Positions 1 to 64,000 of a stretch of 64,000 nt of DNA are shown one piece after another. The position numbers and the translations under genes are program-made. The stretch comes from Crambe crambe (lineage: Eukaryota; Porifera; Demospongiae; Poecilosclerida; Crambeidae): NCBI GenBank assembly GCA_963924555.1, contig OZ004586.1, positions 4,670,501 through 4,734,500 on the forward strand, given 5' to 3'. The notes under the pieces were generated by a model. That model saw only the letters and a list, made by a program, of their open reading frames with translations. It was not told the DNA's origin and searched no databases. Each line of letters starts with the position of its first letter. Position 1 is the stretch's first letter.

Positions 1-1147
1 CTACAATATTCTTACTATTGTCATTTATAACAGTACTTTATTACTAAGTTTCACCTTAAAGAAGCGAATCCAGAATCCAGTACACCACTGATAAAGATGC
101 CCCCACCAACGTTCAATTCTCTGATAAGAAATGCGATTAGCTAGTTAGTCTAAACTTCTCTGATAATTCTCACTTGATTACTGACTGATCTCCCATAGCG
201 AAATGAATTTCGAGCGAAGTCATCACTACACTGATGCCTCAAGAAAGGTTGCATAAATGCAATTTTTGCATTTTCTGTGCCCCTGTCTGCACGAACAACT
301 TTAGGACAACCTATTTGCATGTGATTAATTATTGATTATAAACTATAGATATTGAGTAGCTAAGAGTATTCTTACCATACTTCTTGACAGCATCCAGATA
401 GAAGCCAGCAATGACTTTTGAATCTTTGTTTGTAGGGCATACTTCCAACCATAAAATTTTGCGGGAATATCTATTATGAAACACAAAATTAATGTACATA
501 CATGCATCCATGTAATTAATTACCCATCAATTCCTCCATGAATAGCAAAGTCAAAAGGTAGCAACTTGTCATTGCCATCTATGTGCCAGCAATAGTTAGG
601 GCCCTATCAACACCATAATAATATTATTATCAAGCTGTACACTAAGTTAGGGGTTATCCACCTTGGATGAGTAAACTCTCCTTTTTAATCTATTTTTCTT
701 TCTAGAATTTACACCTTCGGGATCAATATAAGAAAGCATTATTCGAACTTCTTCTCTACAAGAGGAGTTGATATTGAACCAATAGAGCTTAGTTATTGCA
801 GAGTTAACCTTGATATACTCAGTTTGTATCTCTGCTGTAGTCGAAAGTGCATGGCACGATATCCTAATGATGAGCCAGACTGGGAGAGTTCAAACTACAG
901 AAATAGCTAAATAGGTGACTGTCCAGCTAGCTAAAACTTTGATATAATGTACCTGTACGTTTTGAAAGGCCCTTGCAATATCTGTTTGTACACCTCTCCT
1001 TCTGAGACCCATTATATGCAAAGTACGTTTTAAAGTTCTCAGTGATACAATGATCCCATGAAGACTAGCCAGAAAGCATAATATCAGGTTATAAGAGTAC
1101 CCTGCTTCAAAATACAGCCTAACTAAACTTCTTGCATCATCATCCAT
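1..1147 (-). pseudogene. Integrase-core (rve/DDE-type) gene, broken fossil
   Basis: Minus-strand pieces in collinear order resemble the integrase-core proteins common in marine invertebrate genomes. An N-terminal helical, HTH-like part lies at about 955-1147 (motifs RSLVRLYFEAGYS and SLRTLKRTLHIMGLRRRG). A middle part with DPEGVNSRKK lies near 690-760. The catalytic region at about 60-600 includes NYCWHIDGNDKLLPF, SRKILWLEV, DSKVIAGFYLDAVKKYG, RADRGTEN and RYGRSVSNQ. The pieces are separated by what look like introns, and the 3' end runs off the window edge. I treat it as an old mobile-element or integrase relic. It is broken, with a few interruptions visible. Family placement (Ginger-like, other transposon, or a host-adopted integrase) cannot be decided by eye. 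Confidence 0.6.
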
Positions 1148-1185
1148 TCTTCAACTCTTAAATTAGCTAATCAGGAACAAAGTGG

Positions 1186-1322
1186 AAGCAGAGTGGAAAT
1201 AGAGTGGAATTGGAGTGGAAGTAGAGTGTAAATCGGCATGACAGAGTGGAAGTAGAGTGGAAATTGCTATGACAGAGTGGAAGTAGAGTGGCAGTAGAGT
1301 GGAACTGGAATTGAAGGAAGTG
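1186..1322. repeat. Minisatellite, AGAGTGGAA-type units
   Basis: About ten imperfect units of roughly 11-13 bp built on AGAGTGGAAGT lie in direct order. A longer spacer containing CATGACAGAGTGG appears twice, which gives a higher-order pattern. The array lies just upstream of the start of the minus-strand integrase-like gene. No coding role is visible. Confidence 0.8.
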
Positions 1323-1454
1323 GCCCTAAAAAGCCACCATATATATGTTGTGTGTGCATATCATATACATAAAAATGGATCCATAGAGTGTTTGAAGTAT
1401 TCAAGCAATAGAAATGGTTTGAACTGATGCACATGAAATAATATGGAAAATTAA

Positions 1455-1510
1455 TTACGCGATGACGTCACACCGGAAGTTGAATGAGCGATTCCGGAAG
1501 TGTCACTATC
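1455..1510. promoter_or_regulatory. Promoter-like patch: CRE plus two ETS sites
   Basis: A full palindromic CRE, TGACGTCA, lies at 1463-1470. It is followed closely by CCGGAAGT at 1473-1480 and TTCCGGAAGT at 1492-1501, both ETS/GABP-type sites. Such clusters are typical of TATA-less metazoan promoters. The patch could serve the minus-strand gene that starts near 1147 or an unseen plus-strand transcript. Function is inferred from motif density only. Confidence 0.45.
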
Positions 1511-1733
1511 TTTAAAAGGTAGGGAATTAAGTTACCATTGTGTTTGTACTGCCTACATAATTCCTCAGTAAAATATTATGCCTTGAAGTACATAGTGTAG
1601 CTACAATAAGGACTATCATTTTCAAGAAAGAAGCTTGGTCATTTCACACTCTATTGCATGTAGAAGTTCACAATTGCAGCATGTAGCTAGCATGCTCTAT
1701 TCAACAAATGGCCCACCCTCCAATATAGCTAAC

Positions 1734-1964
1734 TTATGAAACAACATCAAAATCAGTGTACAGAAGGCTATTATTGTCATTGTCTTGCTCTGAGTCACAA
1801 AAAACATGGCTTAGAATTTCATTGACTTCATCGTCACCTTCAATGTCTTCTTCGTCACTTGTTTCAACCATTTCCTTTTTGTAGTCATTCATTTCTTCCA
1901 GTTCATATGATGAAGATCTTCGTCTTTCTGTTCCTGGTGATATGTGATATGTGTTGGTACTCAT
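1734..1964 (-). CDS. Short acidic open frame, unknown
   Basis: This is a 76-codon frame starting MSTNTYHISPGTERR with a strongly acidic centre (ETSDEEDIEGDDEVNE). I recognise no family. The acidic bias and an upstream stretch that stays partly open suggest a transposon-encoded or lost host exon rather than random sequence, but the support is weak. The start is simply the first ATG. Confidence 0.2.
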   Translation of the reverse strand: MSTNTYHISPGTERRRSSSYELEEMNDYKKEMVETSDEEDIEGDDEVNEILSHVFCDSEQDNDNNSLLYTDFDVVS

Positions 1965-2153
1965 GGCCCAAAGGCTCGCCTCCTCTCATCATTCAACTCT
2001 TCCTCTTCACTGCAAGCATAGCTAGTCAATCCATTACACACCTGCTCCTATGGTGGTGTCAGCAAGTGAAAGTAGCAATGAAATTCCAACTGTCAGGTGG
2101 TTCATCTACACAACATTGCCAAGGCCAATAGAAGTGAAGTGTCTTAATTGAAA

Positions 2154-2246
2154 GGCTGCAAGTGCAAAACAGGTTGCAGAACACTGAGATGCAAATGCAG
2201 AAAAAACCATAGCAAATGTGGCCCTGGGTGCTCCAACTGTCCTTAA
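2154..2246 (+). CDS. CXC/CRC-like cysteine cluster (exon fragment)
   Basis: Thirty codons encode eight cysteines spaced C-x-C-x3-C-x4-C-x-C-x6-C-x3-C-x2-C, beginning GCKCKTGCRTLRCKC and ending in a stop. This resembles half of a tesmin/TSO1-type CXC zinc-binding domain, which also occurs in cysteine-rich modules of some invertebrate transposon proteins. An in-frame stop lies just upstream, so this would have to be an exon (an AG precedes the first codon) or a relic. The domain likeness is visible. The gene it belonged to is not. Confidence 0.4.
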   Translation, partial: GCKCKTGCRTLRCKCRKNHSKCGPGCSNCP

Positions 2247-2804
2247 ATCTGAAGGACAGTCCTTAATTTTTTGACTTTATCCTTTGTCCTTCAATGGCTT
2301 GCTACTGCCCTATTGTTTCTCCTTAAAGTTGTCTAGCCAGCTACATATCAAGCTTGCAATTGTAGTTACAGCACATTATGATTATTATGGGCCTGGCAAA
2401 TATGCATGTGCATGGTCAGCTGCTCTATTTATAGCTATATCAGTGCTGTGCATGCACTTCAGTACTTAATAAAATTCATCTATTCCGTTAATGTGGGTGT
2501 GGTTGGGGCGTGGTCATGTTAAGTAGGGGAGTGGTGATCAAATTATAGATGGGTGTGGTTTGTGTCCTTAAGCATATTTGGAAAAGTTGGAGCCTATGCA
2601 CCACTGACTCACAGAATTGCCTATATATATACTTCAGGTAACAACAATGCTTCATGCCTACTTATACAGTACCTGCTATTGATTTGGCAGATTTGCAGAA
2701 TGCCAACTCGATCGAGTCTTCACCAGTTACAGTGCCACATCTATAGAGATGTGATGGAATTTTCACGAGAGGAAGCTCACTCACCAGTGCTTGAGTTGTA
2801 AAAC

Positions 2805-2872
2805 TAGCCTCGTCCCCAGGCGATTCCACGCACAATTATTATTGCGCGTGGAATCGCCTGGGGAAGAGGCTA
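2805..2872. mobile_element. 68-bp hairpin MITE, TAGCCTCG family, 9-bp TSD
   Basis: This is a near-perfect palindrome with ends TAGCCTCGTCCCCAGGCG and its complement around a short A/T loop. It is flanked by the exact 9-bp direct repeat TTGTAAAAC (2796-2804 and 2873-2881). It is the smallest member of a family seen five times in this window. The duplication length fits Mutator-like elements best (inference). The intact duplication indicates a fairly recent insertion. Confidence 0.85.
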
Positions 2873-2881
2873 TTGTAAAAC

Positions 2882-4105
2882 TACATTGCTGAAAAGTTTA
2901 TAACAGTGACTTCAGATTGTACTTGATGCAGCGAGTGCTGACGTTTCATTATATATGGTAGTAAGATACTAGTTATTTAACCAGCTCTAGTTCAGGGCAA
3001 TGTCTGGTGTGCTGTTCACCCCATTTTGGTTTGCTGTTGCAGGATGAGCATGGTTGCGGGGCATGTAGTGCATTTTGTATGTAGGTGCAGTGGAGTAATT
3101 ATTGGGGGGGGGGGGGCAGGAATAATAAGTAATAGCAACAAAAATATCAATCCTTCTGTCATTAAATTGAGCATATCTGCATTAGATAACACTGCAATGA
3201 TAGCATTCATACATGTAGAATTGCTTGGTGCTTGGTCTATACTTTCAATTAAGTTAGCTGTTCATATTATTAGGGGGACAATGCCCCTCCATCTATAGTA
3301 TTGCCCCCCATTCCTACTCCACTGAAGTGTAATGATCCTTGCACATTGGAATGTCCTGCTCAGAACCAGAGATATACTTCCCAAGTATGGATTGAAGGGA
3401 TGTTGGTGAAGCCATTCGTGTTTGCCTGTAAGTATCCTCATTACACCCTGCCACCCTTCTTTGTCCCTCAATCTTGGGTTGAAATTATTGGTGCCTACAT
3501 TTCTTGTGGCTTATTTATACATAACATGCATGGCACACAGGAACAAACCAACTCAAATACTACTGGTTTCATTTTTGGTTGGTGAGTGTACCTTGTACTC
3601 TCCTGCTTACACAAGGAGCATGGGCCACACTTGTGTGCCAGGGCCATGGTTCAGAGCATAATATAATGAGCAACTAAGAAAATTAATGATAACAATAATT
3701 ATTCATATTCTGCATTTATAGTTTCATGTGAATATGCACCTGAACTGCAAGGTTCCTCGGTCCACAGAGCATGTGAGCGACTATACGAAGTTGTCATTTA
3801 TTATACTCTGCATTAGTTTCGTGTGAATATACCTGAACTGTAAAATGGATGTGCATAGTTACTGCTAACCAGAAATGACAGAGCTACTTAATGGAAGCGC
3901 ATTGTAGTAGCTATATGATGGATAATAAAGAAGCTATGATGAACTATTAAATGAATAAGGAGCTATATATAGCTAAATTATGTAGCTACGTATAAGAAAC
4001 CAAATACTGTAGTACTTCAAGAACACCTCTGGCCAATTAGCTATATTACAGTTAAGGAATTTTGCAGCTAATTTTCTCAATGTAGGAACATGGGACAATT
4101 AGTAT
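2882..4105. other. No gene seen; homopolymer and a small duplication
   Basis: There are no convincing exons. A run of G lies at about 3103-3117. Two diverged copies of a roughly 50-bp segment (TTTCRTGTGAATATRCCTGAACTG-like) lie at about 3700-3750 and 3790-3842. Open frames here overlap each other on both strands and show no family resemblance. Confidence 0.5.
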
Positions 4106-4108
4106 CTA

Positions 4109-4860
4109 TTGGTGTTTAGTACTGCAGCTATTTGCCTATATATATATAGCCTTGTATCCTTTCCTTTTAATATTCATCACTTATGTGTTGTTGGCATTGT
4201 ACAAAAGAAATTATCGTTTCATCAAAATAATTGGCATGGAAGCCTTTCAAGTATTTTGTTGGATGTTATCAAAGGCAGTGGAATATTCAAATGTCCCTCA
4301 TGAAATAGTTGCCACTTTCATCCTAGAGTATTTAGGATGTGATCATCTTCCATTTGCTGTGTTTGCATTATTGATTGGCTTTATATTTGTATTCCTCTCT
4401 TTCCTCTTACTAGTCCTCTACCCTTGTCGCTGCTTCCAGAGATGTCTCAACTCCTTGGGGTGGAGATGCCAGACACTACATATCTTCCTGGGTAGTTACA
4501 AGATAGAGCCTTATGACCTGAGGTACTTCTCAGCATTTTGCATTTCTTGTGTCTGATAACAGTTCAGCTAGTTTTGTTATCACCACACTAGCTAACATAT
4601 TATGTTACTAAGTGCTCTTATATTTCAGCCATACCTCAAAACATGTCAGATATTTCTTAATTGCATTACTTTTAGTGGCACTCACAGATAATGCACTAAC
4701 CATTTATTATGTTTGGCAATGGCTAACTGTAGAACATGTTCTTATAAACCTTTCTGTAGTAATTATCATCCTCTTCCTCATTTAAATGTTTGCTTGGTTT
4801 GCATTTCACCAAGAAATGAATTCACATGCAGCAAAGGGATCTATAAGTTATGGTTTCTTG
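4109..4860 (+). pseudogene. Membrane-protein relic, copy 1 (C-terminal half)
   Basis: The frame at 4152-4556 reads PFLLIFITYVLLALYKRN, then FGCDHLPFAV-like residues, LLIGFIFVFLSFLLLVLYP and CRCFQRCLNSLGWRCQTLH. This is a multi-pass segment followed by a cysteine-rich intracellular turn. Further remnants at about 4640-4800 (LIALLLVALTDNALTIYYV, LINLSVVIIILFLI) correspond to the last membrane helices of the same protein, in another frame. The cysteine-rich ectodomain is absent. It is a paralogue of the copies at 5.6-6.9 and 57.2-58.4 kb. Stops and frame changes make it a pseudogene. No biochemical function is known to me for this family. Confidence 0.6.
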
Positions 4861-5569
4861 GCAGTAAGGGGCACTTGTGACATTTTCTTAAAAATGTGAG
4901 CTCTGCCTGTGCATTCCCTGAGTAACTTAGTAAGGGCAAAATGGGTCATCATGAAGTTCCACCAGATCAGCCCCTTGTTATAATTATATATTCACAAGTA
5001 GCTACAATCAGCTAGTTACAAATCATTTTTATCAAGCATCCAAAAATAATTATTGGATTGTTACATTTAGTTGAGCTACGTACATCATGGATCAGAACTA
5101 CAATTGCTTATGGTACTTGAGTATTATCTATGTGCACCTATATGCAATCTAGTCACCGCCTACCGGAAGTGCCCATAGGAACAATACAAATTTAATTTCA
5201 CTAGCCACTCCTTTAATTTACGGTTTTCCGTATACTAAATTGTTATGAATCTCGAATTATTCAGTTGCTAAGGACCAAAATCGCAATATTTTCTGCACTG
5301 AATGGTCTGCAAATGCAGTTCAAGTTAGGGATTTCTACCACAAACTAAGAGATACTTATAGCTACTAACAGTTATGAAGGGCATAACCCTTCAACCTTGG
5401 GCCATTTGCTGAATAATCCTCCTGGCACTTTCACACAGGTATAAGCCAAGTATATATAGCTATGTATTATACTACAGTCATAGTATAATACACTATAGAA
5501 AATAATAGCTTGAGGATATAAATCAATTCAGCTAAACTATTCATGACAGCTACAATGTTTGTTACTATG

Positions 5570-6915
5570 ATATTATTTAGCTACTAAGTTATTAAAATGG
5601 CTTGCTATGATTACGTGGAACTTAGTGGAGGCACAGATTTCTCTCTTGCTTCTCTCAAATGTTTCAAAGTATCTGATCTTACGATTCATTATCTTCAGAA
5701 ATAGCTAACTATTTGGTGGAATATAGACTAAGCAAACATTAAGATGAGATGAGTACTCCAGAAAGAACTATAAGATTTCCTACCATGGTTTTCCATTGCC
5801 AATTTTCTTGTGGGAATGACAAAAAATATTGGGCATGAGCTGCACTATCATCGGAAACAAGAAACGCAAGAGGAAGTGAAGTGCTGAGAAGTACTTCAGG
5901 TCATAAGGCTCTATCTTGTAGATACCTTGGAATGTATCCATGAAGATATGTAGTGTCTGGCATCTCAATCCCAAGCAGTTTAGAAATCTCTGGAAGCAGC
6001 GACAAGGGTAGAGGACTAGTAAGAGGAAAGGGAGGAATACAAATATAAAGCCAATCAATAATGCAAGCACAGCAAATGGAAGATGATCACATCCAAAATA
6101 CTCGATATTAGCATCGTAGTAGAGGAATTTCTTCTTGATCTCTGTCCCCATCGCTATAGTGAAAGCCAAAAGATCAAAAGAAACAGATAGTATCTTAGTG
6201 CTGGAAAGAAGGATAAAAGTTACAAACGTTTCAACGAGGGACGTTCGTATGTTCCACTGCCTTTGGTAACATCTGAGAAGACTTTTGAAAGGCTTCCATG
6301 CCAATTTTAAATTTTTATCATACAATGTCAGCAATATATAAGTGATGAAGAAAGGATACAAGGTTATTATTATAGTCCAGAAATAGAATGTGGATGACAT
6401 TCAGTGTGGATGGAGGCAGAAGCTAGGATAAACACCATGAAAGAAATTTAAATTTACTATACCAAATATATTGGGAAAGATGATCCACAGAAACGTCCTA
6501 CGACTGTAGATGGTTGACTGCATGCAGCTTTGTTAAATAAATGTTCCATTTAATATGGAGTATCTCTCAATAGGATAAAATGTACTAGTTTATTTAGTAT
6601 AAAAACATGTTAGCATGCAACTTCCAACGACAGGTTTATTAGCATCCTGGTCCCAGTAAATGCAATAGCAGGCATGGATTCTTAGAGAAAATTTTCGGTT
6701 TTATTACACTGCACAGCTCCAATCTTGTCGACATCACAAGGATATTCACCAGTAGCATCAGGGATCGATTGTGACGACCAAATTTTACGATTTACTTCTG
6801 AACTATCATTTTCAATAGAAGCATTCACTAGCACTATCATTAAACATCAAACAAAGCAAGTTCATGAAAAGGCATGCCATCATACTGCAGTGGAATTTCA
6901 TGTAGAACTGAGAGC
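5570..6915 (-). pseudogene. Membrane-protein relic, copy 2
   Basis: The best-preserved part is the 206-codon frame 5780-6400. It has YPFFITYILLTLYDKN, LAWKPFKSLLRCYQRQWNIR, ETFVTFILLSSTKILSV, GCDHLPFAVLALLIGFIF, VFLPFLLLVLYPCRCFQRF and LRCQTLHIFMDTFQGIYK. The minus strand at 6400-6915 still matches the signal peptide and cysteine-rich ectodomain of copy 3, but is interrupted by several stops. A degraded tail lies at 5570-5760. It is a host-gene pseudogene of the same family as the other two copies and the only one retaining the GCDHLPFAV helix region in one long frame. Confidence 0.65.
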
Positions 6916-7195
6916 TATTGTGGGCATAAAGCTAACTATAGCTATAGTCAAATGTAGGCAGCTGTTATATATAGGAATAGAAAATATTTATTCAGTTTCA
7001 TGATCACTGTTGGTACTAAAATTAAATGTACACTGTATAGTCTAGCATCCAAATATGGAGCTATGAGTGCTACATACATCCACAGTGAACCTCAACCTTG
7101 GGAGGGAGAGAGGGAGGGAATAACCAGTATGAGTCAGACCCAGAGCCAGCTCATTTGTAGTGCAGTGGCGGCTGAGGGTGGGGGCGAGAGGGGCT

Positions 7196-7700
7196 AGAGC
7201 CCCCCCCACTTTTTTGACCCATTATATAATTGTCTAACTGCAGCAGTAAAGTCTACTATCTAGTAATGATGTTGCATATTAGTGGCTGCATTGTTTCAAG
7301 TCACAAATGATGTTGCACATTAATGACTGCATTGTTTCAAGAGGCTAAGAAATGTACGCGCTGCGCCGCGTACGTAATGCTATGAAATCATTAAGTGACG
7401 TAAATCGTGACATACATGAAGCTCTATCCGGCCGGCCAGCATTATTGTGTAATATTAGAGGGCGGTGGCCATGTTAGTACGAGACCACGCCCCCCGCGTC
7501 GTTCGTGACGTCAAAAACGGTGGATTGCTTGCTAATGTCGGCAAGTAAGGGGTGCGATACCGTCCAACGTTCTTCCCGCTATCGTGGACCTTCAGCAAGT
7601 ATAAGAAGTAGTAGATAAAAAGGCCAAAAGCAATTTTGTCGGAGGGATTCTCGAAATAATGAGCCATACTGACGTTACTCGCAGAGTTGTGTACCCTAGT
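7196..7700. promoter_or_regulatory. CpG-rich promoter-like region with CRE
   Basis: A locally GC- and CpG-rich stretch contains TACGCGCTGCGCCGCGTACG near 7353-7372, a GGCCGGCC near 7430, and a full CRE TGACGTCA at 7506-7513 inside GC-rich sequence. It contrasts with the AT-rich surroundings. It could drive transcription rightward toward the death-domain locus or leftward from the small minus-strand frame at 7455-7667. A run of C before TTTTTT at about 7200-7215 marks a decayed repeat. Function is inferred. Confidence 0.35.
7455..7667 (-). CDS. Possible first exon, small membrane-type peptide
   Basis: A 70-codon minus-strand frame begins MAHYFENPSDKIAFGLFIYY followed by FLYLLKVHDSGKNVGRYRTP. 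There is one strongly hydrophobic helix (about residues 10-26) after a short polar start, with the CpG-rich, CRE-bearing sequence around it. I do not recognise the family. It may be the first exon of a minus-strand gene or a chance frame in a promoter. No downstream exon was identified. Confidence 0.25.
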   Translation of the reverse strand: MAHYFENPSDKIAFGLFIYYFLYLLKVHDSGKNVGRYRTPYLPTLASNPPFLTSRTTRGAWSRTNMATAL

Positions 7701-8056
7701 TCAAGGTTTTCTGCGGTTCCTGCCTTCTCTGTTCAAGCTATTCACTATCCCTCCGGTGTAAATTTCAAGTATCATGCCAGGATTCTGCCCTCCTACTGTT
7801 AGCTTCATAGAGCTAGTGCAACTATGTTGGAACTTTAGATTTATATCTTTAGGGTGCGGTTGTTTACAGATCAACCCACCCTATACAATGTTTGCATTCC
7901 TGTGGTTAGCTGTATATATTGAAAGTGAATGTACATACATACAACATATATATAAGAACTAGCTTAAACAATGCTTTAATACTGTAGTACAGCCTCACAA
8001 ACCTGCATGAAAATATGGTACAAAGTGCAGTGGACCTGTCCTTAATTGCACTGAGA

Positions 8057-8299
8057 AGTTACTCAGTTCCTGAAAAGAAGTCTGAACAATGAGGAACTGA
8101 TAGTAGTGGGAGGGGCATTAGGCTTGAGTCGTCCCAACCTTCAGAGGATGCACACTCTCCCAGATCAGATGACATTGTGTCTTCCTGGCTAAACGCTGAC
8201 GATAACGTCACCAAAGTCAGTGGTGCTCCCAGCTGGGCTAGTTTGGCTAAAGCCCTCGAGGCATGTGATCACACAGGCCTTGCATCAAGGATTGTGGAG
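8057..8299 (+). pseudogene. Death-domain exon, frame-disrupted
   Basis: After a CAG acceptor-like site the sequence encodes FLKRSLNNEELIVVGGALGL then SRPNLQRM. After a one-base frame change near 8150-8165 it encodes DDIVSSWLNADDNVTKVSG and APSWASLAKALEACDHTGLA followed by SRIVE and a GT. The two halves together match one death domain: the VGxALGLS helix, the SSWL helix and the APSW motif opening helix 5. It is a paralogue of the later death-domain exons and the most upstream trace of the locus. The frame break could be real decay or an assembly error. Confidence 0.6.
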
Positions 8300-8977
8300 G
8301 TATTGCTTTAACTATAAACTCTCTGTATTGTAATGTACACCTATTTTTTTCATGTGTAGCAACATCTCCAGAGGAAAAGCTAATACTTCCTGTTACTGTG
8401 TGGCATTAAAATGCATTAATTTCACTACTTTGCTGTTGTTGTTTGTGCCCTATGTCCATTTCCAAAATTTGCTCACTCATAATATTTTTTATTCTCATGC
8501 TTTGTTATTATTTTCATGTATTAATGCGCGAGCACATAATGGCGAGTCCAGTTTTCACAGACGATCCCATTATAATACAGAGCGAGGTTTTATGAGTTGA
8601 AATTTTTATTGTAAACCTCAAACTCCTTCATTTTGTTTATAAGCCATACATACGGAATAGACAAACAGGTCACTGTATCCCACCATCTGTTTGGGTACAT
8701 GCTGTCCACCTCACCATGCATACTAGTTTTAGTTCAGCCTCTTGTCATATCATAGGTATTATAGACTACATTACCGGGATTGTATATCGTAGTCTATACA
8801 ATCTATGGTCATATGCTCTGATGAATGAGGGAAGAGTTGCTTCTTGCAATCTTTCTTCAGGATTCAGGGAACTTCACGAGTATACATCACAGCATCTATA
8901 GAACCTGGAATTCAAAGTGTGGCATATGTAGGGGGGGGAGAGAGAGAGAGACTCTGAGTGGGCAGGGATTCTTTAAC

Positions 8978-9312
8978 AAGTTAGTCTTTAAAAAAGACTA
9001 GGAATGCCTCGGCACGACTTCAGTGCAACCTTTATTATTATTAAACTTTATAAATAATGTGCACTATTAAAGCAACATGGCTTATTGTAGTAGGGTGGGT
9101 ATTTACACAGCTAGTATTCTTGTTGTTCAAACTGCCGTTTTGAATGATTCTCACGCATATAACTTGATTGAAGTATGTCTGGGATTCTTTCATTAGATTC
9201 TCCTTCGACATGGCTCTCTCTAAGTCTTTTGGCACTTCAAATGATCACCTAGTTCATGTACATTGCAATCTAATATACTCCGGTGCCGAGGCAAAAATGC
9301 AGATGATGCGAC
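8978..9312. repeat. Dispersed repeat R1 (copy 1), hairpin ends
   Basis: The segment starts with the small palindrome AGTCTTTAAAAAAGACT. It carries a block shared with 26,445-26,680 (CAAACTGCCGTTTTGAATGA; GGCACTTCAAATGATCACC) and ends near CTCCGGTGCCGAGGCAAAAA. That end motif recurs at 27,034-27,058 as a hairpin (GCCTCGGCACTCCGGTGCCG). Related ends appear at 17,905-17,945 and 18,530-18,575. This is a mobile-element family without detectable coding sequence. Class unknown. Confidence 0.5.
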
Positions 9313-9439
9313 ACAGCATAATTACATATGGTAAATATCGCTCATGCGCGGAGGATGGATATATATAACTTGTAATTAATAATTTTCGGAATTAGATTAT
9401 ACACAGACAAACAAACAAGTCCAAGTCATGGATATATAT

Positions 9440-10540
9440 AGTAGGCATATATATCCAAGTCATGGATATATATGCGCATGCGCATGTATGATCTGAGGGT
9501 GGGGCTGGTCTCGTGATAACTAGGGGGGCGTATCCTAAGTCCGACGATCGCGATACTGCAGCTGTCTTTTAACTGAAGGTGAGCAAATAATTTGGTGTAA
9601 TATTGAGAGAATGGAATCAAATAATAATATACTTTTTTGACTAGCTAGATCTGCCAAAATATTAATGGCCAAAGACGGTCTGCCAACACGTAATATGCGT
9701 GAATGAGGGTTACAGAGCTTGGTTTCTGTGTCTGTCTCTCTTTGTCTATTCAGGAGGTGGGGTGATAACTTATGGACTTTTGCCTGCTTTCATGTATTCA
9801 TGATTAGTTTGAGAGAATGAGCTGAATGAATCAGGCAATGTAGCTACTTTATTTTATTATGTGTGCAAAATATTGATGCCCAAAAAATTTCTAGTAAGAC
9901 AGTCCATAGGTGTAGGAATAGGGGTGGCAGGATTGTCATTGACATAAGCATGTGCATCACATCATAAGCCACTTTTCTCTAATCATTATCCTTTTTTCAT
10001 TGTGTGATGAGGGTTACAGCACTTGGTTCGTGTGTCTATCTGTCTGACTGTCTCTTTATCTAGTGCTAATAGGGATATGATATGAGTCTACATTTAGGGC
10101 TTACATAAAGGCATAAGGCTAAACACAATCTATTAGGGAAATGCAAAGCATTGTGGGGTGAGCACACACATTCAGTTAGCTGATGATGTCATCGTATTGC
10201 AAAGGATGAAACCGGAAGAAAGTACATATGATAATATATGTAATAGTGCCCTCTCATTTGACTCCCTAGTATGGAGCTCGCTTCACTCACCCCAATTATC
10301 TATCAAGCAGCTTTATTGGGAGTATGTGGTTATGTAGGTGTTAATATTGCATACATAATATTTATGATTGCAATGCAGCACGCTACGTCATATATTTTCC
10401 ACTAGACTAGCTATTACAGTGTAGTTAGGTAGAACCTATTTATAGCACTATGCAGAAACAAGCCACCCATATTAATTAATTGTAGTTTCACAACTCAGAT
10501 AACCTAAAAATGGGTTTGTTTTACACATTTGTCTTTACAG
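9440..10540. other. Intronic or intergenic, short diverged duplications
   Basis: No exon is seen. Two diverged copies of a block containing GAGGGTTACAG, CTTGGTT and a TCTGTCTGTCTCT-like run lie at about 9700-9760 and 10,005-10,065. A dinucleotide-like GCGCATGCGCATG stretch occurs near 9472. Otherwise AT-rich. Confidence 0.4.
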
Positions 10541-10555
10541 TGTGCAGCCTTCCAT

Positions 10556-11150
10556 ATTTTCATTATACTACCCCCTATAAGCTTGATTTATGTCTCAAAA
10601 GAGAGCTCTCTTTGAGAGCTTTCCAATGGTGTACTTAGCTACAACTTTACACCCCCCCCCCCCCCCCCCCCCAAATATGGAAGACCTGACATGACCTCAG
10701 TATTTTTAAAAATTTTTTTAAATTACCACATACTTAGGAGGCCTTTGATACTCCTATCATAGCTTCTATGGGCCTAGCTGCTTTGAATGAACTAAGGGAT
10801 TTCAAGGGGGGGGGGGGGGGGGGGGGGGGGGTATGGTCTCAAAAAAAAGAAGGAAAATGTGAAAAGGTGTCATTTTTTTACAACTCCATTCATATGTTTG
10901 GAACCATACCCCCCCTTGAAATCCCTTAGTTCATTCAAAGCAGCTAGGCCCATAGAAGCTATGATAGGAGTATCAAAGGCCTCCTAAGTATGTGGTAATT
11001 TAAAAAAATACTGAGGTCATGTCAGGTCTTCCATATTTGGGGGGGGGATGTAAAGTTGTAGCTAAGTACACCATTAGAAAGCTCTCAAAGAGAGCTCTCT
11101 TTTGAGACATAAATCAAGCTTATAGGGGGTAGTATAATGAAGATATGGAC
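10556..11150. mobile_element. Large fold-back element, about 270-bp arms
   Basis: The left arm (about 10,556-10,841) and right arm (about 10,898-11,150) are inverted copies. Both contain the TATAAGCTTGATTTATGTCTC block, the AGAGAGCTCTC palindrome and the CATACTTAGGAGGCC block. The loop is about 55 bp. Homopolymers sit at equivalent arm positions but with different lengths: C21 at 10,652-10,672 against G9 near 11,040, and G26 at 10,806-10,831 against C7 near 10,910. The element is non-coding. Confidence 0.85.
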
Positions 11151-11239
11151 GTTTTAAAAATTTTATTTCTTATGGGCCTTGTAGCAGCTAGGAAAAATTA
11201 TATATGAGTCACTTGGTCTTGTAGATTGATAATGGCTGA

Positions 11240-12400
11240 CTTTTGTAGTTCATTGAGTATTGATATTTGTGCCTCTTAAGTCACACAGTATTCTTTTGGA
11301 GGTCATTTTGTATGGAAAGTCTTTTATTGAGAGGATTGTCCTCCTTCAGAGTATCATTTATCAGTTCATTATGCAAATTAAAATTATGTCAATATTAATA
11401 AGTTATTTATTTTGTGGTTAGATAAGAAGATGCTGGATTGATGTCCTCCTGTTTCATTGTTAATTCTAGATGATCAAAGGCTCAGTCAACATTTAAACAA
11501 AGAGGTAAGCTACAAGGTATTTTTCTCAGCCACCTAGAGCTACAGCTCTATGTGTGGTAATTTCTCCATTTTTAGGAGACATGGATACAATGTAGAAGCA
11601 ACTATGCATGGGTATAACATCTCACGGCTTACAATTTCCCCTTTGCCACAGGCAATTGGTTCCTCCCCTTTTTGACATAGGTACGTATAGTATATTAGTG
11701 TAAGTTCAGCATGGCACCTCCTTCCCCTCCAGTCCCCATGTACTCTTCATGGTCATGGACTCCTCGTAATAATTTTGGGCATGAGTTTCTAATCCAAGAG
11801 ATCAGGATGGTAGACTTCTTTATAATTGGGCAAGAAAAACTAGCCCTACACTCAGTGATGATGACCTTTCACCCTATGTCCGTCCCAACATTGTAGTTTA
11901 TTTCTATGATGACCTTGGTAAACTTGGCATGTGTGCTCACCCGCATTTCCCATGCTACGTATGTCTGTACTGATTTTAGATAGCTGGACATCATGATGGA
12001 CACCGTACTAAAGCCACAATGTGCATGTAATGGCCATCTAGCTAGGTTGTCAACTATGTCACAAATCTGTATTCCTGAGAAAAGATTTATATGGACCTAA
12101 AGCAGAGGAGAAGGTATTTCTGACTCTCTCCAAGTGCATTTTCTATCATGTAATGAATTGGGGGTTATTTTGGGTGTGGTTTCATTATCTTCTCTTTGAG
12201 ATCATTTTGTATAACCAGATGTTGATCTAGGCAGTGGTCAGTGTCTGTTGTCCTCTCCTTGGAGGTTGTAAATGTTCTAGTTCCATGGCAGGGGCATGGT
12301 ATTGATCCATGGTACAGAGGTCATCATTTTGGACGATCCACTTGTAGAGGTTTACTGTAAATGGTTGTGGGAGGGGCTAAGGGTTGTAGTAAATATGAAT
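11240..12400. repeat. Segmental duplication, left copy
   Basis: Long collinear similarity with 14,880-16,590. Shared blocks include GATAAGAAGATGCTGGATTG, GAAGCAACTATGCATGGG, TCCATGGCAGGGGCATGGTA and TGTAAATGGTTGTGGGAGGG. The similarity stops just before the position where the right copy continues into the death-domain exon at 16,604. The left copy therefore lost, or never received, that exon. This is intronic sequence of the death-domain locus duplicated as a block. Confidence 0.75.
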
Positions 12401-12599
12401 GTATTATCCAATCTATTGTCCATAAGCTTAACATTACAAAAATTCACAGTAAGCATAGAAGGGATTTATAATTTTAACTTACTCACAGCTGTTCAGTAGA
12501 GAGGATCTACTGTACCAGATGCTGAATTGACTACTTTCTTCATTGTTACTTCTTTACGAGACCACAGACACCATAATCAGTGCCTCTGTCAACATTGGC

Positions 12600-13110
12600 A
12601 CAGAAAGGTATAGTCTACTGCCTGGTTATGTGTAGGTACAAACCCATGCATGCATGCATGTGCGGCTTGATTCATGTCCATGGGCAGGGAGAATGTTTCT
12701 CCAATGGATACACATGGAGTAGCATTTCAAGGTTTTAGTGGCATTTGGCTCCTCCCCTTTTAGTTGAATAATTATTCTGAGTGAAATGAGGTTATGATTG
12801 AGTCCAATTGTGATTCATCTTGGTCGACCATAATAGATACTCTGCACTGTATCTCAGCTGTACAGTGATCAACATTTATCAGACTTTACCTACTACCTCA
12901 TTTACTTAGCAGCTTCTACTGCTTCAAACAATAGCAGCTACAGTTGGACTCATATGGTACTGCTGGTAGTATTTTTAAACCATTTGAATCATTCTTTACA
13001 CATGGATACATGAGTGAGGATTGCACGTAGTACACCCCTGGCTTATAGTATGTGAGTGTGCTCAGTGGTGGAGTAAAACTTATTTATGATGTACTGAAAA
13101 ATTACCAAAC
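12600..13110. other. No gene seen
   Basis: An AT-rich intron-like stretch after the left segmental copy and before the TIR element. A short CATGCATGCATG run occurs near 12,645-12,660. No supported exon. Confidence 0.4.
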
Positions 13111-13112
13111 TA

Positions 13113-14327
13113 GCGTAAGCTGCCAATTATCGGCACATGAACGTCCCTTACCTTGCAGTTTCCGACCGGAGAGACACAGGAAGTCGGCTCTTGCACTATA
13201 AGGAAGCTAATTTATTCCTTGATTATCTACCAGAGTTTCAGAACCTAATGAGCTACTGGCACGGGATGACATCCCTAGAAGTGCAGCCTACTAAAATTCC
13301 AATTATCGGCATCCCGTACCTATCACCGTCTCCTGTATTAATTCCTATGCTCGATTATCGGCACGGGCAGTGTTTTTAGGTCCAGGGTCGAAGCATGGAA
13401 ATAACAGGCATACTACTATGCATACCAACCTCTAGTTCACGTCATAAGCTACTAATTGATATATTTTTTAATGCTTATTGGTTACCATTAATTCGATATT
13501 AACCTTTTTATGTTCGTTTTATGTTAAAAATAGAAGAAAAAACAAGTCAAAACAACACAGTAAGAACATAATTTTTCAGCATCATATCGAATCGAGTCAA
13601 TGCATTCTTCGTGTAGCCAACGTCCACACACACATAACCCACTCAGCCCCCATTCCATTGTGAACATCTTCAGAATAAGTACATAAGCAGATTCTTCCTG
13701 AGCAGCCCTTTCTCTCGAGCAACTGATTCAGCTAGCTATATTCTTAATCTGCTTTCTAGTTTTTCCATAGTCAATCTCACTAACAACTGCTCGAAGTTCA
13801 GCTTCTTTATCCACTTAGATAAGGTTTCGGGCCTGGCTTGACACCTTGAGATGCATATAGATGCCTATCTTCCAAGGCACTGAGGGCAGCCCTTCTTACA
13901 GGCACGCCTTTCTTCACACTGTCTCAGTCAAGGGCAGCCAACACAACAGTAGTAGAACAGCAGGAGCTGACTTCGAAAGCAGCCTCCTCTTTCGCCGAGG
14001 TATCCTAGAAAGAGAAACCAACAGCATGCATGGTCTATGTTGCATCCAAAAACATCGAGAAATTTGAGCAAGCTAAAAGTGTTTTAGCTAACTAAACAAC
14101 ATATACAAGGTTTACTGTCATCAAAACAACTTTTATCAGTTATTAACTTGCCTTGGAAGAACTGCAGAAGATGATCAAGGCTATGTACTATATTTGCAGT
14201 ACCTGTCACAAGTTTAGTTTCCGTATATTTCCGTGGATGCCCGTGTGCACATCCGTACATTCCAGTGCCGATAATTGGCAATAGGGATGCCGATAATTAG
14301 TATATGCCGATAATTGGCAGCTTACGC
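13113..14327. mobile_element. 1.2-kb TIR element, GCGTAAGC ends, TA flanks
   Basis: Terminal inverted repeats GCGTAAGCTGCCAATTATCG and complement are flanked by TA on both sides. The motif TGCCGATAATTGGCA is repeated inside the right end. A second, smaller member with diverged ends (GCGTAAGCCGCCGATTATCG) lies at 40,791-41,375. TA flanks suggest Tc1/mariner-type insertion (inference). Internal open frames are short and unrecognised, so it is probably non-autonomous. Confidence 0.75.
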
Positions 14328-14699
14328 TACATGTAATAATGTATGTTTCTGCTCTAGAGAACTCTAGAGCTTTATTCTTCCCATCTCATTACTTCACTAT
14401 AGTCCTACTAAATGCCATCTTCTAATTTACAACCATTACTAAGAAAACATGGATAGTTCAGTGGGGCTAGCAGGACGACATTTTCTTTACTGTATGTATG
14501 TTAAAATATAAGCTATCCACACTACTTTTGGTATCTTGTTGCTCTTCTCTGTGCTTTAATTGGTGCTTCACAGTGCCAGGAAGCAAGAAACTGGATTCTG
14601 TCTGACTTTAGTTCGAAACTCCGGCCACTGATTCATGTGCAGGTGTGATGTGATGTTCATGTGCAATATTATTTTTCTACTTAGTATGCAGTTGCCCTT

Positions 14700-14742
14700 G
14701 AAAAACAAACAAACAAACAAACAAACAAACAAACAAACAAAA
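14700..14742. repeat. (AAAC)n microsatellite
   Basis: About ten uninterrupted AAAC units lie in the intron-like region between the TIR element and the right copy of the segmental duplication. Confidence 0.9.
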
Positions 14743-14879
14743 GCAACATAAACAGCAACAAATAACAAATGTGTAAAAACAGCCCATTGTTAGGTAATCT
14801 GAGTGGCTCAGATAGGATTAAAAATGGGTCATTTGTTTAACTTTAAATACTTTATGCATGGAATGGATGGGTGTGGTCC

Positions 14880-16590
14880 ACATACTGATTATGATCCTTT
14901 GAAGAGAGGTTGTCTTCTTTTGGAGATTATTTTGTATAGAAAGTCCTTTATTGAGAGGTTTGAGTATCATTTATCAGTTCATTATGCAAATTAACATAAT
15001 TTTAATATTAATAAGTTATTTACTCTATTTTGTGGTTAGATAAGAAGATGCTGGATTGATGTCCTCCTGTTTCATTGTTAATTCTAGATGATCAATGGCT
15101 CAGTCAACATCAGGACAAAAAGGTAGGTATTTTTCTTAGCCACTTAGAGCTACAGCTCTATGTGGGGTAATTTTCTCCACTTCTAGTATGCATGGATACA
15201 ATGTAGAAGCAACTATGCATGGGTATAACATCTCTAGGCTTACAATTTCCCCTTTGCCACAGACAATTGGTTCCTCCCCTTTTTGTCGAATAGTTACATA
15301 TGTATAGTGTATTAGTGTGAGGAGTCCTTCAGTGTAGCACCTCCTTCCCCTCCAGTCCCCATGAACCACTCACCCTTCATGGTCATGGACCACGTTCATC
15401 TCCTTTTGGGCATTAGTTTCTAGATCAGGATGGTTACGGAGGTGTAGCATGTTTGGACTTCTTTATAATTGTGGCGAGCTAAGTGACCCCCCACACTAGT
15501 GATGATGACCTTTCACCCTCATATAAATATGTACTTACATAGCCTCGTCCCCAGGCCCTCCTTTTTAATTATGATTGTGAAGGGCCTGGTATGCGAAAAT
15601 ATCGCAAAACCATTGAAATTTATGGCATGGGTGTGTCCAAGGAAACGCATTCCCATCGCATATGTCACCATGACGCTACAACCACGCACGAACACAGCAG
15701 ATAGTATCGGAGCTGCCTATCATTAGATAGCTTTACTATCAAGTTCTGCCTCAGAATCCTTCAGTAAGTCCTTGGTTGTATAGCCATAGTGAATTGGTCT
15801 TTTTGTTGTAGCGAAACAGTAGAAGTTCTTTTGAACACCTGGTACCTTTAGATCAACCCTGAAGTCACTCTAGTCCATAGCCCAAATGCATGGGCATGGT
15901 CATAATTCTCTTATGCACTGCCCACGGCCAAATAGACGGTTCTACCCCAATTCTATCCCCCCCGTGACTTCATGTACCAGGCCCTTCACATTCATTAATA
16001 AAAAGAGGGTCTGGGGGGACGAGGCTAGTACTTATATATAATATATCTGTCCTAACATTGTAGTTTATTTCGGTGATGACCTTGGGTAAACTTGGCATGT
16101 GTGCTCGCACCATTCCCTAGTGTGAATTTTGGATAGCTGGACAACATGACAGACACTCGTACTGAAGCCACAATGTTCATGCAATGGCCATCTAGTACGA
16201 AAGCTAGGTTGTCGGTCATGTCACATATTAGTATCCCTGAATAGATTTTCCATTTATATATAACTAGAGGTGAAGGCATTTCTGACTCTCTCCATGTGCA
16301 TTTACTGTCATGTAGTGAATTGGGGATGTCGTTTGTTTGGGTGTGGTTTCATTATCTTCTCTTTGAGATCATTTTATATAGCTTGATGTTTATCTGGGTA
16401 GTGGTCAGTGTCTGTCCAGAGTTATGAGGTGTCCTCTCTTTGGACATTGTAAATGTTCTAGTTCCATGGCAGGGGCATGGTATTAGTCCATGGTGCAGAG
16501 GTCATCATTTTGGAGGGTCTACTTGTAGAGGTTTACTGTAAATGGTTGTGGGAGGGGCTAAGGGTTGTGGTAATGACTGTACATGTGATG
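14880..16590. repeat. Segmental duplication, right copy
   Basis: Counterpart of 11,240-12,400. It is longer because the 488-bp TAGCCTCG-family element has inserted at 15,540-16,027. It runs directly into the death-domain exon beginning at 16,604. A 35-nt segment bounded by AG and GT (15,088-15,122, equivalent to 11,470-11,504) is conserved in both copies and could be a mini-exon, but its length does not fit the phase of the next exon. Confidence 0.75.
15540..16027. mobile_element. 488-bp TAGCCTCG-family element, 9-bp TSD
   Basis: The ends TAGCCTCGTCCCCAGGCCCT and AGGGTCTGGGGGGACGAGGC (plus TA) form imperfect inverted repeats. The flanks GTACTTACA (15,531-15,539) and GTACTTATA (16,028-16,036) are a 9-bp target-site duplication with one mismatch. 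The left segmental copy lacks the element, so the insertion postdates that duplication. No transposase is encoded. Confidence 0.85.
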
Positions 16591-16603
16591 TCTGTTGTCT
16601 CAG

Positions 16604-16891
16604 GTGATCCTCCTGCCTTGACTGTGGACAATGTGGCGAAAGTCCTAAAGGGAGCTAATATCAAATTTACACGTGGTTTGTGTGTCGGTGGGTTTCGCAT
16701 ACCAGGGTCTAAGTATAAGGAAATGGAGAACAGTTCTCTTACCTCTGAGGAGAAATTGAAGGCATCTATCGACTATATGCTCAGCGTGGACCCCACCCCC
16801 TCCTGGAGGAGGATTATATCTGCAGTAGACTATTGGGATGACCAGTATTCAGCTGCCTCCAGATTGTACCAGTATGCAGAGCCAGTGACAG
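16604..16891 (+). CDS. Death-fold domain exon A (phase 1-1)
   Basis: A 288-nt exon between CTCAG and GTGAGT, open throughout, with phase 1 at both ends. The product begins GDPPALTVDNVAKVLKGANI, has a middle helix region SSLTSEEKLKASIDYMLSVD, then PTPSWRRIISAVDYWDD and ends AEPVTG. The DPxLTxENVxxVL opening and the PSW motif before helix 5 recur in exons at 25.2 and 27.2 kb and match the death-domain fold. Death domains mediate homotypic protein-protein binding in cytoplasmic signalling complexes. This would be an N-terminal module of the multi-domain protein whose GTPase exon lies at 37.6 kb (inference from strand, order and phase). Confidence 0.7.
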
Positions 16892-17691
16892 GTGAGTGAT
16901 TCCTGACAGGATAAGGTGTCCCATGCATCGCACACTTCATGCATGTATGTAGCAAGGGTGTACTTTTCAGTGCAAGCATGTGCTTATGAGATATCTGTAA
17001 GTATCTCTGCACTTGTGATTCACCTTCCGAATTTAAGTGTTAATTCTGTATGTCCAACAAGATTGTTGGTCATAGATTTTTAATAATTATGATGACCACA
17101 TACCATTATTAAACCATTCAGAAGTTTGCTACATGTTAATCAGAAAGAGCAGTAGCTCTCTCTATGTAGGTATGACACGGAAGTCAGCGTGTGCCACATA
17201 TTTTCTAAGACAAAAATTAAATTCTACGTAGTCCCCCCACAAAACAGTAGCTTAACAAAAGCTACTGTGAATGATTATCCAGCCTACTAAAGCCTACTAC
17301 AAAGTTCAGACCAAGTTTCAGGACAGGGAGCTCACTATTTCAGAAATACGGCAAGCAGGTAAGTTGCATGATTCTTTTCCTTCTCTATTGTTGTTTTGTT
17401 CTTCTTCTTAGTCAACCATATCTCTCAAGCTGCAGCTATGATTTCTGGATAAATCCATTCCAAATTGTACCAACTCTGGGGATTTCCTGGTAGACTCTAT
17501 TTCAGATTTATCTGCATCCTCGACCTCCAAGTATAGCTCAACACTTCAAGCCTTGACTTGCTGATAAATAATCATTGGCTATTGGAGAACATACATTTCC
17601 TGCATACACATAGAAGAATGAACTCTTGCATTATGCATACATAAAACCTTAAGAGAGAAAAAAAGACCAAGTGAAATGAAAAAAAAAATGT

Positions 17692-17772
17692 AGGAAACAA
17701 TGTTAGGGATGAAGGATTGGCTGGATATACAGAATGAAGATTAATCCTTCATCCCTACCCTTGTTTCCTTAC
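17692..17772. repeat. Small fold-back
   Basis: The arms GGAAACAATGTTAGGGATGA and TCATCCCTACCCTTGTTTCC flank a loop of about 35 bp. It lies in the intron after death-domain exon A and is probably a tiny MITE. Confidence 0.6.
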
Positions 17773-18602
17773 TTTTTCAAGCAATGGTCATCCCTATATT
17801 TTTTTCATCTCACGGAAATATTTTCCCTTATAAAACATGCTTCCCAACTATAAGTTTCCTCTCAGTATCGTTTGTGCTTAATTCTCATTTCCCTGGCAGA
17901 AGTAACAAGTTAGTCTTTTGAAAGACTAGAATGGATCGGCACAACTTTTTTTTACATTGTATAGTAAACTTTTCTTTGTATGGATGGTATATTGTGATGG
18001 ATGTAGTTTGGAGATTCATAGGTCATACAATGGCTTTTAAGATGTTTTCATGTCCTATAATAGCTCCCTTGATGCTTGAACTCTTTGCATGCTAGCCTTG
18101 ACTGTTATTATATTTCTTGAGTAGGGCGAAGTCGGTAAAGGGTTAGCACACTTGAAAATTCTGTTTTAATTATTGCAGTTGCATATTGATAGCGGGCATA
18201 ATTTGGCCTGTACTCCATTCTTTTGCTGTTTGTTTATATTATAGCCTGACAAAAGATCGCTGAGTAGGGGATGGCCTACAAGCTAGGTTACCGACTAAGT
18301 TTTGCTAGGCTATGTTCCAGTTGCTTACATACTTCTTTCACTATCTTGATTCAGCACATTTCGACTTGTTATTCTGAAGTTACAAGCGTCTGATAGCCAA
18401 GAAATGTCTGGACTTAAATATAGACTCCTATTTTTTTCTCTAATCTTTGCACATGTATGCACATGCACGTATGTGCATGTGGACGATTATTGTTGCGCAT
18501 ATACCACGGTCGTACTTAACATTGTTGCCCTCAGCACAGTGTCTTGGCACTCTGGTGCCTAGACAAAAACAAAATGAATCTATTCCTTGTTAACAACTTG
18601 AG

Positions 18603-19197
18603 TAGCCTCGTACCCAGGCACAATTAAGGGCCTGGTATACACTGCTTGCGTATGCGTGAAATTATTTAATCACAAAACCCTAGACGTGCAGAGTGATGAT
18701 AAAAAATGACGATCAATAGATCACGAGTTAGCTAGATCGACTAGTTGATAGCTACTTTCTTCTCTTGATTCTCTAGCATACTGGGCACCCCCCTGTCTTA
18801 ATTTTATTTCAGGAAGGCTTTCAGAAACTTAGAAAGGTAGGCTCAGCCACTATAATTATAACTATTAAGCGGGTAGGACCCTTCGTGCCAGTCATAGCTA
18901 GATGGTCTCTTGGAACGCTAAAACACTTCTCGATAGCAGCAAAACAATAGCCATCTCTAGCAACAGTGAGTATGGGTAGCCTCTGGAGCCTCTAGATTTA
19001 GATATTGACAAACCACACCCATTTTATTACGTACTAGCTCAGGCCGTAATACAAATAGTATAACGATAGTATCCTATTTTCACGGAATTCCATGAAAATA
19101 TGGCGCATGTGCAAGCAGGCCCTATTTCCCCTAGCCCTAGCCCTAGCCCCCCCCCCCCCCCCCCCCCCCAAAAAAAATGGGCCTGGGTACGAGGCTA
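18603..19197. mobile_element. 595-bp TAGCCTCG-family element, 10-bp TSD
   Basis: The ends TAGCCTCGTACCCAGGC and GCCTGGGTACGAGGCTA are flanked by the exact duplication ACAACTTGAG (18,593-18,602 and 19,198-19,207). A run of C (about 19,147-19,169) lies just inside the right end. No transposase frame. The perfect duplication marks a young insertion. Confidence 0.9.
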
Positions 19198-19379
19198 ACA
19201 ACTTGAGGTGTCATTGGTGTCACTATAATAATTATATAAAGGTAAAGATTTCTAATTCTCCAATTGGGTGAGTGAAGTGAACCTACACATTAGTTGAAGA
19301 AAGGTACTGCATTGTGTCCTGATATATGGACCATAGCTAATAGTTTGAAATATATATATTCTATCGTTTAGCTATACCA

Positions 19380-20900
19380 AAGTCACTGAATGTTTTGCCA
19401 ACTAAAGCCTAGAGAAGAACAACAAGGTACCAGAGATATCGAAGTTAGCTTAGTGAATTTATATTTTCAAGCGTATATGATGGAAAGCCTACCTTATAGT
19501 TTTAGTGATTTTTCACAGGACTCTCTGCTGCTGGATTCTCCATGTATGAAGCTTTCATGGCTGACTAGCTAGCTTTAGTGCAGCCTTTCTTCTCTAGTCT
19601 AAGCTCTAAACAGTTTTGAAGCATAGTCATAGGTGCTAGGTGGTCTTTCATAGGATTCAAATTGAGCTCAATACCTATGCTACGTAGAGAAAAGAAAATG
19701 ATGTCCTACTGGCCTCACTGAACTATCTGTGTTTCCTCAGCAATAGCTGAGAACTAGAGCTCTAGCTAGTGTGACAGTAGTCAGTATTAAGACATTATAT
19801 GTATTGTTTAATTATTTAGTTTTGTTGATTTTCTACTTGGTATGTAACTAGTTTTTTTCAAGTGGAACTGTATACCAAGTAGAAAATGATATTGGCCATT
19901 TTAGATGTCGTGCAAGGGGCGGGGTTTAGAACTAGAGTAGTCAGAGATAAGCTAGTGTACTGACTAAAGCCTATGGAAGTACCACCGAAGGTGGCATAAA
20001 TAGCTTAGTTTATAGTATAAACTGGAAAGCCTACCTTAGTTTTTTGTGATTCTCCATAATTATAACTCTCTGCTGTTAGATTCTCTGTGCACAAAGCTTT
20101 CATGGCTGACTAGCTAACTTTAGTGCTATATTTAAAACCTTTCTACTTTTGTCTAAGCTCCTAAACTCTGAACTATCTCTGTATTGCCACAGCATGCAAT
20201 GGCTGAGATATCATGCGTGTATTGAGTAAGGGTCACCGATATTACCAAATTACAATATTACGTACATGACAACTAATTACGTAGCAAAAAAAAAGAGGCA
20301 TTTCGTTCCACTAGTCTCACTAGACTATCAGTGTTTGCTGAGCATTGGCTGAGAAAGAGAAGATATCTGTAACATAACGAGTAATAACTGTGATAGACTA
20401 TTTTCACCAAGACCTAATTTTTATGACAGTAGGTATGGAGATGGGAAGAATTAAGCTCTAGAGTGCATGTAAGACTGGCAACTCATTATTTTTTGTACTT
20501 GGTATGTAACAAGTGGAACCACATACCAAGTAGAAAAATATATATTTATAAACATCTGCAAGGGGCGGGGTTTCCAACTATAGCCAGAGCTAGAGAAAAG
20601 CTAGCCTAGGGGGAAAAAGCTAGGTTCTGGGCTAGAGAACCTAGGGAAGAGCAATAAGGTACTGAATGTAGCATTATTTGAATTTGCAAATGTATTATCC
20701 TTTGCTGGAAATCCTACCTTAGTTTGCTGTTGGATTCTCTGTGTATGAAGCTTTCATGGCTAACTAGACTTTTCTGGCCTCATGTTGACAACCGATTATA
20801 GAGATCTGTGATGGCAGCAATGCTCAGGGAAGAAACAGGCTTTAATTACATTACATTACGTTATGACTTTTTTTTTCTACTTGGTATGTAATTTCACCGA
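19380..20900. repeat. Three diverged tandem repeats of about 600 bp
   Basis: Blocks near 19,390, 19,950 and 20,620 share GGAAAGCCTACCTTAG-like sequence, TTGGATTCTC and GAAGCTTTCATGGCT. Between them recur the inverted pair TTCTACTTGGTATGTAAC / GTATACCAAGTAGAAAA and GCAAGGGGCGGGGTTT (19,912 and 20,560). The order is direct, so this is an intronic tandem duplication of a unit carrying its own hairpin. No exon is evident. Confidence 0.65.
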
Positions 20901-20907
20901 GCAGAAT

Positions 20908-21624
20908 TAGCCTCGTACCCAGGCCTTATAAATAAGGGCCTTGTATCTACTGTTTGCGCATGTGCTGGTTTTTCACGGTTTTCCGTGAATTTGTGCACTT
21001 TTGGAAATTTTAGGATACGTAATATGTCACAATATATTGGGCGGGGCCTTGTTTCTATGACGGCTAGTTAGAACAGGGTGCTTCTCCAGCTTCAGCTACC
21101 GATAAGGTAGGCTACCAATGTGGCTACCAACGGCAACGATACTTATTTCTCTGATGCCGTCGCTTTCCAAGACGTTGGGCTTGCCTTATGTGGAGGAACA
21201 GAGCTTGGCCCATCAGGTCTGTCTACGAAGTATTCTTATGTCTGCCGACTGGTTTTGGGAAGAGCTAAATTCTGCCTTTTGTAGTGGAATACTAGAACTT
21301 CCATTTGTCTCAGAAAGGTCTGACCGCGCGAGATGTAGCTAGCTGGAAAGAGAAGCGCAGTTCTTGCTCCGGATGGAGGATCAGGTCAGAGGATTGAGAA
21401 AGAAGTGTGTGAAGGCCTCCATAATCACCACTTCAAAGTCTGCTTCCAAGGAGAACTTGGCTATTGAGTCTTGTTCCTGCGGCAAAGATCAAGTCATCAA
21501 ATTAGCACCTCCCACTCTACGGCGTCATCGGCACACTATAATGATATTCATAGATGCTGGGGTCGCACATGTACAAACAGTGGATACCAGGCCCTTATTT
21601 TAATAAGGCCTGGGTACGAGGCTA
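20908..21624. mobile_element. 717-bp TAGCCTCG-family element, 10-bp TSD
   Basis: The ends TAGCCTCGTACCCAGGCCTT and AAGGCCTGGGTACGAGGCTA are flanked by CGAGCAGAAT (20,898-20,907) and CAAGCAGAAT (21,625-21,634), one mismatch. The longest member here, with internal frames of up to 79 codons that resemble no transposase. It inserted at the end of the third ~600-bp intronic repeat. Confidence 0.85.
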
Positions 21625-22314
21625 CAAGCAGAATGAGTTCTGCAACTAGCAAGTGTATAGACCTTTCAAGGAAATAGTAGTGAGGTGCTTTATTGCAGAT
21701 TATATGAATGCCATTTAAAGAAAGGTAACATTCAAGGGGCTACTGCAATCACCTGATGGGTGGTGCCAGGTCCGAGCATGAGATAGCCATGTCGGTGGCA
21801 AAAGCATGAGGTTAGCAGGGCATGAACTCTCATTGCTCAAGGCCAAAAATATAAATTAAAAGTCGTGTCTATTATAATTACTGCGAATTGAAGCTGGTAT
21901 TTCATGTACATTCAGGATTTTGTCTGTAAACTTCATTTGTGATAGGCTTCAGTCAAGACCTACCATAGGCCATTTGCTATGGTTTGACATAGTATTAAAA
22001 CATTGGTATATGTATATAGGCCTAATGCTGTTGTGTTCCTTTAGAGTTCAGTTTGTGCTGATATTTTATCTGGACTTTTTCACTGTTTATTGCACTCAGG
22101 AATGTATCTATTTAAAGGCCAGCTGATCAACTCTAGGCATGGTTGGACATTTTGTCAAAAGAGTTATAATATTTTAACAAGCAAGTATACAGAGAATATC
22201 TTAACTGGAATGAATAAAAGCAATTTATAAGTTAAGGTACCAGTATCTGTGTGTGGGAGGGTTAGGACGACCTCACTAGTTAGTTCATTAGCATGTCCAT
22301 TATATAAAGGAAAG

Positions 22315-22440
22315 AATATTTAAAAAGAAAAGTAGTGATGGCTGTGTGTGGTTCAAAAGTTCAGCAATAAGAGAGTGAACTTCAGTCAAGTAACCCCTTA
22401 CCCATCTACGAGCTAACTGTTCCTACTTTACTCCCATGAA
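22315..22440. repeat. Half copy of fold-back family F
   Basis: This matches 30,945-31,090 in inverted orientation: AGTTCAGCAATAAG, GAGTGAACTTCAGTCAAGTA and the ACCCCTTACCCATC block, ending near TACTCCCATGA. It is related to the long hairpin at 27,550-27,765. One arm only. Confidence 0.5.
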
Positions 22441-22725
22441 GAATTAATAACTTCTAGAGGTCCTGAGATCAGGTCTTTGGTCAGCTTCTTTCTCGTCTGA
22501 GAGTAGCAATGCTGCTGCCAGCAGTGACTGTTGCAGTATTTTTTAGACTTTTTCCTATTTATTATATAAAAATTTGAAGAAGAAAAATAGCTGGAGAGCT
22601 AATAATTATTTCATGGACATTTGAGTCATTTTCTGCTCTGCCACTTTTTTAAAGATAGGGGTTTCAATTCCTATCATCTTTATATTTAGAGGCAGGCCAA
22701 GATGAGATATAAAGATACAAAGAGT

Positions 22726-22846
22726 TAGAACAAGAGCTGAATAGATGAGATTATGCAAGGATGAAGTCAAATGTGGGTACGTCACACCTAGTGACTGCAC
22801 CCGGATTTGACTTCATCCTTGCATAATTCAATTCTTTTCCAACTCT
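22726..22846. repeat. Fold-back, about 45-bp arms
   Basis: The inverted arms GATTATGCAAGGATGAAGTC and GACTTCATCCTTGCATAATT extend outward to AGAGTTAGAAC / TTTCCAACTC. The loop of about 35 bp contains TACGTCACACC. A non-coding MITE-like hairpin. Confidence 0.65.
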
Positions 22847-23829
22847 TTTTTGACCAGTTAACAAGTTATCCCTACATCACCTTCATTTATTAGAATGCTT
22901 GTTATGATTTTGTGATTTCTTTTTGTAGGAAGTAATTAGCACTGTTTTTTTCCTTTTATTATTATAGCTGTTTTTAATATTAATTTTATGGTATGCTGAT
23001 TAATTTAAACCATTAAGCTCATAGAATGGTAGGAATGGTAATTGTAGCTATTCTTGAGCCCTTGTGTTGCAATGCTGGATCACAACCAAGCCTGGTAAGC
23101 AATTAAAATCAGCCTGCTTTCGTTTCTAAATAATGCACAACTCACTGGCAGCTTATGAGCTCAAATACCATTCACAATTTACACACTGTCCTTACAGCTC
23201 TAGATAATACTTATCTTAGAGCTGACTTTATACTTTTCTATCTATGCTCAAAATGGCTTTTTTGCTTCGATGAGATCAAGAGTATGAGTCATGGCAACTA
23301 ATTATTTGTTACACATGTGCACATTATGTTTAATTTCTTTGTTGTATAGTCCCTGTACTAAGACAGCGGCTTTTTTCTGAGTGAACTAGTGGCTAAACCG
23401 ATGCCACACTGCACTGCTCAGGGTAAAATGCTACATGCACATTCATATAGAACATAGCCGTAATGCGGCCCAATTTTCCTCCAGATCATGCCATTATTAT
23501 TAAGAACATGAAGAATGAGAAATCATGAATAAGTGTGCTTTTATTGTTCTTCTGTGTTGAGTCTTTCAGCCTCAATAATTCTCCTGCATGATAAGAATGT
23601 GTATGAAATACAGGGTAAGCAGTCATAGCAGCTATAACGTACTGTTTTCTGAGTAAATTCAACTTCATTTTGGATTAGTCCTATGGAGGGTCATAGGTCA
23701 TCCCTACATAGAGAGCGCTACCACGCTCTCTGATTTCAGTAATCTAGTAGTTTGAGGAATGCAGTGCATCCTGCACTTCTAAAGGGTCTTTAAAGCACCC
23801 CCCAAGATTCATGCAGTTGACATGTTGCT

Positions 23830-24140
23830 CATGCCGCAATAGTGCTATTTATGTGTAAGGGCTGGTAAAACCATGCAGCTACGCCTTGCTGGTTCCCGCA
23901 TGTTACTGACCTATGTTGTTGTCGGTCTTTAGTTGGATATATGGCCCTGTTCGATGGTTAACTGAAAGTAAGCACTGCCATCTCTATGAAACAGTACAAT
24001 AGCTAACTATTGCTGCATACTGTATGATCTATCTGTTGATAAACTAATTGATTATAATTTCTGTTAATTAGGCATGATTTAGTCACTTTATGTTTATGTA
24101 TTCCCCTCCACCACCTCCCCATAGAATTTATGATGGATTT
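23830..24140. repeat. Intronic block shared with 43,660-43,955
   Basis: Collinear similarity with the sequence immediately upstream of the partial COR-like copy: GTGCTATTTATGTG, GGGCTGGTA, CTTTAGTTG, AAGCACTGCCATCTCTAT, TACTGTATGATCTATCTGTTG and CCCCTCCACCACCT. A weaker third piece lies at about 24,850-24,970. This links the duplicated 3' gene segment to an intron of the same locus and suggests that the duplication junction lies near 43,955. Confidence 0.7.
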
Positions 24141-25215
24141 TATAATACTATTCACCAAATCCTTCTACTTAACTAGATGTAAAAATGATGCTTCAGCCAC
24201 ATGACCATTCTCAGAGCCTGGCATGGGATATAATTATAGAATGAATAATATAGTTTGTGATGTGATGGTACACTCCTTCTCAGCATTTTTTCCAGGCAGC
24301 TGGCCATATATGCCCAACCACTTTGTGGTTTGGTTGGCCACTTGGCAAAGTTAGGTGGCCATAAAGCAAACATGATCAAATACTTTGGAAAATGGTTGGA
24401 TATTGCACGGAAAAAGGACAAGGGCCAGCAGATATATTTAACTCTGCTTTCTAAGATGAGTTTCATGATATTCCATACATATATCCATGTTACAAGATTG
24501 TTTATCAAATATGATGACATACTATTTAACGTTTGTAAAACATTGCTTGCTATGAGGTCTAATTAAGCATGTCTTCCCAACTATAAGTTTCCTCTCACTA
24601 TTGTGTTTAACAACTTGAGGTATCATTGCCCTAATGCTGTTAATTTTGAGGTTTTAATCAATGATAATATTGTAAAGATTACAATTAGGTGAGTGAAATG
24701 AACCCACACACTAATCATGGACCTGTATGAGGGTATGCAATTCAAAATATGCTCACATATCAGTTTTTTTTTAGTTGTAGTTTTTATGTTGTTGTTGTTG
24801 TTGTTTAGTATATACTTTTTTTCTCACTAAGCAGACTCAGTTCTCCAATAAATGTATAAACCTTTTCAGGAAACAGTAGCGAGGTGCTTTAACTGGAGTA
24901 AGTACAACCATCTCTATGAAACAGTGCAAGACTCCAAATAGCTGCATATGATCTATCCACTACTAGGAAGAAATCCTTTGACTTGATTAGACATAGAGAA
25001 TAAAGCAATTCTTCAGCTGCATGATCATTCTCAGTGAAACACTCAGAGCCTATAAAATGCTTCGTTCACCAATAATACAGATAGTGTAGTGTTAGTACAT
25101 GATTGCACACTGTTTATATATAGTAATGTGGTCATTACTCAATTTTGATTATTCCTCTACCATAGCCAGTCACGTCTTCTTATGTAATTGATGACCACAC
25201 CCTCTTCCATTGTAG

Positions 25216-25467
25216 ATCCCACACTCACTCCAGAGAATGTCAAGATTGTGTTGGAGCAAGTGAATAATTTGGATTATGGTTTTTTTTGTGTCTATGGCTC
25301 TTTATGTGTACCACATAACAAGAGAGGTGGTATCATGACTGCTTGTAATTATTTTGTCTCCTGCGGTTTGCACCCAACATTGATGAGACTAGCTGGTGTC
25401 CTCTACTGTCATGAGGAGGAAAGAGCTTTGACAGTTGTTAGGAGATTCCTGCACACACCATCTCCAG
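25216..25467 (+). CDS. Death-fold domain exon B (phase 1-1)
   Basis: A 252-nt open exon between TTGTAG and GTAAGA, phase 1 at both ends. The product opens with DPTLTPENVKIVLEQVNNLD, then FFCVYGSLCVPHNKRGG and HPTLMRLAGVLYCHEEERAL, ending TPSPG. The opening and the helix-5/6 region align with exons A and C. The tryptophan of the PSW motif is replaced (HPTLMRL). It probably encodes a divergent death domain of the same multi-domain protein. Confidence 0.65.
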
Positions 25468-25812
25468 GTAAGATATGAAGAATGTTCTACCATTGCACAC
25501 ACTAAGTGATTCAGTCACATTTATGTAGCTATGTATGTATGTATGTACTATAACAGTGTTGTTAATGTACTATCATGGGATACTTACTACATTACTTGTA
25601 TGTGTAACTATGTGGAGTGAGTTAATTGGAAGAATTCCTATACAAAGCTGCTGTCCACAGATTGGGTAGCTCCTAGCTTGATGTTGGGATTCTTGCATTC
25701 AATCGATCCACATCTGAATGAGTAATCCTTAACTCCACCCTTAAATTAATGAACTGTAACTAGCTATGAGCTTTGAATCATGAAGACAGTCACATATTGA
25801 TATTCGTATTTG

Positions 25813-26066
25813 TATGAGCGCACAAAATTTCTTCTAAATAAAAAGGTTAAGTTGGGATAGCCTAAAATCTAGCTGGGCTGTATAGTACTGCAGCCTCATA
25901 TGAAAACAATCCCTACATTTACATCCACTGCCTACAGCTAGCTATGGGCCGTTGTAAAAGTAGGGATTGTTTTCATATGAGGCTGCAGTACATTATACAG
26001 CCCAGCTAGATTTTAGGCCATCCCTACTTAACCTTTTTATTTAGAAGAAATTTTTTGCACTCGCTT
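25813..26066. mobile_element. Long hairpin MITE, family F
   Basis: Arms of about 110 bp: AAATTTCTTCTAAATAAAAA then CCTAAAATCTAGCTGGGCTG and GCAGCCTCATATGAAAACAA, repeated inverted on the other side, with a loop around CCACTGCCTACAGCTAGC. A near-identical copy at 47,273-48,154 is split by a Helentron-like unit. Non-coding. Confidence 0.85.
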
Positions 26067-26139
26067 GTTTCTTTTCTTTTTTCTTAGTGCTTGAAGTTGA
26101 ATGTATCACTTCAACTGAGAGTACAGCCAAGTGTATATA

Positions 26140-26445
26140 CTGGCTATAGGATGAGCATCTGTACTGTAATTCAGCAAAGAGTGACTGGAACATCATCAGA
26201 TAAGAATTAATAACGATTAAAAGCTTTTGCGGCTCCGCCCATAAGCCACGCTCCCTACCGACGTGCGCTTCAAAATGGCATTGAAAGATTAGCTAGTGTT
26301 CCGAGTGTTCGAATAGTGAAGTAGAACCTTAGTCAAAACTAATAGCAAAAGATCAGCCTCTAGGTGCCGCTCTAACAGATGGCCAAAGCAGAATTTTGAT
26401 GACTATAGCCAGTAAGCCGGTACGTCGATCTGATTATTATTATTA
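26140..26445. repeat. Inverted duplicate of 46,885-47,190
   Basis: Collinear reverse-complement match. Shared landmarks include GCCAGTAAGCCGGTACGTCG, CTCTAACAGATGGCCAAAGC and CCCATAAGCCACG, and the block ends in ATT/TAA triplet repeats. In both places a family F hairpin lies on the same side of the block, so the unit is larger than the hairpin. It contains CpG-rich sequence (CTACCGACGTGCGCTTC). Confidence 0.75.
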
Positions 26446-27060
26446 TTATTATTAAATAATGTGCACTGAGCAACATGGCTCATTGTAGTAAGGTGGGTAT
26501 ATACACAGCTAGTATTATTGCTGTTCAATGGTTTCAAACTGCCGTTTTGAATGATTCTCACGCATATAGCTTGATTGAAGTATGTCTGGGATTCGTTCAT
26601 TCAACATGGCTCTTTCTAAGTCTTTGGCACTTCAAATGATCACCTAGTTCATGTACATTGCAATCTCTGTTGTTTTTGTTCATTGCTGTCTTCTCTGCAT
26701 GGGCTTGATTTGTTGGCAAAGACGGCCAAGAAGCATCACTCTCTTCACGGTGTAGCATTACTGCATAGTGACTGTGAGCCTGAGCCTGTCTGTTTGTCCT
26801 AGTAACGTGGCTCTTGATTTGTTGGCAAAGACGGCCAAGAAGCATCACTCTCTTCACGGTGTAGCATTACTGCGTAGTGACTGCGAGCCTGAGCTTGAGC
26901 CTGTTTATCTTTTTGTCTTGGCTTAACTAGTAGCTAGATAATGCACGTGCTCGATACGCATCACCGCGCATCATTGCGCGCGCTATTAATACGTACCATC
27001 ATAGATTATAATAGTCGCCTTTGGCACTGTGCCTCGGCACTCCGGTGCCGAGGCAAAAAC
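26446..27060. repeat. Repeat R1 (copy 2) with internal tandem pair
   Basis: The left part repeats the R1 block of 9041-9270. Inside, a segment of about 110 bp (GCTTGATTTGTTGGCAAAGA through GTGACTGTGAGCCTGAGC) occurs twice in tandem at about 26,700-26,790 and 26,810-26,900. The right end is the hairpin GCCTCGGCACTCCGGTGCCG at 27,034-27,053. Confidence 0.55.
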
Positions 27061-27243
27061 GATCATGTAGTGGTGTGCTTTAGAAGGAAAAATAACCCTA
27101 TACAAAGTGGCTAGTCCACAATGTGTCATACATGTATTTAGAATTCCACTGTTAGTACTTTCTCAAAATAGCACCACCTGAGTACTGAATACATACAAAA
27201 GATAGTATGTGTGTATTTGACTATCCTTTTTCTCTTCCTGCAG

Positions 27244-27495
27244 ACCCAAGCCTCACTGTGGAAAATATGTGTGAGGTCCTCAAGGGAGTGGATCTGAATC
27301 ATTACTGTAGGAGATTTGATATTCCATACTCTGTACATAAGCAGTACCATGGCGACCTGTCTGATTCCAATAGAGCGTTGTGTAAGGAGTATTTGGATGC
27401 CCACCCTGCCCCCTCATGGGCACACATTGCAGAGGGTCTCTTTCTATCAAGGAAGCATGATGTGCTAAAACAACTAGAGCGACAGCACCCAATAG
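27244..27495 (+). CDS. Death-fold domain exon C (phase 1-1)
   Basis: A 252-nt open exon after a pyrimidine-rich tract and CTGCAG, ending before GTATGT, phase 1-1. The product opens DPSLTVENMCEVLKGVDLNH, then YCRRFDIPYSVHKQYHGDLS, a helix SNRALCKEYLDAHPAPSW and AHIAEGLFLSRKHDVLKQLE. The PAPSW motif and the LExxH-type final helix are typical death-domain features. Same length as exon B, opening like exons A and B. It is the last death-domain module before the GTPase exon. Confidence 0.75.
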
Positions 27496-27540
27496 GTATG
27501 TGAGTATTGGGTTCTGATTAATGACTACTCCCAAACATGT

Positions 27541-27766
27541 TCCAAAAATCTAGCTGGAATATGTATTATAACTGCATGCAAGAGAGTGAACTTAGTGAAG
27601 TGACCCTTACCCATCATCAAGTACAAGATACTATTCCTACTTCACTCCCATGATCAAGGGCCAAGGGAGTGAAGTAGGAATAGTATCTCGTACTTGATGA
27701 TGGGTAAGGGTCACTTCACTAAGTTCACTCTCTGTTATAATACATATTCCAGCTAGATTTTTGGGC
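27541..27766. mobile_element. Long hairpin element, about 105-bp arms
   Basis: The arms carry AAAATCTAGCTGGAATATG, AGAGTGAACTTAGTGAAGTG, ACCCTTACCCATCATCAAGT and ACTATTCCTACTTCACTCCC, all mirrored downstream with a loop of about 12 bp. Sequence after the right arm (27,835-27,875) ends with the family F terminus TTTATTTCGAAGAAATTTTT. Located directly downstream of death-domain exon C. Confidence 0.8.
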
Positions 27767-27902
27767 CATACTGCTTCGATGCTGCAGTACTTGGTTTTCA
27801 TAATGAAGCTGCAGTTATAATAGCATCCCTACTTCACATTTTTATTTCGAAGAAATTTTTTGCATTCACTTATAATAATAATAATAAGATAATAATCTTC
27901 TT

Positions 27903-28208
27903 CTTGACAGCCATAACTCCTGACTGCTTCATCTTATATCTACGATCTTGGTACCATATTGAAGCTCTACACCTGATCTAAGGAATGGTCTTGTTCAAAT
28001 TGATGTAAAGCTCAAGTCCTAACTGTCAATTGCCGTTCGCATGCCTTCGTGGACGCTTGACAGCCATAACTCCCGACTGCTGCATCCTATATCTACGATC
28101 TTGGTACCATCTTGAAGCTCTACACCTGATCTAAGGAATGGTATCGTTCAAATTGAAGTAAAGCTCAAGTCCTAACTGTCAATTGCCGTTTGAGTGCCTT
28201 CGTGGACG
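27903..28208. repeat. 153-bp tandem duplication
   Basis: Two direct copies start CTTGACAGCCATAACTCC at 27,903 and 28,056. They share GATCTTGGTACCAT, GAAGCTCTACACCTGATC and CTAACTGTCAATTGCCGTT and end TGCCTTCGTGGACG. Similarity is high, with scattered substitutions. A stretch rich in CGTAGA motifs follows (28,215-28,320). Confidence 0.85.
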
Positions 28209-28429
28209 ACTCAAATTCTCCAATGCTTCGTAGACAGCAAAGTTAGTTTATACACTTCATAGATGCTACGTAGACGTTTCGTAGACAACATTTAGAACGC
28301 TAGAACGCTTCGTAGATACTGTTGAGAAAAAAACTGTCTTGCTGAGTTGCGGTGGGCGTGGTAAGATTATTTGGTAAAGGGTCGTTCTTGACATCTTTAG
28401 CCACGCCCCTTGAAAAAAGTGTGCAAACA

Positions 28430-28783
28430 AGTGAGAGTAAAAACATTTCTTCTAAATGAAAGAGTGATGTAGGCTTGAGTACATGACTATAAAAAGTACG
28501 GAAACAAGGTGCTGGCTATGTACTGACCCTACATTGCTGCATGGACTGCTCTGCTAACTGTCCTAAAATTGACATAAACCCTACATTGCTGCAAGGTGTA
28601 GCCAAAAAAGATAGTATGGCAGCAACAATGTAGGGTTTATGTCAATTTTATGACAGTTAGCAGAGCAGTCCATGCAGCAATGTAGGGTCAGTACATAGCC
28701 AGCACCTTGTTTCCGTACTTTTTATAGTCATGTACTCAGCCTACATCACTCTTTCATTTAGAAGAAATGTTTTTACTCTCATA
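28430..28783. mobile_element. Long hairpin MITE, about 160-bp arms
   Basis: The left arm begins AGTGAGAGTAAAAACATTTC and the right arm is its inverted copy ending GTTTTTACTCTC. Internal landmarks are AAGTACGGAAACAAGGTGCT and ACCCTACATTGCTGCATGGA. The loop is about 40 bp. The terminal GAAGAAATNTTT motif ties it to family F. Non-coding. Confidence 0.85.
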
Positions 28784-28787
28784 TATA

Positions 28788-29030
28788 TCTAGGTCTACAC
28801 TCCAAAATGCCCCAAGCTTAGGTATATTGGTATGCTATGTATGTGTCCTGAAGTAGTAGCACTGCGGTGCCTAATTCACATGCTCTAATTGTAATCAAGC
28901 TGTAGATTGTTTCGCTCTGTCAAATGCTATAGTAGAGGTTCTTAGGCTTATCTAAGTGCTTTGTTACATATAAACACAGCAGCAAATCTCCTGAAGAGTT
29001 GAAGCACTAAAGAATGCTTTCTCGCTCGCA
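28788..29030 (+). mobile_element. Old, decayed Helitron/Helentron-like unit
   Basis: Starts TCTAGGTCTACACTCCAAAA after ATATATA, exactly as in the 47-55 kb array. It keeps CTTAGGCTTATCTAAGTGCT and a TTTCTCGCTCGC-like tail, but its 3' CTAG end is lost. Much more diverged than the array copies, so it is an older insertion of the same family. It abuts the right end of the 28.4-kb hairpin. Confidence 0.7.
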
Positions 29031-29756
29031 TCATACAGACCATTAATTTTAATTAAGGCAGTCATAGATTTCGTACCCTGACATGTGTGGAATTAAAATT
29101 GGAGCTGGAACATGTAGACAAAGCACTATGGTATTAGAGAGTTCAGTAGCACTCTCTATATAGAGATCCTAAATAAAGTAGAAAATTTACACAGCCAAAA
29201 TCACTACTTCCACCATAATTATGCCTTAGCTTCACATACATGATGTACTTCAAAAATTATGAAATTCTGCTCTCTTCTTTCTATCATAATTCTCACACTG
29301 CACTACTAACAGTTTTCATATCAAACTAGACCTCCCGCCTTTATTTTTTATGCTACTTCAAGAACATGTTGGTACAGTCTTGCTACACTCCTTAATTTTA
29401 TAACATTATGGATGCCACTATTTGTGTACATGCACATAATATGTATGCCACCTCTAAGCCACTTTAGATTATAGCTAGTCACAATCAAGGAATCTCATCG
29501 GTCCATTTGGTGAATTCTATTCACTTAGAATCACGCCTTATGGCACTTAGAATTCATTTGCCCTAGGATGAAAACCCGGTAAATATGGTCATTCCAACTG
29601 GTCCAATTCTAGCAATGCATTGTGGTGGCCATGGTTATTGTTTTAGGGGTGCTCTGATTCATGTTTGTTGCATTTAAAAATCATGGTTATTATTTCCAAG
29701 TGTGTGTTGAGGTAAGTATGTTAAACAACTCCAGTGATTGGCTGTAGTCTAAATAA

Positions 29757-29906
29757 GTTAGACACCTCAACCAAAGGGATCTATGGTCTGTTTAGAAACC
29801 TTCGGCCCTTAGTAGCGCCCTCGCTGCACTCAGGATGCTACAGCCCAGGGCTCTCAGGTTTCTAAATAGACCGTAGATCCCTTGGTCTCGTTGTCTAACT
29901 ATTATT
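29757..29906. repeat. Fold-back, about 45-bp arms
   Basis: The arms GGGATCTATGGTCTGTTTAG and CTAAATAGACCGTAGATCCC extend outward to TTAGACA/TGTCTAA. The loop of about 55 bp is CpG- and GC-rich (TAGCGCCCTCGCTGCACTCA). Probably a small MITE. Confidence 0.7.
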
Positions 29907-29939
29907 TAGAAAAAGTGACTGTATCTCGCATTGTTAAGT

Positions 29940-30800
29940 AATAGTTATATCCCGAGTGTGAGGGATATATCCGGTTTAAAGCTCGAGGGCCAAGAGCTTT
30001 AAATCCGGATACTCCCAAGCACGAGGGATATAAGTATTTTGTGTCTGCCCAGTCCGAAGATCAAAGAAGGCGGCGTGCAAAATACCAGCTCGCTGTTGAC
30101 CAGCTAGAATGTATACTAGCCACTCTCAGAAAAACTTGTTGGGTTTGAAACGTGGAATTTTAATGTTATTCATCGACCACGGTGCACGTTTATAACGATA
30201 TTCATTGACCACATTCCACGTTCAAACCCAACAAGCTTTTCAGATTGTAGCCAGCATAAAATCCAAGCTGTCTCACAGCACAGGCTGGCGTTTTGCATGC
30301 CAGTTTGCTCCTAGCTGCCCTGCTAGGTCACTGCCCAACTAGGGCACTGTGCCCCTGCCCTGTGTGGGCGAGTTAAAGCACAGCACAGTGCAGTGGGTGG
30401 GTTGTAGCACGCTCAAACTTTATGTGATTTAAAGTTCGAGTGGCTTCTTTGATCTTCGGGCTGGGCATTAGTAGTGGGCGATACTAGCTTTTTTGTAACG
30501 ATACGATACCAAGTACTTTCCTCCCAAAAAGAATGATATTGATACTGTAATGATACGATACTAAATGGTGGTGGATTGATAAAAAGGTTATATTTTTGTT
30601 TAGAAATAAGAGTTTATAGCTAAACTAGCTCAGCTGCTAGATAGGGACCCGCTAGATAGACTGTACTCTGCACTTTGCACTGTCACATGATAAGGTCGAT
30701 ACCCGCCTAATTGATATTTCGATACTGATACTTGGTTCCATCAGTGAGGTATCGATATTTGGTATCAGTATCGCCCACCACTACTGGGCATGACACAACT
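29940..30800. mobile_element. Element family G, copy 1, split by a hAT-like MITE
   Basis: Shares with 36,246-37,160, in inverted orientation, the block TTGATCTTCGGGCTGGGCAT, an internal inverted pair (CTTGTTGGGTTTGAAACGTG / CACGTTCAAACCCAACAAG) and the far end ATATCCCGAGTGTGAGGGAT. The GGGCTGGGCATGACAC end is interrupted at 30,469-30,783 by another element. Non-coding and unclassified. Confidence 0.6.
30469..30783. mobile_element. 315-bp hAT-like MITE, 8-bp TSD
   Basis: The terminal inverted repeats TAGTAGTGGGCGATACT and AGTATCGCCCACCACTA are flanked by the exact 8-bp duplication CTGGGCAT (30,461-30,468 and 30,784-30,791). An 8-bp duplication and TAGNGGTGGGCG-type ends are hallmarks of the hAT superfamily. 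Internal sequence is GATAC-rich and non-coding. It sits inside family G, so it is the younger of the two. Confidence 0.9.
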
Positions 30801-32599
30801 TACTTTATGTCCCAGACTGTGTTTACTTGGGGTGTTGGCTTTTATACGTAGATGTGGTGACTAATACCACATCAACACTGCTTATACCTTTCTATTTTAT
30901 TAATACACACCACAAACATGATAGCACACCAGACGTTAATGGACATCATAGGAGTGGAGTAGGAATAGTTAGCTCATATTTGGTGATGGGTAAGGGGTTA
31001 CTCGACTGAAGTTTACTCGCTTGTTGCTGAACTTTTTTGAACTGCACACAGCCATCCCTACTTCTTTTTTTATTTAGAATAAAAATTTTTTCTTAATAGG
31101 GCTAGAGGCCGGGGGTTGGGCTCAAGAGTTTCTGGCGCACACAGCGAACGATGAGCTACGTGCACAAGACTACATATAGCTAGCTCCTGTTTTGGAATCG
31201 TGATGGCTCTTCGAAAGTTCTTGAAGGAGGAAAGGGAGAGTGTTTCATTAATGGAGTCTTAATTAAAGGAAACTATTAGCCAGAGGGAAGTACAATCGTT
31301 ACACTCAAAAACAGAGAGCAAATTCACTGATGAGAATGGACCTGCAAAATGCAGCTGCACTTTTTTCTCAGCTCTTTGGTTTCAATGTAAGCTATCTACT
31401 AGTTGCCAATTTTAGCTAAATGAAAAGGTTTCATTTCTTAACAGGTAGATGAATCAACCTGTCAAAGGTTGAGGACTGAATACCTTAGTCAGCTGAAGTT
31501 AGCATCTCAGAAAGATGATTGTATTGTCGCAGTCAAAAGTTTACCAACAAAACCTCATTAAAGGCCTCTTATTTTTAGACGGAACAGTACAGGATTACAT
31601 CAAAGCATTAAGGATAGCTGGAGGAGTTGTAAATACAACAATTGTAATGGCAGCTGCCAATGGTATTGTTAAGGCTAAGGATATTAGCCATCTAGCTTCT
31701 CATGGTGGTAATATTAATATCAACAAAGGCTGGGCTTGATCTTTATTAAACGTAAATGTTCAAATGCTGGGAAAGTTTCAACACCAGATTTTGAGAAAAT
31801 TGAAGTCCTCATGAATGACATTCCAAACCAGTTGATCATAAATTGGGCTCTATCTTTGCCTCCAACTGGTCGGTGGACAATGCATCGTGCTGGAGAGAAG
31901 GTGGTACCAATTGCCCATGTACCGTAGGACATGTTAATTTCGTCAGGGAAAAAAATTCGTCTATTTCACCGTTGGTATAAAAAGTTGAGATTTTATTCGT
32001 CATATTTTTTACTGTCATAAATTTTTTCATGCAAATACATGTGGTAGATCTAGATCGTCAATCGTGATCGCTTCATGCAAGAGCTAGCTAGAGACTGCTG
32101 TAAGAGAACTGCTCCAAAAGCTGCTCGTGGCTCATCTCAAATAGTTGCACCTGGTAGGGATCTCTCCAATCCTGATGCACCATCAAGGCTATGCTGTGCA
32201 GTTGAAGAGAGTCTCAGATTAAAAGAGAGGTCCATACATTAAGATAACGAGGTTAGTTGGTTCTCGCCTACACTCCAGCTCCTCTCCTACAGCAGCAGCC
32301 CAAATAGCTTTGTATTCATGATAGCCACGAATGCAAGTGTCTCTCTCAAAATAGCTAGTTGGTCCACCTGCCTTTGGACTTCAACAGAAACTGGGTGGGG
32401 GAAAAATTTCGTCTTCAATGCGCATATGTGAAGATTTATCCTTTCAATTTTTTCATTAGTATAACGATTCCGGATATGACGGAATTTCCTCCTAATGAAA
32501 TTAGCCCACCCTACGGTAGATGACAAGCGGCAAATTACTGCTGTGCTTGCTGCTAACATGACAGGTGAGTTGAGTGTGTGCATTGGTCACTGAAACAGC

Positions 32600-32743
32600 T
32601 AGCCTCGTCCCCAGGCTCTCGCGCACGCACAGAGGGGGGAGGAGAAGAAAGAGAGCCTGGTACATACTGAGACTGTGCATGCTCAGTTTTTTGAGCCATT
32701 TACGAAGGAAGCAGCAATTCCTACTGGCTTTGGGAAGAGGCTA
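32600..32743. mobile_element. 144-bp TAGCCTCG-family element
   Basis: Starts TAGCCTCGTCCCCAGGCTCT and ends GGGAAGAGGCTA, with the family's inner inverted segment (AGGCTCTCGCGC / AGAGAGCCTGGTA). No clear target-site duplication remains. A partial inverted relative lies at 34,335-34,395 (GTACCAGGCTCTCTTTCTTC). Inserted within the dead pogo-like transposon. Confidence 0.7.
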
Positions 32744-34620
32744 TGTTATGAAATCCTCCTTTTGTGTGATGGAACACCAGTATAACCAACTTGATGCTTC
32801 AAAGAGCTGTGCTGTAGTTTCTCCCCTGATGCATAGCTATACTAGTATATCTGCCTGATGGTAGATCAAATAATCTATTTCTAATTGTAGCACATCGAAA
32901 CATCATCGCGCATCATAATGAGATAACACGCTGGGCGGCAGAAGTCTCACGTAATGAAATTTACGATCACACACGGCTGTTTTCCAAGGACATTTACCTA
33001 TAATTAGAATAATTACTCAATCTTGCATAACAACGCCTAAGAACACTTTGTGGTGGTTGCTATGGCTCCCCTTCCTCTTCTGTGCTTAAACTATAAGAGG
33101 CCTTTGTTCTGGGAGAGCCACACCTTTGGAGAGCCATAAAAGCTATTGCACATATTTCTTTAACTGCTGGCATTCATGTATGCACATGAAGTTGATGTTC
33201 AATAATTGAAGGTGGTCACTTTCAAAGCCTACAGCATTGTTCCAGAAGTGGTGCCATTAATGTAGTAATGTAGTAGTGAAGTAGACACCTGAAATAATCT
33301 CCTGAAACTAATTTCTAACTGGTAACATTTTTTTACACAAAAATACTGCTGCTTAAATTAATGGCTGTGCACATCATAAAAATGTGTAATTTCTGATAGA
33401 AATGACAAATGATGAGATCCAAACAACACAGTGGGGTCTAATTCTCTCTATGTTGAAAGTCAGGCTCAATTCCAGATGTGTAAGCACACCTGAAACAGAA
33501 GTAGACATGAAAATCATATAACGTCAGGGTCAAAATAAAGTTAACTTACGTTAGCAGGTGATCACTCCACATAGACCACTGCAAGTCAAATCAGAACACA
33601 GAAAGTCTACAAGCAAACTGTATAACTTTACATATTGCCACTTCCACATACAGGGTGATCCAATATGATAATTACGTCTCATGCATCATGATCAGCAAAG
33701 ACCATCTCTAACCAGCACATCTAATTATATAAATACACACACTTAAGGAAACAGTACTTAGAACTGGAATAACTGGTTCTAATTGATGATATTAACACTA
33801 CTCAACATAATTATTGGCACGATGCATTGATATCGCAGTGTCAATAAGGAGATCAGTGAAAAAGAATGGTGTCGATGGTATCTTAAAAGCCAAAACTATT
33901 ACATGCTAGAACACTGCCAAATAGCTATAAAGACTTTGTTTTGTAGTATCCATGCTATCATTCATACTGTACTGTATACAGTACCAGGCTGTCATCTCCA
34001 AGCAAAAAAATGTTCCCACTTAGTGTAAAGTATCACCATGCTTCGTCAGTTCTAAGCATCACAAGTTTTAGCAGTGCCTTAAAGTAAACAGCTCATAACT
34101 AAGGCTTCGCTTGGACTAGAGCCACCGCTCTTTTTGGAGGAGCCAGCTTGATCTTTCCTCCATTTTGTTATGTAAACAGCACATGTCTTAGGCCACTCCC
34201 AATGCCCTAAAATACTGTATAAAGCATAGTACTATAGACCGGAAGTGCTGTTGCTATAGCGTTGTTATGTGTCAGAAAATATTTTGGGGGTGTGTCTAAG
34301 TTTCCATTAAGTGATTGAGACGTTAACAGCCGTGCACAGTGTACCAGGCTCTCTTTCTTCCCCTCCCCCTTCCGTGCATGCATGAGAGCCTAACAGCAGG
34401 CAAATGGTTTTTGTGCAGGTGAATTGCTACCACCTCAATTGATTTATAAGGGAAAGATAAATGGATGCCACCCACAAATTGCTTTTCCTTCACAGTGGGA
34501 TATTTGGCATAGCTACTGATAACCACTGGAGTAATGAAGTCACAACGAAGCGATACATAGAAAAGATCTTGCTTCCAAAGAAAAGACCAATTTGAAACTT
34601 GAAAGCTCACATCCTGTTCT
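32744..34620. other. No gene seen between transposase fragments
   Basis: AT-rich sequence separating the N- and C-terminal parts of the pogo-like remnant. Apart from the partial MITE near 34,335-34,395 I see no exon, repeat unit or family match. Confidence 0.4.
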
Positions 34621-35079
34621 AGTGCTTGATTGTTTCAGAGGTTAGACCACAAGGCAAAGCAACATTATATCAATTCAAATTCCGTACCGACAGACTCCAA
34701 CCTTTAGATGTATCAATCGATAAGCCTATGAAGGATGAACTAAGGGGAAAGTTCCATGTCTGGTATGCAAGTGAAGTAGAAAAGCAGATGTTCCTGTTGA
34801 GAAGATGAAAGTAGATGTAAGCATGTCCAACGTCAAAGGAAGGAGTGTAAACTAGATCATTTCATCCTGTCAAGCTTTGCAAAGTTGTCCTGAAATTTCC
34901 ATCAATGGCTTTCGAAAGACTGGAATTCTTCCTGCCATTGAAGCCATTCGAAAACAGCAAGTTTAATAATGACTTTAATAATGACTGTTATTTATGATGA
35001 AAATTTAATCACATAATAGCTAATTAAATTATGCTTAGAACAAATGAAAGTTTTTCAAAACATTGAATAAAGTGCTAGT

Positions 35080-35760
35080 CTAGAAAAAAAGGATCTTGGT
35101 AGTGAGCAAGTGCTACACAATAACCTACTGCATACACACCACAGTCAGTGCAACCATCATTCCTTGAGCCAAGCCATTTTTTATGTAAACTTTTTGTTTC
35201 ATATCCTCAACTGTGGTGAAAATAGAGTTGTACGCTTTCACATTAGTTGCTGCAACAATGATCCAATGCTTATGGCTTTTGGAGAAATTATTTGTATAAA
35301 AATTGACTTCTTTGAAAGATGAACACTCTTAAAAGAGTAGACTGAAGACCACAAATCGAAGGAAACTGCCTTTTAAGTATTTCTTGTGCGAAGTCAATGT
35401 GATTAACCGAAAGCTGTTCTGATAAGCCAGTCAATACCAAAATGAGAGAGCCATGTTGAAATTTCAATGCTGCTATCAAGCCTATCATCCACAATGACAA
35501 CATCTACATTATTCTTGAACAAGCTTGTGTTGCAAGCAACTTCTTCAACTTCTTCACTAAGTCAATATCTCCTCTGAAGATATACTGGCAAGGTAGTCCT
35601 AAACCTCCCTGTGGCAGATCAGCTGAGTAAAGCCGACCTCCAATAATTTTGCAAGTAGTCTTCACAAATAAAGTGAGCAGGCAGCTGACATTAATCTGGA
35701 ATGTGGCCAACTACATTGCCATCTGACATTACAGCAGCAGTGTATTGGTCCTCCGAGTTC
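35080..35760 (-). pseudogene. C48 (Ulp1/SENP-like) protease relic
   Basis: The minus strand carries, in order, motifs of Ulp1-type cysteine proteases found in invertebrate mobile-element proteins: LPCQYIFRGDIDLVKKLKKL, SEQLSVNHIDFAQEILKRQF, PSICGLQSTLL, the catalytic-histidine segment KHWIIVAATNV, FTTVEDMKQKVY and the catalytic-cysteine segment NDGCTDCGVYAVGYC. The pieces lie in different frames, so the gene is broken. It is probably a mobile-element passenger gene rather than a host SUMO protease (inference). Confidence 0.55.
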
Positions 35761-36245
35761 CTTCTTCTCTTTGGCAGCTGACTAACTCCTCCACATTTGG
35801 ATTTCAAATAGCCTTGTATACGTGGTAGCCTCGAACACAACTGAAACTCCATGGCTTACACCTGGCTTGGTTGGTGCTCGACCAATGGCGCATATGGCAT
35901 GCGCACGTGCATGCAGTATAAGAATGCGCAGGCGAGTGCGTGATAATGTGCCGCCGCCAATATTAATGTCTGCCGAAACCCTTCCAAGGTAAAAATGCCG
36001 AATAAAACTCCCGCCAAAATGAACTTGTATACGGTATATACAGAGTCACCATCCCTTTTTAACCCATGGACAGAAGCAATCCTTGTAATGTGGTTTATTT
36101 AAACCCATGCTACTGTTCAGCAAGCAATCACAGCAAGTGCAGGTCATAACTCATTGAAATTGCTCCATAATGCCCCAAACAACTAGCAAGATTAACATTT
36201 TATCATAGTGGATGGTAGGCACTAGGCTTATCTATATGGACTTTG

Positions 36246-37160
36246 TGTCACGCCCAGCCCAAAGATCAAAGAAGCCGCTTATAAAGTTATAGAGTGTGCA
36301 ACTATACATCTACACACTATACTTTAACTTGCCCATGCGGGCCAGGGGCACAGTGCCATAGTTGGGTGCTGGCAGCAAGGAGCTAACTGGCATGCGGGAT
36401 GCCAGCTGACACTGTAAGACAACTCAGAAGTTCTGCCTTCTACTCTCTGAAAAGTTTGTTAGGTTTGAAATGTGGAATGTGGTCAATGGATATCATTACC
36501 ATAAATTGGGAATTTTTCGCTGTTAATAATAATTCGCAGTTGACTCAAAGAACGAAAAGTAAAACATGTGAAATATTTTCTACAACGGATTATTACAATA
36601 TTACGTCTACAATGGATTATTTAAAAAATTGAAAATATACGGTAGGAATCACATTGCATTGTAGTCTTGTCTCTCCTCAAGTATTTGAAGCAGAAGGATA
36701 GGTCTTCTCACACTCTAGCGTTTCACCTAGATTGGCATCCCGTATATCATGGTGCACATGGTAGCCACAAACACAGTAAGTGATCTAGAACTCTGCACTA
36801 GCACTTTCCACCATTTTCCTCCAGCTGGATTTAATAGCGAAATTTTCATTGTTGAAAATAATTCTCAGGTGATTCAAAAAATGAATAATAAACACATCGA
36901 AAAAAATTAAATACGAAGATATTTTACGGTATAAATGTGCACCATAATCATTAAAATTCAACATTTCAAACCCAACATGTTTTTCTGAGAGTAACTAGTA
37001 AAAAGGACAGAAAATTCTAGCTTATTGTAAGGTGGTGTTTAGCGTCCACCTCGGGCAGACACAAAATACTTGTATCCCTTGTGCTCAGGAGTATCCAGAG
37101 TTGAGTCTTGGCCCTCAAGCTTAAACTAATACATCCCTTGCACTCTGGATATAACTATTA
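36246..37160. mobile_element. Element family G, copy 2 (inverted)
   Basis: Begins GCCCAGCCCAAAGATCAAAG, the reverse complement of the 30.4-kb end. It carries the GGTTTGAAATGTGGAATGTG and TTTCAAACCCAACATG arms and finishes with ATCCCTTGCACTCTGGATAT, matching the 29.95-kb end. About 450 bp of unrelated AT-rich sequence lies between the arms. Non-coding. Confidence 0.55.
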
Positions 37161-37607
37161 TGTAGTTCATCCAAGAGCTTTGTAATAAGAACAAATGAGT
37201 TAGACTAACAGCTACTTTACTTGCTTGCTCACTTGCTGTCAAAATGTTGCACATGCCCCAGTAGTCAACTAGTTGTATTGTACTTAGTACAAACTTGAAC
37301 TTCATAATACTGTTACATCTTACATGGAGAATTGAAAGAAGAATGATCATGCATGAGCTACTTTCTATATATTGCTTTAGCCTATAAGAAACCTGAAGAT
37401 TTTTTTACGAAGAAGCCAGATGACATAGAACTCGTCCAGCCATCCATCTCATAACTTAGTCATAATGCATGAAATTTCACCTCCTGTCTAAGCAGCAATT
37501 TTACAGGGATTTTTATTCACTTTACCCTATTGGCAAATCATTGCAGTAGCATATACCAAATACATTATTGCAATACACACTATCGTTTTTTTCTTTTCTT
37601 TGTGTAG

Positions 37608-39715
37608 TTATCAGTCCAGCTAGGAGAATGATAGCTTGCAACCGAGCAGTCAAGGAAAAGGGATCTTGTGACGAGCGCTTTGTACAAAGTTTCTTATCGG
37701 GTTCTCCCAGGTCTGGGAAGTCGTCATTCAAGCACAGAGTCGTGGGTCGTTTTCCAAACACACAAGCAAGCACAGGTGTGGCCGAGAAGGTAACGAGGGT
37801 TGAAGTATCCAGATCTACTGTTCAAGTTGGAGGGCTGGTGTGGAACGAATTAAAGTCCTCTGAAGATGAAGAAGCCATAGTGGCTAATAAAATCTCTATA
37901 AATGTTTTTCTACAGCCATCACTAAAGCAAGATACAGCCACATCAATAAATAACCAGGGCCCACTACAGCATTTTCTATGGAAGATGAAAAAAAAATTGC
38001 GGATAAGAAGAATGCCACAAAGAAATCAGCTCACAAGCTACTATGATGAAACTACTTCTGAATCCACTGGAGTAAACCCTTACCAGATCATGAAGTCTTC
38101 TTCTAACAGACCTCTCTCCTCCACTCTAACTCCTGCTACTGCCACAGCAAGTGTCCAGGACAGTGTCTCACATGAAAGCTACAAGAGCATCTGGACACAA
38201 TACATGTCTGATGTGGGAGGACAGCCAGAGTTCCAAGAGCTCCTCCCCAACCTGTTGTATGGCCCCTCCTTATTTTATCATGTTTTTAGAGCTGATCGAA
38301 GTTTATATGACAAGGTCCACGTGGAGTATCTGCATTCCAATGGAGAATCAATTGTACCTTACGACACTACTGTATCCACCAAAGATGCCATACTCCAGTT
38401 TCTTTCCAGCGTCTCTTCCATTGGAGTGGGCAGCAAACCTCAGGGAGGAAAGCAAGTCTCACCTAAAGTTCTCTTCATTGCTACTCACATCGACAAGCTT
38501 GAGTCAGAAGATAAGATCCTGGAAATCGACCAAGAGCTTCAGCGAATCATAAAGGAGACGCAGGCTTTCAAGGATAAAATGATAGTATATGGTTCTGAGT
38601 CCTGCATGTTGCTTCCTGTGAATAACCTCTCCAAAGATGACAGTGCCTTCCAGAATGTACGAGCTGTCGTAGACCGAGTGGTCACTGGCAGTGATGACTA
38701 CTGCATTAGCGTTCCTTACACGTGGTCTCTCTTTTCCATCACCATACAACACCTGAAGGAGCAAGTGTTATCTTATGACACTTGTCTAGCTGTGGGTAAG
38801 GAGTGTGGTATCGACACAACTGGAGACATGGACGACTGTCTTTGGTTCCTGCACCACCGAACTGGGATCCTTCGCCACTTCAAGGAGGTCCCAGAGCTCT
38901 GTCATCTGATTGTGAAAGACCCGCAGTACATATTTGATAAGGTCACAGATTTGATCGTTAACACCTTCACGTTTGAGAAGACTGGAGGTGATATGGTCGT
39001 TAAGGAAGAATTCTCCAAGAAGGGAATATTTTCTATTGAAAGTTTCGAGAGGCTAACATCCGATTCAGACCTCATGTCTTCTTCTGAGCTTATCAAATTG
39101 TTTGAGTACCTCCGCATTGTAGCTCCTTTGAGAATAGCGGGCACTTTAAGGAAGTACTTTCTTCCTTGTGCTCTGGTCCATGTTGACCCTCAGGAAGCTC
39201 CAGAAGTCTCTCCAGAGTGGCTTCCTTCCATCTTCTTTGGGTTCAGCAGTGGTTACTGCCCAAATGGCATATTCGCTGCTCTTGTGGCAGATCTTCTTCA
39301 CATGAAACAAGGCTTAGCTTTCCAGTGGGAGTTTCGTGAAGACAAAATATTTAGAAATCAAATCTGTTTTTCGATCGGTCCTTTCCTGGATAGATTCCGC
39401 TTCACTGTTTCTTCAGATCATGTCAGTGTCAACATCTTACCAAGTGATATATCTCTGCATATATTATCCAAGATAAGCAACCACGTAAGGCAGCAGATTT
39501 CGAGCAGTTTATCAGATGTCATAGCAAGGCTGAACTATGACGCTGGAAGGGTAGTTCACCGATTGGCATTTCGATGTCCCTTGTCCACCTGCACCCGAAA
39601 CTTTCATCTTGCATATGTGCGCTTTAACCAAAATGTCCCTTGTGCCTTGGAATGTTCTTACCTCGAGAATAAAGTAACTGAAATCCCTACGAACTGCAAC
39701 GTTTGGCTTGATGAG
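37608..39715 (+). CDS. GTPase (Roc-like) plus COR-like exon
   Basis: A 2108-nt open exon after a strong pyrimidine tract (TTTTTTTCTTTTCTTTGTGTAG), entering in phase 1 and leaving in phase 0 at GATGAG|GTTAGT. Counting from the first in-frame ATG at 37,568, a P-loop GSPRSGKSS lies at about 45-53, a G3 motif DVGGQPEF at 215-222 and a G4-like THIDK at 306-310. Then comes a COR-like winged-helix region (DDCLWFLHHRTGILRHFKEV, ELCHLIVKDPQYIFDKVTDL, LFEYLRIVAPLRIAGTLRKY, SIFFGFSSGYCPNGIFAALV). The about 160-residue gap between G1 and G3 is far longer than in classical Roc domains. Predicted role: nucleotide-regulated cytoplasmic signalling scaffold. The ATG at 37,568 lies in the intron tract, so it is probably not the start. 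Confidence 0.8.
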
Positions 39716-39789
39716 GTTAGTTTCTCGAATAAACATCAGCTTTAATACCTTAAGACTTATTGAATAATAGCTAATTCTTTTTGATGCAG

Positions 39790-40361
39790 ACTTTTGTGCC
39801 TCTGAAAACTTCACCATTCCTCCACAGTAGCAATTGGTCTTCACCTGAACAGGATCAAGATTCTAGTCCTCTTTCTGGTGAGTTATTTAAGAACTTGTAG
39901 ATAGCTACAGTGTATTACTTTCTACTGCTACTATCCAGTCTCAACTCCCAGAGCTGTTCGGGATCAGGACCATACATACTCCGAAAATGATCACCAAGGT
40001 GAGATGACACTTACATTAGTTCACTAGCTTAATTTCCATATGAAGTTTATGACTCAATACCACTTGATACATGTTTGATCTTTAGATTTGTAGCTACGTA
40101 TCATAAACATGTAGCTACTGATTTGTATCTATTCCTTGGCATGTTATTCAGTCATTTTCTATTGTTATCCTTTATTGTTCTCCTTTTAAACAATCAGCTG
40201 CCATGTGTGCTTTATTGGTATACTGTTTATATCTATTGTGCATATTTTATAAGCTCAAATTGATTAGTTATACCACCCTACAGCAAAAATCCCATCATCA
40301 GTGGCACCTCAATCAGCCAAGAAGCCTGGTAGGATAACAGCTGCAAACTGTCCTGCTTTAG
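39790..40361 (+). CDS. Linker exons of the GTPase/COR/death gene
   Basis: Three short exons fit by consensus and phase. 39,790-39,877 (88 nt, phase 0 in, 1 out) begins TFVPLKTSPFLHSSNWSSPE. 39,939-39,998 (60 nt) begins VSTPRAVRDQDHTYSENDHQ. 40,284-40,361 (78 nt) begins AKIPSSVAPQSAKKPGRITA. The product is low-complexity, rich in Ser/Pro/Asp and probably disordered, joining the COR-like part to the terminal death domain. The first linker exon has an equal-length paralogue at 44,882-44,969, which supports the call. Confidence 0.65.
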
Positions 40362-40516
40362 GTGAGTATTGTAATAACACGTACGTAACAGTTTTAAGTA
40401 TATATGTTCACTAACTGACTACATTTCCCCCAGTTCTTCTCGTTATTGTATCAAAAATCAAAATGATAATGGTAGCTAGGTATTGATGGTTATAAATCAG
40501 CTGTTTGTTTCTACAG

Positions 40517-40746
40517 GAAAGGAAATATCTGAGTCAAGGATGATGTTACTTAGGTGGACTGCAAGCTCTGGGCAGAGTCAAGTGCTAAGACTTCAGCAGG
40601 AAATGTCTCCCAAGTGGAGGGACATAGGACAACTTCTTTGCATTAGTGCGGCACAACTGAATGGCTGGGAAGAGATGTACCAGCGTGATCCCATTCGTTG
40701 CATTGATAGAGTGGTTCAAACATGGATCCAACGAAGCTCAGAACAA
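40517..40746 (+). CDS. C-terminal death domain, first exon
   Basis: A 230-nt exon entering in phase 1 after TTTCTACAG and leaving in phase 0 at CAA|GTGAGA. The product includes GKEISESRMMLLRWTASSGQ, LQQEMSPKWRDIGQLLCISA, AQLNGWEEMYQRDPIRCIDR and VVQTWIQRSSEQ. W-R-DIGxxLxIxxxxLxGWE is the classical helix 2-3 signature of death domains, and VxxTWIQ forms helix 4. The domain is split by an intron of 679 bp that has been enlarged by the 585-bp TIR element. Confidence 0.75.
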
Positions 40747-40790
40747 GTGAGAGAAGTAGCTCTATTCTTGTATGTAGTTTGTCTGGTATA

Positions 40791-41375
40791 GCGTAAGCCG
40801 CCGATTATCGACCAGCACCTATTATCGACCGAGGCAGCACCAATTATCGACTACATAGTATACGGAAAGTCTACGGTAGTAAACAAACGTAAACGGAGTT
40901 TAAGAAAATGGCTGTCTCCAAAAAGTATCACCAGAATCCAACAAAAAGGAGAGCTTCTGCAGTAGTTCCATTCCACCGTTAAATTGTGAAGCAGTTTATG
41001 GTAGAAATGCTTCATTCATTTTTTATAAAATTTGTTATGATGATGTTTTTTATAGCATAAAATAGTATAAAAGTATCTTTTTAAGGGCCCTAACATGTAG
41101 TGGAGCAAAACTGAAAGAAAGAATGGAACGGACGATGATTGATATTATGATTTTCAACGGGTGGTCGAAAATTGGTGTCGGTGGTCGATAAATGATTTTT
41201 TAGTCGACATAGTAGATTCAGTATAGCAAAATTTCTATCCAATTATGAGGAAAATAATTTATATGACATTATAGAGGATGAAATTATCTTTCCTATGGTT
41301 GTTGTTTGAGACTTTGACGACCAAGAGAGATATGGTGCGAGGTACAAAATATGGTCGATAATTGGCGGCTTACGC
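40791..41375. mobile_element. 585-bp TIR element, GCGTAAGC ends, TA flanks
   Basis: The ends GCGTAAGCCGCCGATTATCG and CGATAATTGGCGGCTTACGC lie between TA dinucleotides. A smaller relative of the element at 13,113-14,327. It occupies most of the intron that splits the terminal death domain. Without it that intron would be about 95 bp. Confidence 0.8.
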
Positions 41376-41425
41376 TAGCAGCTATACTTTATTATTTATT
41401 TTATTAAATGATGTTATTTGTGCAG

Positions 41426-41530
41426 TACCCAATCAAGTGGGAAGGTCTCCTCAAGTTACTGGATGATGTCCAACTGAACAGTATTGCAGATCAACTGGAA
41501 GAAGCAGCTCTGGTTGGAGCTGATTTATAG
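41426..41530 (+). CDS. C-terminal death domain, last exon and stop
   Basis: A 105-nt exon after TTTGTGCAG. The product YPIKWEGLLKLLDDVQLNSI then ADQLEEAALVGADL and TAG. YPxxWxGLLxLLxDVxLxxxADxLxxA completes helices 5 and 6 of the death domain in the correct frame after the previous exon. This fixes the 3' end of the coding sequence at 41,530. Confidence 0.75.
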   Translation, partial: YPIKWEGLLKLLDDVQLNSIADQLEEAALVGADL

Positions 41531-43660
41531 CAGCCGTGCACTGATAGCTGAAGCATTCACTCTTCACCATACATTAAATTGACAGGTTTTATATTTTTTA
41601 TGCAGTGATTTTTAGCTGAAATTTTAATGGATTTTGTGGCTTTGAAAAATTTATACACAAACAAGAAGTTCACATTGCTATAGTTAATTTCATATTTCAC
41701 TTATCAGTTCAGTTCCATTTGGTGTGGATAATAAGCATTCCAACTGTGACTTTACTTTATTATCGTAACTCGTATATACACTACCAGGCAATAGTAGCAA
41801 CTTTCTTACTTGTCTTACATATCACTTTGTTTCTCAACATACATCACATTCGCACCAACCAGCAGAGTTGGCGTGGAACCACTTGGAATAGGTCACCTCT
41901 TTAACCTCTGATTCTTCAGTGCACAAATTTGATCAGTCAATGCATGAGCAGCCCTTCAGTTACTCATTCAATGAATGGTAATCTCATGGTGAACAGCTTT
42001 TTGGTAGGCAAGTAATGTATCCCATTCTTCTACATCGACATTCTATAGTCAACTCTGAAGTTTGCATTCTTTTCTTTGAACCATTGTCTGTCAAATATTT
42101 CTTCAGGTACTCCCCACTCTAGAGGATACTTCAATCAAAGTGTGGGTGAACTATTTTAATACTTGATGCTAAAGGTGAGTGGTGACACATCTGTGTCATA
42201 CTACGGTCCTACACATAGCCACACACACATGCACACACTTTGACTTTGACCTTTAAAGCACCCCTTGGGGTGATGCTCCTCTGACAAATGAACTTGACAA
42301 CACTTGACACTTCAGGCGAGTGGTGACACATCTGTCTCTTGTGATGTCCTATACATAGCTATGCACACACATACCTTGACCTTGACCCTTAAAGGGCCTG
42401 GGCCATGCAACCCTTTGATGCTTTGCAGAGCCTGTCTCAGTGTAATATTTCTCACATCTGTACTGTAATACCAAAGATATACTACGACTATTTTTTTCTC
42501 ATATATAATTTATACTACAGGAAATTTTAGATTTTTTTATATGAAAAGGCTTTAAAATTATACAACTACACTAAACCAATTTGTAATCTACATTCAAGAA
42601 TTAAGATTTGAAAGAATACAACTAGTTCCTATTTAGCTTTCAAATCTTAGTATTGTGAAGCTTGCTAAAATTAACTTTTTTTACAACTCCACAGACACAA
42701 TTCCTTAATTTTGCACAGAAAGGTAAGCTCATTCTTTGCTATTTAGTACTGACACAATGATAGGAATATCACTTATCACCAAGGTGAGGGGATTCATGCT
42801 CATGTTGCTAAATCATCATCTGTCATTTTTATTAGCTATTCTTTTAAAGAATATAGCTAATAATTTGAAGGCATCTCAATTATAGCTAATAATTATTATG
42901 AACAAAATGTAGCCACAAAAAATGGATATGAGCTGATCTAATGCAGATTTTCCTATGAACCTTAGCTTCATGACCCATTATTAAACTTAATCATTAATTT
43001 CATTATGTGTAATTAATTATGTGTGTAGCTGAATACCTTACGTATGAATGAGATGTAAACAGTCTTTCACTTGGAATCAAGCTTGAGGTTTTGCATGCAG
43101 TGCTATTTCAGATTTTGTTGTATAATGTAACAAATGAAGTGAGGTAAGTTGACACTTGATCCCTTTTATATTCAGCATAATGAAATCTCATTCTAGGCAC
43201 GAGTTCATGGAGGATGGGAATCATGGACTTCTCCCATCCACTATGCTCACTCACTATACTTAGCTAAGGTTGAAGACACTCTCAGTCATTATTCCAGTAT
43301 GGGATGGTCTAAGTATGCCTGAACAGGATTTAATTCCTATTACTGTGGTATAATATTATTATCTGTAACAGGTTGAAACCAAACATCATTCAGTCGACTA
43401 ACTTTCATACTTACTGTATAATTGTACTAGCTAGCATCAAGTACTCTTTACCCAGGACATTGATGTCCCAGTCAGTGGATATACCCCTCTGGCTCTTGGT
43501 CAGTTTACTCAACTAGAAATCTGGATGCTTCACCCAAGCACTTGGTGTGTAGAGTACCAAAAGCTCCTATCCATACGATCATTGAGACAGTTAGCTACCC
43601 AAATATTTTTCCTGTTTGGTAGCTATTCACTAGCTATAGGGTGCATTCCTGAGACTAGTG
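41531..43660. other. 3' flank and inter-copy region
   Basis: No exon is recognised. A block at about 42,690-42,800 (ACACAATTCCTTAATTTTGC, then ACACAATGAT) recurs at about 45,755-45,870 after the second copy, so this flank was part of the duplicated unit. The pair GGCGAGTGGTGACACATCTG / GGTGAGTGGTGACACATCTG near 42,173 and 42,313 is a small tandem duplication of about 140 bp. Confidence 0.5.
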
Positions 43661-43954
43661 CTCATGCCACAATGGTGCTATTTATGTGCAAGGGCTGGTA
43701 GAACCCCTATTTAGCCATACGGCTATCATGCTTGGGCTTTGCTGGTTCCTGCATATTACTAACCTACGTTGCTGTGGGTCTTTAGTTGAATCTGTGGCCC
43801 TGGTAGATGGTTAACTGGAAGTAAGCACTGCCATCTCTATACACAGTACAATAGCTAATTATTATTGCATACTGTATGATCTATCTGTTGACAAACTAAT
43901 TTCTGTTAATTAGACATGATTTATGTTCTAGTCCCCTCCACCACCTTCCTATTG

Positions 43955-44815
43955 AATTGGACAACTGTTTCTGGTTCCTGCACCATCAAACTGGGATCCT
44001 TTGCCACTTCAAGAAAGTCCCAGAGCTCTGTCATCTGATGGTGAAAGTCCCGCAGTACATATTTGACAAGGTCACAGACTTGATTGTTAATACCTTCACA
44101 TTTGAGAAGACTGAAGGTGACTACATTGCTGAGGAAGAATTCTCCAAGAAGGAAATCTTTTCGAAAGTTTCAGGAGGCTATCATCCGATTCAGATCTCTG
44201 AGCTTCACAACCGCATTGTAGCTCCTTTGAGAATAGAGGGCACTTTAAGGAAGTACTTTCTTCATTGTGCTCTGGTCCATGTTGACCCTCAGGAAGCTCC
44301 AGAAGTCTCTCCAGAATGGCTCCCTTCCATTTTCTTTGGGTTCAGCAGTGGTTACTGCCCAAATGGCATATTCGCTGCTCTTGTGGCTGATCTCCTTCAC
44401 ATGAAACAAGGTTTAGCTTTCCAGTGGGAGTTTTATGAAGATAAAATATTTAGAAATCAAATTTGTTTTTCGATTGGTCCTTTCTTGGATAGATTTCGCT
44501 TCACTGTGTCTTCAGATCATGTCAGAATAGATGTCTTACTAAGCGATGTGCCTGTTCATAATCACATGTTATCTGAGATCTGCAATCATGTAATGCAACG
44601 GATTTCAAGCAGTTTATCTGATGTCATGGCAAGGCTGAACTATGATGTTGGAAAGGTTGTTCACCAATTGGCATTTCTATGTCCTCTGTCCACCTGCATC
44701 CAAAGCTTTCATCTTGCATATGTACGCTTCAATAAGAATGCCCCATGTGCCCTGAAATGCTCTTTCCTCAAGAATTGACCAGCTGAATTACCTGTAAAAT
44801 ATGGTTTGATGAGGT
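43955..44815 (+). pseudogene. Partial tandem copy of COR-like region
   Basis: The open frame begins without an ATG at LDNCFWFLHHQTGILCHFKK and is closely similar to the 38.8-39.7 kb exon through SIFFGFSSGYCPNGIFAALV, LNYDVGKVVHQLAFLCPLS and FHLAYVRFNKNAPCAL. Similarity begins abruptly at about 43,955, so the P-loop and G3/G4 region are absent. The equivalent of the DLMSSSELIKLFEYL segment is shortened. A TGA follows SFLKN about 12 codons before the expected splice site, and the frame into GATGAG|GTCAGT is shifted. The copy is probably not functional as a COR protein. Confidence 0.75.
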
Positions 44816-44881
44816 CAGTTATTATATTTATTTCTTTTGTATGAACTAATTAATATTCAATATAATATTTTTCCATTGCAG

Positions 44882-44969
44882 ACTTTTATACCTTTGAAAG
44901 TCCTGCCTCCATCTCCCATCAATGACAAAGGCTCACTTAATCTAGAACAAGTGTCAAGTTCTACTCTTG
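44882..44969 (+). CDS. Linker exon of the second copy
   Basis: An 88-nt exon, the same length and phases as 39,790-39,877. It encodes TFIPLKVLPPSPINDKGSLN then LEQVSSSTLG. Acceptor TTCCATTGCAG, donor TTG|GTGAG. Conservation of length and of the TFxPLK start supports a real exon shared by both tandem copies. Confidence 0.6.
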
Positions 44970-45030
44970 GTGAGTCTGATATCTATAATAATTGTGTAAT
45001 TATGTGTATATTAAATGATTCATTTCATAG

Positions 45031-45309
45031 ACATTGATGATCTTGGGGATGTTTTGGATGAAGTCAAAACTCTGTCTGCAAAATGGAAACTCCTCTCCAC
45101 TTATTTGCATCTTCGTGAAGATTTCCTTGAAGTTATTGAGCAGAACAATCCCAGAGATGCAATATCTTGTCTTTGTGAGGCACTTGCAGAGTGGCTGAAG
45201 TACAACTACAACTGTGAGAAACATGGAAAGCCAAACTGGAGAAGTTTAGCCAGAGCTGTTCAGAGTCTGGATCAAAGCCTCTCTGAAAAGATTATCAGTG
45301 ATCACCAAG
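45031..45309 (+). CDS. Death domain exon E (phase 1-1), second copy
   Basis: A 279-nt open exon holding a complete death domain: DIDDLGDVLDEVKTLSAKWK, LLSTYLHLREDFLEVIEQNN, RDAISCLCEALAEWLKYNYN and GKPNWRSLARAVQSLDQSLS. All six helices can be placed, including the KWxxL, L-x-E-W-L and PNWRSLxxAV signatures. Unlike the terminal domain of the first copy it is not split by an intron. Intact and symmetric, it resembles exons A-C, and may still be spliced even though the COR-like part upstream is broken. Confidence 0.75.
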
Positions 45310-46131
45310 GTGAGATAACAAGTGCATCCATAGCTGGCACTATTATAGCTCTATGACTGTTTGCTCCCATCTATGTAAGAGTTTTTAGCCATCATGCACC
45401 TACCATCATCCATGTTCTTTTATACTACATGCACATGCAGCAGTATCCTGATGAAGTCAGCAAAATTTCATATTATAAAGACTCATCACTTCCACATTTC
45501 ATGCACTTCAAGCTAAAAGTCAAACCAGTACAGCAGTACTATTATATACTGATTTTGTTTGTTTCATTTCGTTTTTTCTTCTTCTTCATTATTGTTGTTA
45601 TTGCATTATTTTTTAATTAAAAATTGTTTGAGGTAATGAACAATATCAGTCACTCATTCAGCTTGAATTGCAAGTAGAATCTGTCAGACAACAAAGCTCT
45701 TCTGGTCCACTTTTTTAATGGAAGTCAAGTTCTTCATGCATAGCTACTGTTGCAAGACTACGGACACAATTGCTTAATTTTGCACAGTCTTTTTGCTGAT
45801 TTATACTCACACAATGATGTGATCACCAATGAGAGAGGACTCATGTTTATGTTGTTAAAATAATTATTATTGTCTGCATTATATTATTAGATGGAGGTTA
45901 TGATACAATACACAGGTTCTAACTAGCTATTATGACATCACATCAGAACTACGTACATAGCTATAACAACTGCTAAGATAATACAATGAAGATCTACTTC
46001 AGGCCTAAAAGAATCATTTCCAACTAAAATACAGTAAAATAAACAATCTTTTCCTATGTTACCCTATGAATACTCTACTGGGTTCTTAAAAAGATTAGAA
46101 GAGACAATCAGTGTTGTTGTTTTTTGATCAG

Positions 46132-46214
46132 CAGCAACACCAGTATTGCCACCACTAGAAGGAGGGACCTCACCAGCTTCAAGCACTCTTGGAATGATGC
46201 ACAACAAGTGGTGA
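46132..46214 (+). CDS. Possible terminal exon after death domain E
   Basis: After TTGATCAG (or TTGATCAGCAG, a NAGNAG-type alternative acceptor) a phase-1 exon would read ATPVLPPLEGGTSPASSTLG then MMHNKW and TGA at 46,212-46,214. Proline/serine-rich, like the linkers of this gene. Supported only by consensus and phase. Confidence 0.4.
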
Positions 46215-46564
46215 ATACTAGAGCTACTGCAGCAGGTGTGTCAAGGAGTCTGATGAAGAGTCACCCTACCCAACATATGGAACGTACATAGAGTCCTGAA
46301 ACTAATAGTGGAGATTGATGATTGCATACTCTCTAGAGTATTAGTAGCAAGCAGTTAGCTATATAATAATTACCTCATTTATCTGGAATCCCCCTCCCCA
46401 GATTCATTAATATGTAGCTACATGCTCTCCAAACATGTATAACATTTTTTTGAGAGTTCTTTGAGAGTGTTTTGCACAGGCACATAATTAGCAACTGGTA
46501 CAACAACAATCAGTATTAGCTACATCCACGACACTGTATGTATACCTCAATTATCCAGACTAAT

Positions 46565-46702
46565 TGCAGCGAGCGAGCGAAGCGAGTGAGCTGACTCTCA
46601 GCTCATGACTCATTGAAATTTTAAATATATATATATATCAGAGAGTGCGCTAGCACTCTCTAAGTAGGGATAGCGGGTCAAAGGTCATAAGACTGTATAA
46701 AC
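46565..46702. repeat. Solo Helentron 5' module plus small palindrome
   Basis: TGCAGCGAGCGAGCGAAGCG through CATTGAAATTTTAAATATAT is the same 75-bp leader found in front of the array units, but here it is followed by AGAGAGTGCGCTAGCACTCT, a palindrome, instead of a unit. Related palindromes with the adjoining AGGTCA sequence lie near 23,690-23,745. Probably a truncated end. Confidence 0.55.
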
Positions 46703-46884
46703 TAAAAACTCTTCTTTCTCTTCTACCCTTACTCTACAGGTTCTCAGAAGGCTACAGTGAATTATTACATCTACAAAGAAGAGAGGAGAATGTTCCAAAA
46801 CCAAAAATTCATTCGCTAACATAAGAAAAAAACGATGTCTAAAATTGACTTTTGTTCTTTTTCTTTATAATAATAATAATAAGG

Positions 46885-47190
46885 ATAATAAATATAAGAT
46901 CGACGTACCGGCTTACTGGCTATAGTCATCAAAATTCTGCTTTGGCCATCTGTTAGAGCGGCACCTAGAGGCTGGTCTTTTGCTATTAGTTTTGACTAAG
47001 GCTCTACTTCACTATTCGAGCACTCGGAACACTAGCCAATCTTTCGACGCCATTTTGAAGCGCACGTCGGTAGGGGGCGGGGCTTATGGGCGGAGCCACG
47101 TAAGCTTCCAAGTTTAGGTAGCTAATTTTATTCTTATCTGATGATGTTCTAGTCACTCCTTGCTGAATTACAGTACAGATGCTCATCTTA
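46885..47190. repeat. Inverted duplicate of 26,140-26,445
   Basis: Reverse-complement partner described at 26,140. Contains CGACGTACCGGCTTACTGGC and GGGGGCGGGGCTTATGGGCG. Lies immediately left of the split family F hairpin, as its partner does. Confidence 0.75.
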
Positions 47191-47272
47191 TAGTAGTATC
47201 ACTACTGCCATTCAATTCTTTACATACACAAACTTACATTCAACTTCAAGCAATAAGAAAAAAGGATGGAAA

Positions 47273-48154
47273 CAAGTGAGTGCAAAAAATTTCTTCTAAA
47301 TAAAAAGGTTAAGTAGGGATAGCTTAAAATCTAGCTGGGCTATAATAATGTACTGCAGCCTCGTATGAAAACAATCCCTACTTTTACAACTGTCATAGCT
47401 AGCTATAGGTAGTGGATGTAAATGTAGGGATTGTTTTCATACGAGGCTGCAGTACATTATTGCAGCGAGCGAGCGAAGCGAGTGAGCTGACTCTCAGGTC
47501 ATGACTCATTGAAATTTTAAATATATATATATATCTAGGTCTACACTCCAAAATGCCCCAGGCGTACGTACGTACGTACGTGTCGTGCAATAGTAGCGCC
47601 CCTGCGCGTGCATTTATGCGCATGCTCCAGTTGCAATTGATTGATTTCTACATCGCTTTGTATATAGCATGGTGGATAGTAGGGCTAGGCTTATCTAAGT
47701 GGATTGTAGGCACTAGACATATCCAAGTGCTTTGTGGTAAGTACTTAGCTTTCTATGCATGCAGCTGCCTGCCACTTAGCTACATAACACAACAGCAAAG
47801 CAAGCTCAACATTTCTACAGCCTTTTGGGCAGCAGGCACAAGAGGCTTATCTAAGCGGCTTGTAGGCACTAGGCTTATCTAAGTGCTTTGAGGTAAGCAT
47901 GTATGCAGCTGCCTGCCACCACTTACATGATTCTTAGCAATATCAAGCACTGAAGCCTATCAGCTACTTTAATTGCTCACTGTCAAATGCTGCACATTGC
48001 TATAGATACTCAACAGCAAATGAAAATCGTTGAAGAATACTTGCTTGCTCGCTGTCAACTGAATGTTGAACATTGCCCTAGTTATAGCCCAGCTAGATTT
48101 TAAGCTATCCCTACTTAACCTTTTTATTTAGAAGAAATTTTTTGCACTCACTTG
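47273..48154. mobile_element. Family F hairpin MITE split by a Helentron-like unit
   Basis: The left arm starts CAAGTGAGTGCAAAAAATTT at 47,273. The right arm resumes at 48,083 (TATAGCCCAGCTAGATTTTA) and ends TTTTTTGCACTCACTTG. The intact left arm predicts the uninterrupted right-arm sequence GTACATTATTATAGCCC. The observed junctions GTACATTAT and TATAGCCC sum to exactly that, so the insertion added no target duplication and fell between two T residues. Confidence 0.85.
47461..48081 (+). mobile_element. Helentron-like unit 1 (type I)
   Basis: About 621 bp. The 5' leader TGCAGCGAGCGAGCGAAGCG, an AT run, the core start TCTAGGTCTACACTCCAAAA (47,534), a (CGTA)n run and two related internal sub-repeats (GGCTTATCTAAGTGGATTGT; GGCTTATCTAAGCGGCTTGT). 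The 3' part has a reversed GCTTGCTCGCTG, the hairpin AATGT-TGA-ACATT and terminal GCCCTAG followed by T. Hairpin plus CTAG|T is the Helitron-group 3' end. Leader and tail are partly complementary, as in Helentrons. Non-coding. Confidence 0.75.
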
Positions 48155-48158
48155 TACA

Positions 48159-48685
48159 TCTAGGTCTACACTCCAAAATGCCCCAGGCGTACGTACGTAC
48201 GTACGTACGTGTCGTGCAATAGTAGCGCCCCTGCGCGTGCATTTATGCGCATGCTCCAGTTGCAATTGCTTGATTGATTTCTACATCTCTTTGTATATAG
48301 CATGGTGGATAGTAGGGCTAGGCTTATCTAAGTGGATTGTAGGCACTAGACATATCCAAGTGCTTTGTGGTAAGTACTTAGCTTTCTATGCATGCAGCTG
48401 CCTGCCACTTAGCTACATAACACAACAGCAAAGCAAGCTCAACATTTCTACAGCCTTTTGGGCAGCAGGCACAAGAGGCTTATCTAAGCAGCTTGTAGGC
48501 ACTAGGCTTATCTAAGTGCTTTGAGGTAAGCATGTATGCAGCTGCCTGCCACCACTTACATGACTATTAGCAATATCAAGCACTGAAGCCTATCAGCTAC
48601 TTTAATTGCTCACTGTCAAATGCTGCACATTGCTATAGATACTCAACAGCAAATGAAAATCGTTGAAGAATACTTGCTCGCTCGT
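48159..48685 (+). mobile_element. Helentron-like unit 2 (type I, no leader, 3' truncated)
   Basis: Core start TCTAGGTCTACACTCC follows CTTGTACA directly at the end of the split MITE, without the GCAGCGAGCG leader. It keeps both sub-repeats and breaks off within CTTGCTCGCTCG, joined to another leader module (about 48,686-48,752). Confidence 0.65.
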
Positions 48686-48755
48686 TACAGCGAGCGAGCG
48701 AAGCGAGTGAGCTGACTCTCAGGTCATGACTCATTGAAATTTTAAATATAATTAT

Positions 48756-49452
48756 TGGCGAGCGAGCGAAGCGAGCGAAGCCCCACACTAATTGGTCAAA
48801 ATGGAAAATTGCGATATTTATATGTTACACGTACGTCACTCAAAGTGCGCATGCGCTTACGCATGCGCATGAAATAGCTACTAAGCAACGTCATAATAAG
48901 CAATCATTTTCGTTAAGCTTGAAGTTGAAACACTATTGTAGCAAGTATTATGGAACCCAGAGAACCAGAAAACAAGCGAAGGAGGGCCCCAGAACACCCT
49001 CTAGAAACTGACCAGCAAAGAAGAGCGAGACCTCATGAAAGAAATGAAAGAGACAGAGCTAGAAGGAGAACAGAGTCAAAGGAACAGAGAAAAACAAGAC
49101 TAGCAAAGAAATACGACAGATAGAGCCAGGAGGAGGGAATGTACAGAGTCAGCAGAAGATAATGCTGAAAGAGCAGAGCAAATGAGAGCTAGAAGGAGAG
49201 CAGAGTCAGCAGAACACAGAGCTGCCAGATTACAGCATAATATGAGGGCTCATTATTTGAAAGACTGGCTACTGAGTCTGAACAGGAGTGGTAGCCTGGG
49301 TTCAGAGAAGACACTCTAATGCTAACTGGGAATGCACCAAGTCAGTTAACACTGAATAGCTAGATATTAAAAGTCACTGTTGGGGCTATATAATCATAAG
49401 TGAGGGAGGAGCACATTGAAATGACCATTGGCTGCTTGCTCGCCCAACTAAT
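48756..49452 (+). mobile_element. Helentron-like unit, type II copy A
   Basis: Starts TTGGCGAGCGAGCGAAGCG and ends near GCTTGCTCGCCCAACTAA; these are partial inverted repeats. It encodes the start of a basic protein, MEPREPENKRRRAPEHPLET then QQRRARPHERNERDRARRR, followed after a frame change by RARRRECTESAEDNAERAEQ and RARRRAESAEHRAARLQ. This RRAES-type repeat style is seen at the N-termini of animal Helitron proteins. There is no helicase or Rep region, so it is non-autonomous. The 20-bp hairpin cassette seen at the 3' end of copies B and C is absent here. Confidence 0.65.
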
Positions 49453-50089
49453 TGCAGCGAGCGAGCGAAGCGAGTGAGCTGACTCTCAGGTCATGACTCA
49501 TTGAAATTTTAAATATATATATATATATATCTAGGTCTACACTCCAAAATGCCCCAGGCGTACGTACGTACGTACGTGTCGTGCAATAGTAGCGCCCCTG
49601 CGCGTGCATTTATGCGCATGCTCCAGTTGCAATTGCTTGATTGATTTCTACATCGCTTTGTATATAGCATGGTGGATAGTAGGGCTAGGCTTATCTAAGT
49701 GGATTGTAGGCACTAGACATATCCAAGTGCTTTGTGGTAAGTACTTAGCTTTCTATGCATGCAGCCGCCTGCCACTTAGCTACATAGCTAACACAACAGC
49801 AAAGCAAGCTCAACATTTCTACAGCCTTTTGGGCAGCAGGCACAAGAGGCTTATCTAAGCGGCTTGTAGGCACTAGGCTTATCTAAGTGCTTTGAGGTAA
49901 GCATGTATGCAGCTGCCTGCCACCACTTACATGACTCTTAGCAATATCAAGCACTGAAGCCTATCAGCTACTTTAATTGCTCACTGTCAAATGCTGCACA
50001 TTGCTATAGATACTCGACAGCAAATGAAAATCGTTGAAGAATACTTGCTTGCTCGCTCGCTGTCAACTGAATGTTGAACATTGCCCTAG
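49453..50089 (+). mobile_element. Helentron-like unit 3 (type I)
   Basis: Full arrangement: leader, AT run, core start TCTAGGTC at 49,530, (CGTA)n, two sub-repeats, hairpin AATGT-TGA-ACATT and GCCCTAG|T. Near-identical to unit 1. Directly followed by the 20-bp cassette TGCTATACGAGCATCTCTAG (50,090-50,109). Confidence 0.75.
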
Positions 50090-50109
50090 TGCTATACGAG
50101 CATCTCTAG

Positions 50110-50828
50110 TTGGCGAGCGAGCGAAGCGAGCGAAGCCCCACACTAATTGGTCAAAATGGAAAATTGCGATATTTATATGTTACACGTACGTCACTCAAAA
50201 TGCGCATGCGCTTACGCATGCGCATGAAATAGCTACTAAGCAACGTCATAATAAGCAATCATTTTCGTTAAGCTTGAAGTTGAAACACTATTGTAGCGAG
50301 TATTATGGAACCCAGAGAACCAGAAAACAAGCAAAGGAGGGCCCCAGAACACCCTCTAGAAACTGACCAGCAAAGAAGAGCGAGACCTCATGAAAGAAAT
50401 GAAAGAGACAGAGCTAGAAGGAGAACAGAGTCAAATTAAGGAACAGAGAAAAACAAGACTAGCAAAGAAATGCGACAGATAGAGCCAGGAGGAGGGAATG
50501 TACAGAGTCAGCAGAAGATAATGCTGAAAGAGCGGAGCAAATGAGAGCTAGAAGGAGAGCAGAGTCAGCAGAACACAGAGCTGCCAGATTACAGCATATG
50601 AGGGCTCATTATTTGAGAGACTGGCTACTGAGTCTGAACAGGAGTGGTAGCCTAAGTTCAGAGAAGACACTCTAACGCTAACTGGGAATGCACCAAGTCA
50701 GTTAACAACCTGAATAGCTAGATATCGAAAGTCACTGTTGGGGCTATATAATCATAGTGGAGGAGGAGCACATTGAAATGACCACTGGCTGCTTGCTCGC
50801 CCAACTAATGCTATACGAGCATCTCTAG
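50110..50828 (+). mobile_element. Helentron-like unit, type II copy B
   Basis: The same structure and the same truncated basic reading frame as copy A, including the shared frame change after LAKKCDR. It ends with the cassette TGCTATACGAGCATCTCTAG (hairpin ATGCT/AGCAT then CTCTAG) at 50,809-50,828, and the same cassette also precedes it. Confidence 0.7.
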
Positions 50829-51448
50829 TTGCAGCGAGCGAGCGAAGCGAGTGAGCTGACTCTCAGGTCATGACTCATTGAAATTGTAAAATATATATAT
50901 ATATCTAGGTCTACACTCCAAAATGCCCCAGGCCTACGTACGTACGTACGTGTCGTGCAATAGTAGCGCCCTGCGCGTGCATTCATGCGCATGCTCCAAT
51001 TGTAACTCTTGATTGATTTCTACATCACTTCGTTATAGTACGGTGGATGGATAGTACGGCTAGGCCTATCTAAGTGGATTGTAGGCATTAGACATATCTA
51101 AGTGCTTTGTGGTAAGTACTATGCATGCAGCTGCCTGCCACTTACATTACTCAACAGCAAAGCACAAATGAATTAGAGCCTATCAGCTCTAAGCATAAGT
51201 GGTTCTTGCTCACTCACTCGCTGTCTAACATTTCTTGTAACAGTCTTTTGGGCAGCAGGCACAAGGCTTATCTCAGTGGCTTGTAGGCACCAGGCTTATC
51301 TAAGTGCTTTGAGGCAGCTTTCTATGTATACAACTGCCTGCCACTTACATAACAGAGCAAAATCTTCTAAGGAGTTTAAGCTCAAACGAATATCAGTATA
51401 GGAATACTTGCTCGCTCGCTGCGACTCAAATGTTGTACATTGCCCTAG
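50829..51448 (+). mobile_element. Helentron-like unit 4 (type I, diverged)
   Basis: Leader and core present (core near 50,903) but with many substitutions and small indels relative to units 1, 3 and 5. Its 3' hairpin is AATGT-TGT-ACATT followed by GCCCTAG: the stem is kept while the loop differs. An older or separately evolved subtype. Confidence 0.7.
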
Positions 51449-52095
51449 TTGCAGCGAGCGAGCGAAGCGAGTGAGCTGACTCTCAGGTCATGACTCATTG
51501 AAATTTTAAATATATATATATATCTAGGTCTACACTCCAAAATGCCCCAGGCATACGTACGTACGTACGTGTCGTGCAATAGTAGCGCCCCTGCGCGTGC
51601 ACTTATGCGCATGCTCCAGTTGCAATTGCTTGATTGATTTCTACATCGCTTTGTATATAGCATGGTGGATAGTAGGGCTAGGCTTATCTAAGTGGATTGT
51701 AGGCACTAGACATATCCAAGTGCTTTGTGGTAAGTACTTAGCTTTCTATGCATGCAGCTGCCTGCCACTTAGCTACATAACACTACAGCAAAGCACAAAT
51801 GAACTATCAGCTCAACATTTCTACAGCCTTTTGGGCAGCAGGCACAAGAGGCTTATCTAAGCGGCTTGTAGGCACTAGGCTTATCTAAGTGCTTTGAGGT
51901 AAGTATGTATGCAGCTGCCTGCCACCACTTACATGACTCTTAGCAATATCAAGCACTGAAGCCTATCAGCTACTTTAATTGCTCACTGTCAAATGCTGCA
52001 CATTGCTACAGATACTCAACAGCAAATGAAAATCGTTGAAGAATACTTGCTTGCTTGCTCGCTCGCTGTCAACTGAATGTTGAACATTGCCCTAG
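51449..52095 (+). mobile_element. Helentron-like unit 5 (type I)
   Basis: Complete unit with the leader, core start at 51,523, both sub-repeats, hairpin and GCCCTAG|T. It carries an extra CACAAATGAACTATC segment absent from units 1-3 and shared with units 6 and 8, which defines a subgroup. Confidence 0.75.
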
Positions 52096-52103
52096 TATAT
52101 ATA

Positions 52104-52681
52104 TCTAGGTCTACACTCCAAAATGCCCCAGGCGTACGTACGTACGTACGTGTCGTGCAATAGTAGCGCCCCTGCGCGTGCATTTATGCGCATGCTCCAG
52201 TTGCAATTGCTTGATTGATTTCTACATCGCTTTGTATATAGCATGGTGGATAGTAGGGCTAGGCTTATCTAAGTGGATTGTAGGCACTAGACATATCCAA
52301 GTGCTTTGTGGTAAGTACTTAGCTTTCTATGCATGCAGCTGCCTGCCACTTAGCTACATAACACAACAGCAAAGCACAAATGAACTATCAGCTCAACATT
52401 TCTACAGCCTTTTGGGCAGCAGGCACAAGACTGACAAGAGGCTTATCTAAGGGGCTTGCAGGCACTAGGCTTATCTAAGTGCTTTGAGGTAAGCATGTAT
52501 GCAGCTGCCTGCCATCACTTACATGACTCTTAACAATATCAAGCACTGAAGCCTATCAGCTACTTTAATTGCTCACTATCAAATGCTGCACATTGCTACA
52601 GATACTCAACAGCAAATGAAAATCGTTGAAGAATACTTGCTTGCTCGCTCGCTGTCAACTGAATGTTGAACATTGCCCTAG
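52104..52681 (+). mobile_element. Helentron-like unit 6 (type I, no leader)
   Basis: Core start follows CCCTAGTATATATA of unit 5 without the GCAGCGAGCG leader. Otherwise complete to GCCCTAG|T. Shares the CACAAATGAACTATC segment with unit 5. Confidence 0.7.
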
Positions 52682-53263
52682 TTGCAGCGAGCGAGCGAAG
52701 CGAGTGAGCTGACTCTCAGGTCATGACTCATTGAAATTTTAAATATATATATCTATGTCTACACTCCAAAATGCCCCAGGCGTACGTACGTACGTACGTG
52801 TCGTGCAATAGTAGCGCCCTGCGCGTGCATTTATGCGCATGCTCGAATTGTAATTGCTTGATTGATTTCTACATCGCTTTGTATATAGCATGGTATATAG
52901 TAGACACTAGACATATCTAAGTGCTTTGTGTCTATGCATGCAGCTGCCTGCCACTTACATAACTCAACAGCAAAGCACAAATCAACTATCAGCTCAACAT
53001 TTCTACAGCCTTTTGGGCAGCAGGCTCAAGGCTTAATAGTTATCTAAGTGGCTTGTAAGCACTAGGCTTATCTAAGTGCTAGGCTTATCTAAGTGCTTTG
53101 AGGCAAGCATTACAGTTTTCTATGTATGCAGCTGCCTGCCACTTACATATAAAACTCGCATCAAAATCTTCTGAAAACACAAATGAATAACTATCAGCAC
53201 AAACACCTATAGGAATACTTGCTCGCTCGCTCGCTGGGACTCAAATGTTGTACATTGCCCTAG
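52682..53263 (+). mobile_element. Helentron-like unit 7 (type I, diverged)
   Basis: Leader present, core start TCTATGTCTACACTCC at 52,752, reduced first sub-repeat, extra CTAGGCTTATCTAAGTG repeat near 53,060-53,100, and an AATGT-TGT-ACATT hairpin like unit 4. It belongs with the diverged subgroup. Confidence 0.65.
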
Positions 53264-53980
53264 TTGGCGAGCGAGCGAAGCGAGCGAAGCCCCACACTAA
53301 TTGGTCAAAATGGAAAATTGCGATATTTATATGTTACACGTACGTCACTCAAAGTGCGCATGCGCTTACGCATGCGCATGAAATAGCTACTAAGCAACGT
53401 CATAATAAGCAATCATTTTCGTTAAGCTTGAAGTTGAAACACTATTGTAGCGAGTATTATGGAACCCAGAGAACCAGAAAACAAGCGAAGGAGGGCCCCA
53501 GAACACCCTCTAGAAACTGACCAGCAAAGAAGAGCGAGACGTCATGAAAGAAATGAAAGAGACAGAGCTAGAAGGAGAACAGAGTCAAAGGAACAGAGAA
53601 AAACAAGACTAGCAAAGAAATACGACAGATAGAGCCAGGAGGAGGGAATGTACAGAGTCAGCAGAAGATAATGCTGAAAGAGCAGAGCAAATGAGAGCTA
53701 GAAGGAGAGCAGAGTCAGCAGAACACAGAGCTGCCAGATTACAGCATAATATGAGGGCTCATTATTTGAAAGACTGGCTACTGAGTCTGAACAGGAGTGG
53801 TAGCCTGGGTTCAGAGAAGACACTCTAATGCTAACTGGGAATGCACCAAGTCAGTTAACACTGAATAGCTAGATATTAAAAGTCACTGTTGGGGCTATAT
53901 AATCATAAGTGAGGGAGGAGCACATTGAAATGACCATTGGCTGCTTGCTCGCCCAACTAATGCTATACGAGCATCTCTAG
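53264..53980 (+). mobile_element. Helentron-like unit, type II copy C
   Basis: Nearly identical to copy A over its length, with the same truncated basic frame, and ending in the 20-bp cassette (53,961-53,980). The interrupted coding remnant is shared by all three type II copies. They therefore spread after the break and depended on enzymes supplied by other elements. Confidence 0.7.
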
Positions 53981-54632
53981 TTGCAGCGAGCGAGCGAAGC
54001 GAGTGAGCTGACTCTCAGGTCATGACTCATTGAAATTTTAAATATATATATATATATCTAGGTCTACACTCCAAAATGCCCCAGGCGTACGTACGTACGT
54101 ACGTACGTACGTACGTGTCGTGCAATAGTAGCGCCCCTGCGCGTGCACTTATGCGCATGCTCCAGTTGCAATTGCTTGATTGATTTCTACATCGCTTTGT
54201 ATATAGCATGGTGGATAGTAGGGCTAGGCTTATCTAAGTGGATTGTAGGCACTAGACATATCCAAGTGCTTTGTGGTAAGTACTTAGCTTTCTATGCATG
54301 CAGCTGCCTGCCACTTAGCTACATAACACAACAGCAAAGCACAAATGAACTATCAGCTCAACATTTCTACAGCCTTTTGGGCAGCAGGCACAAGAGGCTT
54401 ATCTAAGCGGCTTGTAGGCACTAGGCTTATCTAAGTGCTTTGAGGTAAGTATGTATGCAGCTGCCTGCCACCACTTACATGACTCTTAGCAATATCAAGC
54501 ACTGAAGCCTATCAGCTACTTTAATTGCTCACTCTCAAATGCTGCACATTGCTACAGATACTCAACAGCAATCGTTGAAGAATGTACTTGCTTGCTCGCT
54601 CGCTGTCAACTGAATGTTGAACATTGCCCTAG
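53981..54632 (+). mobile_element. Helentron-like unit 8 (type I)
   Basis: Leader, core start at 54,057, an expanded (CGTA)n run (about seven units near 54,086-54,116), both sub-repeats, hairpin and GCCCTAG|T. Subgroup of units 5 and 6. Confidence 0.75.
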
Positions 54633-54633
54633 T

Positions 54634-55032
54634 TGGCGAGCGAAGCGAGCCTCTCTCTGGTCATGTCAACGGGAGCTCGAGATATATATTTATATGTATA
54701 CGTACGTCATAGCTAGCGGGCATAGTAAAAAATACGCATGCGCACGTTTGTTTGACCTTTGACCCCACAAATGAAACGTGCCCATAGCACTTAGAACAAA
54801 TAGCTGTTGCTTTCTACAGCATTTTGTTATACACAGGCGCTAAGTGGATTGTAGGCGCATGGCTTTCTAAGTGCTTGTGGTAAACATTTTACAGCCTCCT
54901 GTGTATGCAGCTGTGTATGCAGCTGCCACAACCACTGCAATATCTTAGCCCAATGAGTCAAATGCAAAGTATAAATGACTTTCATCAACTGCTTCGCTCG
55001 CCGATTGAATATGTTACACGAACATACCCTAG
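54634..55032 (+). mobile_element. Helentron-like unit, type III
   Basis: A 399-bp unit with unrelated interior but the same end logic: start TTGGCGAGCGAAGCGAGCC, subterminal GCTTCGCTCGCCG inverted to the start, hairpin ATGTT-ACACG-AACAT and terminal ACCCTAG|T. Contains a single degraded CTAAGTGGATTGTAGGC motif. A third lineage sharing terminal architecture, not sequence, with types I and II. Confidence 0.65.
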
Positions 55033-55036
55033 TATA

Positions 55037-55596
55037 TCTAGGTCTACACTCCAAAATGCCCCAGGCGTACGTACGTACGTACGTGTCGTGCAATAGTAGC
55101 GCCCCTGCGCGTGCATTTATGCGCATGCTCCAGTTGCAATTGCTTGATTGATTTCTACATCGCTTTGTATATAGCATGGTGGATAGTAGGGCTAGGCTTA
55201 TCTAAGTGGATTGTAGGCACTAGACATATCCAAGTGCTTTGTGGTAGCTAAGTACTTAGCTTTCTATGCATGCAGCCGCCTGCCACTTAGCTACATAACA
55301 CAACAGCAAAGCAAGCTCAACATTTCTACAGCCTTTTGGGCAGCAGGCACAAGAGGCTTATCTAAGCGGCTTGTAGGCACTAGGCTTATCTAAGTGCTTT
55401 GAGGTAAGCATGTATGCAGCTGCCTGCCACCACTTACATGACTCTTAGCAATATCAAGCACTGAAGCCTATCAGCTACTTTAATTGCTCACTGTCAAATG
55501 CTGCACATTGCTATAGATACTCAACAGCAAATGAAAATCGTTGAAGAATACTTGCTTGCTCGCTCGCTGTCAACTGAATGTTGAACATTGCCCTAG
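55037..55596 (+). mobile_element. Helentron-like unit 9 (type I, no leader)
   Basis: Last unit of the array: core start after CCCTAGTATA, both sub-repeats, hairpin and GCCCTAG|T, then unique sequence TTCACTTATCCAGTAGCC. Confidence 0.7.
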
Positions 55597-55599
55597 TTC

Positions 55600-56450
55600 A
55601 CTTATCCAGTAGCCTGGAAGTTTTTGGACGAAGGTGTCAAGAAAACTGAGATTCCACTGTATTGTTTTAATAAATTTTGTATTCAAGAGAATCTTGCACT
55701 CTGCTAGTGTCAGGGATGGAATTTCACAAATTTTACCTTGATCAGTGTAGTTGGAGTAGTAAGTTCTATGAAGGTGGTCACTGCATTAGTGAACCATTTC
55801 TTGGAATGCAGAAACAAGGACAGTCTTCTATGTACTATTCTTAATGAGATACAATCACTGCTGAAATACTGACACCTCTTACGTAGTTAGGAATCCTTTT
55901 CTTGATGATTTCTTGTAGCATGAAACTTTTTTGAGCTAAATAATTATAATGTTTTTTATTATTATAAACTAAATTCCTTCAGTTTTAGAGATTGTACGAA
56001 CTTAAAGCAGTCACTGTCAGCATGTTAACCCTTGGAGCCACTGCAGAGCGTTAGGATCTTTAGGGCATAGCTATAAAGGATAAAGGTAAAGAATGAGCTA
56101 CAGAAATTAATTTCCTTTTATGACTTTCAGTCTTAACTATAATAATTCATGTTTGAGTGATTTGATAGCTTCTTTTTTTTACTTCCTAGTAGAGATGGTG
56201 GAGCTTACACGGTGCAATAATGATGTCATGACTATAGCTTGAGTACAATAATTGTGAGCACACCAAATGGGAGATGTTTGTGACCATTTTGGCATCCTAT
56301 AAGAAAAGCTGATCCCTACAGAGGTGTAGATAACCTTGATAGGGGGGGGGGGGGGAGAGAGGAGGCTAAGGGTTGTAGTATGCATGCCAATAATTTATCA
56401 TGGCTGCATAAGTAGTTGCAGGAGGTGGATGTGCCTTCTGAGAAGGCCAA

Positions 56451-56481
<31 letters not shown>

Positions 56482-57175
56482 TAGTAATTCATTCATTTAG
56501 CTTCAGATATGTAGAATATTAATGATTTCATTTGTTGTAACAGTTACTGTAGTAGAATGCATACTTGGACAATTTAAATAAAATTTTCAATATTATTGCT
56601 AAAATGTGGGGGGCTTTAGCCAAAACCACCCCTTATCTACGTTTATGCTCTAGTGGAGTGCAAATAATTTTGCATCATTATGCTGATGTGTAAGCTAAAT
56701 GATCACAGCAAACTGACATTGGATAGTGAAAAAATTAATTTTATGAGAGAGGTTCGTAGCTATTATGTTCTACTACCTTTGCTAAAATCCAAGTCAGGTC
56801 TCCATGCTGATATTATAATCATTCCTGTTGTTTAATGAAAGTGAAAAAAAAATCAAAAAGGGTACAGGACCACTAACTAGCTATAGCTTTAGTCAAAGGA
56901 AATAATAATATGGATGAATCCGATATAAAGTCAGGATAGCTACATGTACGTAATGCACATAAAAAATATAATGCATGTAGATGACTCGATACGACACACG
57001 TACCTTGGTTGGTATAGCTAGTAATACTACTCACTAGTACAGCCAGTAGCTACAACTCATACTATAATACACTGAAGAAAATAAAAATTTGAAAATCAAG
57101 CTAAACTAATTATGATAGCTATAATAATTGTTATAATGATACGATCTGTTAAAGTTATTGTACAATACATTTTCA
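55600..57175. other. No gene seen; microsatellites
   Basis: Unique AT-rich sequence. A G run lies near 56,341-56,354 and an (AAT)n run at about 56,450-56,481. No exon, TIR or family match. Confidence 0.45.
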
Positions 57176-57179
57176 TGGC

Positions 57180-58382
57180 TTGATATAATTACCTGGAGCT
57201 CAGTAGAGGAGGATAATTATCAATGTCTCTCTCGCTTCTCTCAAATACTTCAAAGGAACTTGACGATGAACCTGATGATCTACAATTCTTTATCTTCAGG
57301 AATAACTTCCTAAGTAATCGCAAACCAAGCAAACATTAAAGTGAGGAAGAGGATGACAAGTACTGCAGAAAGAGTTACAAGAACTGCTGCTGTGATTAGC
57401 CAGTGTGTTTCAATGTATGAGGCTAGTGTATCAGCTGTGAGTGCCACAAAAAGTAAAGCAATCAAAAGCATAAAAGCAATATCCAACCTGTTTTGAGAAT
57501 TTCTCTTGTATGGCCAAAAAATTATAATTAGTCAAAGAAACAGATAGTATCTTAGTGCTGGAAAGCAGAATGAAAGTGGCGAATGTTTCGATGAGGGACG
57601 TTCGTATGTTCCACTGCCTTTGGTAACATCCAACGAGATACTTTGAAAGGCTTCCATGCCAATTTGATGAAACGATAATTTCTTTGGTACAGTGTCAGCA
57701 ATATGTAACCATTGAACGTTCGTTGCATGAGTGGTGATAATAAGCACTGCAATACAAATACAATACCGTTGAGATGACTTGATGCAACACTGACCCTCAG
57801 AACCACCACAAGGAAATAAAAGACTGTCAATGGTAACGAAGCCACTGCAAAATACTGGAGCCAGTTTTTGTACCCATAGTCTGTGCACGGTACACAGATG
57901 GTGTATTGATAGGAGTATGCTGCCAGTCCATATTGAGGTTCACATCGCCCACAGAAACGTCCTTCACGATGTATATCTATGACTGTAGATGGTGGGCTGC
58001 ATGCAGCTTTGTTAAACAATGTTCCATTCGATATGGAGTATCTTTCAATATAATAGAGTCCACCAAAACATGCTGGGATGCAACTTCCAACAACAGTTTT
58101 ATTAGCATCCTGGTCCCAGTAAATGCAATAGCAGGCATGGATTTTTAGATATTTTTGGGTTTCATTACACTGCACAGCTCCAATCTTGTCGACACCACAG
58201 GGATATTCACCAGAAGCATCAGGGATCGATTGTGATGACCAAATTTTACGATTTATTTTCGAACCAATAGAAGCATTCACAAGAACTAAACTGCATGTTA
58301 TCAAGCAAAGTAAGTAGTTCATGAAAAAGCATGCCATCATACTGCTGTGCAATTTCATGTTGAACTGTAGCATACCTACCAA
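57180..58382 (-). pseudogene. Cysteine-rich membrane protein, copy 3 (near-complete, broken)
   Basis: The best N-terminal half of the family. A signal peptide (MACFFMNYLLCLITCSLVLV) is followed by an ectodomain with paired cysteines (GEYPCGVDKIGAVQCNETQK, IHACYCIYWDQDANKT, GRFCGRCEPQYGLAAYSYQY, ICVPCTDYGYKNW). Membrane helices follow (FAVASLPLTVFYFLVVVLRV; NGIVFVLQCLLSPLMQ). A frameshift near WKPFKVSRW diverts the rest, and the GCDHLPFAV/LYPCRCFQR region found in copies 1 and 2 is deleted. The last helices (AFMLLIALLFVALTADTLAS, VLVTLSAVLVILFLTLMFAW) and a Ser-rich tail survive at 57,180-57,500. I know no biochemical role for this family. Confidence 0.65.
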
Positions 58383-58384
58383 TC

Positions 58385-58905
58385 TCTGGAAGTAAAAATC
58401 CTGGAGAATTTATTTGGATTTACCAGTTATAGCTAGCTATTAATACTCTTTAAAATAATTATTATGGATTGAATACCAATCAGCAGCTGCCTTCCAGTTA
58501 TCTTAGCTATATAAGCACAAATTGCACAATTTACGGATGGTACAGCCATGCACCTTTCATTTTTTGTGTTTATCTGTGTACGTGTGTACATACATAATGA
58601 CATTATTATATAAGTTAGTGCATGGCACTGCTTATATTGAATTTACTGGAGGGCATTACCCAGATGCACCCTAGATGAGGCGGAAAATTTTTTGATTGAC
58701 TACGCCCACTTTCCTATAACCACACCCTCTTTTGATAACCGCTGTTTTTTAATTAAGGACCTGCAATGCAGCATATGAAGGCAGGGAAAGTATGAAGACA
58801 AGTAGATGATGAAGATGGTACCACTTCTTCACAATCTGCTAGCTACCCGTACAGTTTTTACAGCAAGATTTACTAAGCCACTAACTGCTCAGTAGGGCTG
58901 AGTCA
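58385..58905. other. No gene seen
   Basis: AT-rich flank between the membrane-protein relic and the left end of the P-like transposon. GTGTACGTGTGTACATAC microsatellite-like sequence occurs near 58,575. It could contain the promoter of copy 3, but no clear motif supports this. Confidence 0.4.
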
Positions 58906-59658
58906 TAAGTAAAACCATAGATATATGAGCCGTACCGGGATTGGAAACGGGGTCACGTGCGCCCGTAGGGCTAGTATAATTATTGAAGTACAGGCTAGTT
59001 TCACCATAGATATAAGAGGTTTTACCTTAGTTACGCGCATGAGTTACTGTCTTCCCGAGTACAAAGGACCGCAAACATATCAGAAAATCTTTGCGACTAT
59101 TGTAAAACAAGCCGCGAGAACGGTACTACAGTTTAGCCCAAACAGAATTCGTTCAAATCTCTTCAGGGGAGAAATTTATAAGAAACACTCTCAGCTCCTT
59201 GCCTGAATCTATCTTGTGTACCATTTGCAAGTAAGTGCTATATAATGCAGAGTTAGCATATAGTGGATAATGTAAAGCTACCAAATGTGCAACTAAATCC
59301 ATTGTCACTAGAATTAAATAATGAATAGTTTATATCTACTGCCCTCATCTTTGTAATTCAAAGGCTCAATTTTGTGTACCATAAGCAACTGTGTGTTAAA
59401 GGATAGGACTTGTTTTCTGATTAGTAGCAATTGCTTACCTATTAAAGTAACTAAATGTGCTATTTTGCTGAATGCAAGCTGTTTAGCATCCGACTTATGC
59501 AGGGATAAAGTTACAGCTAGCTACACTATAGCTCTATAGCTTAAGGCATAATATTGAGTCCCACATTCCCAAACCAAATTAATAGCTATACACTTTGTGA
59601 TGAATATATATCACAAAGTGTAGCACTAGCTGACATGGTACTGTAACATGCATGCAGA

Positions 59659-60384
59659 ATGCCTCGGAAGAAAAGATTTACTCATTTCAAGAATGGAGAG
59701 AGGAAGAAACAGGCTGCTAAGAGGGCACAATTAGACATGAACCAATTATACCTGGCAGTAAGGGAAGATATAGATGGATGGGTTGATTTAACTGATCAAT
59801 CGAAGGGTAGTATGTCTTTTCGTTGCAAATCATCCAATGCATATGAGCTCACGATTCATGATGATTTTTCATGGGAGATATGCATTCATGGACGACAAAT
59901 CAACCACACAATGTTGGCACTACCCAAGCTTCTCAACAAAAAAGAATTAATAGTAAATGTTACACACATTCTCAGTAATTCAAAATTATGCCCAGGAAAT
60001 CCAGACAAGAAATTCATTGATATGATCTTGTCCCCAACTTATGAAGGCAAAATAAGAACAAGTGCCGGATCGCTGGTAGCAGAGGTGATTCAAGGGTTCT
60101 CTGTTTGGTATAACGGTAAAGTATTTAACTCAACAGTTCGAACTACAGATTGTACATTAATTGTGGGTGATGGTAAATGCAATATTTGTCAGAAATTCCG
60201 ATCAAATTTAAGATCGATGTATAGTCGATTCTTAAAAAAAAAGAAAACAAAATCTAAATATTGCAACAATCGTTACCTTAGTTCAGCAGAACAGTTGAAA
60301 AAGTTGAAAAATCTTCAATCTAAAGCTAGTAATTCAAAATACAATCTCAAGAGGCTAAGAAAGAAAATAAAACAATCGGTATGA
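59659..60384 (+). CDS. P-like transposase, N-terminal part
   Basis: 241 codons starting MPRKKRFTHFKNGERKKQAA. A basic start is followed by a compact domain (GWVDLTDQSKGSMSFRCKSS, FSWEICIHGRQINHTMLALP, KLCPGNPDKKFIDMILSPTY), a CxxC segment (GDGKCNICQKFRSNLRSMYS) and a lysine-rich coiled-coil (SSAEQLKKLKNLQSKASN). I see no C2CH THAP zinc finger, the usual P-element DNA-binding domain. The frame closes at 60,382-60,384. The protein appears to continue in the next frame (YERNSVIVDQELHSDLHN), so one base-level frame change separates the parts. Coordinates cover the open frame only. Confidence 0.65.
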   Translation: MPRKKRFTHFKNGERKKQAAKRAQLDMNQLYLAVREDIDGWVDLTDQSKGSMSFRCKSSNAYELTIHDDFSWEICIHGRQINHTMLALPKLLNKKELIVNVTHILSNSKLCPGNPDKKFIDMILSPTYEGKIRTSAGSLVAEVIQGFSVWYNGKVFNSTVRTTDCTLIVGDGKCNICQKFRSNLRSMYSRFLKKKKTKSKYCNNRYLSSAEQLKKLKNLQSKASNSKYNLKRLRKKIKQSV

Positions 60385-60400
60385 AAGAAATAGTGTTATT

Positions 60401-61288
60401 GTGGATCAAGAATTACACTCTGACCTCCACAATATAATGGAAGAAAATAAACACAAAATTAATGATATATATCCGAAAGGATCATTTCACAGGCTATTTT
60501 GGGAAGAACAATTGAAGGTGGCCAGATTGACGAATTCTCGTCAGATGCGTTGGCACCCGATGATGGTGAGATGGTGCCTCAATCTGAAATTCCTATCCAC
60601 AGCAGCATATCATGCATTACGAACATCAGGCATGGTCAAGGTTCCATCGGAAAGAACCTTGCGTGACTACACTCATTATATCAAGAGTGCACCAGGATTT
60701 TCTGAAGAAGTTGACCAAATGTTGGAGGAAGAGGCAAAATTATCCGAATTACCTGATTGGAAGAGACATGTGACATTGGTTTTGGATGAGATGAAGGTGA
60801 AGGAAAGCCTCGTGTACAACAAACATCAGACGAAAGTGATAGGTTTTGTCAACATGGGAGATATTGGTGATCATCTTGATCAATTGGAGAGAGATATTGG
60901 TAATGAAAAAACACCACATGTTGCTACCCATGTACTGACACTAATGATTCGTGGCATTTTTTTCCACCTACATTTCCCATATGCAACTTTTGCAACCACT
61001 ACAATCAAAAGTGATTACCTTTTTTTGATAGTATGGGAAGCTATTGAAAGACTTGAAAAATGTGGATTTAAAGTAATCGTAGTGACTGCTGACGGTGCAT
61101 CACCGAACAGAAAATTCTTTCGCATGCACCAGAGTGACAAAGATGATGGCTTGTGTTATAAAACCAAGAATCCATATGCCTCCGATGAGAGATATGTTTA
61201 TTTCATGTCTGATGTACCTCACTTGCTCAAAACGACAAGAAATTGCTGGTCTCACTCTTCAGGCCATGGCAATACACGCAACCTGTGG
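60401..61288 (+). CDS. P-like transposase, catalytic core exon
   Basis: Open from QELHSDLHNIMEENKHKIND to RNLW|GTAAG. It carries P-element/THAP9-type core motifs: RWHPMMVRWCLNLKFLSTAA, PSERTLRDYTHYIKSAPGFS, the first catalytic segment VTLVLDEMKVKESLVYNKHQ, KVIGFVNMGDIGDHLDQLE, LMIRGIFFHLHFPYATFATT, the second-acid segment KVIVVTADGASPNRKFFRMH and YVYFMSDVPHLLKTTRNCWS. The RNase-H-like core aspartates (LDEMK, TADGASPN, SDVPH) are present. It resembles cnidarian and sponge P-like transposases more than fly P (inference from memory of the motifs). Confidence 0.85.
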
Positions 61289-61341
61289 GTAAGAAAGCAG
61301 TTAGCAATATAGTGCAAGTAAATCACATGCATAATTTTTAG

Positions 61342-61751
61342 ATCAATGGGAAGGAAATCAGTTGGCAACACCTGTGTAAGCTGTATCATGCAAAGATTGC
61401 AATGGGGAACAGATCACATGGCCTATATCTATTGCCAAAGCTGTCACTAGAGCATATCAAACTCACGTCATACTCAAGGATGCGGGTGGATCTTGCTGTG
61501 CAGGTATAAGCTACAAATGTTTAAATAGGGTGTAGAATACGATGAGTGAATTCTAATTGTAGGTATTGAGTGAGAGTGTTGGGAATGCACTTAAATTCTA
61601 TGGTGATCCAAAGACATCTGAGACTGAGCGCTTTGTGCGCATATTTGACAAATTATTTGATTGTTTAAATGGTCGGAACAAACTGGAGTACATCAAGAGG
61701 AGGAAACCAAATTTAAAACCTTATACTGACACTTCAGACGAGAGATTTAAG
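61342..61751 (+). CDS. P-like transposase, exons 3 and 4
   Basis: Exon 61,342-61,503 (162 nt, phase 0) begins INGKEISWQHLCKLYHAKIA and ends SYSRMRVDLAVQ. After a 59-bp intron, exon 61,563-61,751 (189 nt, phase 0) begins VLSESVGNALKFYGDPKTSE and includes RFVRIFDKLFDCLNGRNKLE. All junctions are AG/GT with a consistent frame. INGxxIxWxHL after NLW is characteristic of the P-element transposase family. Confidence 0.75.
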
Positions 61752-61808
61752 GTACTGTACTGCAATTTAATATTGTAATTAATGGATGGCAAAGTGGTAT
61801 TTTTGTAG

Positions 61809-61974
61809 TGGCTCAAGGAGGATTTTCTGGACTACTTGAAGGAATGGGAAGATAGCATTGAGTCTAATTCTGAAGTATCAGATGGTTACAAAGCAACTAT
61901 GTGTCTCAGCACAGAAACTCTAGAAGGCCTACGAATAACAGGTACATTTTGCAGATAGCATGCATGCATACACA

Positions 61975-62053
<79 letters not shown>

Positions 62054-62368
62054 AAATCATTCGTTGAAGTATCTAAATATCTGCTCTCTCTTCCTGGATA
62101 TCCAGAGAAGTATATTCTCGGTGAATGTTTTTCATAAGACCCCTTAGAGAATTTCTTTGGCCAAGTTCGTGGAAGAGGTGGCCGCTCTGAAAATCCATCT
62201 GTACAGGCATGCCTTGAGTCTACTCAATCTCTAAGAGTACAAGGATCTGCTTCTCTGCTACCTGTTAGAGGTAATAGTAGTCGGAAAAGACGGCTCTTGC
62301 ACAACAAGGAGGTGATTGATGATACACCTCTTCCAAAGAGACGAAGACAAGCAAAAAAGGTTGAATAA
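61809..62368 (+). CDS. P-like transposase, exons 5 and 6 (C-terminus)
   Basis: Exon 61,809-61,941 (WLKEDFLDYLKEWEDSIESN ... ETLEGLRITG, phase 0 to 1). A 110-bp intron whose 3' part is a (CT)n(CA)n microsatellite. Then exon 62,052-62,368, VKSFVEVSKYLLSLPGYPEK ... LGECFS, a TAA at 62,135-62,137, then DPLENFFGQVRGRGGRSENP, LRVQGSASLLPVRGNSSRKR and DDTPLPKRRRQAKKVE. The DPLExFFGxxRxRGGRxxNP motif is the conserved C-terminal glutamate-bearing segment of the family. The internal stop makes this copy probably inactive. Confidence 0.75.
61980..62050. repeat. (CT)n(CA)n microsatellite at a splice acceptor
   Basis: About fourteen CT units are followed by about twenty CA units, ending directly in CACAG, the acceptor of the last transposase intron. 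The CT tract doubles as the polypyrimidine tract. Confidence 0.9.
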
Positions 62369-62414
62369 TCAAGATAATGAATGACTGATATAGCTAGCTA
62401 CAATACATATTTTG

Positions 62415-63371
62415 TTAATCATCACTGGAGTCCAAGTCTGTTGATCCTTTCTTGGACTTTTTTTTGGCTAATTCCTTTCTCAATGCTTTTTTCTTACTTA
62501 CTTGCTTTGCTTTAATATCCTTATATTCTTGTAACCAAGATGTTATGGTGAATCCTCTAAGAGTGACCCACTTTTCCACTATTGTGCGTAAAAGATCATC
62601 AGAATACTTGGAATCGATGTTAATGGAAAGCATTGACCAGAGAAAATTGACATCTTCATCATCCATGATGAGGGTGAAAAGTTGCTCCTTTGACATGGTT
62701 CCACCTTTTAGATGATGAGGAAGACACTCTTGCACTTTAAGCTCAAGAGCACGAAAAAAGAGGAAACAGCTGTCATTGATTTCAAATAGGCCACCTCGGT
62801 TTATAGTACTTATCCAAATTTTAGTATATTCATAAAAATTACTTCCATCACCCTCAACTGACATGTTAGCGAGGCATTCTACAAACTGCCTGGCTTTGTT
62901 GGTATGTTCCTGTTCGTAAATTTTCTTCAATCGCATTGTGACAAATCCACTTGCATATCTAATAGCATTTTCTTCTTCCGAAGACATATGCACTGATAAT
63001 GGTCTTGATGACATAGCTGATGATGCATGATTAGTGGAAAAATGTTCAGTTAGGATTTCATTAAAAATTAGTCTGTTAATTGATTGAAGTAACACTGGAG
63101 TGCTTGTAATTTCAAGCTCAGCTAAGCTTTTGTTCCATATTTCAGGTAGCGTGTTCAGTCTGAGCTGATGAAATTTTTTTATAGCCCTTTCTCTTGCATG
63201 TGCCATACTTACTCTTCCCAACTCCATTATACATGTCTTGATAGCAGAAATTAATTCACAAAATAATTTGTCCACAACTTTTTTGTTGCTATTTGCAATT
63301 AAAAGGGACATTATTTCATTCTTCCCAGCTGCTTTAATGACCCTTTCAATCATTGGGGTACTGGCTGCCAT
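62415..63371 (-). CDS. Accessory gene of the P-like element, unknown function
   Basis: A 318-codon intact frame, MAASTPMIERVIKAAGKNEI to KKKSKKGSTDLDSSDD, convergent to the transposase and inside the terminal repeats. Mostly helical. It contains EENAIRYASGFVTMRLKKIY and FYEYTKIWISTINRGGLFEI, whose YxxGxV / INRGGL style recalls C-terminal segments of some transposase-associated proteins. The tail is a lysine-rich stretch then an acidic end, like a nuclear signal or nucleic-acid-binding tail. A CCAAT box on this strand lies near 63,770 and CpG-rich sequence near 63,740-63,830 could be its promoter. No catalytic motif recognised. It has stayed open while the transposase has not. Confidence 0.75.
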   Translation of the reverse strand: MAASTPMIERVIKAAGKNEIMSLLIANSNKKVVDKLFCELISAIKTCIMELGRVSMAHARERAIKKFHQLRLNTLPEIWNKSLAELEITSTPVLLQSINRLIFNEILTEHFSTNHASSAMSSRPLSVHMSSEEENAIRYASGFVTMRLKKIYEQEHTNKARQFVECLANMSVEGDGSNFYEYTKIWISTINRGGLFEINDSCFLFFRALELKVQECLPHHLKGGTMSKEQLFTLIMDDEDVNFLWSMLSINIDSKYSDDLLRTIVEKWVTLRGFTITSWLQEYKDIKAKQVSKKKALRKELAKKKSKKGSTDLDSSDD

Positions 63372-63895
63372 GATCTATAAGATTAAATTATTTACTATTA
63401 GGTACCTAGCTTGTATTGCATTCTAATTTTAGCACAATATCTAGCTAGCTAGAAATAATAATAATAAGCTCAGAGGTTTGGAAAGAATGTAACCCTTGTA
63501 TTGCACTAATTCAATCATACAGCAAATTTAAAGTACATAGATACATGTGTTTGAAACCCAACAAGACTCTCAAAAACGCTGACAGTATAAAAACCACAGT
63601 CCTTGAACATACCTTGAACAAGTCAGGCGGTTACTTAGCTATTAGGCTAATTATAGCTAGCCTATAGCTATCATGCTATCATACCTACTGTACACAGGGA
63701 CTTTAGCATCCACGAATCCAGTTCTCTAGCTTGCTGCAAGTCCTGCTGCCGGTCCCGCGCCTTACGCGCCATTGGTTATACGGTGAGTAGGGGGTTAATT
63801 TCCTGCACTACGGAGTTAATAGCGAAACGCGCCTAATTAATTTCAAAAGTATTACGTTTCCAATCCCGGTACGGCTCATATATCTATGGTAAAAC

Positions 63896-64000
63896 TGACC
63901 TCATAATAAGAGGCTTTGCCTCGCTCGTTTCTCTCTCGCTTCGATCGATCGATCATTCACGAACGTGCGCGCGTAAGCGTGCCATGACTGATAATGTCGT
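63896..64000. other. Right flank, CpG-rich
   Basis: Outside the transposon. Contains CTTCGATCGATCGATC and GAACGTGCGCGCGTAAGCGT, a locally CpG-rich stretch that continues beyond the window. Possibly a promoter region. Nothing further can be said. Confidence 0.3.

Follow-up and report, generated by a model that had tools for sequence, protein, structure and literature searches.

How does a row of short transposable elements of several types come to stand head to tail, with the end of one joined directly to the start of the next? The question is raised by a locus in the sponge Crambe crambe (contig OZ004586.1, forward strand, 4,670,501 to 4,734,500). Coordinates refer to positions in the window, the whole stretch of 64,000 nt that was analysed; unit ends were placed from a unit map. 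Stacking of Helitron-type elements is already known, and the array in this window is an unusually readable example. It is, we consider, fairly probably a stack of short non-autonomous elements of the Helitron superfamily, moved in trans by a RepHel transposase, that has grown by independent insertions targeted to the ends of resident copies.

Composition of the array

The array spans 46564-55596 and consists of 13 reconstructed non-autonomous Helitron-like units of three types (I, II and III), all on the plus strand and about 400-720 bp in length. Two of the 13 are nested, one (Ia) in a foreign insert, E, and the other (Ib) in a type II unit, IIa. The original prediction had placed the array at 47461-55596; it exists, but is larger than described, and the unit taken as its first member (47460-48081) sits within insert E. 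The actual first unit comprises a leader (La, 46564-46639; 95-99% identity to other type I leaders) and a body (Ba, 48155-48684) from which about 30 nt of the 3' end are missing. The edge of La, which is the 5' end of the array, reads A/TT in the host flank GACTAA/TTGCAG. Leader and body are split by E (approximately 46640-48154; its left end is approximate, with ATC common to both flanks), which bears a palindrome with arms of 74 nt at 47272-47345 and 48082-48155 that are 100% complementary. Within E, 46874-47455 matches 25885-26454, reversed, at 88%, and 47460-48081 is the complete type I unit Ia.

Downstream of Ba lies a type I leader without a body (Lb, 48685-48754; 5' edge CGCTCG/TTACAG), which ends in ATTA before IIa (48755-49451). 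Near its 3' end, IIa is interrupted by the complete type I unit Ib (49452-50089), inserted at CAACTAA^TGCTATACG; the remaining hairpin and CTAG of IIa follow at 50090-50109. The type II unit IIb (50110-50828) abuts exactly on the left and on the right. Next come Ic (50829-51448), a diverged type I unit with 87-89% identity to the main group, the type I unit Id (51449-52095), a type I body without a leader (Bb, 52096-52681), which begins TATATATATCTAGG following a CTAG, and Ie (52682-53263), a second diverged type I unit with 86% identity to Ic. The row is completed by IIc (type II, 53264-53980), If (type I, 53981-54632), the single type III unit (54633-55032) and another leaderless type I body (Bc, 55033-55596), which forms the 3' end of the array at the host flank CTAG/TTCACTT. 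In self-comparison, the only further copy in the window is a diverged leaderless type I body at 28781-29034 (plus strand), adjoining a palindromic MITE-like element.

The interiors of the three types had been described as unrelated. This seems to hold for types I and II (scores of 24 and 20, where shuffles reach 29 and 26), but not to type III, the interior of which is partly related to type I: the two have a 76-column segment in common (score 55 versus 29 for the largest of 200 2-mer-block shuffles), and types II and III have a 25-bp segment in common (37 versus a largest shuffle of 25). Type II also holds an arginine-rich reading frame with weak similarity to the STPR repeat; its first piece gives an E value of 0.02 and its second no match up to E 10, and the two pieces read through give 0.0013 at 19.6 bits, below the 27-bit cutoff. 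This is a hint that type II may be the remnant of a coding element. STPR and Helitron were not found together in the literature search.

Unit ends, insertion sites and class

The three types have the predicted end logic in common: a leader partly complementary to a subterminal sequence, a hairpin, and CTAG followed by T. The array region contains 12 matches to the leader core, GCGAGCGAGCGAAGCGAG, of which 11 are exact and lie on the plus strand and one has 3 mismatches; a further one with 3 mismatches lies at 63935 on the minus strand; 100 shuffles gave none, and the core does not occur in the literature text searched. Leaders start with TTG[C/G] in 11 of 12 cases and with TTAC in one, and all 12 complete 3' ends read CTAGT; the element ends are 5'-TT...CTAG-3'. 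In every type a hairpin of 5-6 bp stands 2-3 nt before CTAG (6-7 nt from the end). A 5-bp stem at most 5 nt from CTAG is found in 11/12 units, compared with 10/224 other CTAGs in the window; the exception is IIa, which has lost its outermost pair to Ib. Types I, II and III all carry asymmetric inverted repeats, set 2-3 nt in from the 5' end on one side and 26-30 nt in from the 3' end on the other, with longest exact runs of 7-14 bp; in folds of each type with its own ends, pairing extends to the first T in types I and II and to the second T in type III. At the 5' terminus, folding gives weak hairpins that are less stable than most shuffles in all three types (z +1.03 to +1.61). GCGAAGC is known as a very stable mini-hairpin; as the basis of a 5' terminal hairpin here, it received no support from the energy model.

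Two empty sites within the window reveal precise insertion with no target-site duplication. Exact excision of 622 bp (Ia) recovers the sequence of the other palindrome arm of E, and exact excision of 638 bp (Ib) recovers the sequence present in IIb and IIc. Among equal-length excisions shifted by -3 to +3 and 20 unequal excisions, only registers 0 and +1 restored the empty sequence, plus +2 for Ia. At the Ib site, CTAATGCT, the insertion point can be read as A^T or, shifted by one base, as T^G, but not as TT; T^T is also possible at the Ia site taken alone. The twelve leader starts are distributed as follows: seven follow a CTAG, one follows the truncated Ba, and the remaining four (4/4) read A/TT. 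Discrete units thus insert precisely, without target-site duplication, at A^T-compatible sites. Three observations weigh against the overall reading: the two empty sites are equally compatible with an alternative register whose ends are T...CTAGT and whose targets are T^T/T^G; the insert paralogue at 25816-26066 matches the Ia empty site in no register; and the 5' edge at 48685, after truncated Ba, is preceded by G.

Membership of the Helitron superfamily, and with it the rolling-circle identity originally proposed, is well supported by the two empty sites free of duplications, the asymmetric inverted repeats, the 3' hairpin and CTAG. Of the features of canonical Helitron1 elements, the units have a 3'-CTRR end (CTAG at 12/12 complete ends) and insertion between A and T, with a one-base ambiguity of register; they lack 5'-TC and a hairpin 10-12 nt before the 3' end, where it lies in canonical Helitrons (PMC5148889). 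Like Helitron2 elements, they carry asymmetric terminal inverted repeats upstream of the 3' hairpin. The TT-dinucleotide target that, with T-rich ends, characterises Helentrons and HINEs is excluded at the Ib site, and identity as a Helentron in the strict sense is not well supported. In their ends alone (5'-TT, 3'-CTAG, A^T) the units agree with proto-Helentrons, a group that is itself defined by Rep phylogeny. The ends therefore pair a Helitron2-like architecture with the CTAG and A^T known from the published 'proto-Helentron'.

A transposase was not found in the window: the 19 of 89 ORFs (stop-to-stop, at least 75 aa) that were scanned against Pfam gave no Rep or helicase match. Rfam had no matches at gathering score over 45000-57000. 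Exact patterns for the leader and the type I body had no hits in viral or prokaryotic genome contigs, nor did the type II pattern in viral contigs; such collections are poorly suited to a eukaryotic element, so these blanks say little.

Junctions and proposed growth of the array

Seven exact junctions, in which CTAG is followed directly by TTG[C/G], bear out the predicted abutment of units, and four of the seven join units of different types. When 11 A^T insertions were placed at random, exact abutments numbered 0.22 on average and 3 at most (2000 simulations).

Identities between units bear on how these junctions arose. The matrix disregards gap columns, treats IIa as one sequence with Ib removed, takes Ba, Bb and Bc without leaders, and does not include the diverged copy at 28781. 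Abutting same-type pairs are 87-98% identical (IIa/IIb 98.0%, Ic/Id 88.3%, Bb/Ie 87.2%), and Id and Bb, joined as CTAG/TATA, are 98.3% identical. The closest pairs lie apart: Ib and Bc (99.8%, 1 difference), IIa and IIc (99.7%, 2 differences), Ia and Bc (99.6%), and Ia and Ib (99.5%). This pattern speaks against simple concatemers and against duplication of blocks, and favours serial insertion at the ends of resident copies. Concatemeric rolling-circle insertion, in which failed termination at CTAG or several turns of a circle would deliver several units in one event, is quite improbable. A circle would yield exact CTAG/TTG junctions, and tandem Helitron arrays in bat and silkworm have been attributed to bypassing of the termination signal (PMC4067079), but one circle would produce identical neighbours rather than pairs at 87-98%, and four of the seven junctions mix types. 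The simple form put forward originally is opposed because neighbours differ in type or subfamily.

It also seems unlikely that two or three founder insertions were followed by unequal crossing-over or gene conversion, shuffling and multiplying the junctions as in a young satellite. Highly similar, co-oriented units would be good recombination substrates, the near-identity of Ib with Bc and of IIa with IIc could reflect conversion, and the tail of Ba has been lost; against this, self-matches contained no higher-order duplicate, and the empty sites of Ia and Ib are clean. Look-alike blocks differ in subfamily or junction: IIb-Ic and IIc-If are 98.0% identical in their type II parts and 88.9% in their type I parts, and IIa and Ib are nested whereas IIc and If abut. 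Dating of the units gave no direction of growth: the main group of type I units shows too little variation, and its tree is mostly unresolved.

In its simplest form, the favoured reading has a RepHel transposase, acting in trans, that would nick a resident copy at its 5' edge, A^TT, a sequence that would serve the enzyme as donor cleavage site and also qualifies as an A^T target. The incoming strand would be transferred there, so that A^TT would again stand at the edge when a further unit arrives. Alternatively, the cut would be made at an existing CTAG/TTG, the sequence also formed by the joined ends of a circular intermediate, with an identical product. Some insertions went into copies instead, with IIa entered close to its 3' end and a leader probably entered in its TA run. 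The original prediction was that each new unit inserts after the resident CTAG, at the 3' T. Its junction product is the one observed, and a non-canonical GT target is one of two readings offered for maize (PMC2267711); its target fares less well, since G^T is required and the four leader starts outside junctions, leaving aside the one after Ba, all follow A. For Helraiser, which prefers AT, 46 of 1,751 insertions lie outside AT, with TT, AC and AA most prominent (PMC4778049). We give this version a low probability. If the new unit enters at the resident 5' edge instead, at A^TT, the A^T rule is respected and the same junction results. Since the products of 5'-edge, 3'-edge and in-junction insertion are identical, the order of insertion is unreadable from the junctions.

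The leaderless bodies at 52096 and 55033 both start in a TA run following a CTAG. Such bodies are as expected if multi-unit composites had been built elsewhere and moved in as blocks by end-bypass, some into leader TA runs; Fusarium is known to carry composite Helitrons that have multiple 5' termini (PMC5148889). This account is nonetheless doubtful, as it only transfers the problem of how exact mixed junctions arose to a different locus. The tally of leaders and bodies is uneven (La belongs with Ba, Lb with one body, and one body is left leaderless), and this imbalance is contrary to end-targeted growth.

DNA folding was applied to six exact junctions, all of which are more stable than shuffles (6/6; z -3.89 to -9.28). 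The Bb/Ie junction (52636-52703, plus strand) forms one long predicted hairpin with TAG/TTG paired, at -26.0 kcal/mol as single-stranded DNA (z -9.28; 0/200 shuffles equally stable). Internal junctions may rebuild a hairpin resembling the one that a circular intermediate would form where its ends join. Two folds run contrary to end-targeting: with RNA parameters the seventh junction, IIa/IIb, is no better than shuffles (-16.1 versus a mean of -14.7, sd 2.9), and in the Ie/IIc fold the joint itself is unpaired. End-targeted tandem formation, comparable to the growth proposed here, occurs in some bacterial insertion sequences. We tentatively suggest that resident ends and circle-like CTAG/TTG junctions could be preferred targets, that junction hairpins may be re-cut, and that a single insertion could in this way seed a self-extending, mixed-type and strictly head-to-tail array. 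The locus also hints at a way for transposons to turn into satellite-like arrays.

Comparison with known systems

Among rolling-circle elements, proto-Helentron-Pi of Phytophthora infestans has the same 5'-TT, 3'-CTAG, A^T target and absence of target-site duplication, but is autonomous and about 14 kb long (PMC4067079). In Helitron2 elements, the 5' repeat lies 0-2 bp from the 5' end and the 3' repeat 20-30 bp from the 3' end, just upstream of the hairpin (PMC3627910), compared with 2-3 nt (exact runs) and 26-30 nt in the array. Chlamydomonas Helitron2 inserts after TTTT, unlike the array, where Helitron2-type inverted repeats are found alongside CTAG ends and targeting of A^T; the 5' hairpin of Helitron2 (PMC3627910) has no counterpart supported by folding. 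The non-autonomous Helentrons HINE and DINE-1 resemble the units in their subterminal inverted repeats, 3' stem-loop and microsatellite runs, but target TT or oligo-T, whereas the Ib site has A^T or T^G; in mite HINEs the 3' repeat lies 38-60 bp from the end (PMC4067079, PMC7492417). A passage of the DINE-1 survey PMC2374699 concerns internal repeats, and the silkworm Helitron paper PMC3789558 contains no mention of tandem, head-to-tail, array or nested.

Helraiser forms precise head-to-tail circle junctions, and its description mentions a lack of local hopping (PMC4778049), which is contrary to end-targeted growth. Helitrons of Fusarium and Metarhizium share self-insertion and multiple 5' termini with the array, but have other termini and few tandem copies; three tandem copies were explained by double 5'-end insertion or by a rolling circle (PMC5148889). 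Similar in arrangement are adjacent head-to-tail Helitrons of maize, in which different elements are joined at CTAG with a G/T junction, and for which insertion at 3'-GT and at 5'-AT were both discussed (PMC2267711). These are two canonical plant Helitrons with 5'-TC, and the question of concatemer versus repeated edge insertion rested on this single pair. The Crambe array, with three short types, inverted repeats, 13 distinguishable units, two internal empty sites and seven exact junctions, four of them of mixed type, provides a sharper test case.

Extent of the array and its empty sites

Three kinds of short, non-autonomous Helitron-like elements, types I, II and III, form an array on one strand that spans 46564-55596. 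The core of the leader, the 5' part of a unit, occurs there in 11 exact copies, all on the plus strand, and in none of 100 shuffles. The array had earlier been taken to start at 47461, which is wrong: its first unit has its leader at 46564-46639 and its body, Ba, at 48155-48684. Leader and body are separated by a foreign insert (about 46640-48154) with fully complementary 74-nt arms. ATC is common to both sides of the break, which is compatible with one interrupted unit.

By self-comparison, the insert is partly common to 25815-26454. Palindromic, MITE-like foldbacks (self-complementarity 88-92%) lie at 25816-26066, 27542-27764 and 28432-28781, and arms related to the first make up the insert.

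The units are discrete insertions. The type I unit Ia (47460-48081) lies within the foreign insert, and excising exactly 622 bp leaves a 60-base stretch that matches the reverse-complemented other arm of the insert without a difference. Likewise, Ib (49452-50089) lies within the type II unit IIa, and excision of exactly 638 bp restores 32 bases as found in IIb and IIc. Exact excision at both sites implies that no target is duplicated. Registers 0 and +1 restore the empty sequence at both sites, and +2 does so for Ia; no other equal-length shift between -3 and +3 succeeds, nor does any of 20 pairs of unequal boundaries. The related insert copy at 25816-26066, diverged at this point, shows no match to the Ia empty site, whichever register is used. 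The working registers define the element either as TT...CTAG inserted between A and T (A^T) or, one base over, as T...CTAGT; the former accords with the Helitron convention, and a TT target is excluded at the Ib site.

The type II interiors (48755-49451, 50110-50828, 53264-53980) carry a frameshifted, Arg-rich repeat reading frame with weak similarity to STPR repeats, perhaps the beginning of a coding element that was lost. Elsewhere in the window, a 153-bp unit occurs in two tandem copies (27903-28208, 93% identical). The ORF at 37568-39745 matches the Roc COR-A domain (E 5e-08, slightly under the Pfam cutoff) and has a partial, 85% identical downstream duplicate at 43957-44778, and a Death-domain ORF lies at 45015-45356 (E 1.2e-06). 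At 58916-63888 lies a 4,973-bp element that is probably a complete P-element-like transposon. Its terminal inverted repeats, about 34-36 bp long, contain no mismatch, the 7-bp sequence GTAAAAC borders it on each side, and an ORF at 60401-61312 encodes a TNP-like RNase H N-terminal domain (E 3.9e-27). Taken together, the window's transposons and domains are compatible with eukaryotic DNA.

End architecture and folding

In all three types the inverted repeats are asymmetric, with a distance of 2-3 nt to the 5' terminus and 26-30 nt to the 3' terminus; the longest exact runs are 7-14 bp. As predicted, CTAG followed by T closes the units, at 12 complete ends by pattern and sequence, and is preceded in every type by a short hairpin. 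Its perfect 5-6 bp stem lies 2-3 nt upstream and is type-specific (AATGT/ACATT, ATGCT/AGCAT, TATGTT/AACATA). A 5-bp stem within 5 nt of CTAG occurs in 11 of 12 units versus 10 of 224 other CTAGs in the window, a count in which the 12 units are not independent and the three types amount to three instances. The sole exception is IIa, in which Ib has cost the stem its outermost pair.

When tail meets head, as happens in a circle or between two consecutive units, the ends form a single long hairpin. DNA folds of six exact junctions give z of -3.89 to -9.28; shuffles as stable as the junction numbered 0 of 200 in five, and 1 of 200 in IIc/If. Five of these six folds have paired bases at the joint; in Ie/IIc the joint falls within an internal loop. 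The seventh, IIa/IIb, where Ib displaces the upstream repeat, folds ordinarily (-16.1 versus a shuffle mean of -14.7, RNA parameters), and the truncated junction between Ba and the bodiless leader Lb retains the fold (z -2.71). Tails of type I and of the diverged units Ic and Ie pair best with heads of their own type, as does type III, narrowly; for the type II tail, a type III head gives a slightly more stable pairing (-22.2) than the type II head does (-21.1). With shuffled heads the means are -8.0 to -10.0.

Junctions and growth of the array

Exact abutment of units, also part of the original prediction, is seen at seven CTAG/TTG junctions (IIa/IIb, IIb/Ic, Ic/Id, Bb/Ie, Ie/IIc, IIc/If, If/III), four of which join different types. 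In 2000 simulated runs of eleven random A^T insertions, using one unit sequence and placing every insertion within the array, exact abutments averaged 0.22 and never exceeded 3. Insertion therefore either favours the ends or delivers units already joined.

Delivery of joined units from one circle predicts identical units, but abutting same-type units are only 87.2-98.3% identical, gap columns ignored (IIa/IIb 98.0%, Ic/Id 88.3%, Bb/Ie 87.2%, and 98.3% for Id/Bb, joined as CTAG/TATA). Moreover, the most similar pairs, Ib-Bc (one difference in the shared part), IIa-IIc (two) and Ia-Bc (two), are not neighbours. No block duplication was seen among the array units; IIb-Ic and IIc-If appear parallel, but identity is 98.0% in their type II parts and 88.9% in their type I parts.

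The best fit is serial insertion directed to resident ends. A resident A^TT edge is where donor cleavage is expected, and it is equally a legal A^T target; insertion there would create CTAG/TTG and retain A at the outer left edge. Insertion after a resident CTAG, with G^T as target, would be another route, and cutting at an existing junction a third. Of 12 leader starts, seven follow CTAG, four (46564, 47460, 48755, 49452) follow A, and one (48685) follows the G of truncated Ba; the junction product does not record insertion order.

The leaderless type I bodies Bb and Bc start in a TA run directly after CTAG; insertion of units into the TA run of each body's leader would leave them so. Lb ends in ATTA, followed by IIa, and can pair with one of these bodies, leaving the second without a leader. 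At 28781, too, a diverged body lacking its leader adjoins a palindromic element, so breaks at the TA run may be general.

Relation to known Helitrons

Adjacent and tandem Helitrons have already been published; among the matches listed and the passages covered, no equally long array was seen that mixes three types and has internal empty sites. For two adjacent maize Helitrons, the same two readings, 5'-edge and after-CTAG insertion, have been proposed (PMC2267711). For Helraiser, a preference for AT and precise head-to-tail circle junctions are reported, but so is a lack of local hopping (PMC4778049).

The array units share TT/CTAG ends and A^T insertion with the proto-Helentron of Phytophthora infestans (PMC4067079), and asymmetric repeats with Helitron2 (PMC3627910). 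They differ from Helentrons, which have a TT target, and from Helitron1, which has 5'-TC. The units are filed as non-autonomous members of the Helitron superfamily, with no transposase clade assigned, that combine Helitron2-like repeats with proto-Helentron-like termini.
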